Positions 1 to 64,000 of a DNA stretch of 64,000 nucleotides are shown piece after piece. Both the position numbers and the translations under genes were made by a program. The notes under the pieces are model-generated. The model had not been told where the DNA came from. It worked only from the letters and a program-made list of their open reading frames with translations, and did no database searches. Source of the DNA: Lepas anatifera (Eukaryota; Arthropoda; Thecostraca; Lepadidae). The stretch is from positions 4,737,001 through 4,801,000 of the forward strand of contig JAOTON010001685.1 of NCBI GenBank assembly GCA_034440635.1, in the 5' to 3' direction. Each line of letters begins with the position of its first letter. Position 1 is the stretch's first letter.

Positions 1-3000
1 CAATTACATCCATCTACGACATAAAGTTGATCTTGTCTGATTTACGGTAAGTTAAGCCGGGACATATCCTGCAGGTTATTATCGAATAACTTTAATGCGC
101 AGTGGTACATCTTCCAACAGGAGTCGTATCGTGCAGTAACTGACGCATCTGCCCCTAAGCAGTGAACCGCACCCCTTGGGTACGGCAGCAGCCACCCGCC
201 CTGTTGGGGCACGTCTGAGAATTTCTGGGGTCACGCGGGGTGACGCTGCCTGTTCTCACGCCGATACGTCGCTCCGGTTAGCGTCGTGTGACGCCTGGTC
301 GAATTCCAGCGGCGGTCCCTGTCAACGGCACAATGCGCCCGAAACAGCGCCCTTTCTGCCCGGGCAGGTCCGTTGAATACAGCCGGTCGGTGGAGCGCCT
401 CTCGGCGGCGGAGCGCGGCCTGATGCCAATGGCCGCCGCACTGGGGGCTGAACATGCTGTAAACAGCGTGCAGACCAACCCCACCTGCCACGGGCACGAC
501 GACCCGCTCTCATTGCGACACTCAAATATGACATGAAGAGTGCGCATGTACCGCTCTGTACTGAATCGTTACCAGCAGGGATACTCAAGCTGGTCCATGT
601 ATATTTCGGAATGACACAATTGCATAGGTACTTTCGGGGTGCGCAAGTGCGACTCTTTTTACTACCTAAACTACCTCAACTACCTCAACGGATGACATTG
701 TTTTAAGAATGATTTCAATGATGTTTCTAAGTCTAATGTCAATGGATCCAAGCCAATCCACACACCAATTTAAAGAACATTGCACACAATTACCTCCTGT
801 GATACGTCTAGTCAGCAATACTAACTCAGGGAGACGGAGCCCAGCATTCTACCCACTCTTAGCACTGATCACATCGGAGAAACTGCATAGAAATGAGTTC
901 AATAAAACTAGTTTTGAACAAAAGCCTCTAGTAAGCAAGTGCCAGAGAGAGGTAGGACTGAAAAAATCCGTTTTTGCTCAGTCACTTAGCGACCTGCAGA
1001 TAGGACGCGCTCAGCAGACCTCTAATTAGCCGCCATCTCGGCTAATCGTTCCCGATGAAGAGATCGGTCGTTTCTACAGCGCTCGTTGAGAGAGGGGTTG
1101 GCTCACGCTATAGGCTCGGCCCGGCGGTCACGTGCCGTTCGCCGGCTGGCTCCGCCCCCTTCTCTGCTCTCCCCGAGCGGACGCCGGCCACCTGCCGCCG
1201 CCCGAGGCCAGGTCGGTGGCAGCTGCCCACCGACGACCCTCTCTCTCCAACTCCGGGACTGGTCGCCGGCACCTGTCCCGCAGCCACCGACCGCGACACC
1301 GAGTCGCGCCGCCGGACTTCGGCAGATGTCGCGCACGACTCTGCCAATCACAGCGGCCGCAGCTGCCCCACCATGGATGCCTCAGATCAAACCCAGCTGC
1401 CTCCCACGTACCTCCTGGAAGAATTACCGCTCGTTCTCCGAGATGACGCCCACACAACAGAATTAGCCTGCGTTCACTCAACGCCAATTTATCCGACTAA
1501 TCTGGTTAATCCCTCTAATCAAGTTAATGTCGTCTCTGGCTGCGGCTGGGCCGCGTGCGATGCTGTGCGCCTGTCTCGTTCGCAGTCAGCAGTAACGTGC
1601 GGGCCGCTCCTGCAGACAGCGCTCGGCCATTACCGATACATCGCCTCTGATGCGACAGCAATAATGACCGTTGATCAGGCGCTGCGTTGCCACCGAATAT
1701 CTGGCAAAAAATTGATGGGGATGGTCTCTGCGATACGACGGGGACGAGGCTATATTTTCCCCGCGACTGCGCCGTTGGGTTGGAGTTGGCGGCGAGGTCG
1801 CTGCGCACCAACCATGCGCCTGAGAGCGCTGCCACCGCTCCACAAATGGGTTTCCGTCCCACTGCAGGACGACAGGGCCGTAAATCAGCGGTACCATCGC
1901 CGCTGGGCATGGTGCGTGTCACTCGGCCAGGAGACCGGGCTGCACCCAGTCACACAGTTAACACGCACAGTTCTCGCTGGCCGAGCAATTAAGACCATAA
2001 CTTAGCGTTATGAACACTGGGCCGGCCAGCAGTAACGAGTTTAACCGCAGTGCCGTCAGCGCGTTACTCGGCGGCGGCGTTACGACGGCGGAAGCTTCTG
2101 AGTAGGTCGTCAGGAGGCGCGCCCTGTCGCTGCGCCTGAGAACTGAGGCCTTGACGCCGACTTCAGACTTCGCACACCAGCCTCCCCACACCGTGACACA
2201 AGCGCCGACCTCAAAACCAATTTCATGGTATATCGGCAGTACAAATACTCGCGTCGATAGCCGGCGCCGAGTCCTCGAAGGCGATTTCAAGCCTGATCAG
2301 CAGGCACTCAGACTGGCGACGGTGGCTGGCGGGATTTCTGCAGCGATTTCAGGCTTCTTCAGCTGGTGTAAAGCGCGCGACATTGACGCCGGGGCAGCAG
2401 CGGTGACGGCGGCCGTGAACAGAACAGGGGCGGACCTGTGTGAGAGCTGCCACAAAGCCGAGCTGCTGCGGCGCCCGCCTCGACAGATGGGAGGCTGGCC
2501 ACACTCGCGCAGACCCATTGAGCTGGCGTGTCGGCTTTGTGCGGCGGCGGCTCTGCGGTGTCCCGCCGCCGGTGCTCTTTTCACGGTCTCCGCCGGGACA
2601 CGCTGGCACCAGGGGACGCTGAATGCGGTTAGCGTCAGGGGACGCGAGTCCCGGCGGAAATAGCACCACGCCGTTCGCACGAGACGTCACCGAACGGCGT
2701 GGCGCGATACGAGCAAGTCGAGCGAGCTGGCTCTCTCGAAGCAGCAGACAGGCGGTGTGCAGGGAGCTGGCCTGATGTCTCTGACCCGGGGAGAGATACA
2801 GAGGGGACGTACCTCACGACTGGGGTCCAGAGCCGATGTGGACACCTGGAGAGCGGCTCTCTCCCGCCCCAGCGGCAGCTACGGCGATCGGTGGTGCTAC
2901 CATTAATCGGGGGCCATCTGGCAGGTCGCGGGAGTCAGCAGGCGCGCGAGGACCCGCGAAACCGAGCCAAATCGGGACAGCAGGGCGCCAGGCCGCCCAG

Positions 3001-3230
3001 CTCACTGTCTCAGAGGGCGCGAACAACTGGTCATATGTCAGACTTTGCCAATCAGCGGTCGGCACCACCCGATAATTGATGGGGCCGGGCGTTTTTCTGG
3101 CTTGTCGGTACGTTGGCGGCACAGAGGCAGGTTGGGCAGATGGCTGGGGCAGTTTTTACCTGGGTGGCGAACCAGGTAGTCAGCACCCGTCTACTCTCCA
3201 GTCGCTGTCTCTCCTACCCAATCACATATT
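1..3230. other. GC-rich, CpG-rich island region, no supported gene
   Basis: From about 1,060 to 3,120 the base composition is strongly GC- and CpG-rich, and open frames of 80-316 codons occur on both strands over the same bases. That is the expected result of few stop codons in GC-rich DNA. I find no recognised domain, no consistent splice structure and no repeat period. The flanks (1-1,050 and 3,120-3,230) are of ordinary composition. It may be a promoter or enhancer island of a gene lying outside the window; that is inference. Confidence 0.4.
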
Positions 3231-3780
3231 GGCGCTAGCGCAATAGGTTAGACTGAAGGTCATCTCGGCACTTACTGGATTCCTGAGCTTGGCAATTCTC
3301 ATCTCGGTTTCTTCGAGCTCCATGAGTCTACGGTTCTGTTCTTTGTAATAACTACAATTTTCCATTGTGAAATCTCGGCAGCACACTCAATGTATTCCTT
3401 CATTTGAGGCTCCTTTCATTCTGTTGAAAGATTCTGCAAGATCAATGTAAAAGAAGACATACACATCAGTGTACTGCACTGATAATTGAAGCCATTAATA
3501 AGTCCATGAATAGGTCGTCCATGAATAAGTCATCGCTGCATCTTGGTTCGAATCTAAATGAATTTCAAGTAGGCCAGGGAGTAATAGAGCAATACCACAG
3601 GAGCAAGAAGGCGTATTGCGTGTTTAAGTCTATGTAGCAGTACAAAACACGTGATCTTATCACTCACTTGATAGCATATCTCTATTTTATCTGAATCTAA
3701 GAACGATGAGCCCAGGATTTTAATAGTATGTCTACAAGGCTTGTATAGAAGGGAGAGAAACAGGGTCATATATATTCAGC
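3231..3780. other. AT-richer spacer, nothing recognised
   Basis: No gene, RNA or element recognised. There is only a short local duplication near 3,500-3,530 in which the string CCATGAATA occurs twice. Confidence 0.4.
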
Positions 3781-4800
3781 ATGAAACTAACGAGCGGCCA
3801 GCGGAAGGGACAGTGGGCAGCACGCAGTCGCCATATGCTCCGTGAGCGGTGACTGAGAGGAGCGCTGAGCCACAGCGCCGGGTCGGTGGCGAGGGGACAC
3901 GGGCCGCGCTCATTACGTCTCCTAATGAGAGCCCCGGCGGTGGGGGCGGCATTGTGCCGTCTGGCCGACATTGTTCCAGACCGAGTGACACGGTGGCCAG
4001 CTGCTGCTCTTCTAATCCCACCGCACCGGCCTGCAAGCCGCCTCCAGCGCCGGAGCTTCCCGCGGCGACCGCAACCGGCAATTACGCGCACCGCCGTTTA
4101 GTCCGGCTTTGTATGGCGCGTCAATAAAGCAGGCCCGCTTCAGTGTGGTGTTTCAATTAGGGCGCCGGTGGTTTTCTCTCGGCGCACACAGTGGTGATCA
4201 GCAAGTCAAAAATGCTGCCGCCGGACTGCTGGCTGCGGGTCTGACAAGGTTAGCCGGGCAGGTGCTGCGGTAATGGTGGTAAGCGGTGTGGCCGGCAGCG
4301 ACGGCCGAGGTCGGCAGAGCCTGCGCCTCGCTCCTGACCGACTCAGCCGCCCTGGCGCGGGTGGCCCGCACCAGACCAACACAATCTCAGATACATGCAG
4401 TCTGCTGAAACAATGGCCATCACGCTGACTGCACGCGCTGGTGTTTTAATGATGGCGTAATTTCGGCACCGAGAGGACGCGGTGGCTGGGGTGGCTTGGT
4501 GTGGCGCAACTGCAGGCTTTGGTGGGCCGAGATTGGGAGGACGCCGGCGGACGGCTGCTGCTTCCCAGCCCTGAGCACGTACATGGCGGCCAATCACGTT
4601 AAATAGCGGCGAATTATGACCACATCATTTTTGTGGGCTTGTACACATGACCAGTCGCCCTTGTAATTAAAGCGAAGAGTGAGCTCAGCTGCTCCTGAGT
4701 GGAGGCGGCCACGTGTGTGGCAGTAGCTGCAACAGCCTCACGTATATGAAACCTCTCCCTGTACCACCGCGGACCGACAAACTCGAGACGTAGGAGAAAA
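3781..4800. other. Second GC-rich island, no supported gene
   Basis: A GC- and CpG-rich block with overlapping short open frames on both strands and no conserved motif. Like the blocks at 1.1-3.1 kb and 5.4-6.1 kb, it resembles CpG-island-type regulatory DNA more than coding sequence. Confidence 0.35.
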
Positions 4801-5390
4801 CGGTCAGTCACGAAAAAGTCAGGCAGATGAGCGCTTCAAACAGCCCTGCCGACTGCGGTATACATTTCGTGAATTGATTGTTAGTGATGAGCACCTGCCA
4901 AGCACTCGAGCCACGATTGCACCGATCTCGGAAGTAACCAAGAGATCATCAAATGGCTTAATAGGCACCTGCTTCATTGTTGCAAGTGGCTGCTATGCGA
5001 GTGCCGAATTTCTCTCATTTCATCATACCCGCAGCCGTGTTGTTGCTGTAATTGTTGCATGTATTACAATAGGACTAAGTTTCATTCGTTAAACCAGCGT
5101 CTTCAGTCTTTATTCCGGCCCCAAAATTCCCCTTGAAGTGACAGCCATACCAAGTGTGACTGCTTTGGGCTGCTGATAAGCATCGTCAATTCAGTTACCT
5201 AAAAAATACATAAATTTACCCACTCTTTGCAAGAAAAGCAGCAATGAATACGTCAAATGATGTATACTATACAATTCTGCACTGAAGTTTTGTTGTCAAG
5301 AAGGTTTTCAGGCGTATTGATTCAGCACACCATGCGTAGTGTTTTCCGTCCAGCTATCGCATTATCAACATAAAGTATTTTCCAAGAACT
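4801..5390. other. Spacer, nothing recognised
   Basis: Ordinary-composition DNA. I see no coding signal, repeat or palindrome. Confidence 0.4.
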
Positions 5391-6150
5391 CCTGAGGGAG
5401 AGGCGTCACACCTCACAAGGCGCCGCCGTCACCTGCGGACCCCCGGCACGTGCGCGGCGCGCGCCGCTCCGCCGACCCCTGATCTCCGGTTACCCCGGCC
5501 GTAGCCGCAGGCGCGCTGCCCCCTGAGGCTAAGTGTCAGTCGACATCAGAGCTCCAGCCGGCGAGAGGGTGAGGGGGAGCCCGCATCACCTGGCAGCCGG
5601 CACGCTATCGCTGTTTTCCGATCAGCGCGGCCGCCACCTGCCCGCCCCAGGCGCCGCTACCCCGTCCCGCCGGGTCTGCCCGCACAGAGCGGCGGAGCCG
5701 GGACAGAGCGGGGGAGGACGACACGGGTCCGACCGCGGACTCGACCCCCGCCGGCTCCACAGTAGCCGACCGCAGCTGCCTGAGGTTCCAGAGGGCAGTC
5801 GTGACGTCAGCTGGCGGTGCGGAGAGGCAGTGGCGCGAGACGTCTGGCGCGGGCGGAACATCCGCCGCCAAAGGCACCGGCGGCCCGCCCTCTACACGGT
5901 AAAGGGCTTCCCTCCGCCAGCCTGCGTCAATTAAGTCGCAGCTCGTGAGGCGGTAAATGCTCCTTGCTAATGATAACAACATGCGCTGCTCCTGACGCGG
6001 CGGCCGTTACGCTGGTCGATGGGGCGTGACAGTAAGCTGAGGGGTTTGATGGACGGCTACCAGGCCCGGCGGCCGTCTCCCCTCCATCGCACAACTGGCT
6101 TCCTCTCTGCCCCCGTTTCGTAACCATTAATCCCACACGGCGCTAAAGGA
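5391..6150. other. Third GC-rich island; possible minus-strand exon
   Basis: CpG-rich DNA. A minus-strand frame stays open for 125 codons (5,605-5,982) and includes a stretch reading ALWNLRQL, which looks somewhat protein-like, but no family is recognisable. Plus-strand frames over the same bases are equally open, so composition alone may explain it. It lies 3' of the minus-strand coiled-coil gene and could in principle hold one of its missing exons, but I could not show a splice-phase match. Confidence 0.25.
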
Positions 6151-6191
6151 AGCGGTGCTAAAACAGGCGCTTCGGCGCCGCCGGTTAGTTT

Positions 6192-7179
6192 GGCACTTCT
6201 GGACGTGCTGTTTGTGTCCTACACTCCTTGGCACTGTTGGACGTGCTGTTTATGTCCTACAGGCCGTGGCACTGTTGGACGTACTGTTTGTGTCCTACAG
6301 GCCTTGGCACTGTTGGACGTGCTGTTTATGTTCTACAGGCCGTGGCACTGTTGGACTTGCTGTTTATGTCCTACAGGCCGTGGCACTGTTGGACGTGCTG
6401 TTTGTGTCCTACACTCCTTGGCACTGGTGGACGTGCTGTTTGTGTCCTACAGGCCTTGGCACTGTTGGACTTGCTGTTTGTGTCCTACACTCCTTGGCAC
6501 TGGTGGACGTGCTGTTTGTGTCCTACAGGCCTTGGCACTGTTGGACGTGCTGTTTATGTCCTACAGGCCGTGGCACTGTTGGACGTGCTGTTTGTGTCCT
6601 ACAGGCCTTGGCACTGTTGGACGTGCTGTTTATGTTCTACAGGCCGTGGCACTGTTGGACGTGCTGTTTATGTCCTACAGGCCGTGGCACTGTTGGACGT
6701 GCTGTTTGTGTCCTATAGTCCGTGGTACTGTTGGACGTGCTGTTTGTGTCCTACAGGCCTTGGCACTGTTGGACGTGCTGTTTATGTCCTACAGGCCGTG
6801 GCACTGTTGGACGTGCTGTTTGTGTCCTATAGTCCGTGGCACTGTTGGACGTGCTGTTTGTGTCCTACAGGCCTTGGCACTGTTGGACGTGCTGTTTGTG
6901 TCCTACACTCCTTGGCACTGGTGGACGTGCTGTTTGTGTCCTACAGGCCTTGGCACTGTTGGACTTGCTGTTTATGTCCTACAGGCCGTGGCACTGTTGG
7001 ACTTGCTGTTTATGTCCTACAGGCCGTGGCACTGTTGGACGTGCTGTTTGTGTCCTACACTCCTTGGCACTGTTGGACGTGCTGTTTGTGTCCTACAGGC
7101 CGTGGCACTGTTGGACGTGCTGTTTGTGTCCTACACTCCGTGGCACTATTGGACGTGCTGTTGGTGTCCTATAGTCCAC
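6192..7179. repeat. 38-bp minisatellite, exactly 26 units
   Basis: A tandem array whose unit begins GGCACTGTTGGACG and continues GTGCTGTTTGTG. Unit starts fall at 6,192 and at 38-bp steps to 7,142, so 26 units fit without any insertion or deletion. Variation is by substitution at a few linked positions: TTTGTG or TTTATG; CAGGCC, CACTCC or TAGTCC; ending TT or GT; and CTGTTGG or CTGGTGG. Because 38 is not a multiple of 3, the array is read in all three frames in rotation. No unit contains a plus-strand stop, so three long open frames arise. They are artefacts of the repeat. Confidence 0.95.
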
Positions 7180-7851
7180 GGCCAGCCGCCTCGCTGAGGA
7201 GTATGACAGCTCTCACCCAGTGGAGTGACTCCGGGCACTGTTCTGACGTTACAACATCATGGAGTGACACCGACCAGTCCTTGTGATAAGTCACACACAG
7301 ACCTGCCCTACCACCACCACCTGACCCGTGGCGTCATGAAACTTCAGTCCGACGGTGTGGGGGTTCCAACCAGTACACTGGTGTGCTCCGTGTATGCATG
7401 AATTTACCCACCATATATTCCCCCGGAAAAGGAGGGGAGAGATGACACGCGCATTTTGTCTCACATTCCATTAGTGAGGAATCATTGCACCCCTACTGGG
7501 GAGGATTGAAATTCAACCAAGCACGTGCCTCTGCTGCTACTGAAGGGGCTCTTAATACTCCAGGAGAGAGACGATACCCCTTCAGCTTCTTCGGTTACAG
7601 CCCTCGCACCGCCGTTGGTAATAAAAACCTGAAGCTACTACACAGAAGCTAACACAGTTGCTACAATGACCGAGCGAGTTCACAAATGGAAACCAAATTT
7701 TACGGTGCACTCGTTAATCTTCAGGCTTATACTCTGCGAATGGTCACTGCAGCCTCCACAAGAAAGAATTCGTTGTGAAATCATTGTTTACTACATTCAT
7801 GAGTCGGATAATATCCTCTTCCTGTCCCGCGTAAAACGTATTCAGTACAGG
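7180..7851. other. Spacer between the minisatellite and the hAT-like element
   Basis: Short open frames only. No recognised gene, RNA or repeat. Confidence 0.4.
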
Positions 7852-8019
7852 AACACAATCAGTGGCGGCGGATAAAGGAGGGCAAGAGAGGGCAGTTGCC
7901 CCCCGCAATATTATCAGAGGGGCCCCCGGAAAAATATGCAATTTTAGCTTGGTTCTTTTCTGAAAGTTCATGAACGACCTGACTGAGCCCTCAGCAGTTT
8001 CTCGGTTTGGACAGTGTCC

Positions 8020-8910
8020 GAGCTTTATCTCAGGGGCCCTGAGCTTGGGCTCGGGGCCCCTCTAGCTTGGGCTCGGGGACCCTCTAGCTTGGCCTTTAGG
8101 GGCCCCCAGGCTTAGCCTAAAGGAACCCTCCGAGCCTGGTCTCAGGGGTCCCAGAACTTGGTCCAAAGGGCCACCGAGCCTGGTATCAGGGCCCCCACTC
8201 TGTCTCAGGGGCCCCCGAGCTGTTCCTCGCCCCCCCGAGCTTTGTCTCAGGGACCCCCAAGCTTGGTCTAAGGGGCCCCCAAGGCTGGTCTCAGGGCACC
8301 CAAGCTTAGGTTTAAGAGAGCTCCCCGAGCTCGGTCTCAGGGGCCCTGAGATTATCTAAGGGGCTCCGGAGCTTGTCTAAGGGGCCCCGAGCGTGGTCTC
8401 AGGGGCCCTCCAAGATTGGTATAAGGGGGCTTCGCAGATTGGTCTAAGGGGCCCCGAGATTGGTCTTAAAGGGACCTTTAGCTTGGTTTCAGGGGCCTCA
8501 AGCTTGGTTTCAGAGGCCGCCAAGCTTGGTCTCAGGAGCCCCCGGGCTTGGTCTCAGGGCCCCCGGAGCTTGGGCTCGGGGGCATTTGAGCTTGATCTCT
8601 AGGAGCCCCCCTCCAAGCTTGATCTCAGGGGGCCACCGAGCTGTGTCTCAGGGCTCGAACTTGGTCTCAGGGGGGCCTCCGAGATTGGTCTAAGGGGCTC
8701 CCGAGATTGGTCTTAGGGGGCCTTGAGCTTGGTTTCAGGGGCCTCCAAGCTTTGTTTCAGAGGCCCCCAGACTTGGTCTCAGGGGCCCCGAGCTTGGTCT
8801 CAGGGGCCCTGAGCTTGGGCTCGGGGGCCTTCGAGCTTGATCTCTAGGAGCCCCCAAGCTCCGTCTCAAGGAGCCCCGAGCTGTGTCGCAGGGCCCCGAG
8901 CTTGGTCTTG
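8020..8910. repeat. Degenerate GC-rich minisatellite
   Basis: Dozens of diverged units of about 20-25 bp built on the theme GCTTGGTCTCAGGGGCCCC. The period drifts and units vary by substitution and indel, unlike the rigid 38-bp array 1 kb to the left. It lies wholly inside the hAT-like element. Open frames here are repeat artefacts. Confidence 0.85.
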
Positions 8911-9168
8911 TGTGTGCTCAAGTCAGTATGCCTGTCATTTGCGTTTTTTTCTGTGTCGATATAGACGACAGCATCAAAGCGCCCCCAGTTCTCATTCTGC
9001 AGGAGACGGAATTTTCCGAAAAAATGCTCAGAATATAATAATTCGTGTTACTTACCATGTTTTATTATGTAGATGCATACGAACAAACAGCGTTCACTTT
9101 TAAAAAAGAACTATTTGCGTCGGAAGGGCGTTGCTGTACCGTTATTATAATTTTGATAAACTCCTAAC

Positions 9169-9387
9169 GTGACGCTCGAGGTTAAAGCTTTGACGTTCAA
9201 TGTCCGAGGCTTACGTGATCCTATAAAACGCAGATCCATATTTCGACATCTACATGTTAAATACGCTGCTTATTTTGCTGTACTGCAGGAAACATATTCC
9301 AGCTTGGAATCCGAGATCGTGTGGAAAATCGAATGGGGAGGCAAAACCATTTTTCGCACGGGCCAACTAAACAACAGGGAGGAATAA
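9169..9387 (+). pseudogene. Truncated L1/Tx1-type LINE endonuclease N-terminus
   Basis: A 72-codon frame reads LTFNVRGLRDPIKRR near its start, then LQETYS, then EWGGKTIF. This order (FNVRGL, K-R-R, LQETHS-like, W-x-EWGG) is characteristic of the N-terminus of the APE-type endonuclease of L1-group non-LTR retrotransposons. The frame decays soon after (stop at 9,387), and the nested TIR element begins at 9,438. No reverse transcriptase is attached. It is a dead fragment carried inside the hAT-like element and comes from a different LINE lineage than the large LINE at 33-38.8 kb. Confidence 0.7.
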
Positions 9388-9437
9388 CCATTTTTGTACT
9401 GGGCCAAATACAACTTTTACAATTTGTGACGGTTATG

Positions 9438-9558
9438 CAGGAGCGGAACCAGGATTTTGCTAGGGGAGTGGCTGAGCTTTGAAAAATGGCGAAAAAGGGG
9501 AATAGGGCGAAAAATGGCGAAAATGGGGCAAAGTTCCAGCCCCCTGGATCCGCCCCTG
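9438..9558. mobile_element. Short TIR element (MITE), 121 bp
   Basis: Begins CAGGAGCGGAACCAGG and ends CCTGGATCCGCCCCTG, an inverted pair differing at two positions. The interior is A/G-rich with the word ATGGCGAAAA repeated. The termini look hAT-like, but I see no flanking target duplication. It is nested in the larger hAT-like element. Confidence 0.6.
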
Positions 9559-9712
9559 CACCTAGGCCTCTGACCTTAGGCAGCAAGGCCCAACCAATCT
9601 ATTGCAGTTTTTAGGGGGGCCTTGCTGCCGAGGGGACCCCATCGTCAAGGGGGCCCCCTGGAAAAATTATTGCCCCCATCCGAAAAGAGCATCCGCCGCC
9701 ACTAAACACAAT

Positions 9713-9980
9713 CTATTAGCACCGGAGAGTTTTTTTGTCAGAGGACGTTTTGCATTAGAAACTTTGAATTTAAAACTGACTTTCTTTAAACACAAGGATT
9801 AAGGGCTTGGATCTTAATTTTGTTTTTGTTTTATTGGGGTGAGAGAAGTGGCCATTAGAAGGAATTTAGAATTTCCTCAGTCCTTAAGAGATGATTGGAA
9901 TTTTCCCTATCCATGAGTGAACCCAACATTTCCAATGGTGGGTGTGGGGGGTGTATGTATGTACATAATCAGGAGCACCA
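9713..9980. other. Spacer, nothing recognised
   Basis: No coding signal and no repeat detected. Confidence 0.35.
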
Positions 9981-9984
9981 TCCC

Positions 9985-10160
9985 AACTAGAGAGGGGGCG
10001 CCAATTTTGGACGGTGAAACCTGTCAGATGGGCGCCAAATTCTATCGGGGGCGCCGATACTCGCATCCTGGGGGAGGGAGTGGGAACTGACATTTCAGGG
10101 GGCACCATCGACCTTTCAGGAGGAAAGTGGCCCACTTGCCCCACCCCTGCATCCGCTACT
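9985..10160. repeat. Dispersed GGGCGCCA-type repeat, copy 1
   Basis: Contains GGGGGCGCCAATTTT, GCATCCTGGGGG, CATTTCAGGGGGCACC and a CCCCTGC end. The same blocks in the same order appear at about 48,190-48,370. The two are diverged copies of one repeat of unknown class, probably a short DNA element. Confidence 0.5.
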
Positions 10161-10640
10161 CTCAATATCAGCTAACCAATTAATCCCTGCTAATTTCATC
10201 AGGCCGTGTCTGCAACGTATACATTATGGACCAGGCGTTGTATGCATTGTGCAGATCTCTTATACAGTCACCAAAATATCAGGTCACTTTAGAGCAAAAC
10301 CGGTCAGATGCCATGAAAGCATTTTCCTAGAAGGTTGCGTGCTGCCAATCTGGTGCTTGTGAAACCACCACGGGCCCGCTGCAAATATGCGGGAGAGTTT
10401 AACTCAGGATCCTTGGCGACAGTCCAGTGCCATGGACTGTGCTATGAATTCGACATACTTTTCTCTGTATCTGGAATTGCAAGTTTCACTTCAGTAGATT
10501 TTTAGTAAAACATTAACTTGCTTCTGTGATGAACGGCATACTCACAGATACCACAATGTGTTAGTGGAGGGAATAAATATATATTTTTGTTTGTGCACAA
10601 TCTTCAGTAATAACGAATACTACATTTAACGAAACACTGA
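10161..10640. other. Spacer, nothing recognised
   Basis: No gene, RNA or repeat recognised. Confidence 0.35.
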
Positions 10641-11190
10641 TTTCAGGGTTGATTGCCCGTCAAGATGGAGACGCGTGGACCGACCCGTCCGCTGTGAGGC
10701 CAGCGTCACCGGCAGGTGGTCAGCTGAATCCGGCGGCCGCCCGCCTCGCGCAGGTGGCAGACGGCTCAGCCGCCCATCTCAAGTCACCTCGGCCTCTGTC
10801 GCCGATCGCGGCAACGCTCGACTGGTGAAATACCGTCGGCCCAGCTCTGCAACGACAGCCATCTGCTCCAGACGAGGCCGTCTTCGGCAGCTGAGGCCGC
10901 GCAGGTGGCTACTGCAGGCATCTGCCCACACCGAGTTGCAGCGTCCCAGCACTAACGAGCAGCTGCGCCGATCAGCTGCCCTCTCTAACGACAACACGGC
11001 TGAGGTTTTAGCCGAAACGACGTCGGCAAAGCTGCACCAGGGCTGGAGACACGCAACGTGCACTGCCGTGCACGTGGGATCTGTGGCTTATGTCAGACGG
11101 CCGTCTGCCCGTGAAAATAGATTATCTCGTCAGAACTGTTGCACTACGAACAAATGGGCTCGAGGCTCCTCAGGGAAAATGTGAATCTGA
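10641..11190. other. GC-rich block with an open frame on both strands
   Basis: A plus-strand frame of 169 codons (10,675-11,184) is rich in Arg, Ser and Ala, with no motif I recognise. A minus frame of 94 codons overlaps it. Composition explains both equally well. Treat as unproven. Confidence 0.2.
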
Positions 11191-12013
11191 CTCGGCCCAA
11201 ACATAATTGTTGCTCCGGAAAGTGACAGCTCTGTTAAAAAATGTGTGAAACATATGCAGATCACTTATCATGCTGATATAAAAATGGCTCTCCATTGCCT
11301 TCTTAACGTCGAGTTTTGGCTTGTCATTTTCCTTTTTAGTGGTGACAGCAGGTTACGAAAGAGTGGCGTGTTTCAGCAGTCCTCTCGGCATCTCTCAATC
11401 TCTTCACTATTGCTGGGACGACCCTAGTTAACATTAACATGAACATCGCATACACTTTCAGCGCCTTAGTGCACTTTGGGAAGGTGGGTCAGTAGCTTAA
11501 ATAGTTGATTCGACTCCGCGATGATCAGTTATACAAGTAAAATCTTTCCTGAAAGTTTCAGTATGAATAGAAAAAACGCGGTCACATGACTAAAAAAACC
11601 CAATGGATACGAATTTATGTGGTTTTTGCGATCGAAACAACACATTTACTGCGATTGTAAAAAACACTAAATATCATTAATTTCAGGAGTTAAAAAGAGG
11701 ACCAGTATCATAACAGGAGAACAAAACACGGTAAGCCAGCTGTTGTTTGCAGCCCTGGTTTTTATGTTTACCAAATTATCGGGAATATGCATGGTAGGCT
11801 CATCAGGTCAACAGTACTCTAAGTGATAAAAAATATATAGGAAAACAATTGTTATCTTGGATATTTAGCTCAATACACCCTTTGCCATATTACAAATGCA
11901 GATTTTGTTTGCCCTGGGTGTGAATGAGACGCAACTTCAGGTACGACCGTTTTATTTGCCGTGAGGGTACGCGAAACAAATGAACTGACCTCATCTCAAT
12001 AATTACATCGCTT
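11191..12013. other. Spacer, nothing recognised
   Basis: AT-richer DNA without coding signal or repeats. Confidence 0.35.
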
Positions 12014-12017
12014 TTAA

Positions 12018-12468
12018 AGGGCATGTGGCACCTTGGTCGAATCCTGGAATTTATTGTAGTTAGGGGAACTTTTTATCCGAAAATCATGGAAGCGTTCATG
12101 ATTTCTCTGAAACATCAACAATAAGCTTAATATTTTGATTTTTAAAATGCTCCTCTAGAGAGAGAAATAAATATCTGCCTGTGGATGATGTCATGATCTG
12201 GCAACCTCCACCATATTCAACAGGCTTCAAGGGCTTCGATTGGCAGATACTTGCAGTGACGTCAGCATATGTCGTCACACCAACATGGCTGTCGACTGTG
12301 GCCTGCTGCTAAGGGTACATGTAGGGTACATTTCAAGTAGTTTTTAGCTTTTCTGTGTGACAATTTTGAGTTTCAAGACAAATGATATATAGAGTACCGG
12401 GTTTTCCGGCATGCTTTACAACTTGGCTATCTCAGTTAAAATCACGTTATAAATGTGCAACATGCCCT
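12018..12468. mobile_element. TTAA-flanked TIR element (piggyBac/Kolobok-type MITE)
   Basis: Left terminus AGGGCATGTGGCAC (12,018-12,031) and right terminus GTGCAACATGCCCT (12,455-12,468) are inverted, matching at 13 of 14 positions. Each is flanked directly by TTAA (12,014-12,017 and 12,469-12,472). A TTAA target duplication is used by piggyBac, Kolobok and Sola3 families; the TIR alone does not tell me which. At 451 bp with no long frame it is non-autonomous. Confidence 0.8.
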
Positions 12469-12472
12469 TTAA

Positions 12473-15400
12473 AGGCTTCCCCTATTTCGCTGCTTGTCCT
12501 GTTTGCTCTCTCCCTATGGAAGGTAAAGGGAAATCGCCAATAATAAAGAGCGTAATACTTCTGTGCTCTTCCTAAAATGTGTTTTCATATTATACCCCGG
12601 TACCTGTGCTACCGCATTATAAGACAGCAGGCAGTGACGATGACACTTCAGCGTTTGTGGTGAAAAGCCAAGAAATGGTCCAACTTCAATACCTTACGTA
12701 TCACAGCAATCGTGAGCGACACCTAGTAATGTTCTGTCTTTTTACATGTTAAGAAATAAATGTAGGGACATCGTAGGACAGAGCTGAGGCCCATGCGCCA
12801 TAAGAGCAGCCTCGATGAGCCCGCAGGCACAAAATATGTGACAGTGAAAATTCCGGTGGCTCGTGTTTCTGCAATAGGTCAAATTATTAATAGTGTTCGT
12901 GCACTATTGCGCACTTTCCTCTGTTGCAAAACAAACTTATACGAACTTTCCACATTAGGCAGGTTGTCAAACATTATCTTGGGCCATTTCCTAACGCAGA
13001 GCTATGGCTGACAACAGAGGCGAGCAGACGAAACGGAAGACCGAATGGGAACTATATACGGAACGGATACAATGGGACGGGATTGACGGGCCTTTTTTCC
13101 CAGGTCTTTTTAAGACAACATGAAACGGCAAAACATTTCTATGAATGTCAATGTAAAAACGGAATAGGACGGACCGGGACCAATAACAGAATATATATTC
13201 CACAACGAAACAGAACAGCAGAAACGTCAGCATACCATAATGGTGAGGATGTTTCCATGCTGTTCCAAGTCAGCCCCGAGTCAAAAGTGGCTCGCCAGAG
13301 CCTCTGCTGCCCAAGCGCTGGCTTCCGCGCACACCATGCTGGTGACAAAATACAGACCTCAGTCAAGTGTTGAGGTAATTGTGAGAAATGCCCGCGCATA
13401 ACCACCGAGTGAGACGTTTTAATCGCCCTTTGGGTGGGAGCGGTCTATCCGGATGAGTAATGGCTGGATTTTATGGCCGCCTTTAGAACTTCGTACACAG
13501 AGGAGACCCACAATACACATGCAGCCATCTATGAATATATGGCAGACTGGTACAAATATGACCCTACATGTTAAGCTAGACGTAGCTCTCCAAATGCTTG
13601 CATGATTTTATATGTAACATATATATATATACATTGATGTTGAGACTGAGCTAGTAGCGTTTTCGTTGGTCAGTCAGCCCCTGTGCGACTGTTGGCTATC
13701 GGAGCAGTGGTGGAGCTCCACGTGCAAGGCCGAAGCTGTGCACTACACCAGGATTTAAGATCAGGGACAGATTCTGCCGCGCTTATGATAGCGGCAGGTC
13801 CACACAAGAGAGGGAAAACTAGAATATGTATATACACCACACTGGCCGCACAGTACAGCATGTCCAAATGGAGCACGCTTGCATGTGTGTTTACGGTCGC
13901 AAAAACAGCTATTAAAGTGGACGGGAAATGCGCATTTCTTGGGTTACAGCCGCAGCACACGTAAAAGAGAATATTACCTTATGACAGCTATAGCTTTGTG
14001 TCGGCGCCCAGGCGATAATATTGAGGCTTCCTGATATGTTGCGACGTCCAAAAGTAGCGCCCCTCTGGTCCAAATAGTACCCCTGATCGGGTGAAGCCCT
14101 CCCACAAAAGAAACTCCTGACCTGCCTATGAGGAATACGGACATCCCAAATTGACCGGGTTGTTACCTGCTTTTTGCGAGAGTTAAGGATAACATGTGGT
14201 AACTTCTAAATCCCGTTCCTTAGTCTTCCAGGTTAATCTGTCGCAATTTTCCGAATTTTTGACCCATAAAGTCCCTTTGCCCCGAGCGCTAGTAGTTTGC
14301 GCTCAAATTTGGTGTTCTGACATTGCCGCATTACAGTCTTTTTCAGATGAATGTTTTTATATTTGTGCCTTTACCGTCTTTAAGCACACACCTTGGTCTC
14401 GTACTACACTGCAGTGGCTTATTTGTCCTTTTGACTCAGCGAGGTCATCCTCAAACCTGATGAATTAAAACAAGTCAAGTAATATTACCTGGATTATAAT
14501 CATCGTAGGCCCCGTGTTTAGAATTTCCGGCGAGGGAGATATGTTCTCATTCGGTCACCCATGTTGGCACTAATTTGATGCTGGATTAAGCTCTGTCTCA
14601 GTTTCGAGGAAAATATCTATTAGTAGTTCCAAATGGTATGACAATGTTGGTTTTATCCGCTTTCTCGAGTACTCAGTAAATAAGATCCGCAGATCTTTTT
14701 CGGATGAATGTCTTATATACGGCCAAATCTCTCAGAGGTTGGCAGGCATACCTCGTCTACGTTTTTAAAGAAAACAATATCAGCGCTCGCTCTGCAAAAA
14801 AGCTACCTTCATCGGTAAAGGAGTGAAATGAAGAAAGTTAGGACATATTTGGTATGGACCTTGGCTTACCTACATTTACCAGCCACAATTACGTACGCGA
14901 ATGTCGGTTTCATAACGAATTTTGACAATGAGCCCTGTAGGGGCCTCATTTCTCGCTCAGCACCACCGTTGCTTCTGACCCAGTTACGGCCAGCCGAGAT
15001 TGTCAATTCCTTGTGAGGATCCCGAACTAAAGCTCTGTTTATTTCACGGCGCACGGAACAGGAGAATGTTGTCTGATGAAAAGAGGACCTGGAGCTCGAG
15101 ATTTGCAGATGCGGGTAAACTCTCAACGCTCTAGTACACAGTTATGTGTGTGCAGATTTACTCGCGTCTAGATATCTGCAGCCCGGGTTGTTTACTGTGC
15201 GTACGTTGACGGATATTCATTCCCTATTTTTAACAGCAAATAACTAAGCGCGGGCGGGACAGAAGATTTGTTCGCAGTGTTGTAGCTACCAAAGATGATG
15301 CTGAAGGGGGAATACGGCTACTTCACCAGCTCATTTTCAAAGCTCAAAATGGAACATATAGGCATAAACATGGATTATGAGCTGGTGTATGCAGGCAGGC

Positions 15401-16100
15401 CTATGATCATACCAAATATTATTATTAACCCCTTTGACGACGAAGTTATTTCCAGCAACCGATTGACAATATTGATATGTCATATAAAATGCAGTCGTGG
15501 TTCACTTGCCAGGCGCTGAGAAATTTTGCTCCATATAAATCATTTCTCTGAGGTAAAAGAGCTGCACATAATAGTGACTGAGTACTCGAAAGAACTGCCA
15601 TGCGATTCGAAACCATGAATGGATGCTGTATTAGGAACTGAGGGCACATCCCAACCCAAATCCAGTTCCTGAACTTCAATGGCCAAATGGAAACAGAGAC
15701 TGATCACCTGAAACTCCGAATGTGGGGCACATGTTCATAGTATAGGAAGTGGAAGTCAACTTTTTTGGAACTTTACCGGCACAAAGATGGCTGCTACTGA
15801 GTCCACAGCAAAAATAAAGCACCGTAATGTGACAGGAGACCAAAATATGCATTCATAGTCCGGCGCAAAGTACAAATGTAAGGATCTTCAGCTTAACAAA
15901 CTGTAACGCGACAATGTCAATAACACCAAAATTGAGCTCAAACGTGAAGCTGCAGGAGCGCACAGTGTTTACCGGTCGGAAGTTCAGAATTTTTTTCGGA
16001 TTAAGCTGATGCTGTAAGGCACAGGATCCCGATGTCCCAACGTGCCTGTAGGCTATAGTTGAAATGAAATTAAGCTTTTCTGAAAATCAGGACGTCTTTC
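12473..16100. other. 3.6-kb stretch without recognisable genes
   Basis: Only small open frames. A short (AT)n run lies at about 13,618-13,632. The purine-rich stretch at 13,010-13,230 repeats the word ACGGA loosely. I checked the minus strand for a further exon of the coiled-coil gene and saw none that I could support. Confidence 0.35.
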
Positions 16101-16173
16101 TGTACATCCACCGAGCCTATGTGACCGTGCCGGTGCGTCTGAAGGTGTGTGCGTTCTCAGGCGCGGGACTGAC

Positions 16174-16356
16174 CTCGTCCAGCAGATGGCTGTAGGTGCT
16201 GGCCTGCTGCTGACTCTTGGCCAGCGTCTCGGCTAGGTCGGTGCGCAGCTGCACCAGCTGTCCGGCGTCGGCGCGGTGGTGCGCACGCGCACTCTGCACG
16301 GCGTCCTCCAGCGCGCGAATGTCCCCCTCCAGAAGCGTCTGGCGCGACTCAGCATT
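16174..16356 (-). CDS. Coiled-coil gene exon 3
   Basis: 183 nt (61 codons, phase 0 to 0) between acceptor CTCGACAG and donor GACGAG|GTCAGT. It encodes a continuous amphipathic helix rich in Gln, Arg, Ala and Leu. Confidence 0.75.
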
Positions 16357-16716
16357 CTGTCGAGCACGTAGAATATGAAGCACTCCTATCGGTTACATAT
16401 ATAAACATTACATCTGTTACAAAGACCACGTGGTAATAAGAAGCTACGTGATTGGTTCATGAACTCATTACCGAGCTGTAAGCCTCCATCCTGTCGCCTT
16501 ACCTGTTGCCGCTGAAGCAGCGCTGTCGAGTTGAAGCTCTCGGCAAGGTCGGTCACCTGGCCCTTCAGCATGTCTACCATGTCTTTCAGCCACAACACCA
16601 GCGTATGGTCAGCCCCAGCGTCTGACTGTGAAGAAGCAGCTGCCGCCGAGTCCTTCATCACGCGGATCTCCCGACTGCGGAGAGAGGTGATAGGAATCAG
16701 AGATGATCTCGACAAC

Positions 16717-16773
<57 letters not shown>

Positions 16774-19700
16774 GAGAGCATTGCCCCGACAGATCGTCGC
16801 AGAGAATCTTCCGACTGCAGGGAGGGGCGACCGGAGTCAGAGAGCATCGCCCCGAGAAGCGTCAGAGCTCCGTCACGCGTCCGACTGTGCGCGCCAGAGC
16901 ATCAGAGAGGACCTGACTACGAAGGACACACGGTGGAGAATCAAAAAGGACTTACTGAAAGCGGGGATTGCAGTTTTAAAGTCTATCGACGACTAAGAGC
17001 GCCACGGGTGTGCATTTGTTGGTGACGACGTCGAGAAGATTTTCAGTCTGCCGCGCGAAGCACCTCTTCTTACCTCGGAACTTGATGCGATCTTTCGTTG
17101 TTTGGACGAAGTGTCCAAGTCAAGAGCGAGGAAATTTGGGATTTTCGCCGTCTCACTGTCCTCCTTACAGTCGTTGAAGTCGTATCAATTTTACAATGCA
17201 TCATCATCTTATCTCTTGACTCTTACCTATATGGCACAAGCTGCACAGCCTAAAGGAGAAGGGGAAAAGCATATGCATTGTTTTTGTTCCAAGTCACTGT
17301 GGCATCAGTGGAAATGGTTGCGCTGACAGAGCTGCAAAGACTGCGGGAGAACGTGCCTCTCGTGAATTATTGAAACGTCTCTGCGATTTGTTTAGACATA
17401 GGCACGCGATGTGAAACAGACACTGTCAGACTCTGAAGTTTTCGTGTTTTTTTTTCATGCTGAGCCCTGGTGGTTTAGCTCTTTAGGACGTAACCACCCG
17501 GTCTTATTAACCAACTTGCTGAAACTCATACATATATGTTTTATCTATATTTATGGGCGCCATATGACCGGTGTTGTCGAGGTACCCAAAAATCCCAATC
17601 ATGATGACGCAGCCTATCAACGCACTGGCTGCCAGGGTTATATGACGTAACAAAATCTTTCCCAGTTGAAATTTCCCACCAACCCGCCAAAATACTGAGA
17701 ATACGTTTTTTTCAAACCGTTCAAAGTCATAGTTCCTTGTTAAGTAATATACCTACTTCCCTAATTTACCAATATCGACGGGTAACATTGGGCCCAGCTG
17801 TACCTTCTCGGGTTTCAGATATTAATTAAGAACTTGTCATGATCATCATTGAAACGTCTTACTCGCTTTGATGTGATTTTGAAGTCAGGGTCTAAAATCT
17901 CAGACATGATTTGTAATGCACACATTTGAAACAATGGCAATGACCTCAATATTACACTTGATGAAATAAAATAATGTGTGTTTTATCAACACGCAAATTG
18001 AACTGCATAAAGCCAATTGCCTTTAGGGTGATGGGCACAAGAGCCTAGAGGATATTTCCAGACTATTTTGTCGTTTCATTGAGGGTACATGGCTCATTGA
18101 ATATAAGAAAAGAACGGCACCAGGTGACTTCATTTTGAACTTAATATCTCGCAGAAATTTAATCAAAGACGCTTTGAGTGAAATACAATATGCCAGAAGT
18201 AATTTTCGGCAAGTTCTTCACTTATTCCATTCTCATTATACTCATTCCAAAACTCATTACAGATGTGAAACACTCTCTTTAAGCTGACACATTGCCTTAA
18301 GTGGTACAATACGATACTCTGGGTGAAGGTGCAACGGAACATACCTTAAATAGGCGAGTTTTCAAGAAATAATAGTTCGTTTAGACGATAAACGTGAAGG
18401 AATAAAGCACAAAAACACGTTCCAAGCTAGCAACAGGTTTTGTTTCGTAGAAATATTATTAATGCAATTACATATTATTTCAGTAGCTGTTTGTTCAAAG
18501 TTTACCTTAATTTTTGAACATTCAGGAATATTGAGATCAGAATAATTATTCATTTTCCCCTCAGAACACATATTTTTGTCCAGAGGAAACGAGGTTCCCT
18601 CCGAAAGATAAGTGTTCGTTGAGTTCAGCAGGAGGGGATATGATTCTCCACAACGCGAGGAAGGACAGGGCTGGGTATCAGACTGGGAAAACATACTATA
18701 CTGAACGGTCCATCCCTATCTACCTCAATGGGTATCAATCTCAGTTTTGAAGATACTCAATCTTCTGGTTCCTCGATAATCCCAAACTATGTGGGCAATA
18801 TCGAAGATTCTCTAGCCTCTGCAGTAGCGTTGGTCTGGTTCCCTAAGAACCAATTAGTTATATCACAAAATTTGAATCATTCGGTCTTTAAGAAGGTGTT
18901 TACACTAGGTCTGTAGGGCAAAAAATACCGCCCCTGCCTTTGGTCAAACAAATGCGATTCGGCTATACAAATACGATATATTTAACTGAAGAACAAAATC
19001 AGATGAAGTCAATATAGGAATTACCCGGATATAAGCGACAGGGAATCAACTTAGCCAGCTTGGCGCGTGCCGCCCGCACGACTGAGAAAAACAAATACAC
19101 GGGGTTCAGCCTTCAGATCATAGCGAATAGTTCCGATGCTTCCTCGTCGACGCCCCATTTTTACATACCGGTATTTTTACTTTGATCTGAGTTCTTTGTC
19201 TATAGAAAAAGAAGTCAGATCAAAGAAAAAATACCGGCATGTAAAAATTCCACGGCATATTTTAAGCTACAAGGTGATGGGCATTTTTCCCACCAGTCCC
19301 CAACAGTCCCCCACATTCACAATGAACAGCCCTGTATAGCCAGTGTCCAACCAGTCACCGCTCGTTTGATGCTCAAGGAATGCCCCTTTGGTGGGAATTC
19401 GTGCACTTTTCAGCCGAATGCCCACCAGTCCCAATCCCTTAAAATTGTTATAAAGATAGCTCTCTTTAGAAACATCGACTAAAAACCAGAGGTGTACCGG
19501 AAGTGTGTTATCCTGCATTGTCATTGAAGACCCAAAAAAGTATTTTGAGTTATTTAGAAACATAAATATTGCTAGACGAGTTAATTAAAAACAGCTTATA
19601 AAGTAGGGATGGATTCCAAACCTAAGCTTAAATTTAATATTCCTCTGAGTGGCATTCCGTTGTAAAGTATCATTCTAGGTAAGCCTTTCCTGTTCAGTTT

Positions 19701-20511
19701 TATCCGATTATGTGCTGCTTATCAAGCTTGAGTCCTTTGAAGTGCTAAAAGCCTCTGCAGACTAACACAACGGCATTCGCACCATAGCAGGAACCGGACC
19801 AGCCGAGGACTCTCCGGACGCTCATTTGTATGCTATGATGAGTCTGAAGCGCTCTGATTATTTAACAAAGTTTTCCTAGGTTTTTCCCAACTTTAGCCAG
19901 GATGTGCAACCAACCCTTTACAATTCCACAACAACGAAAGAAGAAAAAGTAGATCAATGTATTTATTTCCTTTCGTGAAATCAGAGGCAAAAACAGGTGA
20001 CTTCGTTTTTCAGGCTCATCGTCCTAGTATATCCCTCCGGATGCAGGGACAAAATATTTCATGGACTTATCTTCAATAACGAGGATACATTTTCAGCTAT
20101 AATACAGCTAGGCCTGTTCATCTAAAATCATAATCAGCGGTCACAAAAGACCCTTGCCAGAAACAGAAGTGATGGTGTGGACTGGCTGGGCATGTCGTGC
20201 TGAGGACCGACTTACCTCATATCGTCGATCTCGGCGCGCATCTCTGTCAGGCTCTCAGCCACCGTGCCCCGCACGCGCACGTGGTCGGAGAGCTGGCGCA
20301 GCTCATGTCGCATGCTGGCCACGCCGCTCTGGAGCTGGCGGCGCGGCTCCAGCTCCCGCCGCAGCTGGGACAGCTCGGCCGCCTGCTGTTTCTGCTCAGC
20401 CTCCACAGTCTCCAGCCGTGCCGACAGCTTCTCCACCAGGCGCCGCAGACCGGGGTCGGCAGCCACCACCGCAGCCGCAGCCACCAGGCACACGCACCGA
20501 AGGAGCCACAT
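16174..20511 (-). CDS. Secreted coiled-coil protein, N-terminal three exons (partial)
   Basis: Three exons on the minus strand join in phase. Exon 1 (20,511-20,216) starts with an ATG in GCCATG context and encodes a signal peptide (MWLLRCVCLVAAAAVVA), then a long heptad-like coiled coil. Exon 2 (16,674-16,503) continues with an alpha-helical stretch including WLKDMVDMLKGQV. Exon 3 (16,356-16,174) is again coiled coil (TLLEGDIRALEDAV). All introns are GT-AG and the phases agree (2, then 0, then 0). No stop is reached, so the protein continues to the left, but I found no further exon within the window. The design (signal peptide plus coiled coil) fits secreted oligomeric proteins such as scabrous/angiopoietin-like proteins carrying a C-terminal fibrinogen domain, but that domain is not seen and the comparison is a guess. 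No frameshift occurs in the three exons. Confidence 0.75.
16503..16674 (-). CDS. Coiled-coil gene exon 2
   Basis: 172 nt between acceptor CTCTCCGCAG and donor CAACAG|GTAAGG. The first base completes the Ser codon begun in exon 1. It contains a Ser/Ala linker and one N-glycosylation sequon (NST). It ends in phase 0. Confidence 0.75.
16724..16779. repeat. (AG)n microsatellite near the exon 2 acceptor
   Basis: An almost pure AG run with one C interruption. On the gene strand it reads (CT)n and sits about 50-105 nt upstream of the exon 2 acceptor, inside intron 1, so it acts as an extended pyrimidine tract. The serine/leucine and arginine/glutamate repeat frames here are not proteins. Confidence 0.9.
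16780..19150. other. Intron 1 of the coiled-coil gene, left part
   Basis: Lies within the 3.5-kb intron between exons 1 and 2. No other gene or identifiable element is seen. Confidence 0.4.
19157..19248. repeat. Hairpin, 34-bp arms
   Basis: 19,157-19,190 and 19,215-19,248 are inverted copies matching at about 32 of 34 bases, with a 24-bp loop. The arms contain TTTTACATACCGGTAT. It lies in intron 1 of the coiled-coil gene. It could be a MITE remnant or an RNA hairpin. Confidence 0.75.
20216..20511 (-). CDS. Coiled-coil gene exon 1 (signal peptide)
   Basis: 296 nt from the ATG at 20,511-20,509 to the donor GAG|GTAAGT. It encodes a hydrophobic leader followed by an uninterrupted heptad pattern (LRRLVEKLSARLETVEAEQ). 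The frame is open 26 codons further upstream, but the leader fits a start at this internal ATG. It ends in phase 2. Confidence 0.8.
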
Positions 20512-20629
20512 GGCCAGCGTCCGTCCCTCCCCAGACGGAGACGGCTTACTGTGCTTCAGTCTAGGTCGATGTTTAACAACTGAGCGCACTCACAGACGTT
20601 AAAAATCTCCAAGATATCTGACTACGTAG

Positions 20630-20890
20630 TTCAGTCTGAGGTCACGGTTGCAGTTCGTCCAGAGTGAAATCCTGCCCACGGAGCAGCGGTGCCGCGTCCC
20701 ACCTCCACCGACGAAGCAGGGCGACTGACAGTGGCGGCGGGGCGGCGACGGCAGCAGGCGACGCTGGACGGGGCGGCGCCGCGGGAAGGGCAGATGGACA
20801 GCGGAGCGGACCGCGGGCGGGCGGGGGAGGGGCCGCGCACCGCGCGCTCAACGGCCCACTGAGCAATGTCAGACCTGGCTGACATCGCCC
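20630..20890 (-). promoter_or_regulatory. CpG-rich block upstream of the coiled-coil gene
   Basis: A very GC-rich block 120-380 bp upstream of the ATG at 20,511, in a window that is otherwise AT-rich here. Its position suggests promoter or 5' untranslated sequence of the minus-strand gene. The frames inside it are compositional. No TATA box is evident. Confidence 0.4.
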
Positions 20891-21469
20891 CTCCCTCTCA
20901 GCAGGCAAAGTCGTCTAACAATTCCTCCTTTCTATGTATAATATCCAAGATCGAAGTAAAGTTTAACGCCTCCCATGATCAGTCTGACAAATTTGTTAAG
21001 TGAAATGCATTGCCCAGGGGTGTGGGCTTATTAAGTTCATTCCTGCCGCCAAACTTGAAATTCTATTAGTTTGGTATGGGTTCGGGTGCAAACCTTAGCA
21101 CTGATCCAGACCTTGGGTAAACGGCTTTCAGCCGGCAGTGCACATGACCATAAATTTTGAATTGTTATTGAATATATGTAGGTATGGAAATGACCCACGA
21201 CCTGAAAAAGTTTCATCATGGGATGCCGAACCATTTTGATGGTTTTTGATATTCCGGTACTATGCGCTTAGTACCTTTAGACACATTCCAATCTGCCCGT
21301 TTTGTTTTCGATGGTTACGAAGGGTGTGAATTTTTTAAATGGTTGAGGGTGCCCAAATTTGAAACAATTTCAATAACCACTGTAGTGTACGGGATGCAAT
21401 GTTCATTTTTTGTGTAAAGTAGTTTTAGCTTTTCCGAAGTCCTTCTGTGCTGCATAAGACCAATTTAAC
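20891..21469. other. Spacer, nothing recognised
   Basis: No gene, RNA or repeat recognised. Confidence 0.35.
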
Positions 21470-22560
21470 ACGCGCATTGACGGGGGCGGGTACCTGCCCC
21501 CTCGGGTTTTTTTAATAAAACGGCGGCGCGGAAAACGGCGGCATAAAAACGGCGGCCTGTAGCGGCGCCGTACTTTAAATACCTTTTTCTCATCATTTTT
21601 GCAACTTTTTTCAAAATTTTAAGGCTAGGTCACCTCAGGTCAGGTCACCAGTACAGGTCAAGTGACCTTACCTCCAAAAATGTTTAGGGTGGCATAGGTA
21701 AGAAATGGGTAAATCTATCTTATTGAAACTTATAACATATAATGGCCCCACCGAGATCTACAACACATATTCCGGGATTTTGCATATCGAGAACCTAAGT
21801 TCAAGTACGGACCATAACCTCTCCATTGCAAAACATGAAAAACGTAAATTGTGCTGTATTTGTGAAGATACAGCTAAGTATATCTTGATATTCTCCAAAT
21901 CGAAGCACCCTGGGCCTCTTTCCAGGTTTTTTCCTGGTTCATGTTGCAAGTTTTGACCTGTGACCTTTGAGAGGTCATCTGGGGCTTCTTAAGCAGTTTT
22001 TAGAACTAGGTCGATAACTTTGCATGAAACGATGGTACAGCTTTTATTTTGGTATCATTGTGTTTGGATTGCTATTGCAAGTCGATTGATAGGCATATTG
22101 AATATGCTAGGTTAAAAAGTGAACTTGAACTGATCTGAGGACAGGTCATTTTTGTGTTTTGACTTAGTATGGTCACATTATACATTATTCGAATAACTCT
22201 GTCAGATGCTAGAGCCCAAAAACTTTACTCAAAATGCCAACTTTTTTGACCTGGCATGACCTCAATATTGACCTGAGCCAAAAAGTGACTGATATAGTTT
22301 CTTCATGAATTTGCATGAGCTATCCACCAGCTTTCGAGTTTTTTCGCTATACCGAATATGGGCCGAGTTCGAGGGAAGGGGTGTTCAAACACCCTCCACC
22401 AGGGCAAAGGTGGCTCAGAGGCCCACCGGGGCGCGGGTTATGAAGAACCTGCATTTTTTATTTCAAATTATGGTGTGAAAGGTGTTTACAGAACCAAGGA
22501 AGTGTAGAAATGGAAAAAATACACCTGGAGCATTCCACGACAAAACGAGCAAAAAAATAT
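21470..22560. repeat. AGGTCA/TGACCT-rich dispersed repeat, copy A
   Basis: Starts at TTTAACACGCGC followed by a GGGGGCGGGTACCTGCCCCC hairpin. It carries at least 11 exact AGGTCA or TGACCT words between 21,630 and 22,280, and includes CCCACCGGGGCGCGGG near 22,420. It shares order and wording with blocks at 25.5-26.1, 40.0-41.5, 44.0-44.8 and 45.2-45.9 kb. No coding sequence. The word AAAACGGCGGC recurs three to four times at 21,517-21,560. Confidence 0.65.
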
Positions 22561-22640
22561 CAAAATAACACCCTACATCTCAGATTGTGATGAAACTTTG
22601 TGTAAGGGACGCTGATTCATGCTGTGATATTCAATGACCG

Positions 22641-22695
22641 CTGCTCAATGACCAATGCTCAATGACCGATATCAATGATCAGCGGTCATTGAGTT
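22641..22695. repeat. CAATGACC repeat and hairpin
   Basis: Three direct copies of CAATGACC lie close together (the first reads CAATGACCGCTG), followed by the inverted CAGCGGTCATTG. The outer copies can form a 12-bp stem. Confidence 0.7.
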
Positions 22696-22699
22696 ATTG

Positions 22700-23158
22700 C
22701 CTCCGGCAATTTTTCGATATAATCAAACCCCATTTCTCCAATCACTGTATCTCCAAAGCCAATCATGATATTCGTATAAAAGATTTGTCCCCAGATTCTT
22801 AAGGCCGAAATAATGATATAGTGGAGTCAAAATTCAAAATCTAGGAATAAAGACATAAGTTTACCGGTGGCCTAGTGTCAGGTCATGTGATTTCATAACG
22901 ACGGCACTAAAATTTACTGTTTTTTTTTTCTTCGGCAAAATTGAGTTTGGGGTATTATGTGTCTATGCGCAAAAATGGAGACAGGTTTTTCTTAAATTTG
23001 TTTGTTTATTTTGAAATTACTACTGCAGGAGCATTATAGCCAAGCAATGCTTACTTTCAATCATCGCCGCCTTTGCAATGCATAAATGGCATGAATTTCT
23101 TACGGGCGAACGACGTAGTCTCGAAAGAATACACATGCATAATTGTAGGTGGATTTTG
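22700..23158. other. Spacer, nothing recognised
   Basis: AT-rich, without identifiable features. Confidence 0.35.

Positions 23159-23225
<67 letters not shown>
23159..23225. repeat. (AT)n microsatellite
   Basis: About 66 bp of almost pure TA dinucleotides, with one CA interruption near the left end. Confidence 0.95.
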
Positions 23226-23228
<3 letters not shown>

Positions 23229-24788
23229 AGGATATTAGTTATAAGTATACTTACACTATTTCCATTTCTGCAATGACCCTTCTGTTCTGTTCCATCTGGT
23301 ATTTTTTGAAACCCAACTATGCCCTGTGAGCGGAATCACTGTTCTAAATAAGGTCATAACATCACACACGTGTCCTAGCGACTTTGTTCACGCGAGGCGA
23401 GGAAAAGGTACCACCACAGCGCGCGAAAGTCACAAGGGTGCGAGACAGCTGGCGTTGGTACGGTTCTTGTCTGGAAAATACCTGTTGCATATTGCATAAT
23501 GGTGGTTAACAACTAAAGATTATTATCCAGTCATGCAGCAGCATTTAAAGGTATCCAGCCCTCGGTACAGCAGAATTTAAAAAAGGGCTGAAGTGGTAAA
23601 TATCAGGCCACCCGCTGACCATCCACCGCACAGTGATGCAGCGGGCCTAAAAACGGGACGATAATGACAAAAATGACTTTCTAGAATTAATATCAAATGT
23701 ATGCGATAAGTTTGAGAATTGTTTGGAACCCTGAAAACCATAATTATTTTCTTCCTCTAGCGCACCACATTGGTTTCACAGGAGCTGAAACTTGAAACTT
23801 ATTCTGCCTCTCTTATTACGAGTATCTGGCCAGAAATAATAGCGTGATCTAAAACGTTAATAGCAGGTGCTCCCCAAGATACCTTTACTTAAAGGTACGT
23901 TCACGAGGGATTCCTCCACGCCCGCGTGACGTCACGTGGGCGTGAAGGAATTCCTTCACCAATAGGCCGTGTGTCAAACTGCTGCTAATGGCACTGCCCG
24001 CTTACGAATTTGTGAGAATACACGATGAGCAAGTTTATCCAAAATGCAATAAATAAGCATTTTGTCTTCGATGTTGGGCCTCTTTTTCCGTAAATTTAGA
24101 TATCTATTCATTTAATTTTCCCATGTTATATGCTAGGAAGTGTGACGTCATATCCGGTATCTGCACTGACTGTTGGAGGGGGCTGGCTGCTCCCAGCTCG
24201 CCATCCATAAAAACGTATACTACCGTAAAGCTTGGGATTTTTATCTTCTGGTCACAAAAATACGGCTCTAGCTGCTCCAGAGAATGCAGTCAGTTAATTG
24301 TAATAAACATATGTTTCGGAACTAAAATTCATAACATACATCATATGTCCTTCGACTGGCGAAAAAGGCACAGCCAGGATCAGCTAGAAAATCATACCAT
24401 TTATTTTGCGAAGTGTCTTCTTTGCATTAGTGGAATCCTTAGGTCGGCAACTGACGGCCGAAAAGGGTTATGACAGTTTTAGTGAGCTCATGTTCTACCC
24501 GTAGTCGGCGGGTGGTTGTGGCAATCACGCGCGCGTCATCCACAAATCACCGTGTATTATTTCCTTTCTCCAATCAAATGACACATTTAAATGGTGAAGG
24601 GGGTAAACAATAAGAAATATTGGTAACGTCATTGATGGACGGCCTCTAATTAAAGGAGGCAATAAAGTTGAGAAGCAGGAGGGTAAATTGAGACAAAGAA
24701 AGCAGGTATTAGTGTCAATTCAGTAGGTATTAGGGTTAGTTCAATACTTATTAGGTCATAGCGAGATCAGGCCCTAAATAAGGAAATT
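23226..24788. other. Spacer with a CRE-centred palindrome
   Basis: No gene recognised. At 23,919-23,946 a near-perfect palindrome is centred on TGACGTCA, flanked by CACGCCCGCG and its complement; the consensus is that of a cAMP-response element. Confidence 0.4.
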
Positions 24789-25473
24789 CACCACCATGTC
24801 TAGAAAAAATCTGAAACTCTGTCTCCGGGGTAGTTTTGGGCCAGGAACACGCCTGTGAGAATCTTAGCCCCTCCGACCAACGGTGACCGAGATATAGCCC
24901 GAGGCATTTTCTGGAGGTCACCTTGTAGACTCATCTTTGATGCTTTATAACTCCAAAACGCATTGCCTGATTAACAAGTTTTGTATATCATTGAACTTTT
25001 CTTGAACTGTAGACTATTTTTGAAAAAAGAAAATTTCGAAATCTTAAAACTTTTGACTTTTAATTTGTATGACTTTTTCTTTTTTTTACCTAGCTTGACC
25101 TTTTCGCAGTTGAAATTGCCCTTTTTGACACCTCAAAATTTTGTTTCATAAAATATCTTTCAATAAAGAATAAAAAATGCGTTCTTGCTATAAATTCCAA
25201 ATTTTTAGAAAATAAGGTAGGTATGCAGACGATTTTTGACCACTGCGGTGCTGCAGCCTTATGTTTAACACCGCAAACAAAGCGATTGCTTTTGTAATCG
25301 GTTGCTTGCAGTCATATTGCATGGTCTTAACAAAATTTTCATCGTGCAAGTGTCAGAATTTAGGGAAATTAACACGCGCCCACACGAGGGGGAAGGCAAC
25401 CAGCCTCCTCAGGTTTCCACAGGTAGTAAAAAACAGCTTCACGCAGCGCCACCGTACTTCATCTACCTCTAAC
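24789..25473. repeat. Inverted repeat 1, left arm
   Basis: About 685 bp. Its reverse complement is found at 28,054-28,725, with scattered substitutions and small indels. The match runs from CACCACCATGTCTAG to CATCTACCTCTAAC. It includes the ACACGCGCCC word shared with the AGGTCA-rich repeats. Confidence 0.85.
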
Positions 25474-25499
25474 CCGAAATTTTTACAGCTTCTGGCAAT

Positions 25500-26090
25500 A
25501 TTTTAGGTCTGGCTCATACCAGGTCAGACTGCCAACCCAGGTCAAGAGACCTAACCTCGAAAATCTTTGGAGGTGCATCAGTAAGATCAAATTTAACCTA
25601 TCGTGCTTAGATTCACATCACATAGGAAGGTCATCGAGCAAGATAATTTTCCGTAGCAGGATTTCTATATCGATAGCCTGGGACAAGGTCAGGGTCACGA
25701 TCTTTCCATTAGAAATGAATGGGGCAATTGGTAAATTTTGATAACTTGCAAGAACTGAGAATTGTCGAGAGTTGCGATGGAGGTTTTATTTTTTTACGTT
25801 CTCGTGTCTGACTTGCCACTGCAGTTTGATTGATATTCTTTTTACCATACAGATCTAAGCCCGGCTCCAGGTCAAAGCAGGTTTATTTTGAAATTTGACT
25901 AGACAAGATTGTAAGATATATAATCCGATCGGGCTCGACAAGAGCATTCCAATAGTGCTGAACATTTTTCTACGGCTCTCTTCTGTCAGCTATTATGTAA
26001 CAAAATTTAGGTTTACACTCAGTTCATGTAAGGAATACTTTGACCTCGAGCAGCCTCAACGATGACCCGACCAAACGCGTGTGTGTAACA
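25500..26090. repeat. AGGTCA-rich dispersed repeat, copy B
   Basis: Parallels copy A (21,630 on) in order: CAGGTCA, AGGTCAAGAGACCT, CCTCGAAAAT, then a stretch with CTTGCAAG. It directly follows the left arm of inverted repeat 1. Noncoding. Confidence 0.55.
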
Positions 26091-27802
26091 TTGTCGGTAG
26101 TGATTAAAACTGGCTATTTAGCGGCGTTGCTCCCAGTGCACTGTTCATTCTACATGGTTTACTGAACATCAGAGATAATCCACAATTAGGCCCGGAGCCT
26201 GTGTGATATAACATGCCTTCAAACACAACACTGCGATGGCTCGTGTTTTTTTCTTCAGACTTATGCCTGTAGTATGAAAGCAAAAGAAATAACTGAAGAA
26301 TGTATGTATATCTCCTGACGAAGAGCTGTACTGCACAATGCAAGAATATATTCAACTTCATCAAATGGTGCTGCCATGCACACAATTTCAAAGCAATGCT
26401 AAGGCTTAAGTCTAGTGCAAAGTTTATATCGGAGCAAAATTCAATTATGTAAATAATGTGTTTTCACTACATCTCACAGCAAGGGCGCCTGTGACTATAT
26501 CGAGAGCACTGCGAAACTGGCAACCTATCACGATGGTTTAAAAGTCCAGTGAAAGATAAAAACATGATGCCAAAAGTATGCGTGATTTTCTTACGCATAC
26601 ATTTTTCAGCACGATGAAGTTCTTGTAAATTTTACAATCAAGCATAGCCAATGTTGCCAGACAGCCCCAAAGTCTGTTCGCCGATGCGATTATGGAAAAA
26701 TGAATGCAGGTTTCAAAGAATACCAGCGGTAAATAAGACTGCTCATGAAATCTCTACAAAAAAGGAAGAGAGGTTCGGGTTTCGTATACCTATGTTCGAA
26801 CCAAACAGTGTCGTGCTGTGTAAACAGACTTTCTTTTATGGGTGCTGCGTGAATTGTTGCAAATTTAGTCAGGGCAAATGTGCAATGCAAAGGGAATATT
26901 AAACATACCGGTATAGATTATTTGGCTTAAGTAATGAGTGATCTGACGGCCATCATTGCAGGTGAGTGAATGCGTCTGTACAGGACAAAGTCAGTGTCAG
27001 TGTTGAAGTCATCTCAAAGTATTCCCTTATTCTTCAATGATTATACAAGGCACCAGGAGTGTGAAATTATATCTATTTGTGGGTGCCTGACCACCTTCAA
27101 TGAACCGTGGAAACAGTGGTAAAAGTGGTAAAACATCCTTTGAATGTTCTCTTTTTTCATTTCAAATACTACTTATTGGTGCAATGTAGTTTAACCGGAC
27201 TGTGAGAGGGCTAAGCACATTATGCATTTTGCTATTTATTTTCAGTAGTGGCTCTCGATCTTGCTTCAAATTTTGCCAACCCTAATCATTAAAAATGCCA
27301 ATCAAAAGCCTTTCGAAGCGGCGTTTGAACTGGGATCTGTATCAGCTATGATATGATCACCTTCTAGAAATATCATGTGAGGCAGCCTGTTCAAGTGACC
27401 AAGTCGAATGCGTTATGATTTCAGGACATTTTTCTCATATATGAGCAGATGAAAATTACCTCCTGGGAATGACAGCCTTTCAGACGTCTTTTTTACATTG
27501 TATGAATCCTCTGAAACATATGCTGTGCTGCACTGGGTCACCTTCTATTGATACTATTTTTCCATCTCCAGGAACGATGTAATTGTGTGAGTTAGTGGTG
27601 CTTATAGGATAAGTTATACTTGTTTCAATTATTGGTAAAGTCGCGACATCTTTGTGGACTTTCGTTTAAGGCTGCAAGGCTCATTACTAATAAGTTCCCT
27701 TGCCCTCGTCTCCCTCGAAACAATGGATCCCTTTCGATCACTTTTAATGGCTGCTATTTTTTTTTACAAATCTTGTCCAAGTTATTGCCAATTCAGTTTT
27801 AG
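26091..27802. other. Spacer inside inverted repeat 1, nothing recognised
   Basis: Only short frames. No transposase-like or other conserved frame is visible in the region enclosed by the arms. Confidence 0.4.
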
Positions 27803-27990
27803 GAGTCGGAGTCTCACTAGAGTCATCAAGGGACTTTCTACGGAGACCCCGACCCCACCACCCAAACAAGCAACTCCCACGATGAAGGGTTGATTAAGGA
27901 ACCAAAGTTGAACGTCCCACAAGGCATAACGACGGCCATCTACCTCAGGTCACCCCCGCACCAGTCAGTTGCCAGCTGGCCTACGGTATT
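27803..27990. repeat. SINE body fragment (copy of 43,013-43,200)
   Basis: Starts GAGTCTCACTAGAGTC and includes GGAGACCCCGACCCC and CACCAGTCAGTTGCCAGC. Matches the minus-oriented SINE at 43.0-43.3 kb over about 185 bp but lacks the tRNA-like head, so it is 5'-truncated. It ends about 65 bp before the right arm of inverted repeat 1. Confidence 0.75.
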
Positions 27991-28053
27991 TACGGTAGCT
28001 ACCATCTGCCAGTTGACCTCAATTATTTTGCCAGAAGTTGAAAAAAATGTCGA

Positions 28054-28725
28054 GTTAGAGGTAGATGAAGTACGGTGGCGCTGCGCGAAGGTGCTTTTTT
28101 ACTACATGTAGAAATCTGAGGAGGCCGGTTGCCCGCCCCCTCGTGTGGGCGCGTGTTAATTTCCATAAATTCTGACACTTGCACGATCAAAATTTTGTTA
28201 AGACCATGCAATATGACTGTAAGCAACCGATTACAAAAGCAATCGCTTTGTTTGCGGTGTTAAACATAAGGCTGTGCTACCGCAGTGGTCAAAACCATCT
28301 GCACACCTACCTTAGGTGCTAAAAATTGGGAATTTATAGCAAGAAAGCATTTTTTATCGAAAGATATTTTATTAAGCAAAATTTTTAAGGTGTCAAAAAG
28401 GGAAATTTTCAACTGCAAAAAGGTCAAGCTAGGTAAAAAACAAAAAGTCAAACAAATTAAAAGTCAAAATTTTTGAAATTTTGATATTTTCTTTTTAAAT
28501 AATTTATAGTTCAAGACAAGTTCAATGATATACAAAACTTGTTAATCAGGCAAGGCGTTTTGGAGTTATGAAGCATCAAAGATGAGTCTACAAGGTGACC
28601 TCCAGAAAATGCCTCGGGCTATATCTCGGTCACGCTGGTCGGAGGGGGCTAAGATTCTCACAGGCGTATTCCTGGCCCAAAACCCCGGAGACAAAGTTTC
28701 CAGATTTTTTCTAGACATGGTGGTG
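28054..28725. repeat. Inverted repeat 1, right arm
   Basis: Reverse complement of 24,789-25,473. The arms enclose about 2.58 kb. The sequence just outside (TTGTCCTGGAATGCTCCAGG) is also found, inverted, at about 22,530 beside copy A of the AGGTCA-rich repeat, linking the two families. Confidence 0.85.
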
Positions 28726-30827
28726 TCAAATTGAAATATTTTTGGTCGTTTTGTCCTGGAATGCTCCAGGTATTAGTGTCAGTTCGTTTAAGAAATATTT
28801 TAAAAACGATTACTCTTCTCATAAATGTTTCGTCTCTAGCAATGAGTTTTGATGAGCTTTTTAAATTTGGGACCCTGCAAACTGGATGAGACGTAAATTT
28901 GTAAAATTATGGAAAAAAGTTGTTTTCACCGATCCCGATGATTTTCTGTGTCTTTTCTCCATAACTTGCAATTTTTTTACATTATGAAGTATTTTGCACG
29001 TCAGTTCATGCATCCAGTTAAAACGCAGCAGGTGAGGCAACAATGGTCTCTGTAAAGACCATCTCTTGAGAGATATTTTGCAAAAACGACCGCAGCCTAA
29101 TACCTACCAATCAGTATCGAACCGGCTGTACATACTACCTCTCTCGGATTTTGAAGATAGTCGCTTGTTGCACATTTTGTTGCGTTTTCCGGGTGTTAAA
29201 GCTTAACAGTGGTTATCTTCTGATGATATTTTATTACCCGGATCTACCCTAAATGTGTTCACAATGCTAGTAAATACGAGGTGAGAATGTATTTTTCACT
29301 TCCAATGTTTGCCGGCTAACAACTGGGGAAATCCAATCATTTAATCAAATTATCAATCGAATGAATTGACTATCAATATGAATTGATTATCCTACTATTA
29401 CCTTTATTCAGCTTATCGCATGGTCAGATTTGCGACTAAGTAATTATTTCATAAAGCTACTGCCACTGTCAGAACCGTTAAAAACCCTGGATAGCCTCTG
29501 CATAAAGTAGCGCACCCAATGGGTCCCAAGGGGTGCTCTGGTGCCTTCGTTATGGACCTGACCTTAAAATGGATGTCCGCCCTATATTTGTCTTTACAAG
29601 AGCTTTCGAATAGTGTATAGAAGCTCGATCTAACTCCTCTAGAAGCTGAGGTATTCCCGGCTTTTGCCAACCTTGTTTTGAGAACCAACATTGCCTTACA
29701 TCGGTTTAGAAATGACATCATAATTCGGTGACGTGACCTGACCTTGGGTTGAAATTTCGTCAAGATGTATCGAATTGATGTTGGTTCGCACTTGCCACGC
29801 GGCATTGCGCTAAAGCGAGCAGATTTTCTCCCATCGCGAAAAATTAAGAGGGGGTAGAATCAACCCCCCGGAAAAATTAGGGTTAAGAAGAAAAACGAAA
29901 TTTGGTGTGCTTTTTTGAGCTGCCTGATGAAGAGCTTCAAATTGCACCCAAAAGCATTGTTCTATCATTATTATCTATTGAGCTATGAATTTCGTCCCGT
30001 TTTTCAGGCCTCCTGCATCACTGTGCACCACCAGGCCTGCTAATGAAGCCACTGCTAATGGAAGAGATATGAGACGAGGGATCTCAGCCGGCCGGCAACG
30101 AAAACGAGGGGACAGATATGTGTCCGGGATACGTGAGAATCCTCGGTATCAAAGCCCTCGGTACGCATTAAGATGCAGCATGCGAGCCAGACGGAACATG
30201 GCACGACCCATACGAAAGATGACGACGCAGATCGGACCATCGTAAAAGGAATCATTAATTGTATGAAAATGAGATATTTACACAGGCTCTTAGGAAACTT
30301 TTCTCTATTTTTTAGATATTTACGGTAGCATGACAGATATGCAATGCAAATATTTGATTTTATATCCTAACTTTGTCAACGCTGTTCTTGTAGAATTCCT
30401 TTGCCTACTACTGGTGCGAACTAAGCCCAGAGTCCCCCTTCTAGAGAAGGACGAAGAAAGAGTGGAAACATCGCACAATACATCCGGATACAGGAGTCGA
30501 TTGGTCCGTTCCCACGGTCGTTACAGAAATAGTTCACACTGAGGCTAATCATGCCCTTCAGAAAGGTTTCATGTGGCACTAACTTTGAAAGGAATTCAGC
30601 AATTCCAGAAGCTTGCTCTCATTGATGAGTGTAATGCTGACATTTTTTCGAGCATGCCATTTTGTCTTGGTGTTTAATGGATATAAATGATGGAATTCTA
30701 ACGTTTCAGAGAGCCTCTTTTAACATTATGAAAAAGGAGATCAATAATATTCACTTTATACTTTTCCTTAATATAAACATGTCGTACTCTTGATTATTTT
30801 GTGGGAGATAAAAGGAAAATGGCTAAA
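28726..30827. other. Spacer; AGGTCA-type sequence at 29,540-29,760
   Basis: Contains GACCTGACCTT twice (about 29,553 and 29,735), suggesting another decayed copy of the AGGTCA-rich family. A 118-codon minus frame crosses it without any recognised motif. Nothing else identified. Confidence 0.35.
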
Positions 30828-30864
30828 AGTCTGACTCGTACCTGGCATAGGTACGAGTCAGACT
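30828..30864. repeat. Perfect 15-bp palindrome hairpin
   Basis: AGTCTGACTCGTACC, a 7-bp loop, then the exact reverse complement GGTACGAGTCAGACT. It lies at the outer edge of inverted repeat 2's left arm. Confidence 0.9.
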
Positions 30865-30865
30865 G

Positions 30866-32090
30866 GCATACCTAGTAGGCCATGTCGTGATCACCACTTT
30901 TTCACAGGATCTTTGATTACCGAGTGTTTTCTAATGTATTGATGGCCGCTGATCACGATTTTCTGGTCGAAAGTTTCGAATTCGAAAAATATTTGCCCGC
31001 GCAAGCCGTTTGAAATTCTTCCGGTTTGCCAAAATTTCGATGTTTTCATATCTCACGGACAATACAACGCAACTGATGTATTCAAAAGGCCCCAGAACTT
31101 TAAAACCATTGCAACTGAACAATTTCAAACCTTTTTTGACCCCTTGAAATATATACTTACCCGAAAAAGTACCTTAGAAAGACGGGGATGTTTGAGCTTA
31201 AAAGATGATAATAGATGGCGCGCATGACGCAGCCGTCAACCACTGTCCCGCTTCGTCGCTTATGTCAAGAAGCTATTAGCCAAAGGAGATGGATATAGGA
31301 TTCGAGCCTATTTTGAATTCGATGAATGAACATTTACCTTCACAAGATGATCTAGATTTCTCTCGCTTGCAGTTTTAAATATGATTGGTAATGGTTGCTT
31401 TCAAAGCAGGTCCAATTCAGATCAGCTAGCCAGCCTATATAGATTAGGTATCTAAGCATGTAGTCACTGCGGATCAATTTCAAGTATTAAAATGTATGCA
31501 AGAGCCAGTTGATTATATTTAGATTAGTCTTGCTATCACTAGCGAGTAGAATACCGCATTTCGGGAAAAATGAAGCTACACCACACCTAGCGCCGCCGTC
31601 AAGCCGCTTAACATGATTCACATGCATGCTGCCGCTCAACCAGCTCTCGATTGGGGCTGACGTTGTCGGTCACATTATGATGCTGCGGCTTGAAGAGATG
31701 GAGGCCAGGAAAGTGAACGAATTTCGCGTTTCAATAGCTTGAAAATTAGAACCGACCGCTGATGAAGTTGCCGAGACTTACAGAAGAGCATCTGTGCCAG
31801 CAAGAAACAAGTACAAAGTTCGCTGTGAAATAAGGAAGCACTGTAACCTGAAGGAAGCGATCAGAAGGCGTCTACAAAACATGAAGGTATCGTAAGCACG
31901 GACAAAACATGACCACATTGTTTGACATATAAAGCAGAGCTTTACCATCAAAGGCATCGGCAAACAGAACATTTCTGGAAGACCAGCGAGAAGCACAGAG
32001 GTTGTATATTGGGGGCTTGGATGCAGTCGTGACAGACCGTTGGAGACGGCAGCAGCTGCGGCAAGCCACTGCTGCTGCCGCCAATAAGGC
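30866..32090. repeat. Inverted repeat 2, left arm (about 1.2 kb)
   Basis: The reverse complement is found at 32,378-33,009 followed by 38,764-39,305, with about 10-15% divergence by eye. The inner part carries a decayed reading frame on the plus strand whose counterpart on the right arm reads in the minus direction. A shared stretch includes EPTADEV, ETYRRASVPARN and YKVR. The conserved wording in the two arms suggests the ancestral repeat encoded protein. Confidence 0.85.
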
Positions 32091-32321
32091 CTGATCGGGA
32101 GGCCGGCTCGTCCGTATTCGAGCACAATAATATGACAATCACCCGGACAAGTCTAGAAACGACTTCCGTGTAACATTTAGAAATAAGTTTTATTTCAGAG
32201 ATTGATTTATACCTGCCAGAGCCTGTTCGCGTGCGGCGTGTCAGCAGCTGGTGTGATGCTACAAATAGGAAGCTCGCTGCTGCATATACCACCAGCGGTC
32301 GCTGTCAATGGTGCTGTTGTG

Positions 32322-32361
32322 TTCTGACGCAGCTTTGGCTCCGTCAGAACGCAACATCCGG
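32322..32361. repeat. Hairpin at the centre of inverted repeat 2
   Basis: GTTGTGTTCTGACG and CGTCAGAACGCAAC form a 14-bp stem with one mismatch. It lies in the 290-bp spacer between the two arms. Confidence 0.75.
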
Positions 32362-32377
32362 AGAACTCCTGGTAGCC

Positions 32378-33009
32378 ACAACGACAGCAGCAGCGGCTTG
32401 GCTCAGCTGCTGCCGTCTCCAATGGTCTGTCACGACTGCATCCAAGCCACCAATATACAACCTCTGTGCTCATCGCTGGTCTTCCAGAAATGTTCTGTTT
32501 GCCGATACCTTTGATGGTAGAGCTCTGTTTGATATGTCAAACAATGGTGTCATGCCTTGTCCATGCTTACAATATCGTCATGTTTTGTAGGCACCTTCTG
32601 ATCGTTTCCTTCAAATTATAAAGCTTCCTTATTTCTCAGCGAACTTTGTACCTGTTTCTTGCTGGCACAGATGCTCTTCTGTAAGTCTCGGTAACTTCAT
32701 CAGCGGTCGGTTCGAATATTGAAGCTATTGAAACATGAAATTCGTCCGCTTCCCTGGCCTCAGTCTCTTCAAACCGCAGCATCATAATTCGACCGACAAC
32801 GGCATGTATTGACGGCAAGCTGGGTGTCGTGTAGCTTCATTTTTCCCGAAATACGGTATTCTCCTTGCTAGTGATAGCAAGACTAATCTGAACATAATCG
32901 ACTGGCTCTTGCATACATTTTAATACTTGAAATTTTTCCGCAGTGACTACATGCTTAGATACCTAATCTATATATGGCTGGCTCGTCCTAATTGGACCTG
33001 CTTTGAAAG
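32378..33009. repeat. Inverted repeat 2, right arm, first part
   Basis: Matches the reverse complement of about 31,430-32,090. It breaks off after CTGCTTTGAAAG at 33,009, where the LINE is inserted, and continues at 38,764. The minus-strand frame at 32,636-32,818 (EPTADEVTETYRRASV) is the less damaged of the two arm copies. Confidence 0.85.
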
Positions 33010-34199
33010 GGAAGAAGTAGATAGTCTTCGTGGTGAAAATGATAAAATGCGGGAGGAGATTAGGAATCTTCGATCAGAACTTGTGGAGGTCCAGTTCTTG
33101 GTTTCGGAGAATGTTGAACGGAGGGAAGCAGTGGAAACTGGTATGGCCTCCCTTGATCGGCGCACATCCGAGATGGCTACCAAACAAGATAAATTACAGT
33201 CTACTATGGAGGAGCAATCACAGTACAGTCGTAAATCGACACTCTTACTGTCTGGTAAAGCCATTCCTGCATTTCGGGAGGGGGAAAACACTAGAACTGT
33301 GGCCATAGAGCTGTTTAGAAGCCACCTAGGACTGCATGTCCAGCCTGGTGGTATAACTGCTTGTCACCGTCTGAGAAATCGGAAAGTGATTCTGGTCAGG
33401 TTTGCTTACCTGGATGAAAGGATGCATGTCTATCACCAGCGCACAAAGCCTGTGAGATATGGATTATTGGTCCATGAAAGCTTAACCTCTGAGCGCCTGG
33501 CAGTGATTAGAATCCTTCAGGAACTTCATTCTCTGCGAGACAAATCACCTTTCTCTTCTTACTACACAAATGCGGGTAGAATTTTCCTCAAAATCACGGG
33601 TAACTCTAGACCAGTGGAGTTGTTTGTAGGGACCTCTAGGGCTGATATTCTCAGTATATGTAGGTCTCAGGGTGGTGGCTCTGGTCCTGCTGTGGATGGT
33701 GCTATTGTCTCCGGGTGTCAGGGGTGCTGGGGCTGCTTCTGGGCTGCTTAGGCGTCGTGGATCTGTCTCTGTGCAGCGGCCTGACCGGCGCAGTGCCTTA
33801 GAGTCTGACCGGTCATCTGTTGTGGCGGGAGAGCGGGTTCGGGGCGGTCTGTCGGCTGTGGGGGCTGCTCCTATGTCCCGGGCCGGTGCTGCCTCGGGTG
33901 ATGGGTGCCCGCCCTTGGGGTCCTGTGCTGGCTCCTCTGGATCTCAGCCTGTGACTAGTGCTGATGTGAGGGTGGTTCTTCCTGAGGGTGCTGTGCCTGA
34001 TGGCTTGAATGTCCCCGGGCCCCATACTCCTGTGGTGGGAGCGGCGGCTGGGACGTCCCCTCCTGTTGTTGGTGCTGCGGGTACCCCTGGTCTGGGTCCT
34101 GATCTTATGCCCTCTGCTTCCTCCTTTGGCAGCGCTGGTGGGGGAGGCGAACCTGGCTGTTGCAACGGTGACACAGGCTGTGCCGTTGGTGGGCTCTGA
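33010..34199 (+). pseudogene. LINE ORF1 (coiled coil plus RNA-binding domain), 5'-truncated and frameshifted
   Basis: The open frame 32,927-33,751 is chimeric. Its first 27 or so codons are inverted-repeat DNA and the LINE part begins at 33,010. A coiled coil (REEIRNLRSELVEVQ) is followed by QYSRKSTLLLSG, the start of an RRM-like RNA-binding domain typical of LINE ORF1 proteins, and ITACHRL. Near 33,700 the frame shifts into an Ala/Gly/Pro/Ser-rich tail that runs to 34,199. ORF1p normally binds LINE RNA as a trimer. No zinc knuckle is evident. Confidence 0.7.
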
Positions 34200-34383
34200 G
34201 CTGGCTCGTGATGAGATGACCCTATCTCACGTCCGCGGGGGCCTCCTCCGCTTCACATGCCTCCTCCGAGCAGTGGCGCCGGTGGCGCTCGGGACAGGCC
34301 GATCTCCCCTCTCTCCACAACTGGAGCGACGGATGAGGTATAGGGGTTTGATCCGGGGTGGCTTACATGCTGTGTTGATTTAG

Positions 34384-34854
34384 TTTAGTTTAAGCCTAAA
34401 ATTAAAAAACCCTGTAGTAAAACAAACACTTCGCTAATAAGCCCCATAACAAAATTGCTGCCTTATGTTTTTCTTATGATTTTTTATATATATATATATA
34501 TTTTTTCCCCATTTTTATTAGACCTTGTCGCTGGTGTCTGTTAATTTGTCAAGTAATTTTTTTTTCTCCCACTAGGTGCTGCTTGGCTGGACAGGCTGTG
34601 CCTCATTCTCTTTTTTCTACAGTTTTGTTGGGATTATCTGTATACACATTGGGATCATAGCGTTATAATTTTGGTGTTAGCTGGTCCACATGTAGAATTA
34701 AGTCCATCTTACCCCGTTTTTTCTCCCTTGTTTTTTAATTTGTTTTCCTCATTGCAGCCCGCCAGTTTGGCTGTCTTGCCATATTTTTCGTTTTTCTGTC
34801 CTTTCTGAGAGTGATTGATTTGTTTTCATTGTTTTCTCTACCCTTTGCTTAGGA
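34384..34854. other. T-rich linker between LINE ORF1 and ORF2
   Basis: A pyrimidine-rich stretch with runs of T and a short (TA)n at about 34,487-34,500. No coding signal. Probably the inter-ORF region of the LINE. Confidence 0.5.
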
Positions 34855-37800
34855 TTCAGGCTTCCATTACACCACAGTCAACTATAAGATTTCTTCCAGA
34901 CTCCACAGGCCCCAATCTTGACGAAAATTCACATTCACACGATTTTCAACGCCTTCTCCAGTCATGCAACTACAGCTCAATCTCGGACCTCAACGGAATT
35001 GGCGCTGCTGATGGGTTATCCTCCATAATCCACTTAAATATCCGTTCCCTGCCAAAAATTTTGATTCTTTATCAGCTTTGATATACCAATTAAAGTACAA
35101 GCCCGTAATTATTCTTATAACAGAGGCATGGCTGGACCCAGAACTTGCCAGTTCCTACGAGCTAAAGGATTACACATTTGAACTTGCATCCCCCTTGGAA
35201 TACCGTGGAAAAGGGGCTGGTATGTATATCCATAACAAACTTCACTATAGCAGGAGGAGTGACCTTGGTTCAATTGCCATTCAACACCAGTCTGTCGTTA
35301 TTGAGGTTCACAATGTTTTTCCCTTCCACTTTGTGGTGGGTGTTGTTTACAGATCTCCCTCTTTCCCATCTTCTATTTTCCTAAATTACTTAGACAAAAT
35401 TCTTGATAATTTATCAGATGAGAACAAGATATGCTTAATAGGTGGTGACTTCAATTTTGACATCCTGAAATCAAAAAGCATCGAATCAACTGAACATTTT
35501 CTTCAGTCTCTGGGCTCGTATGGTTTTCATCCATGCATTTCGCTTGCCACGAGAATCACCAGTGAATCTCAAACTCTTATTGATAACTTTTTTAGTAATG
35601 ATCTTTCCATATTGAAATCTTCTCATGTATTGTTCTCAGATGTAAGTGACCATCTCCCTATAGTTGTCAACCTCAGTACCGCTATTAGGCCAAATCTGAA
35701 AAAAGTACAGCAACACCATCATTCGATTTCACAAAGGTCGAAGCTCTGAAAACTAGCGTAGTTAACAAACTTGCTGACTTTTTCTCTATCGAGGATCCGA
35801 AACAAGCTTCCAACTTGCTTCAATCTACCATTACCACAGAAATTTCTCGTTTTTCCATCACCAAGTCAAACCGTAGGGAGGTACCGATCCGTCCATGGAT
35901 CTCTTTTGGACTTCTAAAATGCATAAACAAAAAGGCAGATCTGTATAAGAAATTTCTGAAATCCCGAAACAAAGAAGATGAGGGCAGATATAAATCCTAC
36001 AATAATGCTTTAACCAATATCATTCGTAATGCTCGGAATCTTTACTTCAAACGTAAGCTGAGTGAAAACAAAGACAACCCTAGAAAACTGTGGGACACTA
36101 TGTTAACTCTTGTGCACAAAAATAAATCAAGAAAGGACCTTCCAGATCAGTTTAAGCTCGGAAACAAACATGTTAATGACCCGTTGGAAATTGCTCATGA
36201 ATTCAACAAATTTTTCTCCACTGTCGCAATGTCCCTAGATTGTGCACTACCACAGTCCACCTCAGATCCTCTGCAATACATAGATACACAACCCGATCGC
36301 CTTTTTCGGTTCCAACGGATTAATGCAGAAACGGTGTTGAAGATTATTTCCTCACTTGGAAGCACTGGTGCAGCGTATGATCGTATCAGCTCCAAAATTC
36401 TCAAACTTATTGCTACTTCTGTTGCCCCTCATTTAGTCCACTTGTTTAACCTTTGTCTTTCTTTTGGCATATTCCCAGACGAGCTGAAGAAGGCAACAGT
36501 TGTCCCAATATTTAAGTCAGGGGATTCTTCCCTGTTCACCAACTATAGGCCAATATCGATTCTTCCCATTTTGGCAAAAGTCCTCGAAAAAAATTGTGTA
36601 TGCTCAACTCTCTGATTTCTTAACAGAGGAAAACATTATCTATCAAAACCAGTTTGGCTTTAGGAAAGATCATAGCACTCTAATGCCAATTGCTCTACTC
36701 TATGACGATATAACTGCCTTCAAAGTATCCAAAAAAGTTTCCGCCTCCATCTACCTAGATTTTAGCAAAGCTTTTGATACCGTAAATCACGAAATTCTTC
36801 TTGGAAAGCTTAAACGCTACGGAATAAGTGGTACTTCTCTAAATTTCTTTGAAACTTACCTCTCAAATCGCAGTCAAATTGTAAAATACAATAATGTTAT
36901 TTCAAAAACACCTATGGCATTGCCCATGGGAGTTCCACAAGGCAGTGTCCTAGGCCCCCTTCTCTTCATCCTGTACATAAATGACATATATAAAAGTTCT
37001 AATACCCCTAATTTCTATATATTTGCCGATGACACCGCCTTACTGTATTCTGCTAACAACATTCAAGAACTGCAAGACAAAATCAATAATTCTCTCCCAA
37101 ATGTAACATCCTGGCTCCATTCAAACAGACTCACAATTAATACAAACAAATCAACATATCAGTTTTTCTCATCGTCTGTGGAGCATAACATTAACATTTC
37201 CATAAATAATAAGTCTTTGGAGCGAAAATTTTCCACTAAATACTTAGGTATAACATTAGACGAGGATCTGAGGTGGACAAATCACATAGGAAATGTTGTG
37301 AACACCATATCGCGAAATATCGGTTTAATTTGTCGAACAAAACAAACATTTGACTCGTGTCATCTCCTCCTGCTCTATAATGCTTTAGTGCTACCCCACT
37401 TAAATTACTGTCTTCCGGTCTGGGGCAGTACCTTCCCTTACCGGCTTAATAAATTAGTTCTCCTTCAGAAAAGAATTGTCCGCATAATTAGTAATACTGA
37501 CCGCCTAGCCCACACCAGCCCCCTTTTCAAAAACATAAAATTCTGAAACTACCTGACCTTGTTGAATATGCTCAGATCAACATCCTTCATAACTTCCTTC
37601 GGCACTCACTACCTGCACCATTATCGGATCGATTAAATTTACTTACCCCAAACCAAACTGATAGAACGAACCGTCAAACCCATCACTTTCTCATTCCCTT
37701 TGCTCCTACTATGTATCGCAAATTTTCATTTTTTGTTGCTGCCCCCCGTGTGTGGAATAAAGTTGTAGCATCGAAAATTACTAGTCTGGAAGATGTCCCT

Positions 37801-37857
37801 CTAAGCAAGCCTTTCTTCCGTAAAGTTGTCTCAAAACTGTACCTAGATATGTATTAG
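34855..37857 (+). pseudogene. LINE ORF2: APE endonuclease and reverse transcriptase, frameshifted
   Basis: Endonuclease: HLNIRSL (about 35,031), TEAWLDP, VVYRSP, GGDFNFD (about 35,442) and SDHLPI (about 35,647), the usual APE catalytic series in order. Reverse transcriptase: NYRPISILP (about 36,540), QFGFRKDHST, DFSKAFDTVNH, PQGSVLGPLLF and the catalytic FADD box at 37,022-37,033. C-terminal: LPHLNYCLPVWG and, in a shifted frame, a tail ending at the TAG at 37,855. Frame breaks lie near 35,057 (A run), 35,715, 36,590 (A run) and 37,530 (A run). Family knowledge: ORF2p nicks target DNA and primes reverse transcription there. As written the copy is inactive. Confidence 0.85.
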
Positions 37858-38763
37858 GACGTGTATCAATGAATTATTAGTACTTAAGTCGTTAAGATTA
37901 GCACAGGTTATGTTTATGTGAAAATCATGTGCCGACTAGCAAGCTGAGTTCTCAGGGATGCTGCACTAATAAATTTATATCTCGTTATTTCGCTCACATT
38001 ACCTTTAATGCCGCAAAGAAACGTCCATTGAGGCAGTTGTTGGCGCTTTAACAGGCCAGCCTCAGGCACCTCCCTGCCCTTTCATTCATTCCCATTCTGT
38101 TTTGCGCGCCTCCAAATCTCCCCTCTCTCGTAAAGTAAATGCGCATCACCCATAATTTCCACAGTCCCTTCACTCCCTCACTAACGAAAATCTGTCGGCA
38201 GGCGGTGGCCCGGTTGGTGAGCTCAGGGCTCACCCTGACCGTGGCCCGGCGGCTCTCCCGATTGGGCGCCCCTGGCGTGCCATCGGGGGCCGCGTGCTGG
38301 CGTGGGGCGGCGCTGGGCCACTCCTGGGCTGCGCTGCGGGGGCTGGCCGCCTGGCGGCGGTTGCCGGCGCCCCCTGCCTCTCGTCCGGTCCGGGCCGGGC
38401 CTCGTCGTGGGTCTGTGTGCTGCCTTGCGCGGGCGTGCGGAACGTGGTGTGTGTGGCGGCTCGCGGCCCGGCCAAGTTGAGGGACGAAATCGCTCCGGGT
38501 GCTCGCGTGGGAGCACGGCGATAGGACGCTGACGTGGTGGAGTGGCGCCCTCTAAGGTTCATATGATGCCTCGTTGAGTTGAGTGCTGATGTCTGGTGGC
38601 TGCACGCTTTTATTGTATTATGTGTCTACACTCGAGTGTTTTATTGTTTTATTGCCTCGCTCTGCTCTTACCTCTTCTCTTTTCTGCTCTTCTCTCTCCC
38701 GCGGGAACTTTACTCTCTTGACCCCTACAAATTGTGTGTTGTGCAAATATATACGTATGGATG
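37858..38763. other. LINE 3' region, with a GC-rich block of unclear origin
   Basis: 37,858-38,040 is AT-rich and follows the ORF2 stop. 38,140-38,530 is abruptly GC-rich with meaningless frames on both strands, and 38,600-38,763 is pyrimidine-rich. All of it lies within the inserted segment, since the host repeat resumes only at 38,764. It could be the true 3' UTR or a second insertion. No poly(A) tail is present. Confidence 0.45.
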
Positions 38764-39305
38764 GAAAGCAACCATTACCAATTATGTTTAAAACTGCAAG
38801 CGAGAAAAATCTAGATCATCTTATGAAGGTAAATGTTCATTCATCGAATTCATAATAGGCTCAAATCCTATATCCAGCTCCTTTGGCTAATAGATTCTTG
38901 TCATAAGCGACGTAGCGGGACACTGATTGACGGCTGCGTCATGCGCGCCATCTATTATCATCTTTTTAAGCTCAAAACATCCCTGTCTTTCCAAGGTACT
39001 TTTCCAGGTAAATATATATTTCAAGGAGTCAAAAAAGGTTTCAAATTGTTCAGATTGAATGGTTTTAAAGTTCTGGAGCCCTTCCAATACATAAGTTGCA
39101 TTTTATGGTCCGTGAGATATGAAAACATCGAAATTTTGGCAAACCGGAAGAATTTCAAACGGCTTGCGCGGGCAAATATTTTTCGAATTCGACATTTTCG
39201 ACCAGAAAATCGTGATCAGCGGCCATCAATACATTAGAAAACACCCGGTAATCAAAGATCCTGTGAAAAAGTGGTGATCACGACATGGCCTAATACCTAG
39301 CATAC
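38764..39305. repeat. Inverted repeat 2, right arm, second part
   Basis: Resumes exactly where the arm left off at 33,009 (GAAAGCAACCATTACC). Matches the reverse complement of about 30,870-31,410, including AAATGTTCATTCATCGAATTC and GTGATCACGACATGGCC. Confidence 0.85.
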
Positions 39306-40029
39306 CTGGCATACCTACTTGATGAACACTTATTGCTTCTACGGTGATATAATATCGTGGTATATTTTTGGCTCCATCTACAAAAAGTTTGTGGTGAAAG
39401 TGTAAGTCTGTTAGTATATTTGCCTCATTACGGATTCGAAGCAGTATTTTGAACTGGGTAGTGGGCACCCTGTGTCAATTGAATATCCTTCTATTGTCCA
39501 AATATAAAGCACCATGTACAACTGGCTTTTCCATTGACAGTTTCCTTCCAATCAAGTATGTTTTATGGCACCAAATGTATCAAGGACAAATTCAGAGCGA
39601 CCAAAAGTTGGAGTGGTTACCCTCTGATCAAAACCCCGAGGACACTACACTGCATTTCGGCACTACATGGTGCAAACCTGATCGATGAGCCTCCCCCTCG
39701 ACAACGAAACCTGTATCCGCCCATGACTAACTCAACGCGAGCCCCGCTGCAGGGAGGGGGAGTATTTCATCCCTCACTCCCCGCCACCGTATCTCATTTC
39801 CTGGAGGGGTAAAATAAAGTTATGGACGGCGTCAGAAAGCTCCGACGAGACAAATAGAAATCATAGGCTATTTTTTATCAAGTCAATATTATGGTCACAA
39901 GAGATAATGAATATTACATAGGCGTAAATCAGAGCATTGTGGATTGTTCCCTATAGGTATGTTTTATGGTGTGGAGCAAGAGAAAATCTTTTAGGCATTG
40001 CTGGAGTCCTCTTATCGTGGGAAATCGAA
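39306..40029. other. Spacer, nothing recognised
   Basis: No gene or repeat recognised. TACCTAGCATACCTGGCATACC at the left edge is a short local repeat continuing from the inverted-repeat arm. Confidence 0.35.
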
Positions 40030-41460
40030 TTATATATAATACGACCATGCCAAGTCGAAAAGAAAAAGGACCTGACCTCAAGCTAGTTCAGGATCGCGTG
40101 ATGAACTGTTATAGTCATGTTACATATCAATAGACCCCCGTGACAGGATAAGCAAAATGAAAGCGAAATGAAAGATCTATCTCAATGCGGTGCAACATTA
40201 TTGGCAAAGTAATCAAGGTATGTTCATGTGACCTCAGATGACCTTTGAACAGTCAGATGCTAAAAAATCTCCAATTAATGGTCAAGCTGGTTGTAAGAAT
40301 ACATGGTATGATAGCTTTCAATTCGATCTATTGAATATTTAAGAACAATCAGCCCTTTATACCTATTTTTCACTATAGACTTATAATGGGCTGAACAAAA
40401 AATCATCCCCATCTTAGGTCAGCAACTTGACCGTTTCTAGATGACAAAATTGTAGACGACCCTAATGACCTCATCATATCATCATTTGGAACTGATCAGT
40501 TGCCAGATGTTCCTTTGGCGTCGCTTAAAACCCGTGATTTTGGGTTTTGAAATTGGATCGCTTGATCTTGAATAACTCTTTGACCTGAAATGATTGGACC
40601 TAAAAATCTGGTTCAGGTGCGTGAAATCAATTCGGCATAAGGTACTGTAGGCTGTGTTATTCTGCGTTTCTTCGTTTTTGCGTTATTTGGGAAAACCTGC
40701 AAAGGGTAGCATTTTGTCCCCAGTGGGGCTTGTAGCCGCCTCGGCCGCCGAAAATAGTCGGAACAGACACCACGGTGTTAATACACCCAACGTGCCTGTT
40801 TCGACTATTTTCGGCGGCCGAGGCGGCTACAGGGCTCATGTTAGAATATACGAAAGCTTAAGGATAGAGCTGTACTATGATATATTTTATTCTTCGAGGT
40901 TCATCTCTGAAAATTTAGTTCCCAGAACATGCCAATCGAGGGCTGCCAGTACGGATATCATACAATACTTGGGCACATTTCGCTTGCACACTAATATATA
41001 GATCTAGTATATCAACTTTGAGAACAAACCTGTTTCCAATTTTTTCATGATGGAATGCCCCACACCCCAAATGTAGTCTTCCAATGGTAAAATATTTCAC
41101 TTTTTGGTGCCATTATTATTAAATCACGTGACCTGACCTTAGATCACCGGTAAAGTTATATTATTTTGTAAAAATTTTGAATTTAGACGCCACAAAAATT
41201 TTATTTAGGTCTTCACAATTCCAAGCATATATAATCTTATATAGGTATCATAGTTAGTCTCGAAGATATGGCTATTCGAAAAGTAAGGTTTTTTGTTGAG
41301 TCAAAAAATTGCCTGAGGCCATAACTCAAAAACCGCTGAATGGACGAAGCTAAAATGTCACAGCGTTAATCTACGCCCTGGAAAACCCATGTCAGAAATT
41401 TGCATCAAAATCTGAGGTGTAGGGTTTTACCGCTTGGTCGATTTGTCTTGGAATGCCCGC
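40030..41460. repeat. AGGTCA-rich dispersed repeat, copy C
   Basis: Exact or near TGACCT/AGGTCA words recur (for example about 40,070, 40,230, 40,242, 40,417, 40,466, 40,580 and 41,131). Ends near TTGGTCGATTTGTCTTGGAATGC, the same edge wording as the other copies. Interrupted by the 40,732-40,830 hairpin. Noncoding. Confidence 0.5.
40732..40830. repeat. Hairpin with 39-bp arms
   Basis: 40,732-40,770 and 40,792-40,830 are inverted copies matching at 37 of 39 bases, with a 21-bp loop. The arms are rich in GGCGGCCGAGGC. The same peptide wording therefore appears in frames on both strands. Confidence 0.9.
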
Positions 41461-41610
41461 CCCCCCCCCACCCACCTGCCGGAACACCTTCGCCACTAAG
41501 AAACTCCACTACCTGCACCTGATTGTTTCGATCACGGAAATCATGAAGGTACAGCGTATAAGTCAAAACATAGCTATTCGTATTGTTACTGTTCATGGCT
41601 TTGGTTATTC

Positions 41611-42143
41611 ATAAGATAAGTAAAACATTTATTACTGCAGAAAGCCTAGCCTGAGTATAAAATCCGACCGGTTTCGGGAGCATCCCGCCCCCGTTTTCAA
41701 GGAAGATGAAGATAACATTATGACTTGAACTAACTAAGCGAAAAACACGAAGACAATACACTTTGAAATAACAATCTTAGCTGTGAACATGAATCATTTT
41801 ATAATTATTAGCTCTAAACACGTGTTATTTTTCAAGTCAATCTCTTGTTTGGCTGGCGTTTTAAGAGGTCAAAAATCCAGAGAAGATGGTAACTTTGACG
41901 ATATTTCTATTCATTTTTGATTCCGTTGTGGTTTGGATGTAAATTGACTCTTTTATTTCCCGCTGTTTTTGTCTTGAGTCGAAAGTTAAAGTCGTTGCGG
42001 CGTCCCATTTGATACCATGATGCTTCTTGAATGAACGTTCCGGTGTTGCCTCCGCTGCTAACGAGGCGGGATGCTCCCGAAACCGGTCGGGTTTTATACT
42101 CAGGCTAGGCTTTGTGCAGTAATAAATGTTTTACTTATCTTAT
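41611..42143. mobile_element. Foldback element with 79-bp terminal inverted repeats
   Basis: 41,611-41,689 and 42,065-42,143 are inverted copies, 77 of 79 identical. The arms contain CGAAACCGGTCGG and TTTTATACTCAGGC on the inward-to-outward strand. The 375-bp interior has no long frame. A second, diverged copy with the left arm and interior lies at 61,531-61,990. The GAAACCGGTC wording beside a short GC stem recalls terminal sequences of Penelope-like retroelements, but I cannot confirm that. No target duplication is obvious. Confidence 0.8.
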
Positions 42144-42167
42144 AGATATTCATCTTTAAACAAGCCA

Positions 42168-42350
42168 CCGCGAAACGGTGGAAGTCTGCGAGCAAGGCGA
42201 GCGGACCGGACTCCTGAGGAGGGCGCGGCGAAGCCGCGGCCGACGAACGCTGTGTAACTGATGTAGGCGCTCCGCAGGTCGGCCCAATGAATAAAGACAT
42301 CGTTAGGTAAGGTTCAAATATGTCATGACACCTTATCTAAGCTACCCTCT
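42168..42350. repeat. Dispersed repeat with GGCGCGGCGAAGCCGCG hairpin, copy 1
   Basis: Contains CGGTGGAAGTCTGCGAGC, then GAGGAGGGCGCGGCGAAGCC (42,216 on), and ends AAGACATCGTTAGGTAAGG. The second half matches 43,327-43,460; the first part matches 42,620-42,665. The GCGCGGCGAAGCCGCG part can form a stable stem-loop. Confidence 0.75.
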
Positions 42351-42619
42351 GGGAGCTAAAACGACTGTTACCTACCGCTAAAGCTAAAGTGCGCTGAGCG
42401 GCACAGTATGGACACAGGATATGCATTGCGGCACAGCATCACTACAGGAAACGCACTGCGGTACAACATACCTATAAGTAAGTGCATAACAAAGGAATTA
42501 AAGTGATAGGTGGGCCGAGTGGTTTATTGGGTCACGTGACCCAGTAAACTTGAAAGTTACCCTCATTTAGAAATATATGCGTTCCACTGAATGGCTTCCA
42601 GCGGTCCGGAGACAAGCCC
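42351..42619. other. Spacer, nothing recognised
   Basis: No features recognised. Confidence 0.3.
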
Positions 42620-42665
42620 CCGCGAAGCGGTGGAAGTCTGCGAGCAAGACGAGCAGACCTGAGTC
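42620..42665. repeat. Short copy of the CGGTGGAAGTCTGCGAGC repeat
   Basis: Near-identical to 42,168-42,210 (for example GTGGAAGTCTGCGAGCAAG). Its right-hand continuation differs, so this is a truncated copy. Confidence 0.75.
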
Positions 42666-43012
42666 TTTTTATAAATTTTGTTCAATTTGCTCTCAGTTTG
42701 ACTGTTGCAGTCTGAGTCCAGGGGTCGAAAAACCTACCATTTTGGTATTCTAAATGGTGACAGCCCAAAGTGGGCAAGGTGTCAAAAATTACCCGACATG
42801 TTTCTTCCAGACCAATAACGGAGCAAACCACCAAAATTGGCAATTTTAATTTGAGCTCGCCATGTTTCTCAACAACTAGAATGGTACAGGAGTATCGTTT
42901 GGTATCCTTCTAACGCAAAACGTGCCACACATTGCAGCCTGGGCTGGTGACACATTTATGGTTCGACGTTTTCATTGGTGACACACTGGACACTTTTTTG
43001 GCCCCTGTCTGA
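42666..43012. other. Spacer, nothing recognised
   Basis: No features recognised. Confidence 0.3.
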
Positions 43013-43325
43013 GTCTCACTAAAGTCATCAAGGGACTTGTCACGGAGACCCCGACCCCACCACCCGAACGAGCAACTCCCACAATGAAAAGTTAATTTAG
43101 AAGCCAAAGTTTAACGTCCCACAAAGCACAGGGACGGCCGCCCCGCTCCAGTCACCCTCTCACCAGTCAGTTGCTAGCCGACCTGTACGTCGGGTAAACT
43201 ATTGAGCGCCGGAGCGTCTCAAGGGAACCGATCCCAAGCCTGGGCATGCACTGCCACTGCATGCTTCTGAGCAGCGGGCCGGAGCCTGACGCTCTACCAA
43301 CTGAGCTACCGGAGCTACTGAGTCT
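43013..43325 (-). mobile_element. tRNA-derived SINE, minus strand
   Basis: On the minus strand it starts GCTCCGGTAGCTCAGTTGG (about 43,315), a tRNA 5' half with a perfect A box (TAGCTCAGTTGG), and continues GTAGAGCGTC. A degenerate B-box-like GATCGGTTCCC follows about 70 nt later. No anticodon stem forms, so it is not a working tRNA gene. The tRNA-unrelated body (43,013-43,200) matches 27,803-27,990. Such a head is a Pol III promoter; mobilisation would depend on a LINE. Confidence 0.7.
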
Positions 43326-43326
43326 C

Positions 43327-43460
43327 GAGGAGGGCGCGGCGAAGCCGCGGCCGAAAAAGGCGATACTTGCCACGCAGGGTAGGAGCGCCGCAGACCGGCC
43401 CTCTGAATCAAGACATGGTTAGGTAAGGTTCTATTACGTCGGGACAGCTTATCCAATCGA
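43327..43460. repeat. Dispersed repeat with GGCGCGGCGAAGCCGCG hairpin, copy 2
   Basis: Starts GAGGAGGGCGCGGCGAAGCC and ends AAGACATGGTTAGGTAAGG, parallel to 42,216-42,345. On the minus strand it lies directly upstream of the tRNA-like head and may be part of the same composite element. Confidence 0.75.
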
Positions 43461-43775
43461 AACTGAGGGCACTATCGGCACGCCAAGTCGTGGTTGCCAG
43501 GAGGGAGAACCCGGCAGCGGCGGCCCAGAAGGGAGTAGAGATCCAAAGGGAGGCCGGCCGTAGTCATCGGGGAGAAGGTAGGAGTCATCGGGGTGCCGTA
43601 GTTATCATGGGGAACCCGGCAATGCTGGGATGACCGTCTTGGGACAACTTCAGACATCATAGCGGAAGTCGGTTTCAAGAGTATGGACCGCCGGAGTCAG
43701 GGGGCGATAGTGGCAGTGGGGCAGGCAGCCCAAGGGGGAGAAGCCTCTGGTGTCAGTCAGCCTCAGGGGAAGGGG
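43461..43775. other. G-rich spacer
   Basis: Purine-rich sequence with local GGGAGAA and CATCGGGG words. No gene recognised. Confidence 0.3.
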
Positions 43776-45155
43776 CAGAGGTGGGCGCCGCTACCAATTT
43801 CTTTAAACCGCTACCGCTACTTCCGCTACCTTGGTAACATGAAACCGCTACCGCTACTCCGCTACTTTTTTTGAAAGACGAAAGCGCTACCCGCTACTCC
43901 GCTACTCCACTACCGCTACTTTTTAGTATAAAGCGGTACCAAAGCGCTACTCCGAAAATGTCCAGGTCGATCTAAATAAATTCCACAGACAGCCAACTTT
44001 AATTTGTATATTGGAGCCAAAGTTCAATCCATGCCCAAAGCATGCACAAACACAATCATTCACACAATCTTCTCTTTTCGTTGGACCTCCCGTCAGTGTT
44101 TTGACCTCCAGAGGTCACCTCGTGACCTAATATGACCTGAGGTCATGAAAGGTCAGAAAGTGACCTTGTATATCAAATGAAAGCCAGGGACAAGACAAAC
44201 ACGATGGTGTTTGTTTCAGCGCTCTAGCTTAATTAGCTCAAAAGTTATTGACAAAATACTGTATTTGACCCCTGGTGACCTTGGATGACCTTGGAAAAGT
44301 CAAAGGGCAAATAGGACCTCTGGGATCCGTGAAAGGGTGTCTAAAAACGTTGTTCTGAGCAGTCTGAGCATTTGCAATCATTTTTGTGGCTTTTAGATCA
44401 TGAGATAGCTTTTCGCCATGCTTTTCCAATGGGAGAGGTCGCCTCGTGACCTGTCCTCAGGTCACGAAATAGAAAAATCCCGGATTGACTCGTTGTAGAC
44501 CCTTGAAGGGTCATGAAGTGTAGCAAGTTTCAAATCGATTAACTTAGAAATGTAGCTCTTATAGAGCTTCAAAGTTGAAGTGAGGTGACCTTGGTTGACC
44601 TCGCCTGGTGACCTGACCTTGGGTGACCTGGGATAAAAATTTTCAGGAATGGTGGGAAAATGATGAGGTGAGAGATAGAGCCCTCCAACACGGTGCTGCG
44701 TTTCGTCATTTTTCTGCTATCTTGAAAAAAACCTCAGGGGGCATCGATGGCCCGGTGGGGCGAGGGTTAAAACAACATAAAATATACTGAGGCCACGAAG
44801 TCAATGGCCTTCAGATGACTTGCTTGATATATATTTACCCTTTCACCTTGTTGGCCTCCATTACAGCCCTGTAAATTAATTGACTATGCTACTTTTGAGG
44901 ACGTTTCTACTCCAAACTCACACATGAATCCCCTCGTTGGCATAGACCTTGTTTTGCGTGCCTAATATTTTGAATTTAGGATATGCTTAAAAAGCTGCTG
45001 GTAGCGGTAGCGCTTCTAATTTTCTAGAGTCCGCTACCCGCTACTCCGCTACTTTTTGGTAGAGAAGTCGCTACCGCTACTCCGCTACCATTTAGGAGTC
45101 CGCAAGTTGCGGAGTAGCGGAGTAGCGGACTAAAGTAGCGGACTGCCCACCTCTG
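43776..45155. mobile_element. TIR element with subterminal CGCTAC arrays
   Basis: Left end CAGAGGTGGGC (43,776) and right end GCCCACCTCTG (ending 45,155) are exact inverted repeats; one further flanking base also pairs. Inside each end lie many copies of CGCTAC or GTAGCG (43,790-43,960 and 45,000-45,145), mainly CGCTAC at the left and in both orientations at the right. Short TIRs beginning CAGAGGTG with dense subterminal hexamers are typical of hAT elements, whose transposase binds such repeats. No 8-bp target duplication is visible, so the ends may be off or the copy old. The interior (44,040-44,770) is an AGGTCA-rich block. No transposase. Confidence 0.65.
44040..44770. repeat. AGGTCA-rich dispersed repeat, copy D
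   Basis: About 16 exact TGACCT or AGGTCA words in 560 bp (44,085-44,640), for instance GTGACCTGACCTTGGGTGACC. Ends with GGCCCGGTGGGGCGAGGG, matching the edge of copy A. Confidence 0.7.
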
Positions 45156-45179
45156 CAGTTCAGTGAATTACAGGTCCCC

Positions 45180-45900
45180 GTCACTGGACATAGTCCTGCT
45201 TGTGGAACGCGCACGTGTGATTTTAAGTCTACGGTGAAAAATAGAATGGACTCGTTTTCAGGAAATACTAGATAGATAAGGCTGAAAATCCTCAAACTGT
45301 CTATTCTTACCACGATCTTGACCATAAAGTTGAGTTTTTCAGCATCTGACCTCTCAAAGGTCATATCAGGTCACGGGAGCAGAGAGTGATTGTTTTGCCC
45401 ATAACTTCTCACTGAAATGAGATAAAGCTCCCATTTTGCTTGCATTGTGTTTATATTGTCACGAGGAGTCCATTGATATGCAACATGACCATACCAGGTC
45501 CATCTGTGACCTTTATCTAGGTCGGGTTCAGGTCATTTTGACTATTTGACCTAGCAAGGTCATATTATCTATACCTCATTTGATTCGCCGCGATAAGAGG
45601 AATCTAATAATACATAAATATTTGCTCTAGCTCCCCTAAGGGCAGATCTAGAGAGGGAAACGTACACTGCTCTGTTGTAAGCATATGGAGCATTCTTTGA
45701 CCTATGCTGACCTCAAAATTGACCTGACATAAAAATACTTCGTTTAAATTCTCTTTGTCTTGTCAAGAGCTTTTGAACGCCTCCCGTAATTTTCCTTTAG
45801 CTTTCGTGGGGAACGAGATACGGAGGGGGGGCAAAAAACACCCCCAGCTGGGTGCGTCATGCAAGGGACCCCAGCGGGGCGCGTGTTAACTCTCAGCTGG
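45180..45900. repeat. AGGTCA-rich dispersed repeat, copy E
   Basis: TGACCT/AGGTCA words cluster at 45,350-45,380, 45,490-45,560 and 45,700-45,730. The right edge reads CCAGCGGGGCGCGTGTTAAC, the same boundary word (GGGGCGCG) as other copies. Noncoding. Confidence 0.6.
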
Positions 45901-46773
45901 ACCCTGAGACCAACTCTCGGGAAGGCGGACCATGAGACAGACTCGGGGCCCCTATGAACGAATCTTGGGGTTCTCTGAGACTGACTTTAGGGTCCCCCTG
46001 ATCAGAGAATCCTTTGCAGTGCTTAAGATGGACCCAAAGGGGCCCGCGGACCCCATAATACCATCAATCATACACTAGTAGCGCTAATAGCACTATTGCG
46101 TTGCAGCTTCAACCATCCAGGGTAGTGGATGTAGCGACAGTAGTATAGCAAATTCGGTAGCGGCGCCAACCTAATAACCTTGTCCCCACCCAGTGTTTTT
46201 ATCACAACTTTGTGTTAGACTTAGTTGTTACCCTCGGTACAGCTTTGGTTGGCTGCATGCTGAGGCTGAGATATTAGAGGAGCTTTGGAAGGTGTACTTG
46301 GAGGCTATTGAAGATTAAATGATATAATTCTAGGGAGTTTAAAGCTAGCTTTATGGAAGCTCTGCTGCGCGGCCAAGCACGTGGAAATGGCGCTCTTGTT
46401 TATTTTGTTTCACTGTTACGAGCGAGCCACGGGGAAGGGCACCACGTGCGTGCGAAAGCAACCGCCGTCCGCGTGCGTGAGGGAGCACGTCAACGTATGC
46501 GATTGTGTGCGTGCTGGCACCTCGTTCTTGGATGTGTCTCCGTCCATCTTGAATTGTTTTTGTTGGATCACACGATCTCGCGACGTTACTAAAATCGAAG
46601 CTCAAAGTTTCCATCGTGGACGGCAGTTGTGACGGCATATTTTCACCGCCGCCTCGTGTCTGCGTAGTTGTGTAATGTGACATTCTTGACCTTGAACTTG
46701 GAGGCTCTATCTTGATCTCGCCTCTCGGTGTATCTGCCCCCGGAAGCATGATGGACTTTGAACTGTGATCAGT
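45901..46773. promoter_or_regulatory. Upstream region of FPGS
   Basis: Lies directly 5' of the FPGS start. 45,900-46,060 holds loosely repeated GGGGCCC/GAGAC wording. 46,350-46,760 is CpG-containing, as expected for a housekeeping promoter and 5' UTR. I see no clear TATA box. A 132-codon minus-strand frame (46,351-46,749) is divergent from FPGS but unrecognised. Confidence 0.35.
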
Positions 46774-46923
46774 ATGTCGACATCGAGTGCTCTGTGTAGG
46801 CTCTTCGGAGGAAGGAGTCTATTCTGTATTGCAGCTCGAGCAAAGCCGTTACACTTCTTGTATCACAGAGACCTATCCTTGTCATATTTTGTGACCATGT
46901 CAACTATGGATTTCAAGTACAAG
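46774..46923 (+). CDS. FPGS: FPGS exon 1: mitochondrial leader and alternative cytosolic start
   Basis: ATG at 46,774 opens a 50-codon frame to the donor TACAAG|GTAAGT (phase 0). The first 33 residues contain five Arg and many Ser, Ala and Leu but no acidic residue (MSTSSALCRLFGGRS at the start), typical of a mitochondrial targeting peptide. A second in-frame ATG at 46,897 (MSTMDFKYK) sits in a GTGACCATG context and aligns with the cytosolic start of vertebrate FPGS. Alternative starts for the two isoforms are established for this gene in mammals. Confidence 0.75.
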
Positions 46924-49900
46924 GTAAGTATTTATTGAAATGATAGTCATATTAAGGTATGTTTGGTTGACCTCCAGTCATGGAGTCAACATCGGATGGA
47001 TGCCTATCGTGCTACACTCTAAAGGTATCTTGCTACACTCTTGCCTGTTCAATGGGGGAAGCTGTATCAGTATCCAGTTCCCAATAATAACAATGACAGC
47101 ACATCCCAATAATGATAATTATGACCAATTTTTGAAAATACTTGCTTCAAAGATGGAAACTTTTCAAAAATTTTAATTCATATGGTAGCTCTTACATGTT
47201 GTAATGATATACTGCTGCTATATTTACTAGCTAGGTAGTTTGTATAAGACAGGCATCTCAACAAGGTCTTTTGGGACAGCTCAAATCCAGCCCCAATTGC
47301 AATGGGGAAATATATTTGGTTGCTGGGAAGACTTTTCTTTACACTGGGGCAAACATTTTCACTTAATGCTGTAGCAAGGCCACAAGAAAACAATAATCAC
47401 TGTTTCTTTGATCTTATTTAGTGTTTTCATCTCAGCCTCAGCCATCCTATAGAATGTGGCAGACTCATACGAGATTTCGTTGGGGCAGCCTTAGAGAAGA
47501 TCCACCAGTTTGGGACAGCTTTTTCCAAGCTTCGGTCAGGAAATGGTACTTTGGGCGAAAGTCAGCTGGGGTAACCTCAGAGAGAACAAGAAGAAGAATA
47601 AATAAAAGCAAGACAATAAGTTGAACTAGCTCCAAAAATCTCATTTATCTCAAATGCATCATATTTGTTGTCAAGTATAATATGTCTGAAAAGTTACCAG
47701 ACAGGAAATCCCAATTGAAATGAAGTTTCTAGAAGTAAAGAAGAAAATCAGTCAAAGAATGCCATTGAAATGCTGGCTGTATAATTTTATCTAAATCTGA
47801 ATTCCAAGCCTAATTATTGTCTAAAAATAATCTTGTAACTGCAAAGATTTCACTGTATGTAAATCTTTGCATATCTTATGTCATGTGTCGACCACTAAAT
47901 CAAGGCTGCCAAATCATGCAGGCTTCCCCCAAATCATGAGCTGGTTCATGGTGTGACATCAAATAGTAGTGAACAGATATTTCTTCTGGTGGGTGCATTG
48001 AAAATATTCCAAACTTTGTGATTTTTGTGATGCTTTCTTGCAAATGTGACAGTGCACAAGGAGTCAAAATATGTTCCAAATGTAGATATAAAGCATTCTG
48101 TTTGAATATGGTTGTTGTTTGAATATTTTTAATAGTATTGATTGGTATGCCCAGGAGGCAGAGTCCAACAGGTCCAGATCGGTCCCATGGAAGGCTTCCG
48201 GACCAGGGGGGCTCCACTTGTGACCAACAGACCCATCAGGTGGCTGCCATATCCCATCGGTGGGCACCAATTTTTGCATCCTGGGGGGGGGTGCAGTGTG
48301 AAGCAACATTTTAGGGGGCACCAAAGGTTGATCGGGGGTGCACCTGCCTCTCTCCCTGGCCCTGCCTATGCTATGGTGTGCCCCAGGACCAGTCTGCAAA
48401 GTATGGCAGCAGGCCAGACGAGTCGCACCAGCCATCTAAAATTCTCGCACCACCAGCCTCCAAAAATTCACACCAATCTGCCACATACCAGGGGAAAAAT
48501 GCACCCATTTCTACCCCTACAGTGCAATACTACCTCAATCATTAGTCAGTTAGTTAAGGACTTTTTATAAGGCCCTCTCCTGTGTCTTAATAGCCATTCA
48601 GTCATTATTTGTTTAGTTTAAGTGTCACTAACCTCACAAATTTGCACCAGGTTGATAAAATTCACACCACTTGGTCCTGTCTCCAAGGGCACTCGCACCG
48701 ACGAGATCTCGTCGAAAATGCCATTTTTTGCACACTGGCCCCAGGATGTAGACCCCACACACTTCAATCATTTCGTTGGAGGGTGATAGGGGTAGAATTC
48801 TAGGGGAAGGAAAAATTGAGGGGTTGATTGCCACTTGCGAATACATTTTTGGGATCTTTAACTGGGACACAGCATGTGGAAAACTTCAGACCCACTTACC
48901 CTCTGCACCCTCATTTAATACGTTTTAAAGGTAACTGATGCTTCTATTAAAGGTGTACAAACCCTTTTGTTGGTATTAGGGGGAGGGGAGTTCGGGATCT
49001 TATCTGATTAATTCCAGCACATGCCTTAAAACAATTTCTTTCTAATTCCAGTTTTTCTTGGTATGCGTTTTAGGTGGACGTCTGTTTTCATTTTCGCTGT
49101 GAGGTCCAGCTGTATTCATCTGTTCCTTTCAGCATGGGCTGAGCAGCATTCCTGGTTTCAGTGTGTGGGTCAGCAGCGTACCTGTGTTGTTTTCAGTGAG
49201 TGACTGTTCTTCCCTGTGTGTGGTTGTCATTTTCAGTGTGTGGTTCAGTAGCATACCCGTGCTACCGTTTTCACTGTGTGACTTTGTTTTTCAGTGCGCA
49301 ATTGAGGCACTGAACTCGCTGCAGTCCAACCAGGCTTCGATCGAGCAGCGGCGGCTGGAGCGGCACCGTCATCCGGAGCGGGGCCTGCTGCAGACGGCAG
49401 CCTGCCTCCGGCTGGTGGGCATCACTCCCGAACAGCTCAGCCAGCTGAGGGTGGTCCACGTGGCAGGTCAGCGAGGAGTGCTAGGTTTACTGCAAAATGG
49501 AGAGCAGGTGGGACCAGCTGTGTTGTGTGCGGTGTTTTTCTCTCTTTTGTATTTTTGTATTGTGTATTAACCTGAAAAGGAACGTATTCATGGCTAAGTA
49601 AGGGAAATGGTTTAAGGTTGACTGCAACGTGATGACGGCCCGATTTCAAGAATTTTATTAGTTTTTCTGGTCTTCTTATCTTAAAAAGAGACATGTGATG
49701 TTTAGAGTTTAGGTCCCCTGGAACTCCTCCCTCCTTCCTCCCACACACTCAGTTTTTCCTCGACGTGAACCGGATTCGTAAAATATGTGTCGTGCATAAA
49801 GCATCCATAGTTTTGCATCTCCTCTGATACCATTTACTGCACCAAATGGACAGGGATTCCGGTGAAACTCGAGAGCGCATATGTCAGGCATTGTTCGGGA

Positions 49901-52900
49901 ATTGGTTATGTTTCAGGTACACGTTACTGACGTCAGCTTGCCTTGTTCCAGCTGTGTTGTTGAGACTGGTCAAAGGAGATTTTGACGGCGGATCGTGGCG
50001 TGAACATAGGTTGAATTAATATCCCCTCGACTCGTCCTACAGGCACGAAAGGCAAGGGCTCGACGTGTGCGCTAGTGGAGTCGCTGCTGCGCGCGCACGG
50101 CCTGCGCACCGGCTTTTCTCCTCTCCGCACCTGGTGGCCGCGCGCGAGCGAATCCGGCTGGATGGCCGACCCATCTCGGCTGAGGCGTTCACCACCTACT
50201 TCTGGGAGGTGTACGACCGGCTGGAGCGCGGCAAGGTTAGTGGCCGGCGCCCCGTCCTGCTCAGCTCTGGGCTCTGTGAACGGGAGACAGTGACTGCTCC
50301 AGGGAGGCTCCAGGGGCTGGCAGAGAAGCGGGGGAATAGATTTTAAGTGTAGTTACGGTGTATTTCGCGGAGAGCATTGTGCAGTCCAGTGACGTGAATT
50401 GCAGACAGTCAGTGGACAAAAGTGAGTACTTCCTGAAAATACTGAAGCATTCCGTGTAAAGGTAACCCTCATTAGAAGAGGACAAAATGCCAGTGGAACT
50501 ATGAAGGGAGTGTTAAACCTGTGTCTCGAAAAATACCGCTACAGGACTGTGCGTTAAAGTCATATTGCCGGTTCGGGGTTTAAATATTTAATCATTATCG
50601 GAACCAGGGTCCAGTCTATGCGTTCCCTGTAGGAAAAAAACTCATAAAACTGCCCTAGACCAATTGGTAAGTCTCAAAATACAATTATGACATAGCTATG
50701 CTGAGAAGTATTTGTCGGAATGAGCTATGCTCAGACAAAAGTCCGCCTAGATCTCCGTGGCACAAGAAGCGTCTACTTTCCGGTTCTCGTCACTGATTTG
50801 TTACTTCCTATTAAAACACTTCCTATGGGACGCCGCATGATTCAAAATATCCAATGCTGTTGTCAGGATAGACCAGGAACCAATGTAGTCGTAATCACGA
50901 CTGGGGCTCTAACTTTTACTAGCACCTATGGGCTCGGCGTCTCGCGTTATGAGTTCATTTTGCCATATTTTGCATGTGGGGCAAATACCCAGCTAATCTA
51001 CGAATCGAGTTCTGGAAGTAGTAAGTTGGGAGCTAAGGTCGGGCTATCACCTTTTTCTGCAACGTGATGACCTGTGCTTTACGTTGACATGATAGACTAA
51101 AGTTTTACTACGTTCTGTTTAGGAGAGTCGTTAGCTGGATTAACCGGCACCTGGTGCTCCGCTGGTTGTTAGCTCATTCCCGCAGCCTCGTTGCCGGACA
51201 CTGCGTCTGACCTGTGCCGAACAGGACGAGGAGGAGCCGATGCCGATGTACTTCATGTTCCTGACGGTGCTGTCTCTGTACGTGTTCGTGCGCGAGCGGG
51301 CTGGACGTGGCCGTGATGGAGGTGGGCATCGGGGGCGCCTTCGACTGCACTAACGTCATACGGTGGGTCATGCGGCCCGTCCCAACCCCTGTTCTCGGTG
51401 GACCGGGGCTCAGCCCAGCTGGGCTTAGCTGCACAGCCTGGCCGCAAGTTTTATGATAATTTTTCAGTAAAAAAACTAGAGGAATATAATTGTTAACATT
51501 CCAAATGACATATTCTGCTCTATCTGCCGTCACATAATTGTGCGGACAGGATATCGATGAGAACTCTATGTCGTGTATAATGTTAAGGTGTTTGCTAGGT
51601 GCCATTATTGCGAGTGGTCATTCCAGAAACTGACCGGGATCCTGACCTCGGTTATCTTCTAGTCCTATGGTGCCGCCGGCATGACTTAGTGAAGTGTGCT
51701 GTTGATAGTATTCTCAGGCACAGACCGCAGTGAAGTCCGTTGGCAGCGTCGCCAGCTCTTGTGTCTGTGCCAGGAGTCCGGCTGTATGCGGAATCACCCA
51801 CCTGGACTACGACCACACGGCCATCCTGGGCTCTCGTATCGAACAGATCGCTGAACAGAAGGCCGGCATCATCAAGCCGGGGGTGCCTGTGTTCGTGGGG
51901 CAGCAGCGACACGCAGCCACTCTACCCGTGGTCGCCGACCGCGCTGCTCAGTGTCAGGTGTGAAGAGGGTACAGTGTCAGACGGGGAGGGGAGGGGCAGA
52001 GACAGACTCGGAGATGAAGCGGCGTGAGATGGGATGGAGAGGACAGCGTCAGGTGTGATGTAGGAAACTGAGATGGAGTGTATAGAACAGCATTTAGTGT
52101 GATGTAGGAAACTGAAATGGGGTGGAGAGGACAGCGTCAGTTTGAATGGAGGAAACTGAGATGGGGTGGAGAGGACGGTGTCGGGTGGAACGGAGGAGCG
52201 GCAGTGTTAGATGGGGAGGAGCGACAGTATCAGTTGGGTTGGAGGGGACGGTGTCAGGCTAGTGCCATTCATGACTGAGGGCAGAGGCCTGCTGACGCCC
52301 TCACCTGTGCCGTCGCTCTCCCAGAGCGCGCTGCGGATGGTGCCGGAGTTGGACGAGTACCTGAGTCCAGAGGGCAGCCGGCCGCAGCTGGGTCTGGCGG
52401 GCCACTTCCAACGCCAAAATGCCTCTCTGGCTCTCCAGCTGGCCAGATACTGGAGACGCACCGCTGGTCAGTATCGAGTCGGATACCTCTGCTGCGCCCG
52501 CCTGCTGTTGGTCTCATCCTCTGTTACTGTCAATCGAACCTAAAATATTGATGTCACGCTGAGAAAAACGTAATCCTCTTCCCGATTGTGCTGAACATGC
52601 TACCGCATTTTTTCCTATACGTGGTTTTCTGGTCATCCGTATCGTTTCTAAGTACGTAAGCTTTGTCGCGGGCGAGGAAGTTTGGTTCCTCTGTACCTGT
52701 GTTAGCAACGAAGATCTTTGTTCTGACACCAGATCACCATGTCCGGTCAAGAGTTGTATTCCTGAATCTGATACATTTGTTTACGCTTTGATGATACGCG
52801 CACCACAAGTGCAGCAATGTCATCAGCTGCTAAATGCTTGCACCGGTTAGCGTTCCGTTGCCTGAACTTGGACACGTTGCCTCGCCGTGCCGGTAGTCGT

Positions 52901-55900
52901 CCCGTCGCGTGACAGTGCCGTGCCGGCAGGCGGTCTGGCGGCCTGTCTGGACGCCGCGCCGCCGGTGCCGGAGGTACGCTGGCGCGGGCTCAGGCATTCC
53001 AGCTGACGGAGACCGAGGCCTGCGCTCTGGCTGACTGCCGCTGGCCCGGCAGGTGTCAGGTCAGTCGCTCGACTCACCAGGGAGGTCTGGGCCAGTGTCT
53101 GGTCAGTGACTCACCAGGGAGGCCTGATGGTTGTCGGGTCACTGTCTGGTCAGTGACTCGACTCACTAGGAAGCTCGGGCCACTCTGGTCAGTGACTCAC
53201 CAGGAGGCCTGGTGGTTGTCGGGTCACTGTCTGGTCAGTGACTCGACTCACCAGGGAGCTCGGGCCACTCTGGTCAGTGACTCACCAGGGAGGCCTGATG
53301 GTTGTCCGGGTCACTGTCCGGTCAGTGACTCGGCTCACCAGGGAGCTCGGGTTACTCTGGTCAGTGACTCACCCGGGAGGCCTGGTGGGCGCCGAGTCAC
53401 TTACTTTGGTGTTATGTTTCTTTTAATTAGTTGGTTCTTTTTGTTCGTTTCTTTTTTGTTCTTGATCGTTTTCAAATTTACTTTGAAGTTGAAAATAAAG
53501 AATAGTTATATCTTTCCCGGCATTAATGATACTTCTATGCATGAATGGAGCGTCATATGTGCTTGTATGTTTCCTGAGGTTATATTACTGTACCGTGTTC
53601 TCCCCCCGATGTCTGTTTTTTAAATATTTTTGTGTTCCCAACCCGGGAACATTTTTGCACATTACACCACACACACTCAGACACACACTATGTACACGGC
53701 AGCGGGGCTTACGCTTATTGGCACCGTTGCGGGACAATCACGTCCGCACGCTCCATGTCACGCGCCCCACTGTACCAGGCAGTGGAGCTATCCCGATTTC
53801 TCGGGCCCGGCGGAACAGAGGACCGCTCCGGTGACACGCGGCGAGGCCGTGCCCCGGGCGGTGCCACCGGACCGGTGGAGCTATTTAAAGGCAGATCAAG
53901 CCCGGGCTTCTAATGACAATGGCGCCGGTTGGTCAGCGGAAGTCCTTAGTCAAGGCGGGCACTATACAGTGTACTGCCATCTCCTGGGTAGGAGGCGGTC
54001 GAGGAAAACGCTGCCAGAGGTCAGCTTTGATCCAAGGACCTCCCACACTTGACCGAGGCGCTTTCACCAACTGCGCCACGGCGGTGGTCGCCGATGTCTG
54101 TTAACGGTACCGTGTTCTCCCCAATGTCTGTTGGCGGTGCCGGGGCACCACGGTGCCCTGTTCCTTCTCTAACATTCGCTGATGGTTCCGCAGTGCCCTG
54201 TTCCTCCCCTGTCGTCGTTGCTGACTGTGCTCTTTGCCTGAGGTCCGTTGGCCGTGCGCCGCAGGTGGTGGTGCGCGGCGCGGTGGAGTACCTGCTGGAC
54301 GGCGCCCACACGGCCGGCTCGGTGTCGCTAGCTCTCCCGCTGGTTTCCAGCAGGAGGCCTCCAGAACCGCTGGGTAGGTCGTCAGTGGACTCCGGCCCGC
54401 TCGCCTGCAACCGGTCAACGCTGAGTTCCAAACTGTCTGGTCTGTGTTTTGTCTACGTTGAATCCATCTACAGATTTCACCCATGCGATCAGGCGACCAT
54501 CACTTTACACGTACGTGTATTTGGTTATATGCTCCGAAAGCTGAGAAAGAAATTACTGCACACTGTCGTTGCTGGTGGAGCCGACGGTTCTCTCTGTTGC
54601 TGCTTACAGCACGGCGGCGCGCACAGTACTCCTGTTCTACTCAACTGGGGCGAGGGACCCGGAGGAGCTGCTGTCCTCTCTGGCAAACGCACCCTGGGAC
54701 GACGTCATCTTCTGTCCCAGCGTCGCCTGGCCCGTCCAGGACGCTACCTCAGGTCAGTGGGACGTCACACTGAGCTGTGGTGACGTCATCTTTCGTCCCA
54801 GCGTCGCCTGGCCCGTCCAGGACACTGCCTCAGGTCAGTGGGACGTCACACCGAGCTGTGGTGACGTCATCTTTTGTCCCAGCGTCGCCTGATCCGTCCA
54901 GGATGCTACCTCAGGTCAGTGGGATGTCACACCGAGCTGTGGTGACGTCATCTTTTGTCCCAGCATCGCCTGATCCGTCCAGGATGCTTCCTTTCGCGCT
55001 GAGCCGTTGCTCACGACTGTGCGGTGTGCGCTGCATGGTCATTGGCAGAGTTGGCTGTCAGTTGGTGAGAGTTTCCAGAGCCTGGCTCGGTCGGCGACAA
55101 CGGATTGGTCTGTCTCTGTATCCTCTCGGCTGCAGTAATTGGTACATTTGTTTTGTTCTTTCAAATGGAACCACCGACCTATTCAGGCTATTCTACAGTC
55201 TCACGCCGTGGTGCTGGTGCCCCTGACTTTGGGCTGCGCAGCTGCAGCTCTGCTCTGCCGTTGACACCTGCCCCTGCTCCCCCGCAGACACTGCTAACCT
55301 GGCGGTGGGCGCGGGAGAGCACCAGAGCCAGGTGGAGGCGCACTGCCAGGCCTGGCGCGCGGTCGCTACCTCCCCGCCGCCGCTGCTGCCCGCATCCACC
55401 GCTTCTGCTGCATCAGCGACGCCGTCAATTACATTGAGGACGCAGAGAGTGCCCTTTACCCAGGTCAGAGAGGGGATGGTGCCTTTATCTAGGTTAAAGA
55501 GATTGGTGCTCTTAAGCCAGTTCAAAAGAGGGAGCGGTGTCCCCAGCCAGAGAAGAGAGGCGGCGGTACCTTTCACCCAGGTCAGGGAGGAAGACCTCTT
55601 GTCAACGTCAGACAGGAGGAGGCTCCCTCTGTTGAAATCTGACCGGGCAGGATGATATGCGGGGGTTACGGCGGGGACGAACTCCCTGCGGAGCCTCACA
55701 GTCACTCATCCCCAGGATATTTGGATTTCACTAATATGCCCTGTTCGCAGCCCTGAGTAAATGCAGTCTTTAGTTTTAATTATTGTAGCCAAAATTCCAA
55801 TTTTGTTTCAATGTGCCGTGTGTAAAACTTAACATCTCCCTTTCAGCAATCAGCATACCATGGCAGTGGGGGCGAGTGTTCAGTGTTTGGATTTTCGCCT

Positions 55901-56081
55901 GACCCCGTTTCCTGGCGTCGTTTGACCCTCGGCCGGTCGGAAGGTGTTTGCTGTGGGGTCTCTGCATCTGGTCGGAGGCCTGTTATCCATCATCGACCCA
56001 GACCTGTCATCGGTGGCACCGGCTGCCAGCCGAGAGGCCAGCCCGACCGGATCAGCGCGCCTGCCATCTAGCGACAAGTGA
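46774..56081 (+). CDS. FPGS: Folylpolyglutamate synthase, at least 11 exons
   Basis: FPGS adds glutamates to folates in cytosol and mitochondria, using ATP, so that they are retained and used in one-carbon metabolism. Motifs in order: NSLQSN; the ATP-binding GTKGKGSTC (split by intron 2); SSPHLVAARERIR; VAVMEVGIGGAFDCTNVIR; DHTAILG; KAGIIKPGVP; QNASLALQLA; WPGR; LLDGAHTAGS; LLFYSTGARDP; and VGSLHLVGG near the C-terminus. Exons: 46,774-46,923; 49,295-49,466; 50,043-50,235; 51,225-51,362; 51,774-51,957; 52,325-52,466; 52,930-53,059; 54,265-54,373; 54,610-54,752; 55,288-55,463; about 55,944-56,081 (stop TGA). Length, about 560 codons plus a short unresolved stretch before the last exon, suits the family. 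Small frame breaks occur in exons 3, 4, 7, 8 and 10. A working gene with assembly errors is more likely than a pseudogene, because motifs and splice sites are intact. Confidence 0.93.
48190..48370. repeat. Dispersed GGGCGCCA-type repeat, copy 2
   Basis: Contains GGTGGGCACCAATTTTTGC, ATCCTGGGGGG, CATTTTAGGGGGCACC and a CCCTGCC end, in the same order as 9,985-10,160. In FPGS intron 1. Confidence 0.5.
49155..49294. repeat. FPGS: Tandem acceptor-like units before FPGS exon 2
   Basis: TTTCAGTGTGTGGGTCAG, TTTTCAGTGAGTGAC, TTTTCAGTGTGTGG and TTTTCACTGTGTGAC precede the true acceptor TTTTTCAG|TGCG at irregular spacings of about 20-40 bp. Each unit looks like a polypyrimidine tract plus AG. Confidence 0.7.
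49295..49466 (+). CDS. FPGS: FPGS exon 2
   Basis: 172 nt, acceptor TTTTTCAG, donor GCAG|GTCAGC, phase 0 in and 1 out. Encodes the N-terminal helix with ALNSLQSN and the strand VVHVAG that leads into the P-loop. Several acceptor-like TTTTCAGTG words precede the true acceptor. Confidence 0.9.
50043..50235 (+). CDS. FPGS: FPGS exon 3 (P-loop), one-base frame break
   Basis: Starts by completing Gly, then TKGKGSTCALVESLL, the nucleotide-binding loop. The next conserved block, FSSPHLVAARERIR, is in the neighbouring frame. The switch falls at a run of four T near 50,112, where five are needed for the conserved Phe-Phe. Ends YDRLERGK before GTTAGT. With one base allowed, the phases on both sides fit. 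Confidence 0.9.
51225..51362 (+). CDS. FPGS: FPGS exon 4, one-base frame break
   Basis: Acceptor CCGAACAG, donor ATACG|GTGGGT. Reads DEEEPMPMYFMFLTV, then VAVMEVGIGGAFDCTN in another frame. The break is at GAGCGGGCTGG (about 51,295), where one G too many shifts the frame. Removing one base gives an alignment to the family without gaps. Phase 0 in, 2 out. Confidence 0.88.
51774..51957 (+). CDS. FPGS: FPGS exon 5
   Basis: 184 nt, no frame break. The first base completes Arg; then SPAVCGITHLDYDHTAILG, with the conserved Asp-His of the magnesium and glutamate site region, and QKAGIIKPGVPVF. Donor TCAG|GTGTGA, a weak consensus. Confidence 0.9.
52026..52250. repeat. 44-bp minisatellite in FPGS intron 5
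   Basis: Three clear units of 44 bp (GAGATGGGATGGAGAGGACA at the start, ending TAGGAAACT) plus diverged partial units. One unit contains GTCAGGTGTGA, the same word as the exon 5 donor junction (GTCAG|GTGTGA, 51,953-51,963). Confidence 0.85.
52325..52466 (+). CDS. FPGS: FPGS exon 6
   Basis: 142 nt, phase 0 in and 1 out, no frame break. Encodes LAGHFQRQNASLALQLA, the conserved G-x-HQ-x-x-N-A-ALAL region joining the two domains. Acceptor CTCTCCCAG, donor GCTG|GTCAGT. Confidence 0.9.
52930..53059 (+). CDS. FPGS: FPGS exon 7, one-base frame break
   Basis: Starts by completing Gly, reads GLAACLDAAPPVPE, then LARAQAFQLTE and CRWPGRCQ in another frame. The switch is near GAGGTACG (about 52,973) and is cured by one extra base. 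The WPGR motif is diagnostic. The donor is CAG|GTCAGT. The N-terminal third of this exon is less certain than the rest. Confidence 0.8.
53050..53400. repeat. 86-bp minisatellite at the start of FPGS intron 7
   Basis: Units of about 86 bp, each with two half-units carrying GGTCAGTGACTC and ACTCACCAGGGAG, beginning at the exon 7 donor itself (CAG|GTCAGTCGCTCGAC). About 3.5 units. The frames crossing it are artefacts. Confidence 0.85.
53401..53605. other. FPGS intron 7, AT-rich part
   Basis: T-rich sequence between the minisatellite and the SINE. Nothing recognised. Confidence 0.4.
53618..54090 (-). mobile_element. tRNA-derived SINE with 12-bp TSD, minus strand, in FPGS intron 7
   Basis: CCGATGTCTGTT occurs on both sides (53,606-53,617 and 54,091-54,102). 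On the minus strand the insert begins with a tRNA-like head (GCCGTGGCGCAGTTGGTG, A box TGGCGCAGTTGG) and a B-box-like GGTCCTTGGATC about 30 nt on. It runs about 470 nt and ends in an A-rich tail (AAAAATATTTAAAAA) next to the duplication. All parts of a SINE retroposition are present. The tRNA part does not fold as a real tRNA. It is a different family from the SINE at 43.0 kb. Confidence 0.82.
54265..54373 (+). CDS. FPGS: FPGS exon 8 (DGAHT motif), frame break near its end
   Basis: Acceptor GCGCCGCAG, then VVVRGAVEYLLDGAHTAGS. DGAHT is a signature of the folylpolyglutamate/Mur ligase C-terminal domain. After about 54,340 the frame must change by one to match both the conserved Trp-Phe position and the phase of exon 9. 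The exact indel is unclear. Confidence 0.82.
54610..54752 (+). CDS. FPGS: FPGS exon 9
   Basis: 143 nt, no frame break. Reads ARTVLLFYSTGARDPEELL and DDVIFCPSVAW, matching the family's VLLFNATGDRDP and FCPN motifs. Donor CCTCAG|GTCAGT. The last 52 nt and the first 29 nt of the intron form the first unit of an 81-bp tandem repeat. Confidence 0.88.
54701..55000. repeat. FPGS: 81-bp tandem duplication of the exon 9/intron 9 junction
   Basis: Units begin GACGTCATCTT at 54,701, 54,782, 54,863 and 54,944, exactly 81 bp apart; the last is partial. Each repeats the exon 9 tail (FCPSVAWPVQD) and the donor with its downstream 29 nt. 81 is 27 codons, so reading through stays in frame until a TGG to TGA change in the third unit. 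Confidence 0.92.
55288..55463 (+). CDS. FPGS: FPGS exon 10, one-base frame break
   Basis: The G from exon 9 plus AC gives Asp, then TANLAVGAGEHQSQVEAHC. After a C-rich run (about 55,370) the conserved RFCCISDAVNYI is one base out of frame. Donor CCCAG|GTCAGA. Corresponds to the VFSCISHALQWI region of the human enzyme. Confidence 0.82.
55440..55640. repeat. FPGS: Degenerate 27-30-bp tandem repeat at the FPGS exon 10 donor
   Basis: Units resembling GTGCCCTTTACCCAGGTCAG recur about six times with drift (GTGCCTTTATCTAGGTTAAAG, GTACCTTTCACCCAGGTCAG and others). The first unit is the exon 10 end plus its donor. Confidence 0.7.
55930..56081 (+). CDS. FPGS: FPGS last exon
   Basis: From about 55,944: VFAVGSLHLVGGLLSI, the near-C-terminal GSLHLVGG motif, then a Ser/Pro/Ala tail to TGA at 56,079-56,081. 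The acceptor is uncertain (AAG at 55,943 is the nearest). About 20-25 residues expected between exon 10 and this motif are not accounted for, so a small exon or another frame break is likely in 55,464-55,943. No AATAAA closely follows. Confidence 0.78.
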
Positions 56082-59000
56082 CACAACCACAACCTCAGTG
56101 AATGACCACTTGACCGCGTCAGAGTCAAGGTTGGGGGCGTCAGAGTGAGGTCAGTCCTGCGAAGGCCGTAAAATCATCAACCTTATCGGCCACGTTGAAG
56201 CAAGAGCCTGTGTTTTCGGACGTCATGACCGCAGCACTGCTGTGCAAAGGAAAAAGTATATCAATGTATTAGCAATGCGAGATGTTTTTCTTGTTCGGCA
56301 GAGTAGGTTGGATGGTTCTAGTGTGCGTTGTTTTTGTGTTGCTCATAATACTTGCGTTGTAAATGTCTTCATTTCACATTCACACACCCATTCTGTCGCT
56401 CTACTGTCACCCAAAAGCAGAAATGATCACTTTACCACTGTAAGAAGCTGATTAATCTCGTCGCATTCGTCGGTAATAAGGCTCAGGCACCCATGTTATC
56501 ACTTTATCCCCTTCGAATCTCCACAAATGTAATTGCGTTGGGAACACCGTCTCAGTGATAGAAGGGCCAGGCTCGCGTTGTTCTAATTTACACCGTTCGT
56601 GTTCAATAAGGTGCCTGATAGCTACTGGTCGAGCTCGCATTTCCCGAGTCGTAGTCTTCGCCCCGAGCTGCGGGCGTTAGTCACTAGCATTGTGCAATTC
56701 GATGACGTTCAGAACGACGCCACCGGACCGACTGTGCCTTAGCTTGTGCTGTGAAGTTCCCGCGTTCAAGAAATCCTTCCGCCTAGTGATGCTAAGCTGA
56801 AGCTGTGTGCAGCTTCGTTCTGGTACTCCACCTTGCTTAAGGCAGTGTAGATGTTAGGTGGTGGCAGGTTCGTTAAAACAGCATAGGACAATATTTTTGC
56901 AGTCCTGGTAAGTCATCGATTTCAGTAGGTTCCAGCGCCCATTTTACAGTATACGGAGCCGCGCGTGTGTGTGTTCGTGACAGTGTGTGCATGTCAAGGC
57001 TTTGTGTATCTCTAGGAAAGTTGAACATGGATGGTTGCGAGGTATTCATGTGCACATATCTTTGAAACTGAAAATTCTGGCCTCGAATGTGGGTTATTTC
57101 ACGTTTGGGAATCCTGAGTAAACAATACGCCAGAAGGGACAAGAATACCATAGCGACATGATTGATCATGACAGTGCAGTATCACCCGGGGCATTGAAGG
57201 GGGAAACTGAGAAGACCTCTGAAGATGTCTCACATAGAGGAAATAATTATGTATGCGTGTGAAGCAGGAATGTCAGTATTTTCAGGTTATTTACTATTCC
57301 TGTTGACGGCAGTATTAACGGCTGGGCGAACTATTTACTTGTAGTTTCAGTTTCGCAGTTCGGTGTAAATGGACCAGAGCGAAGGGTCATAATGAATTAG
57401 CCTGTACCTTCCGCTGTGCGGCGTTTTGCGAGCATCCTCTTGTCTGAACTTGGTTTTGCATGCTACTTTCTCACCGCGTGAATAGTATTCAGGGTATGGG
57501 GATTTGGGGCGCTGGTCTAGTAGCGAAGGTATGATTACATATTCAGCCGATCGATCTCCTAAATGTCGCCCACGCTTTGGTCTTGAATGCCAGTTGAACA
57601 ATTTATGACTGGTCCACTGGTTTGAAACATGCCAAAAGTACGTACCGTGTGCCCTGTTAGGGAGTTTGTTTTTGACGATATGTGTGATGGATGTGTTGAT
57701 CCATTGAACGGAGTGAAGATGATGCTGATTGAGATGACAGTGGCGTTTATCGCCTGCGTCAGTGGGCACCAGAGCGGGAAGTTACGGCGGGGAAATCAAG
57801 CCCGACTCAGTCCAGCCCGCGGTGGACTCTTACAAACCAGCCCTATACCCAGATGAAGGGCTCCAAACGTGTCCGGCCAGGTCTGCCATCCCAACCCGGC
57901 GCGACTGCCTGCAATGGGTCTGATCGGGCCCTCCCCGTTTTTCACGGACGATTCCAGGCTGATTTCGAGGCAAAAGACGCATCGCTTTTCATACGTCGCA
58001 CGTAGTGGGATTAATATGACAAACCGTTGATCCAACAACTATATCCAAGGTCAAAGTCAACGAGTTTTAAGAAGTCCAGTTCGGAAGTCCATGTAAAGGG
58101 ATTTTAGTATTTTGAGTACGTGGTGACCAAACCAGGGGTGGAACTCGTCTGCTAGAAGAGTTAGTAAAATTAGAAAAACAATTCGGAAATTATTGATGGA
58201 AAGGCGAATCGGTATGCATGTTTTTCTAAGAATTGTTTTGTGGTGGAATAATGCTGAAGACATGAAGCGCCCTAAAACCCCAACGCACCCAATGTAATTT
58301 ATGTCTTTGACTTTGGAAGGAGACGGGATACAACAGCATTTTCGGTATTATGGCGACCATCATAATCCAAATATTTCCAGTGATACGCAATATGACTTTA
58401 AATGCCTTATTGGAGCTTGATGTGAGGTGATTCCCAACACCTGTTGAATTTATGGCTTACCAAGTGGTGCACGTCACTCAAGATAATCGTATTCAGGAGT
58501 ATTTGCTGTTTGCGTGAGCGGGTCTGGTTTTGATTTCTGAGAACTGGAAGGCAAAATGCTTTAATCAACTGTGAAATGGACCTAGCCTATGACATTAGGA
58601 AATGCCACTTATCTAAGCCGGAGGGATTATGTCTGGTCCGATTGGTTTGGCAGATTACCAATACATGGAATGCCTTGCAGCTGTGTGAATGATGTTAAAT
58701 GGGTAAATCTCATGATTTGACTAGTCTCAAGATGCCTTCTACTATAGCCTGGGGAGATAGACGTAGCGACAGAAAATGCGCTCTGTCCTACTTCACCCGT
58801 TAGGACGCATCAAGGTCCAGCGTCCCTGTTATACTCTCCTGAACTGACGCAATCTCACGTGCACCGTGAGTTGGGCTCAGGTCCAGCTCCGCAGCGCCGG
58901 TGTCTCTCTCGAACCTGGCGTGACCACACGTCCGCTGTGTATTGGAGGCTCGGGTCAGCACCCGACGACACAATCTGGTAACCAACGGCGCCTGCAGGGA

Positions 59001-60302
59001 CCAGCGCAGGCTCTCCTCACGTAACAACTGCACAGTTTGGCTCCGCAGAACACGACTGGTAGAGGAGACGCCCTCCCCACGCGTCCCCGTCTGGTCAACA
59101 AGACAAACACATTCCACTGAGCGGCTCATTTTGCATAACGACATGGATGATCTATAGCTCTTTACAGTAGGGGTGAGTTATATGCACGCCTACGCCGAGC
59201 CCCCAGATCACTATTTGGTCGGTAGTCACGCGCACTAACACTGAACCCCTGCGTTTGTAGGATAAAATCCACCTAGCACTTGCGAAAGTTCACAGTGTGT
59301 TGATCTGCGAATGCCTGTATAATACACAAAATATGTAAAAACGCATAGTAGAACTGCATAACACAGTGTGTGTGTATGCCCGGTCATCACGCGATACAAT
59401 GGCTCACTCGGTCGCTCTTACCCCGTTCACGCTGTACTTACCCACTCGTCAATAAATAGCCAGAGACCACACTCACAGCACTTTCACGATTTACCGAGTT
59501 CATACACTCTTGCACTCACGGGAATAGCAACGACGGGACGCAGCGCACCACTCCCCTGCCGAGGTGTCCCGTCACGCTGCGGGACGTCATCAGTGTCATA
59601 TCACCATTTGATGACGTCACCGGTCACGCTGCCGGTATGGCGCTGGTGACACCTGATGTCGCTTCTCGTCCGCCTTGACATGACCTGTGTCGCGCTGCCG
59701 TTTAGCGACACCACCCGTCGTCACACTGCCGACCTGGGGCGCAGTGCTGGTCTACGACGTCTATCTGTGTCACACTGCCGACCAGGGACGTCACCTGGGA
59801 CGCGTTGTTGGTCTGTGACGTCATTTTGTAGATCGCACTGCCCGCTTGTAGCGCCGCGGCGGGACCGGGTTTGTCCCGACTCGGCAGGGCCGAAGGTCCG
59901 GACGGACGAAGGACCCCCATGGGCGGGCCCGCGGCTGGCCGTTGCCGCATGGTGTTGGAGAATCTGAAGTGGTGAGGCAGAAGCACCCTCATTAGGAGGG
60001 TTTTGTTGACTGCGCCCATCTTCCGGAAAGAGAGAGGTCTAGGACCCTGGCCTCTCTGTGCGCCTGACTTCTGGGCATGGTCCGGGCCACCCAGCGGTGG
60101 GTCTTGTCCCGAGCCGGCGATAGAAGCTCGTTCCATTCTCCACGTACGCACTATGTTGCAATGACCTCTCACTTCTCCACGGCGTCCAGCGGTAATCACA
60201 GTGGGTGGGAGGCCGGTGAGTACCAGTGTTCGGCTCTTTAGACACCTTCACCAACAGTGCACCCGGCAGGCTCAATGTCTGTCACTGGCGCCGGTGCCGT
60301 CT
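56082..60302. other. 4.2 kb downstream of FPGS, no supported gene
   Basis: Contains FPGS 3' flanking sequence and a minus frame of 114 codons at 58,800-59,144 that has a protein-like look (QTVQLLREESLRWSL) but no recognised family. At 59,560-59,830 the words GTCAC[AG]CTGCCG and GACGTCA recur loosely, a decayed tandem repeat. Nothing else identified. Confidence 0.35.
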
Positions 60303-60545
60303 CTAGAACAGCATGATCTGCTCTATCCACTTGCGGGAAGTAGGTGATGCGGGGTGCGCTAGACACCTGGCTGGTTCTTCTGCGCGCGCAGCCGATGCCC
60401 CAGCTGATGATGCCGATCAGCTCGTGCTGGTCTGAGTTCTCCCGCCGCCAGTACCAGAGGGTCCTCCGGAATCACCCTGCTGCACCGGAGGGACAGGCAT
60501 GGCCGTCATGGACCCCGGCCGAACAACTCAATGGTAGATGGTCAC
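60303..60545 (-). pseudogene. Trypsin-like serine protease (S1) 3' exon, frame broken
   Basis: On the minus strand: GDSGGP (60,476-60,459; the nucleophile Ser motif), then WYWRRENSDQHELIGIISWGIGCAR in the next frame, PGVY, and WIEQI close to a stop at 60,305-60,303. Spacing and motifs are those of the last 60-80 residues of S1 proteases, secreted enzymes that cut after basic residues. At least two shifts interrupt the frame; the first falls at a C run directly after GDSGGP. The His and Asp exons are not found to the right, so it is either an isolated remnant or the end of a gene with distant exons. Confidence 0.72.
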
Positions 60546-61530
60546 AGCTGCTTCGGAGCAGTCACAAATGACTTAGATGGTACAGTCTGTTTCATGCGTA
60601 TCGCTCCTGTCTCCCGTTGAGCCGTCCAGTCTAGTTTGAGAAGCTCCCCGGTTACTATTCATCGTGGTCATCATTGGGGTGTCCTAAAGAGTCCCGATGA
60701 GGATGATTATGGACAGGGTTCTAAGCACCTTATCTGTCCAAAACGATTCTAAGCACCATAGTATAGGACCGATATGTTTGAAAGCCATTGCACGCAGAGG
60801 TCTTGAGAAATGGTCCACTTAGTTTTGAAATGCGACTTTTCAATGTTTGTTCTGGCGACGAAACTTGCACGCGTAAGGGCTATCTACCTCTAACAAACAT
60901 GTCACGCCTCTAAGGCTACACATTCTTCTATGGCACCGAAAGGCGCTGGCGTCTGGCTGATAACACCAAGATATTTTTTTAGTGGTAGAAGCTCGCCTGT
61001 GGCCCCTGCTGTTCGCTTTTTAGTATTTTGAAATTTTGATTGGATAAAAAAGCTCTGCGTGATTTTAAAACTCACCACCAATTTTTAAAACAGCCACGAT
61101 GAAGGCATATATAGACAAACAGTAGGGTGTTCCATTGTTCCCAAAATGCAATATTTCGACGCATTTATCGATGTTCCCCTCAAACCCCATCTGCTTACAA
61201 GCTTCTGTGCAAGAAATTTCCATGTTTTTCGAAATGATATTTAGAGGTCGCGCACTTTTGCGAGCTTTTTTTATCAAACTTGTATTTCAAAATGTGCACA
61301 TAAGCGTAGGAACGTCCGGAATATTCGGGAGGCCAAGGTTTGCATTTGGAACTCATTTCTTTCCAGCCAGCACCATAAGGGTTAAGGGTTAAGAATCAGA
61401 ATATTGGGCGGGGGCTATGACCCCTGCCCCCCTGTTCCTACGCCTATGAATGTACACATTTCCACACAGATACTGGCGCTGGTTTTCTTTTGCTTGGTTT
61501 TCTATTTCACATCTGAAATATTCTTCAAAT
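60546..61530. other. Spacer, nothing recognised
   Basis: No gene or repeat recognised. Confidence 0.35.
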
Positions 61531-61990
61531 TAAGTAAAAACATTTATTACTGCACAATGTACTAGCCTGAGTATAAAACCCGACCGATTTCGGGGAGCAT
61601 CCACGCCCCGTTTTCAAAGGAGATGAAGATAACACTATGACATGAACTAACTAAGCGAAAACACGAAGACAGGGTACACTTTGAAAAGAACAATCTTAGC
61701 TATGAACATGACCGAATCATTGTATAATTATTAGCTCTAAACACGTGTTATTTTCAATTCAATCTCTTGTTTGGCTGGCGTTTTCAGAGGTCCGAAAATC
61801 AGAAGATGGTAACTTTGCCGATATTTCTATTCATTTTTGGTTCCGTGAGTGGTTTGGATGTAAATTGTCTCTCTTTATTCCCCGCTGTTTTTGTCTTGAG
61901 TCCAAAGTTAAAGTTGTTATGGCGTCCCATCCTTGATACAATGATCCTTCTGTGAATACGCATGTTTCACTATGGCGCTCCACTGCTCTC
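61531..61990. mobile_element. Second copy of the foldback element (left arm and interior)
   Basis: Matches 41,618-42,040 with about 10% difference: AACATTTATTACTGCA, GACCGATTTCGGGGAGC, GAAGATGAAGATAACA and further interior. The right inverted arm seen in the first copy is missing; after about 61,960 the sequences diverge. It may therefore be a longer relative or a broken copy. Confidence 0.8.
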
Positions 61991-62518
61991 TCGTCAATTG
62001 ACCCTCGGATTAGTAGTTTTTGTCAAGATTTTCGGTGTTCGTCTTGTCGGACTTCCATCATCCTTTTGCTTTCTCAAGTGTATATTTTTGGACTGATCAT
62101 TACATTCACCATCTTGTATACTGGGCCTGGTTTTTCCGGTTGTCTATCCTGTACCTTTGGTTTGACCAGTAATTGTTTGATAGTTTGATGTGGCTTAAAA
62201 TATGAATTGCTTACGATTTGAGATTTTAAGAGACATATGCGTCGAATCTGTTGCGATACTCCTTCTACATATGGGAAGGATCATTATAACAAATGGGGAC
62301 GCCCACAACGACTTTACAACTTTCGACTCGAGACAAAAACAGCCCGGGGAAAGGAGATCGCTACCTCATCAAGAGATTCAACGGATTCGTCAAGGACGAT
62401 AAGCGGAAGCAGTACCTGCTCCAGAGTGGTGGAACTCCATCGGAGGGCTCTACCCAAGCGCACCAAGAAAGAATCGCCCCTCTTTCTAGAGTGTAAACCG
62501 ATTTTTGGTGATAAAAGT
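61991..62518. other. Unassigned sequence, possibly continuing the foldback-family element
   Basis: Plus frames at 62,202-62,554 overlap in all three frames. ITNGDAHNDFTTF and similar strings match no family I know. If the element at 61,531 is longer than its relative at 41.6 kb, this would be its interior. Confidence 0.25.
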
Positions 62519-62662
62519 GCGCGACCTCTAAATGTCCTTTTATTTTGCTTTTAAAGTGAGTGTCAATCGATTCAGTTTTTCGTATAGAGCTGACCTCTAA
62601 ATGTCCTTTTATTTTGCTTATAAGGGTGTCAATCGATTCAGTTTTACGTATAGAGGCTGGGG
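62519..62662. repeat. Two-copy tandem duplication, about 72 bp
   Basis: The unit begins GACCTCTAAATGTCC, contains TTTTATTTTGCTT and GTGTCAATCGATTCAG, and ends CGTATAGAG. Two copies lie head to tail with small indels. Confidence 0.88.
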
Positions 62663-63155
62663 AAAGTCGATATGACTTCGTTCCAAACAAACAATATTTA
62701 CTATAGTGGGCTGAAACACCCTAACAAACAGTTTTCCGCGACGAGCCACGTAGGGTGGCAACGCTTAAAATTCCCGTGTTTACGACGTATTTGTAGTGAT
62801 TGACCAAACCTTTTTCTATGAGGGACAAAATGTGTATTATAAATACTATTGTGACAAGAATTGTATTAACTAAAGCAGTGTTGCATCGCTGCTACCATGC
62901 TCTAATTGGCACTCAGTAAAGCGAATACATTGCAACGTGTTTAGAGTGCCTGAATGTGTACGTATGAACGTGCCTGTCTTACACCTCCGCGTTTTCTGAG
63001 CTCGCCTTTAGAAGACTCAGGTAAAATAGAACGCGTGCTCCATGGAGGACTGCAAAAGTGAATCATTGGGACCATTGCGTTACATTCCTTAGACCGATGT
63101 CTGAAAGCTTGCCACCGTCAACGTGCGGATGTGCTCCGATGTTTAGTTTGTGCAG
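62663..63155. other. Spacer, nothing recognised
   Basis: No gene or repeat recognised. Confidence 0.35.
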
Positions 63156-63392
63156 GTCTACGGAATTGAAACTTCGGCCGGAGGAGTCTCACCCTCGCAG
63201 GAGTCGCGGCCTCCGACCGCCCAGCCAGCGCGAGAGGAAGATGTTCGGGATGTGCTCGACGAAAACCGGCCTCGCGGTACATGTTCTCCACAGAAGCCTC
63301 AGTTGGTGATCACACTGGCACAGGCACCTCCACTGCAGACTTGGACGGCTTAGCGGCCCGTCTGCTGCAGCAGTGGGACTGGGTCAAACGAG
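63156..63392 (+). CDS. Possible internal exon of an unknown gene
   Basis: Preceded by an acceptor-like TTAGTTTGTGCAG and followed by ACGAG|GTCGAA. Reads VYGIETSAGGVSPSQE and REEDVRDVLDENRPRG; then, one base out of frame, TADLDGLAARLLQQWDW. The composition is protein-like (acidic and polar linker, then a short amphipathic helix), but no domain is recognised. If real, it carries the same type of single-base break as FPGS. The alternative is chance open frame in GC-rich DNA. Confidence 0.3.
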
Positions 63393-63699
63393 GTCGAACA
63401 GCCGAGCTTGGGGGCCCACAGGATGTCAGAACGGAGCCAGCGAATTGGCTGAGCCAGGGTTGCAAATGGATCAAGAGAAAAAAACTAGACGGAGGGGGCT
63501 ATACAACCTAATCAGCTGAACAGAGGCTTGGGGCTCTGACGAGGATTTTGTTCTAAATATTATACGCATTATATAGACTGAACTAAGAATACAGCTGTCT
63601 GGCTTCGCTGGTCGAAATCGTCATAAAAGTGCAACTGGAACCAAAAGGCTCAGTGGGGTCTTCCTCTCTGTTTTATGTAACATAACATGATGCAACATA

Positions 63700-63775
63700 T
63701 TTTAATGATAACATAATTTAATATGATAACAAGTAATATGGTATGATAACATTAATTTAATGAACATGTTATGAA
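63700..63775. repeat. AT-rich ATGATAACA repeats
   Basis: The word ATGATAACA or a close variant occurs about four times within 75 bp. Confidence 0.6.
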
Positions 63776-63902
63776 CCGGATTTTCCGCTTTCTTGCAACA
63801 AATTTGTGCTTTCCAAACATTGGCTTGCTGGGTCGGCATTCGACGGAGCGGAGCCGCTGCACCCTTCCCTGAGGAACTCAGTGCGAGACTTGGTGAACTC
63901 AC

Positions 63903-64000
63903 GTTCGTAGGAGTCGGCCCCAGCCCGGTCGACCCAGGCCGTGCCCAGTTCCAGGTAGTCTCCTCCTCGCCCTGGGGTATGCAGATTGGCACGATGTTGG
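63903..64000 (-). CDS. Possible exon cut by the window edge
   Basis: On the minus strand, entering from beyond 64,000, a frame reads LHTPGRGGDYLELGTAWVDR and then ADSYE before GAAC|GTGAGT, a good donor. The frame also stays open without splicing, to a stop near 63,775. LHT..GGDYLELGTAWV recalls the region after the FAD-binding motif of polyamine/spermine oxidases, but the match is short and uncertain. The adjoining frame is also open. Confidence 0.3.

Follow-up and report, generated by a model that had tools for sequence, protein, structure and literature searches.

Minisatellite-like arrays at the exon-intron junctions of the FPGS gene and of other genes in the barnacle Lepas anatifera

Introduction

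Minisatellites that carry splice sites have been encountered in a few animal genes. The 1995 report on IFI6 (6-16) by Turri reportedly concerns, by its title, a minisatellite with multiple splice donors, its likeness to the present case being that several donors are supplied, and Canestro 2002 is cited in the amphioxus literature on the repeats called "mirages". The latter, the closest described system, occur in the Adh3, globin, troponin C and PGBD5 genes of amphioxus (PMC3087553, PMC3902484). As far as the consulted parts of these papers go, mirages resemble the repeats described here in being minisatellite-like tandem copies across exon-intron boundaries that affect 5' as well as 3' sites, with units of 10-160 bp, many of which bear AG/GT signals, and with haplotypes that vary in copy number. 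They differ in that our case comes from an arthropod, where such arrays touch a splice site in 15 of the 60 introns sampled beyond FPGS, and in that RT-PCR suggested normal splicing in amphioxus, whereas the barnacle repeats are known from DNA alone.

Human counterparts are described in the sections consulted of three further papers. The VNTR in intron 18 of ABCA7 also starts at the GT donor of exon 18 and has the donor within its unit, but the unit is 25 bp, its copies number from about 12 to 427, it is linked to disease and splicing there makes use of a decoy lying one unit further downstream (PMC5954066). The 844ins68 variant of CBS likewise duplicates an intron-exon junction in tandem, with the distal, exon-side copy in use, although it is a single duplication and not an array; the 31-bp VNTR of the same gene figures as a marker, and its name implies a position across a donor (PMC2630376). 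Finally, minisatellites at exon boundaries in human segmental duplications alter splicing patterns too, but they belong to recent primate paralogs and some of them make novel introns (PMC2812944). In the portions of this literature considered, junction-spanning repeats are presented as possibly general in lancelets and, in humans, as individual loci. The structure itself is already known from mirages, ABCA7 and CBS; what is new is the lineage and the apparent frequency.

Materials and Methods

The window is the whole stretch of DNA that was analysed (64,000 nucleotides). For FPGS, the 40-mer of each splice site was sought in its own intron and compared with 200 dinucleotide shuffles of that intron (14-mers with 300 shuffles), and the arrays were placed at random in their own introns with 60 nt of exon overlap permitted. 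Outside FPGS, 60 introns of three families (CCT, adaptins and kinesins) were sampled, with splice sites set by script from HMM match edges and not from transcripts. A strict rule was applied, by which a block has at least 60 bp and touches a splice site when it lies within 10 nt of it or across it. Where adjacent exon matches were separated by over 25 profile positions, they were passed over (seven in the CCT family, seven in the adaptins and none in the kinesins).

Results and Discussion

FPGS, a folate enzyme gene whose best match is from Pollicipes pollicipes (69%), was modelled with eleven exons and ten introns (Table 1). Among the other open frames of the window, Pfam found one reverse transcriptase, the remaining matches all being below the Pfam cut-offs.

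Table 1. Positions of the FPGS exons and of the splice-site arrays in the window.
Feature	Position	Strand	Remarks
Exon 1, end (DFKYK)	46909..46923	+	donor AAG/GTAAGT; residues identical in P0001 and P0002
Exon 2	49295..49466	+	
Exon 3	50043..50235	+	frame broken in window and contig C238, open in C1850
Exon 4	51225..51362	+	one-base frameshift, not in other two contigs
Exon 5	51774..51957	+	
Exon 6	52325..52466	+	
Exon 7	52930..53059	+	frameshift, not in other two contigs
Exon 8	54265..54373	+	donor placed at 54374; two bases more than other two contigs
Exon 9	54610..54752	+	
Exon 10	55288..55463	+	one frameshift in window only; second apparent frame change in all three contigs
Last exon, start (VFAVGSLHLVGGLL...)	55944..56079	+	one base short compared with other two contigs
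Intron 1 array	49153..49286	+	degenerate units with TTTTCAGTGTGTGG words; stops 8 nt before acceptor
Intron 5 array	51946..52260	+	units of 23 and 44 bp and a single one of 72 bp; repeats CAGTGTCAG/GTGTGA
Intron 7 array	53053..53401	+	eight GGTCAGT words, alternating 39- and 46-48-bp units
Intron 9 array	54694..54996	+	3.6 copies, 81-bp unit of exon 9 tail and donor
Intron 10 array	55448..55592	+	degenerate 27-33-bp units repeating CCTTTACCCAG/GTCAG

The gene is present on three contigs (the window, C1850 and C238), and their comparison bears on whether the arrays belong to an assembly artefact or a pseudogene. Such a reading would account for the window's frameshifts in exons 3, 4, 7, 8, 10 and the last exon, for the one frame change of exon 10 found in all three contigs and for an exon 3 broken in two of them. 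Against it, the indels of exons 4, 7, 8 and the last exon and one of those of exon 10 are missing from both other contigs, and six of the seven exon indels among the three are private to a single contig. The other two contigs carry the same arrays, and the CCT, adaptin and kinesin genes have similar ones. Exon divergence is three times below intron divergence (19 of 1563 against 287 of 7496 sites differ between the window and C1850), and splice sites are intact, all 20 splice-site words being present in all three contigs (up to three substitutions allowed, with GT and AG kept). Judged from this comparison, and leaving the shared exon 10 frame change aside, an artefact or pseudogene is very improbable. 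The array of intron 7 has eight or six donor words depending on the contig (six in C1850), while the array of intron 9 does not vary in length among the three; copy number and units differ between contigs of one gene.

Tandem arrays are set on a splice site in introns 1, 5, 7, 9 and 10 (four donors and one acceptor) by a finer rule, in which a self-similar block has at least 16 of 20 positions identical at offsets of 8-399; introns 2, 3, 4, 6 and 8 hold no such block. The anatomy is directly visible: at the four donors the blocks begin 7-59 nt inside the exon, and their units are in register with the donor. Specifically, the array of intron 7 begins 7 nt inside exon 7 with a first unit of 42 bp, and that of intron 9 begins 59 nt inside exon 9. 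Those of introns 5 and 10 each consist of two self-similar segments (51946-51993 and 52022-52260; 55448-55501 and 55554-55592), the first beginning 12 nt inside exon 5 and 16 nt inside exon 10, respectively. Blocks remote from splice sites were four small ones in intron 1 (20-58 nt) and one in intron 7 (54088-54213). The arrays of introns 1 and 10 are weak and degenerate, and they are absent from the TRF list at score 50.

These data confirm the observation of the initial annotation that five of about ten introns bear repeats of their own splice sites. Its descriptions of intron 9 as opening with an 81-bp repeat of the exon 9 tail and donor, and of an intron 5 minisatellite holding the exon 5 donor word, stand as written. 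Three others needed adjustment: the donor-like repeats of intron 7 do form an array at the donor, but their supposed 86-bp unit is really a pair of the two alternating units; the intron 10 repeats, given as 27-30 bp, do lie at the donor in the broader and degenerate form of Table 1; and the acceptor-like words at the end of intron 1 belong to an array near the acceptor that was significant by 14-mer (p = 0.02) but not by 40-mer (p = 0.27).

Chance was ruled out by the shuffles and the placement trials. By 40-mer, donors 7, 9 and 10 recur in their own introns with p = 0.005 each, which is the floor of the test, and donor 5 with p = 0.04, the remaining six FPGS donors being not significant; by 14-mer, the values were 0.003 (donor 7), 0.007 (donor 9), 0.04 (donor 10) and 0.096 (donor 5). 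Acceptor 6 was significant by both word lengths (40-mer p = 0.035, 14-mer p = 0.007), its source being one copy about 40 nt upstream, and the eight FPGS acceptors other than 1 and 6 were significant by neither. The claim that the repeats abut the exon and do not lie mid-intron agrees with the placement trials, as random positions of the five arrays equalled the observed splice-site contact in 0.1% of trials. A single unit family across the FPGS introns, as expected of introner-like elements, was sought and not found. The donor 40-mers of introns 7, 9 and 10 reach scores of 20, 34 and 17 against their own intron and no more than 13, 11 and 10, respectively, against other FPGS introns, and TRF consensus units are unlike between genes. 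A shared mobile sequence is ruled out, since the FPGS introns have no common unit.

The initial annotation had also suggested that introns grow, or are recurrently born, at such sites. Birth under the Rogers model, in which exon segments that carry AGGT are duplicated in tandem, would fit the CAG/GTCAG carried by units and the exon coding sequence within the unit of intron 9, and the sections consulted of two papers report such gains in fission yeast and argue for them in other genes (PMC3629103; PMC4974935). However, the model derives donor and acceptor from copies of one segment, and in introns 5, 7, 9 and 10 the arrays end at least 64 nt before an acceptor that lies outside them. It also expects the intron to be absent from relatives, yet isoforms that read through a G/GTAAG donor at the same residue suggest that the position and phase of intron 9 are common to Panulirus (P0008), Carassius (P0040) and a mammal-like record (P0111), and introns 1 and 2 have counterparts as well. 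For intron 9, birth is rejected on this apparent sharing with lobster, goldfish and mammal-like FPGS, and the 3' part of the intron is not repeat; for the array-bearing introns as a group it is a highly improbable origin. Growth by tandem duplication at splice sites, in FPGS and beyond, is the part of the suggestion that is supported. The predicted Pollicipes and Amphibalanus proteins carry no insertion at the positions that correspond to introns 5, 7, 9 and 10, the Amphibalanus record lacking the exon 5 tail.

The duplicated donors could serve as decoys and, as the initial annotation had proposed, may change splicing. In intron 9, the real donor (54753) is followed at a spacing of 81 bp by decoys at 54834 and 54915, all three 9-mers being identical, and the single decoy of intron 5 (52053) is identical in its 9-mer to the real donor at 51958, so in both introns the site itself gives no discrimination. 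The seven decoys of intron 7 (CTG/GTCAGT or CCG/GTCAGT) are weaker than the real CAG/GTCAGT, and the decoy of intron 10 at 55581 scores about equal to the real donor at 55464; the candidate at 55494 is not a GT and was left out of the counts. It could be argued that selection has retained repeated splice sites because they regulate or secure splicing, as several decoys are intact and seven of the ten scored would extend the exon in frame and free of stops (five of seven in intron 7, one of two in intron 9 and the only one in intron 10). Nevertheless, the decoy of intron 5 does not keep the frame and runs into a stop, the GT is gone from several unit copies of introns 5 and 10, half of the FPGS introns are array-free and copy number varies by contig, both in intron 7 and in an adaptin (6 or 23 words, see below), which makes retention by selection quite improbable.

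Similar arrays occur in other genes of the same genome. Blocks were found in 17 of the 60 sampled introns and 15 of these touch a splice site, the exceptions being on C975 and C897. Random placement would give 5.3 of 17, with none of 20,000 placements reaching 15, and this sample does not refute the proposed enrichment of repeats at splice sites. The CCT family contributed 38 introns, nine with blocks, of which eight touch the acceptor. The adaptins contributed 16 introns, seven with blocks and six touching, from 30 of 48 matches chosen with open-frame lengths in view; C1055 (the partner of C1407), C1460, C1130 and far-apart exons of C316, C1407, C152 and C2123 were left out, and in C152 the donor used may be the array's second one. 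The kinesins gave six introns, with one block, which touches, from eight of 128 matches in two compact genes, a choice biased to short introns. With FPGS included, the strict rule finds five donor and 14 acceptor introns touched among 70, one at both ends; in FPGS itself, four of ten introns count and three of the four touch, against five of ten by the finer rule, those of introns 5 and 10 being split up into segments. Words of the intron's own sites are also in excess across 64 introns including FPGS (15 donor copies against 3.3 expected and 33 acceptor copies against 0.4). C624 carries 12 acceptor-plus-exon-head words and the closely similar adaptin contigs C1407 and C1055, either alleles or recent duplicates, carry 6 and 23, the real ones counted. 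Some arrays do not include the exon, reaching its edge or stopping up to 8 nt short (FPGS intron 1, two on C1578, C410 and C2123). Array density per 10 kb (score of at least 60, period of at least 15) was 4.4 within FPGS and 0.7 in the rest of the window. A 110-kb sample picked by contig number and position gave 2.0; as it lacks gene annotation, it is silent on placement.

Part of this placement is accounted for by base composition. GC-matched placement, a coarse control, raises the expectation to 7.5 of 17, and one of 20,000 placements reaches 15; GC content alone therefore falls short of the observed number. The residual excess would be expected if junctions were mutational hotspots for tandem duplication beyond GC, for instance through breaks at co-transcriptional structures. 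Besides the coarseness of the control, selection against exonic duplications and the history of each array stand outside the model, and we consider such hotspots rather unlikely. Exon edges may be over-represented in part owing to the high GC content of this part of the gene, and in part because selection would remove duplications lying wholly inside coding exons.

In all, the arrays share with mirages units that span the boundary, a splice signal in many units, occurrence at both 5' and 3' boundaries and instability of length. They are probably minisatellites spanning exon-intron junctions that arose by tandem duplication and were then altered by unequal exchange. A duplication, whether it came about through slippage, through unequal exchange or through break repair, would copy the exon edge, the splice site and some intron, and later unequal exchange would change the copy number. 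The innermost site (first donor or last acceptor) would still be spliced and the extra copies would land in the intron, and the duplication may be tolerated because the copy adjoining the rest of the exon remains in use. Internal exons are short (median 172 nt, 39 measured) and introns long (median 657 nt), an architecture in which exon definition would favor the innermost site.

Tentatively, and with somewhat more doubt than confidence, junctions may be the main birthplace of intragenic minisatellites in this barnacle lineage, with about a quarter of introns growing through duplication of their own splice sites and with many decoys setting alleles apart. If true, the genome would be a natural experiment in which the spliceosome picks one among up to about 20 near-identical sites. 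Junction repeats are found in four gene families of one arthropod, and the number of near-identical sites differs about fourfold in one pair of closely similar contigs (6 against 23), making the arrays a ready system for testing the proximity rules of splice-site choice. They may also show how introns can grow longer and gather cryptic splice sites although no new intron arises.

Repeat Arrays at the Splice Sites of FPGS

Tandem repeat blocks occur in FPGS introns 1, 5, 7, 9, and 10, and the splice site holds a constant place within every aligned unit. The gene lies in G000:C1582:4737001-4801000, the window, in an assembly of 1.04 Gb and 2126 contigs. Its exon-joined conceptual protein matches the FPGS of Pollicipes pollicipes at 69% over the full query and that of Amphibalanus amphitrite at 60%, which makes a barnacle or near relative other than P. 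pollicipes the probable source of the window. The 10 introns were set from sequence landmarks and agreement with an FPGS protein record (P0001), the donor position of intron 8 being uncertain because of a local frameshift. Each intron was compared with itself together with 90 nt of exon on each side; introns 2, 3, 4, 6, and 8 showed no blocks by this comparison, and the initial annotation's estimate of five affected introns in about ten was upheld. The first block starts inside the exon by 12 nt in intron 5, 7 nt in intron 7, 59 nt in intron 9 and 16 nt in intron 10, while the block of intron 1 stops 8 nt upstream of the acceptor. Smaller blocks lie off the splice sites in introns 1 (n = 4) and 7 (n = 1). 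As first annotated, intron 9 repeats the exon 9 tail plus donor, with three full copies (89–91% identity across 81 bp) and a broken fourth. The intron 7 array of the window contains eight GGTCAGT words. In intron 6 a single near copy precedes the acceptor by about 40 nt and may represent a sixth case, with two copies.

Donors were scored with a generic donor matrix of approximate frequencies. By this matrix the real donor equals one decoy (an extra site copy within the array) in intron 5 and two in intron 9, falls slightly under its decoy in intron 10, and outscores all seven in intron 7. In intron 9, splicing at the first decoy would lengthen the protein by 27 residues in frame, and splicing at the second would run into a stop. 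Among the protein records, Amphibalanus FPGS (P0002) is annotated without the exon 5 tail and restarts near the exon 6 start, perhaps a gene-model problem beside intron 5, and in FPGS record P0019 the coding sequence includes repeated units resembling LLTEEERGVS, located between its matches to barnacle exons 6 and 7.

Features of the window and representative arrays in other gene families
Feature	Location	Strand	Details
FPGS	window 46.9–56.1 kb
Near copy of intron 6 acceptor	window 52887
Apparent frame change, exon 10	window 55355–55400		Also at the matching place in aligned stretches L015 and L016
Long arrays	window 6191–7171 and 8018–8908		38-bp unit, 26 copies, and 22-bp unit, 41 copies; 38-bp unit contains acceptor-like TCCTACAG word
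Broken non-LTR retrotransposon-like reading frames	window 35012–37854	+	RVT_1 reverse transcriptase domain, 36488–37543, E 3.3e-27
Exon-like pieces of secreted coiled-coil protein, start MWLLRCVCLVAAAAVVAADPG	window 16126–20589	-	Pfam matches all below cut-off
CCT array	C624		54-bp unit, 12 copies, each with acceptor and first 38 nt of exon
Adaptin array	C152		43-bp unit, six copies, exon tail and GT (predicted donor)
Kinesin array	C1508		41-bp unit, 21 copies, acceptor and exon head

Three Contigs Carrying FPGS

FPGS is also found near the ends of contigs C238 and C1850. Over an alignment of about 9.5 kb, the window differs from C238 at 6/1563 exon and 22/7620 intron sites, and from C1850 at 19/1563 and 287/7496; FPGS is constrained, and its arrays are still changing. 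All three contigs have an intron 9 array of equal length (identity to the window 100% in C238 and 96% in C1850), and the donor words of the intron 7 array number eight in the window and C238 and six, with another unit length, in C1850. Neither C238 nor C1850 has the frameshifts seen in the window in exons 4, 7, 8, and the last exon, or one that it shows in exon 10; the exon 3 frameshift is common to the window and C238 but not C1850, and one in exon 5 is private to C1850. We read these differing frameshifts as probable sequencing error in an uncollapsed assembly. A further frame change in exon 10, apparent in all three contigs by tblastn, counts against plain sequencing error; it may reflect a short intron that escaped notice, systematic error or a genuine defect. 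This frame change slightly raises the probability, still very low, that the array-bearing copy is an assembly artefact or a pseudogene. Aligned with the window, L015 and L016 are uncollapsed haplotypes with intron divergence up to 3.8% and one-base indels in coding exons, mostly private to one contig; single contigs of this assembly are a poor basis for frame calls.

Arrays in Other Gene Families

Three families, PF00118 (CCT chaperonins), PF01602 (adaptins), and PF00225 (kinesins), were picked before their sequence was viewed and searched in the assembly; for each pair of adjacent exon matches a script predicted the splice sites of the intervening intron, using profile position, reading frame and splice score. 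In this small, partly convenience sample of 60 introns, blocks of at least 60 bp occur in nine of 38 CCT introns (eight touching the acceptor) and seven of 16 adaptin introns (six touching a splice site; three donors, four acceptors), the seventh adaptin block, on C897, ending 28 nt short; one of six kinesin introns has a block, which touches. About one sampled intron in four carries a junction array, a frequency that may not extend genome-wide. Two contigs with the same adaptin exons, C1407 and C1055 (peptides identical in the compared parts, DNA 98.7% and 94.7%), are either alleles or recent duplicates and hold six and 23 acceptor copies, respectively. Within the window, no gene was recognised adjoining the 38-bp-unit array.

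The preference for splice sites suspected from FPGS extends to this sample, where 17 introns bear arrays and contact with a splice site is seen in 15, against 1.3 expected by random placement within the intron and 5.3 with 60 nt of exon allowed. Array-free introns of at least 300 nt (n = 40) have a GC of 0.52 in the first 100 nt, 0.55 in the last 100 nt and 0.46 in the middle, their flanking exons 0.61 and 0.63, and array blocks 0.61. GC-matched placement gives 7.5 of 17 (SD 1.9), with the observed 15 attained once in 20000 trials; exon-like GC therefore explains only part of the excess and a further factor is needed, be it selection against wholly exonic duplications, a true junction hotspot, or both.

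Intron Age and Proposed Mechanism

Recurrent intron birth, raised initially as a possibility, is not supported by comparisons of intron position, which rest on protein predictions rather than genomic records. Where most other records compared continue with DQ, a Panulirus isoform (P0008) ends ...SASSGKFFCQ, Carassius (P0040) reads ...CNAGKRR... and a mammal-like record (P0111) ...GNAGKRG...; all three are consistent with read-through of a G|GTAAG donor located, in phase 1, where barnacle intron 9 begins. Birth of intron 9 was accordingly rejected, its donor site being apparently common to these records. The position of intron 1 coincides with the point where alternative first exons join in vertebrates, and that of intron 2 with the point where an isoform of Procambarus diverges; among the predictions compared, introns 5, 7, and 10 gave no like evidence of shared position.

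The same structure is described, under the name mirages, in the available passages of the amphioxus literature (PMC3087553, PMC3902484), at both boundaries, with AG/GT in many units, haplotype differences and apparently normal RT-PCR products, and is called possibly general in cephalochordates. The FPGS arrays resemble mirages in structure, but are known here from DNA, whereas RT-PCR was done in amphioxus. Single human cases of such boundary repeats appear in available parts of other reports (PMC5954066, PMC2630376, PMC2812944), among them CBS 844ins68, spliced at the distal, exon-side copy (PMC2630376). Among the matches listed from the open-access literature, no report of such a structure in a barnacle or other arthropod was found.

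Duplicating some exon sequence would ordinarily disrupt the protein; with the splice site copied along, splicing at the copy adjoining the rest of the exon would restore the message, and the surplus copies would all become intron. Median lengths here are 172 nt for exons (n = 39) and 657 nt for introns (n = 64), and with exons this short and introns this long, exon definition would be expected to prefer the inner copy.
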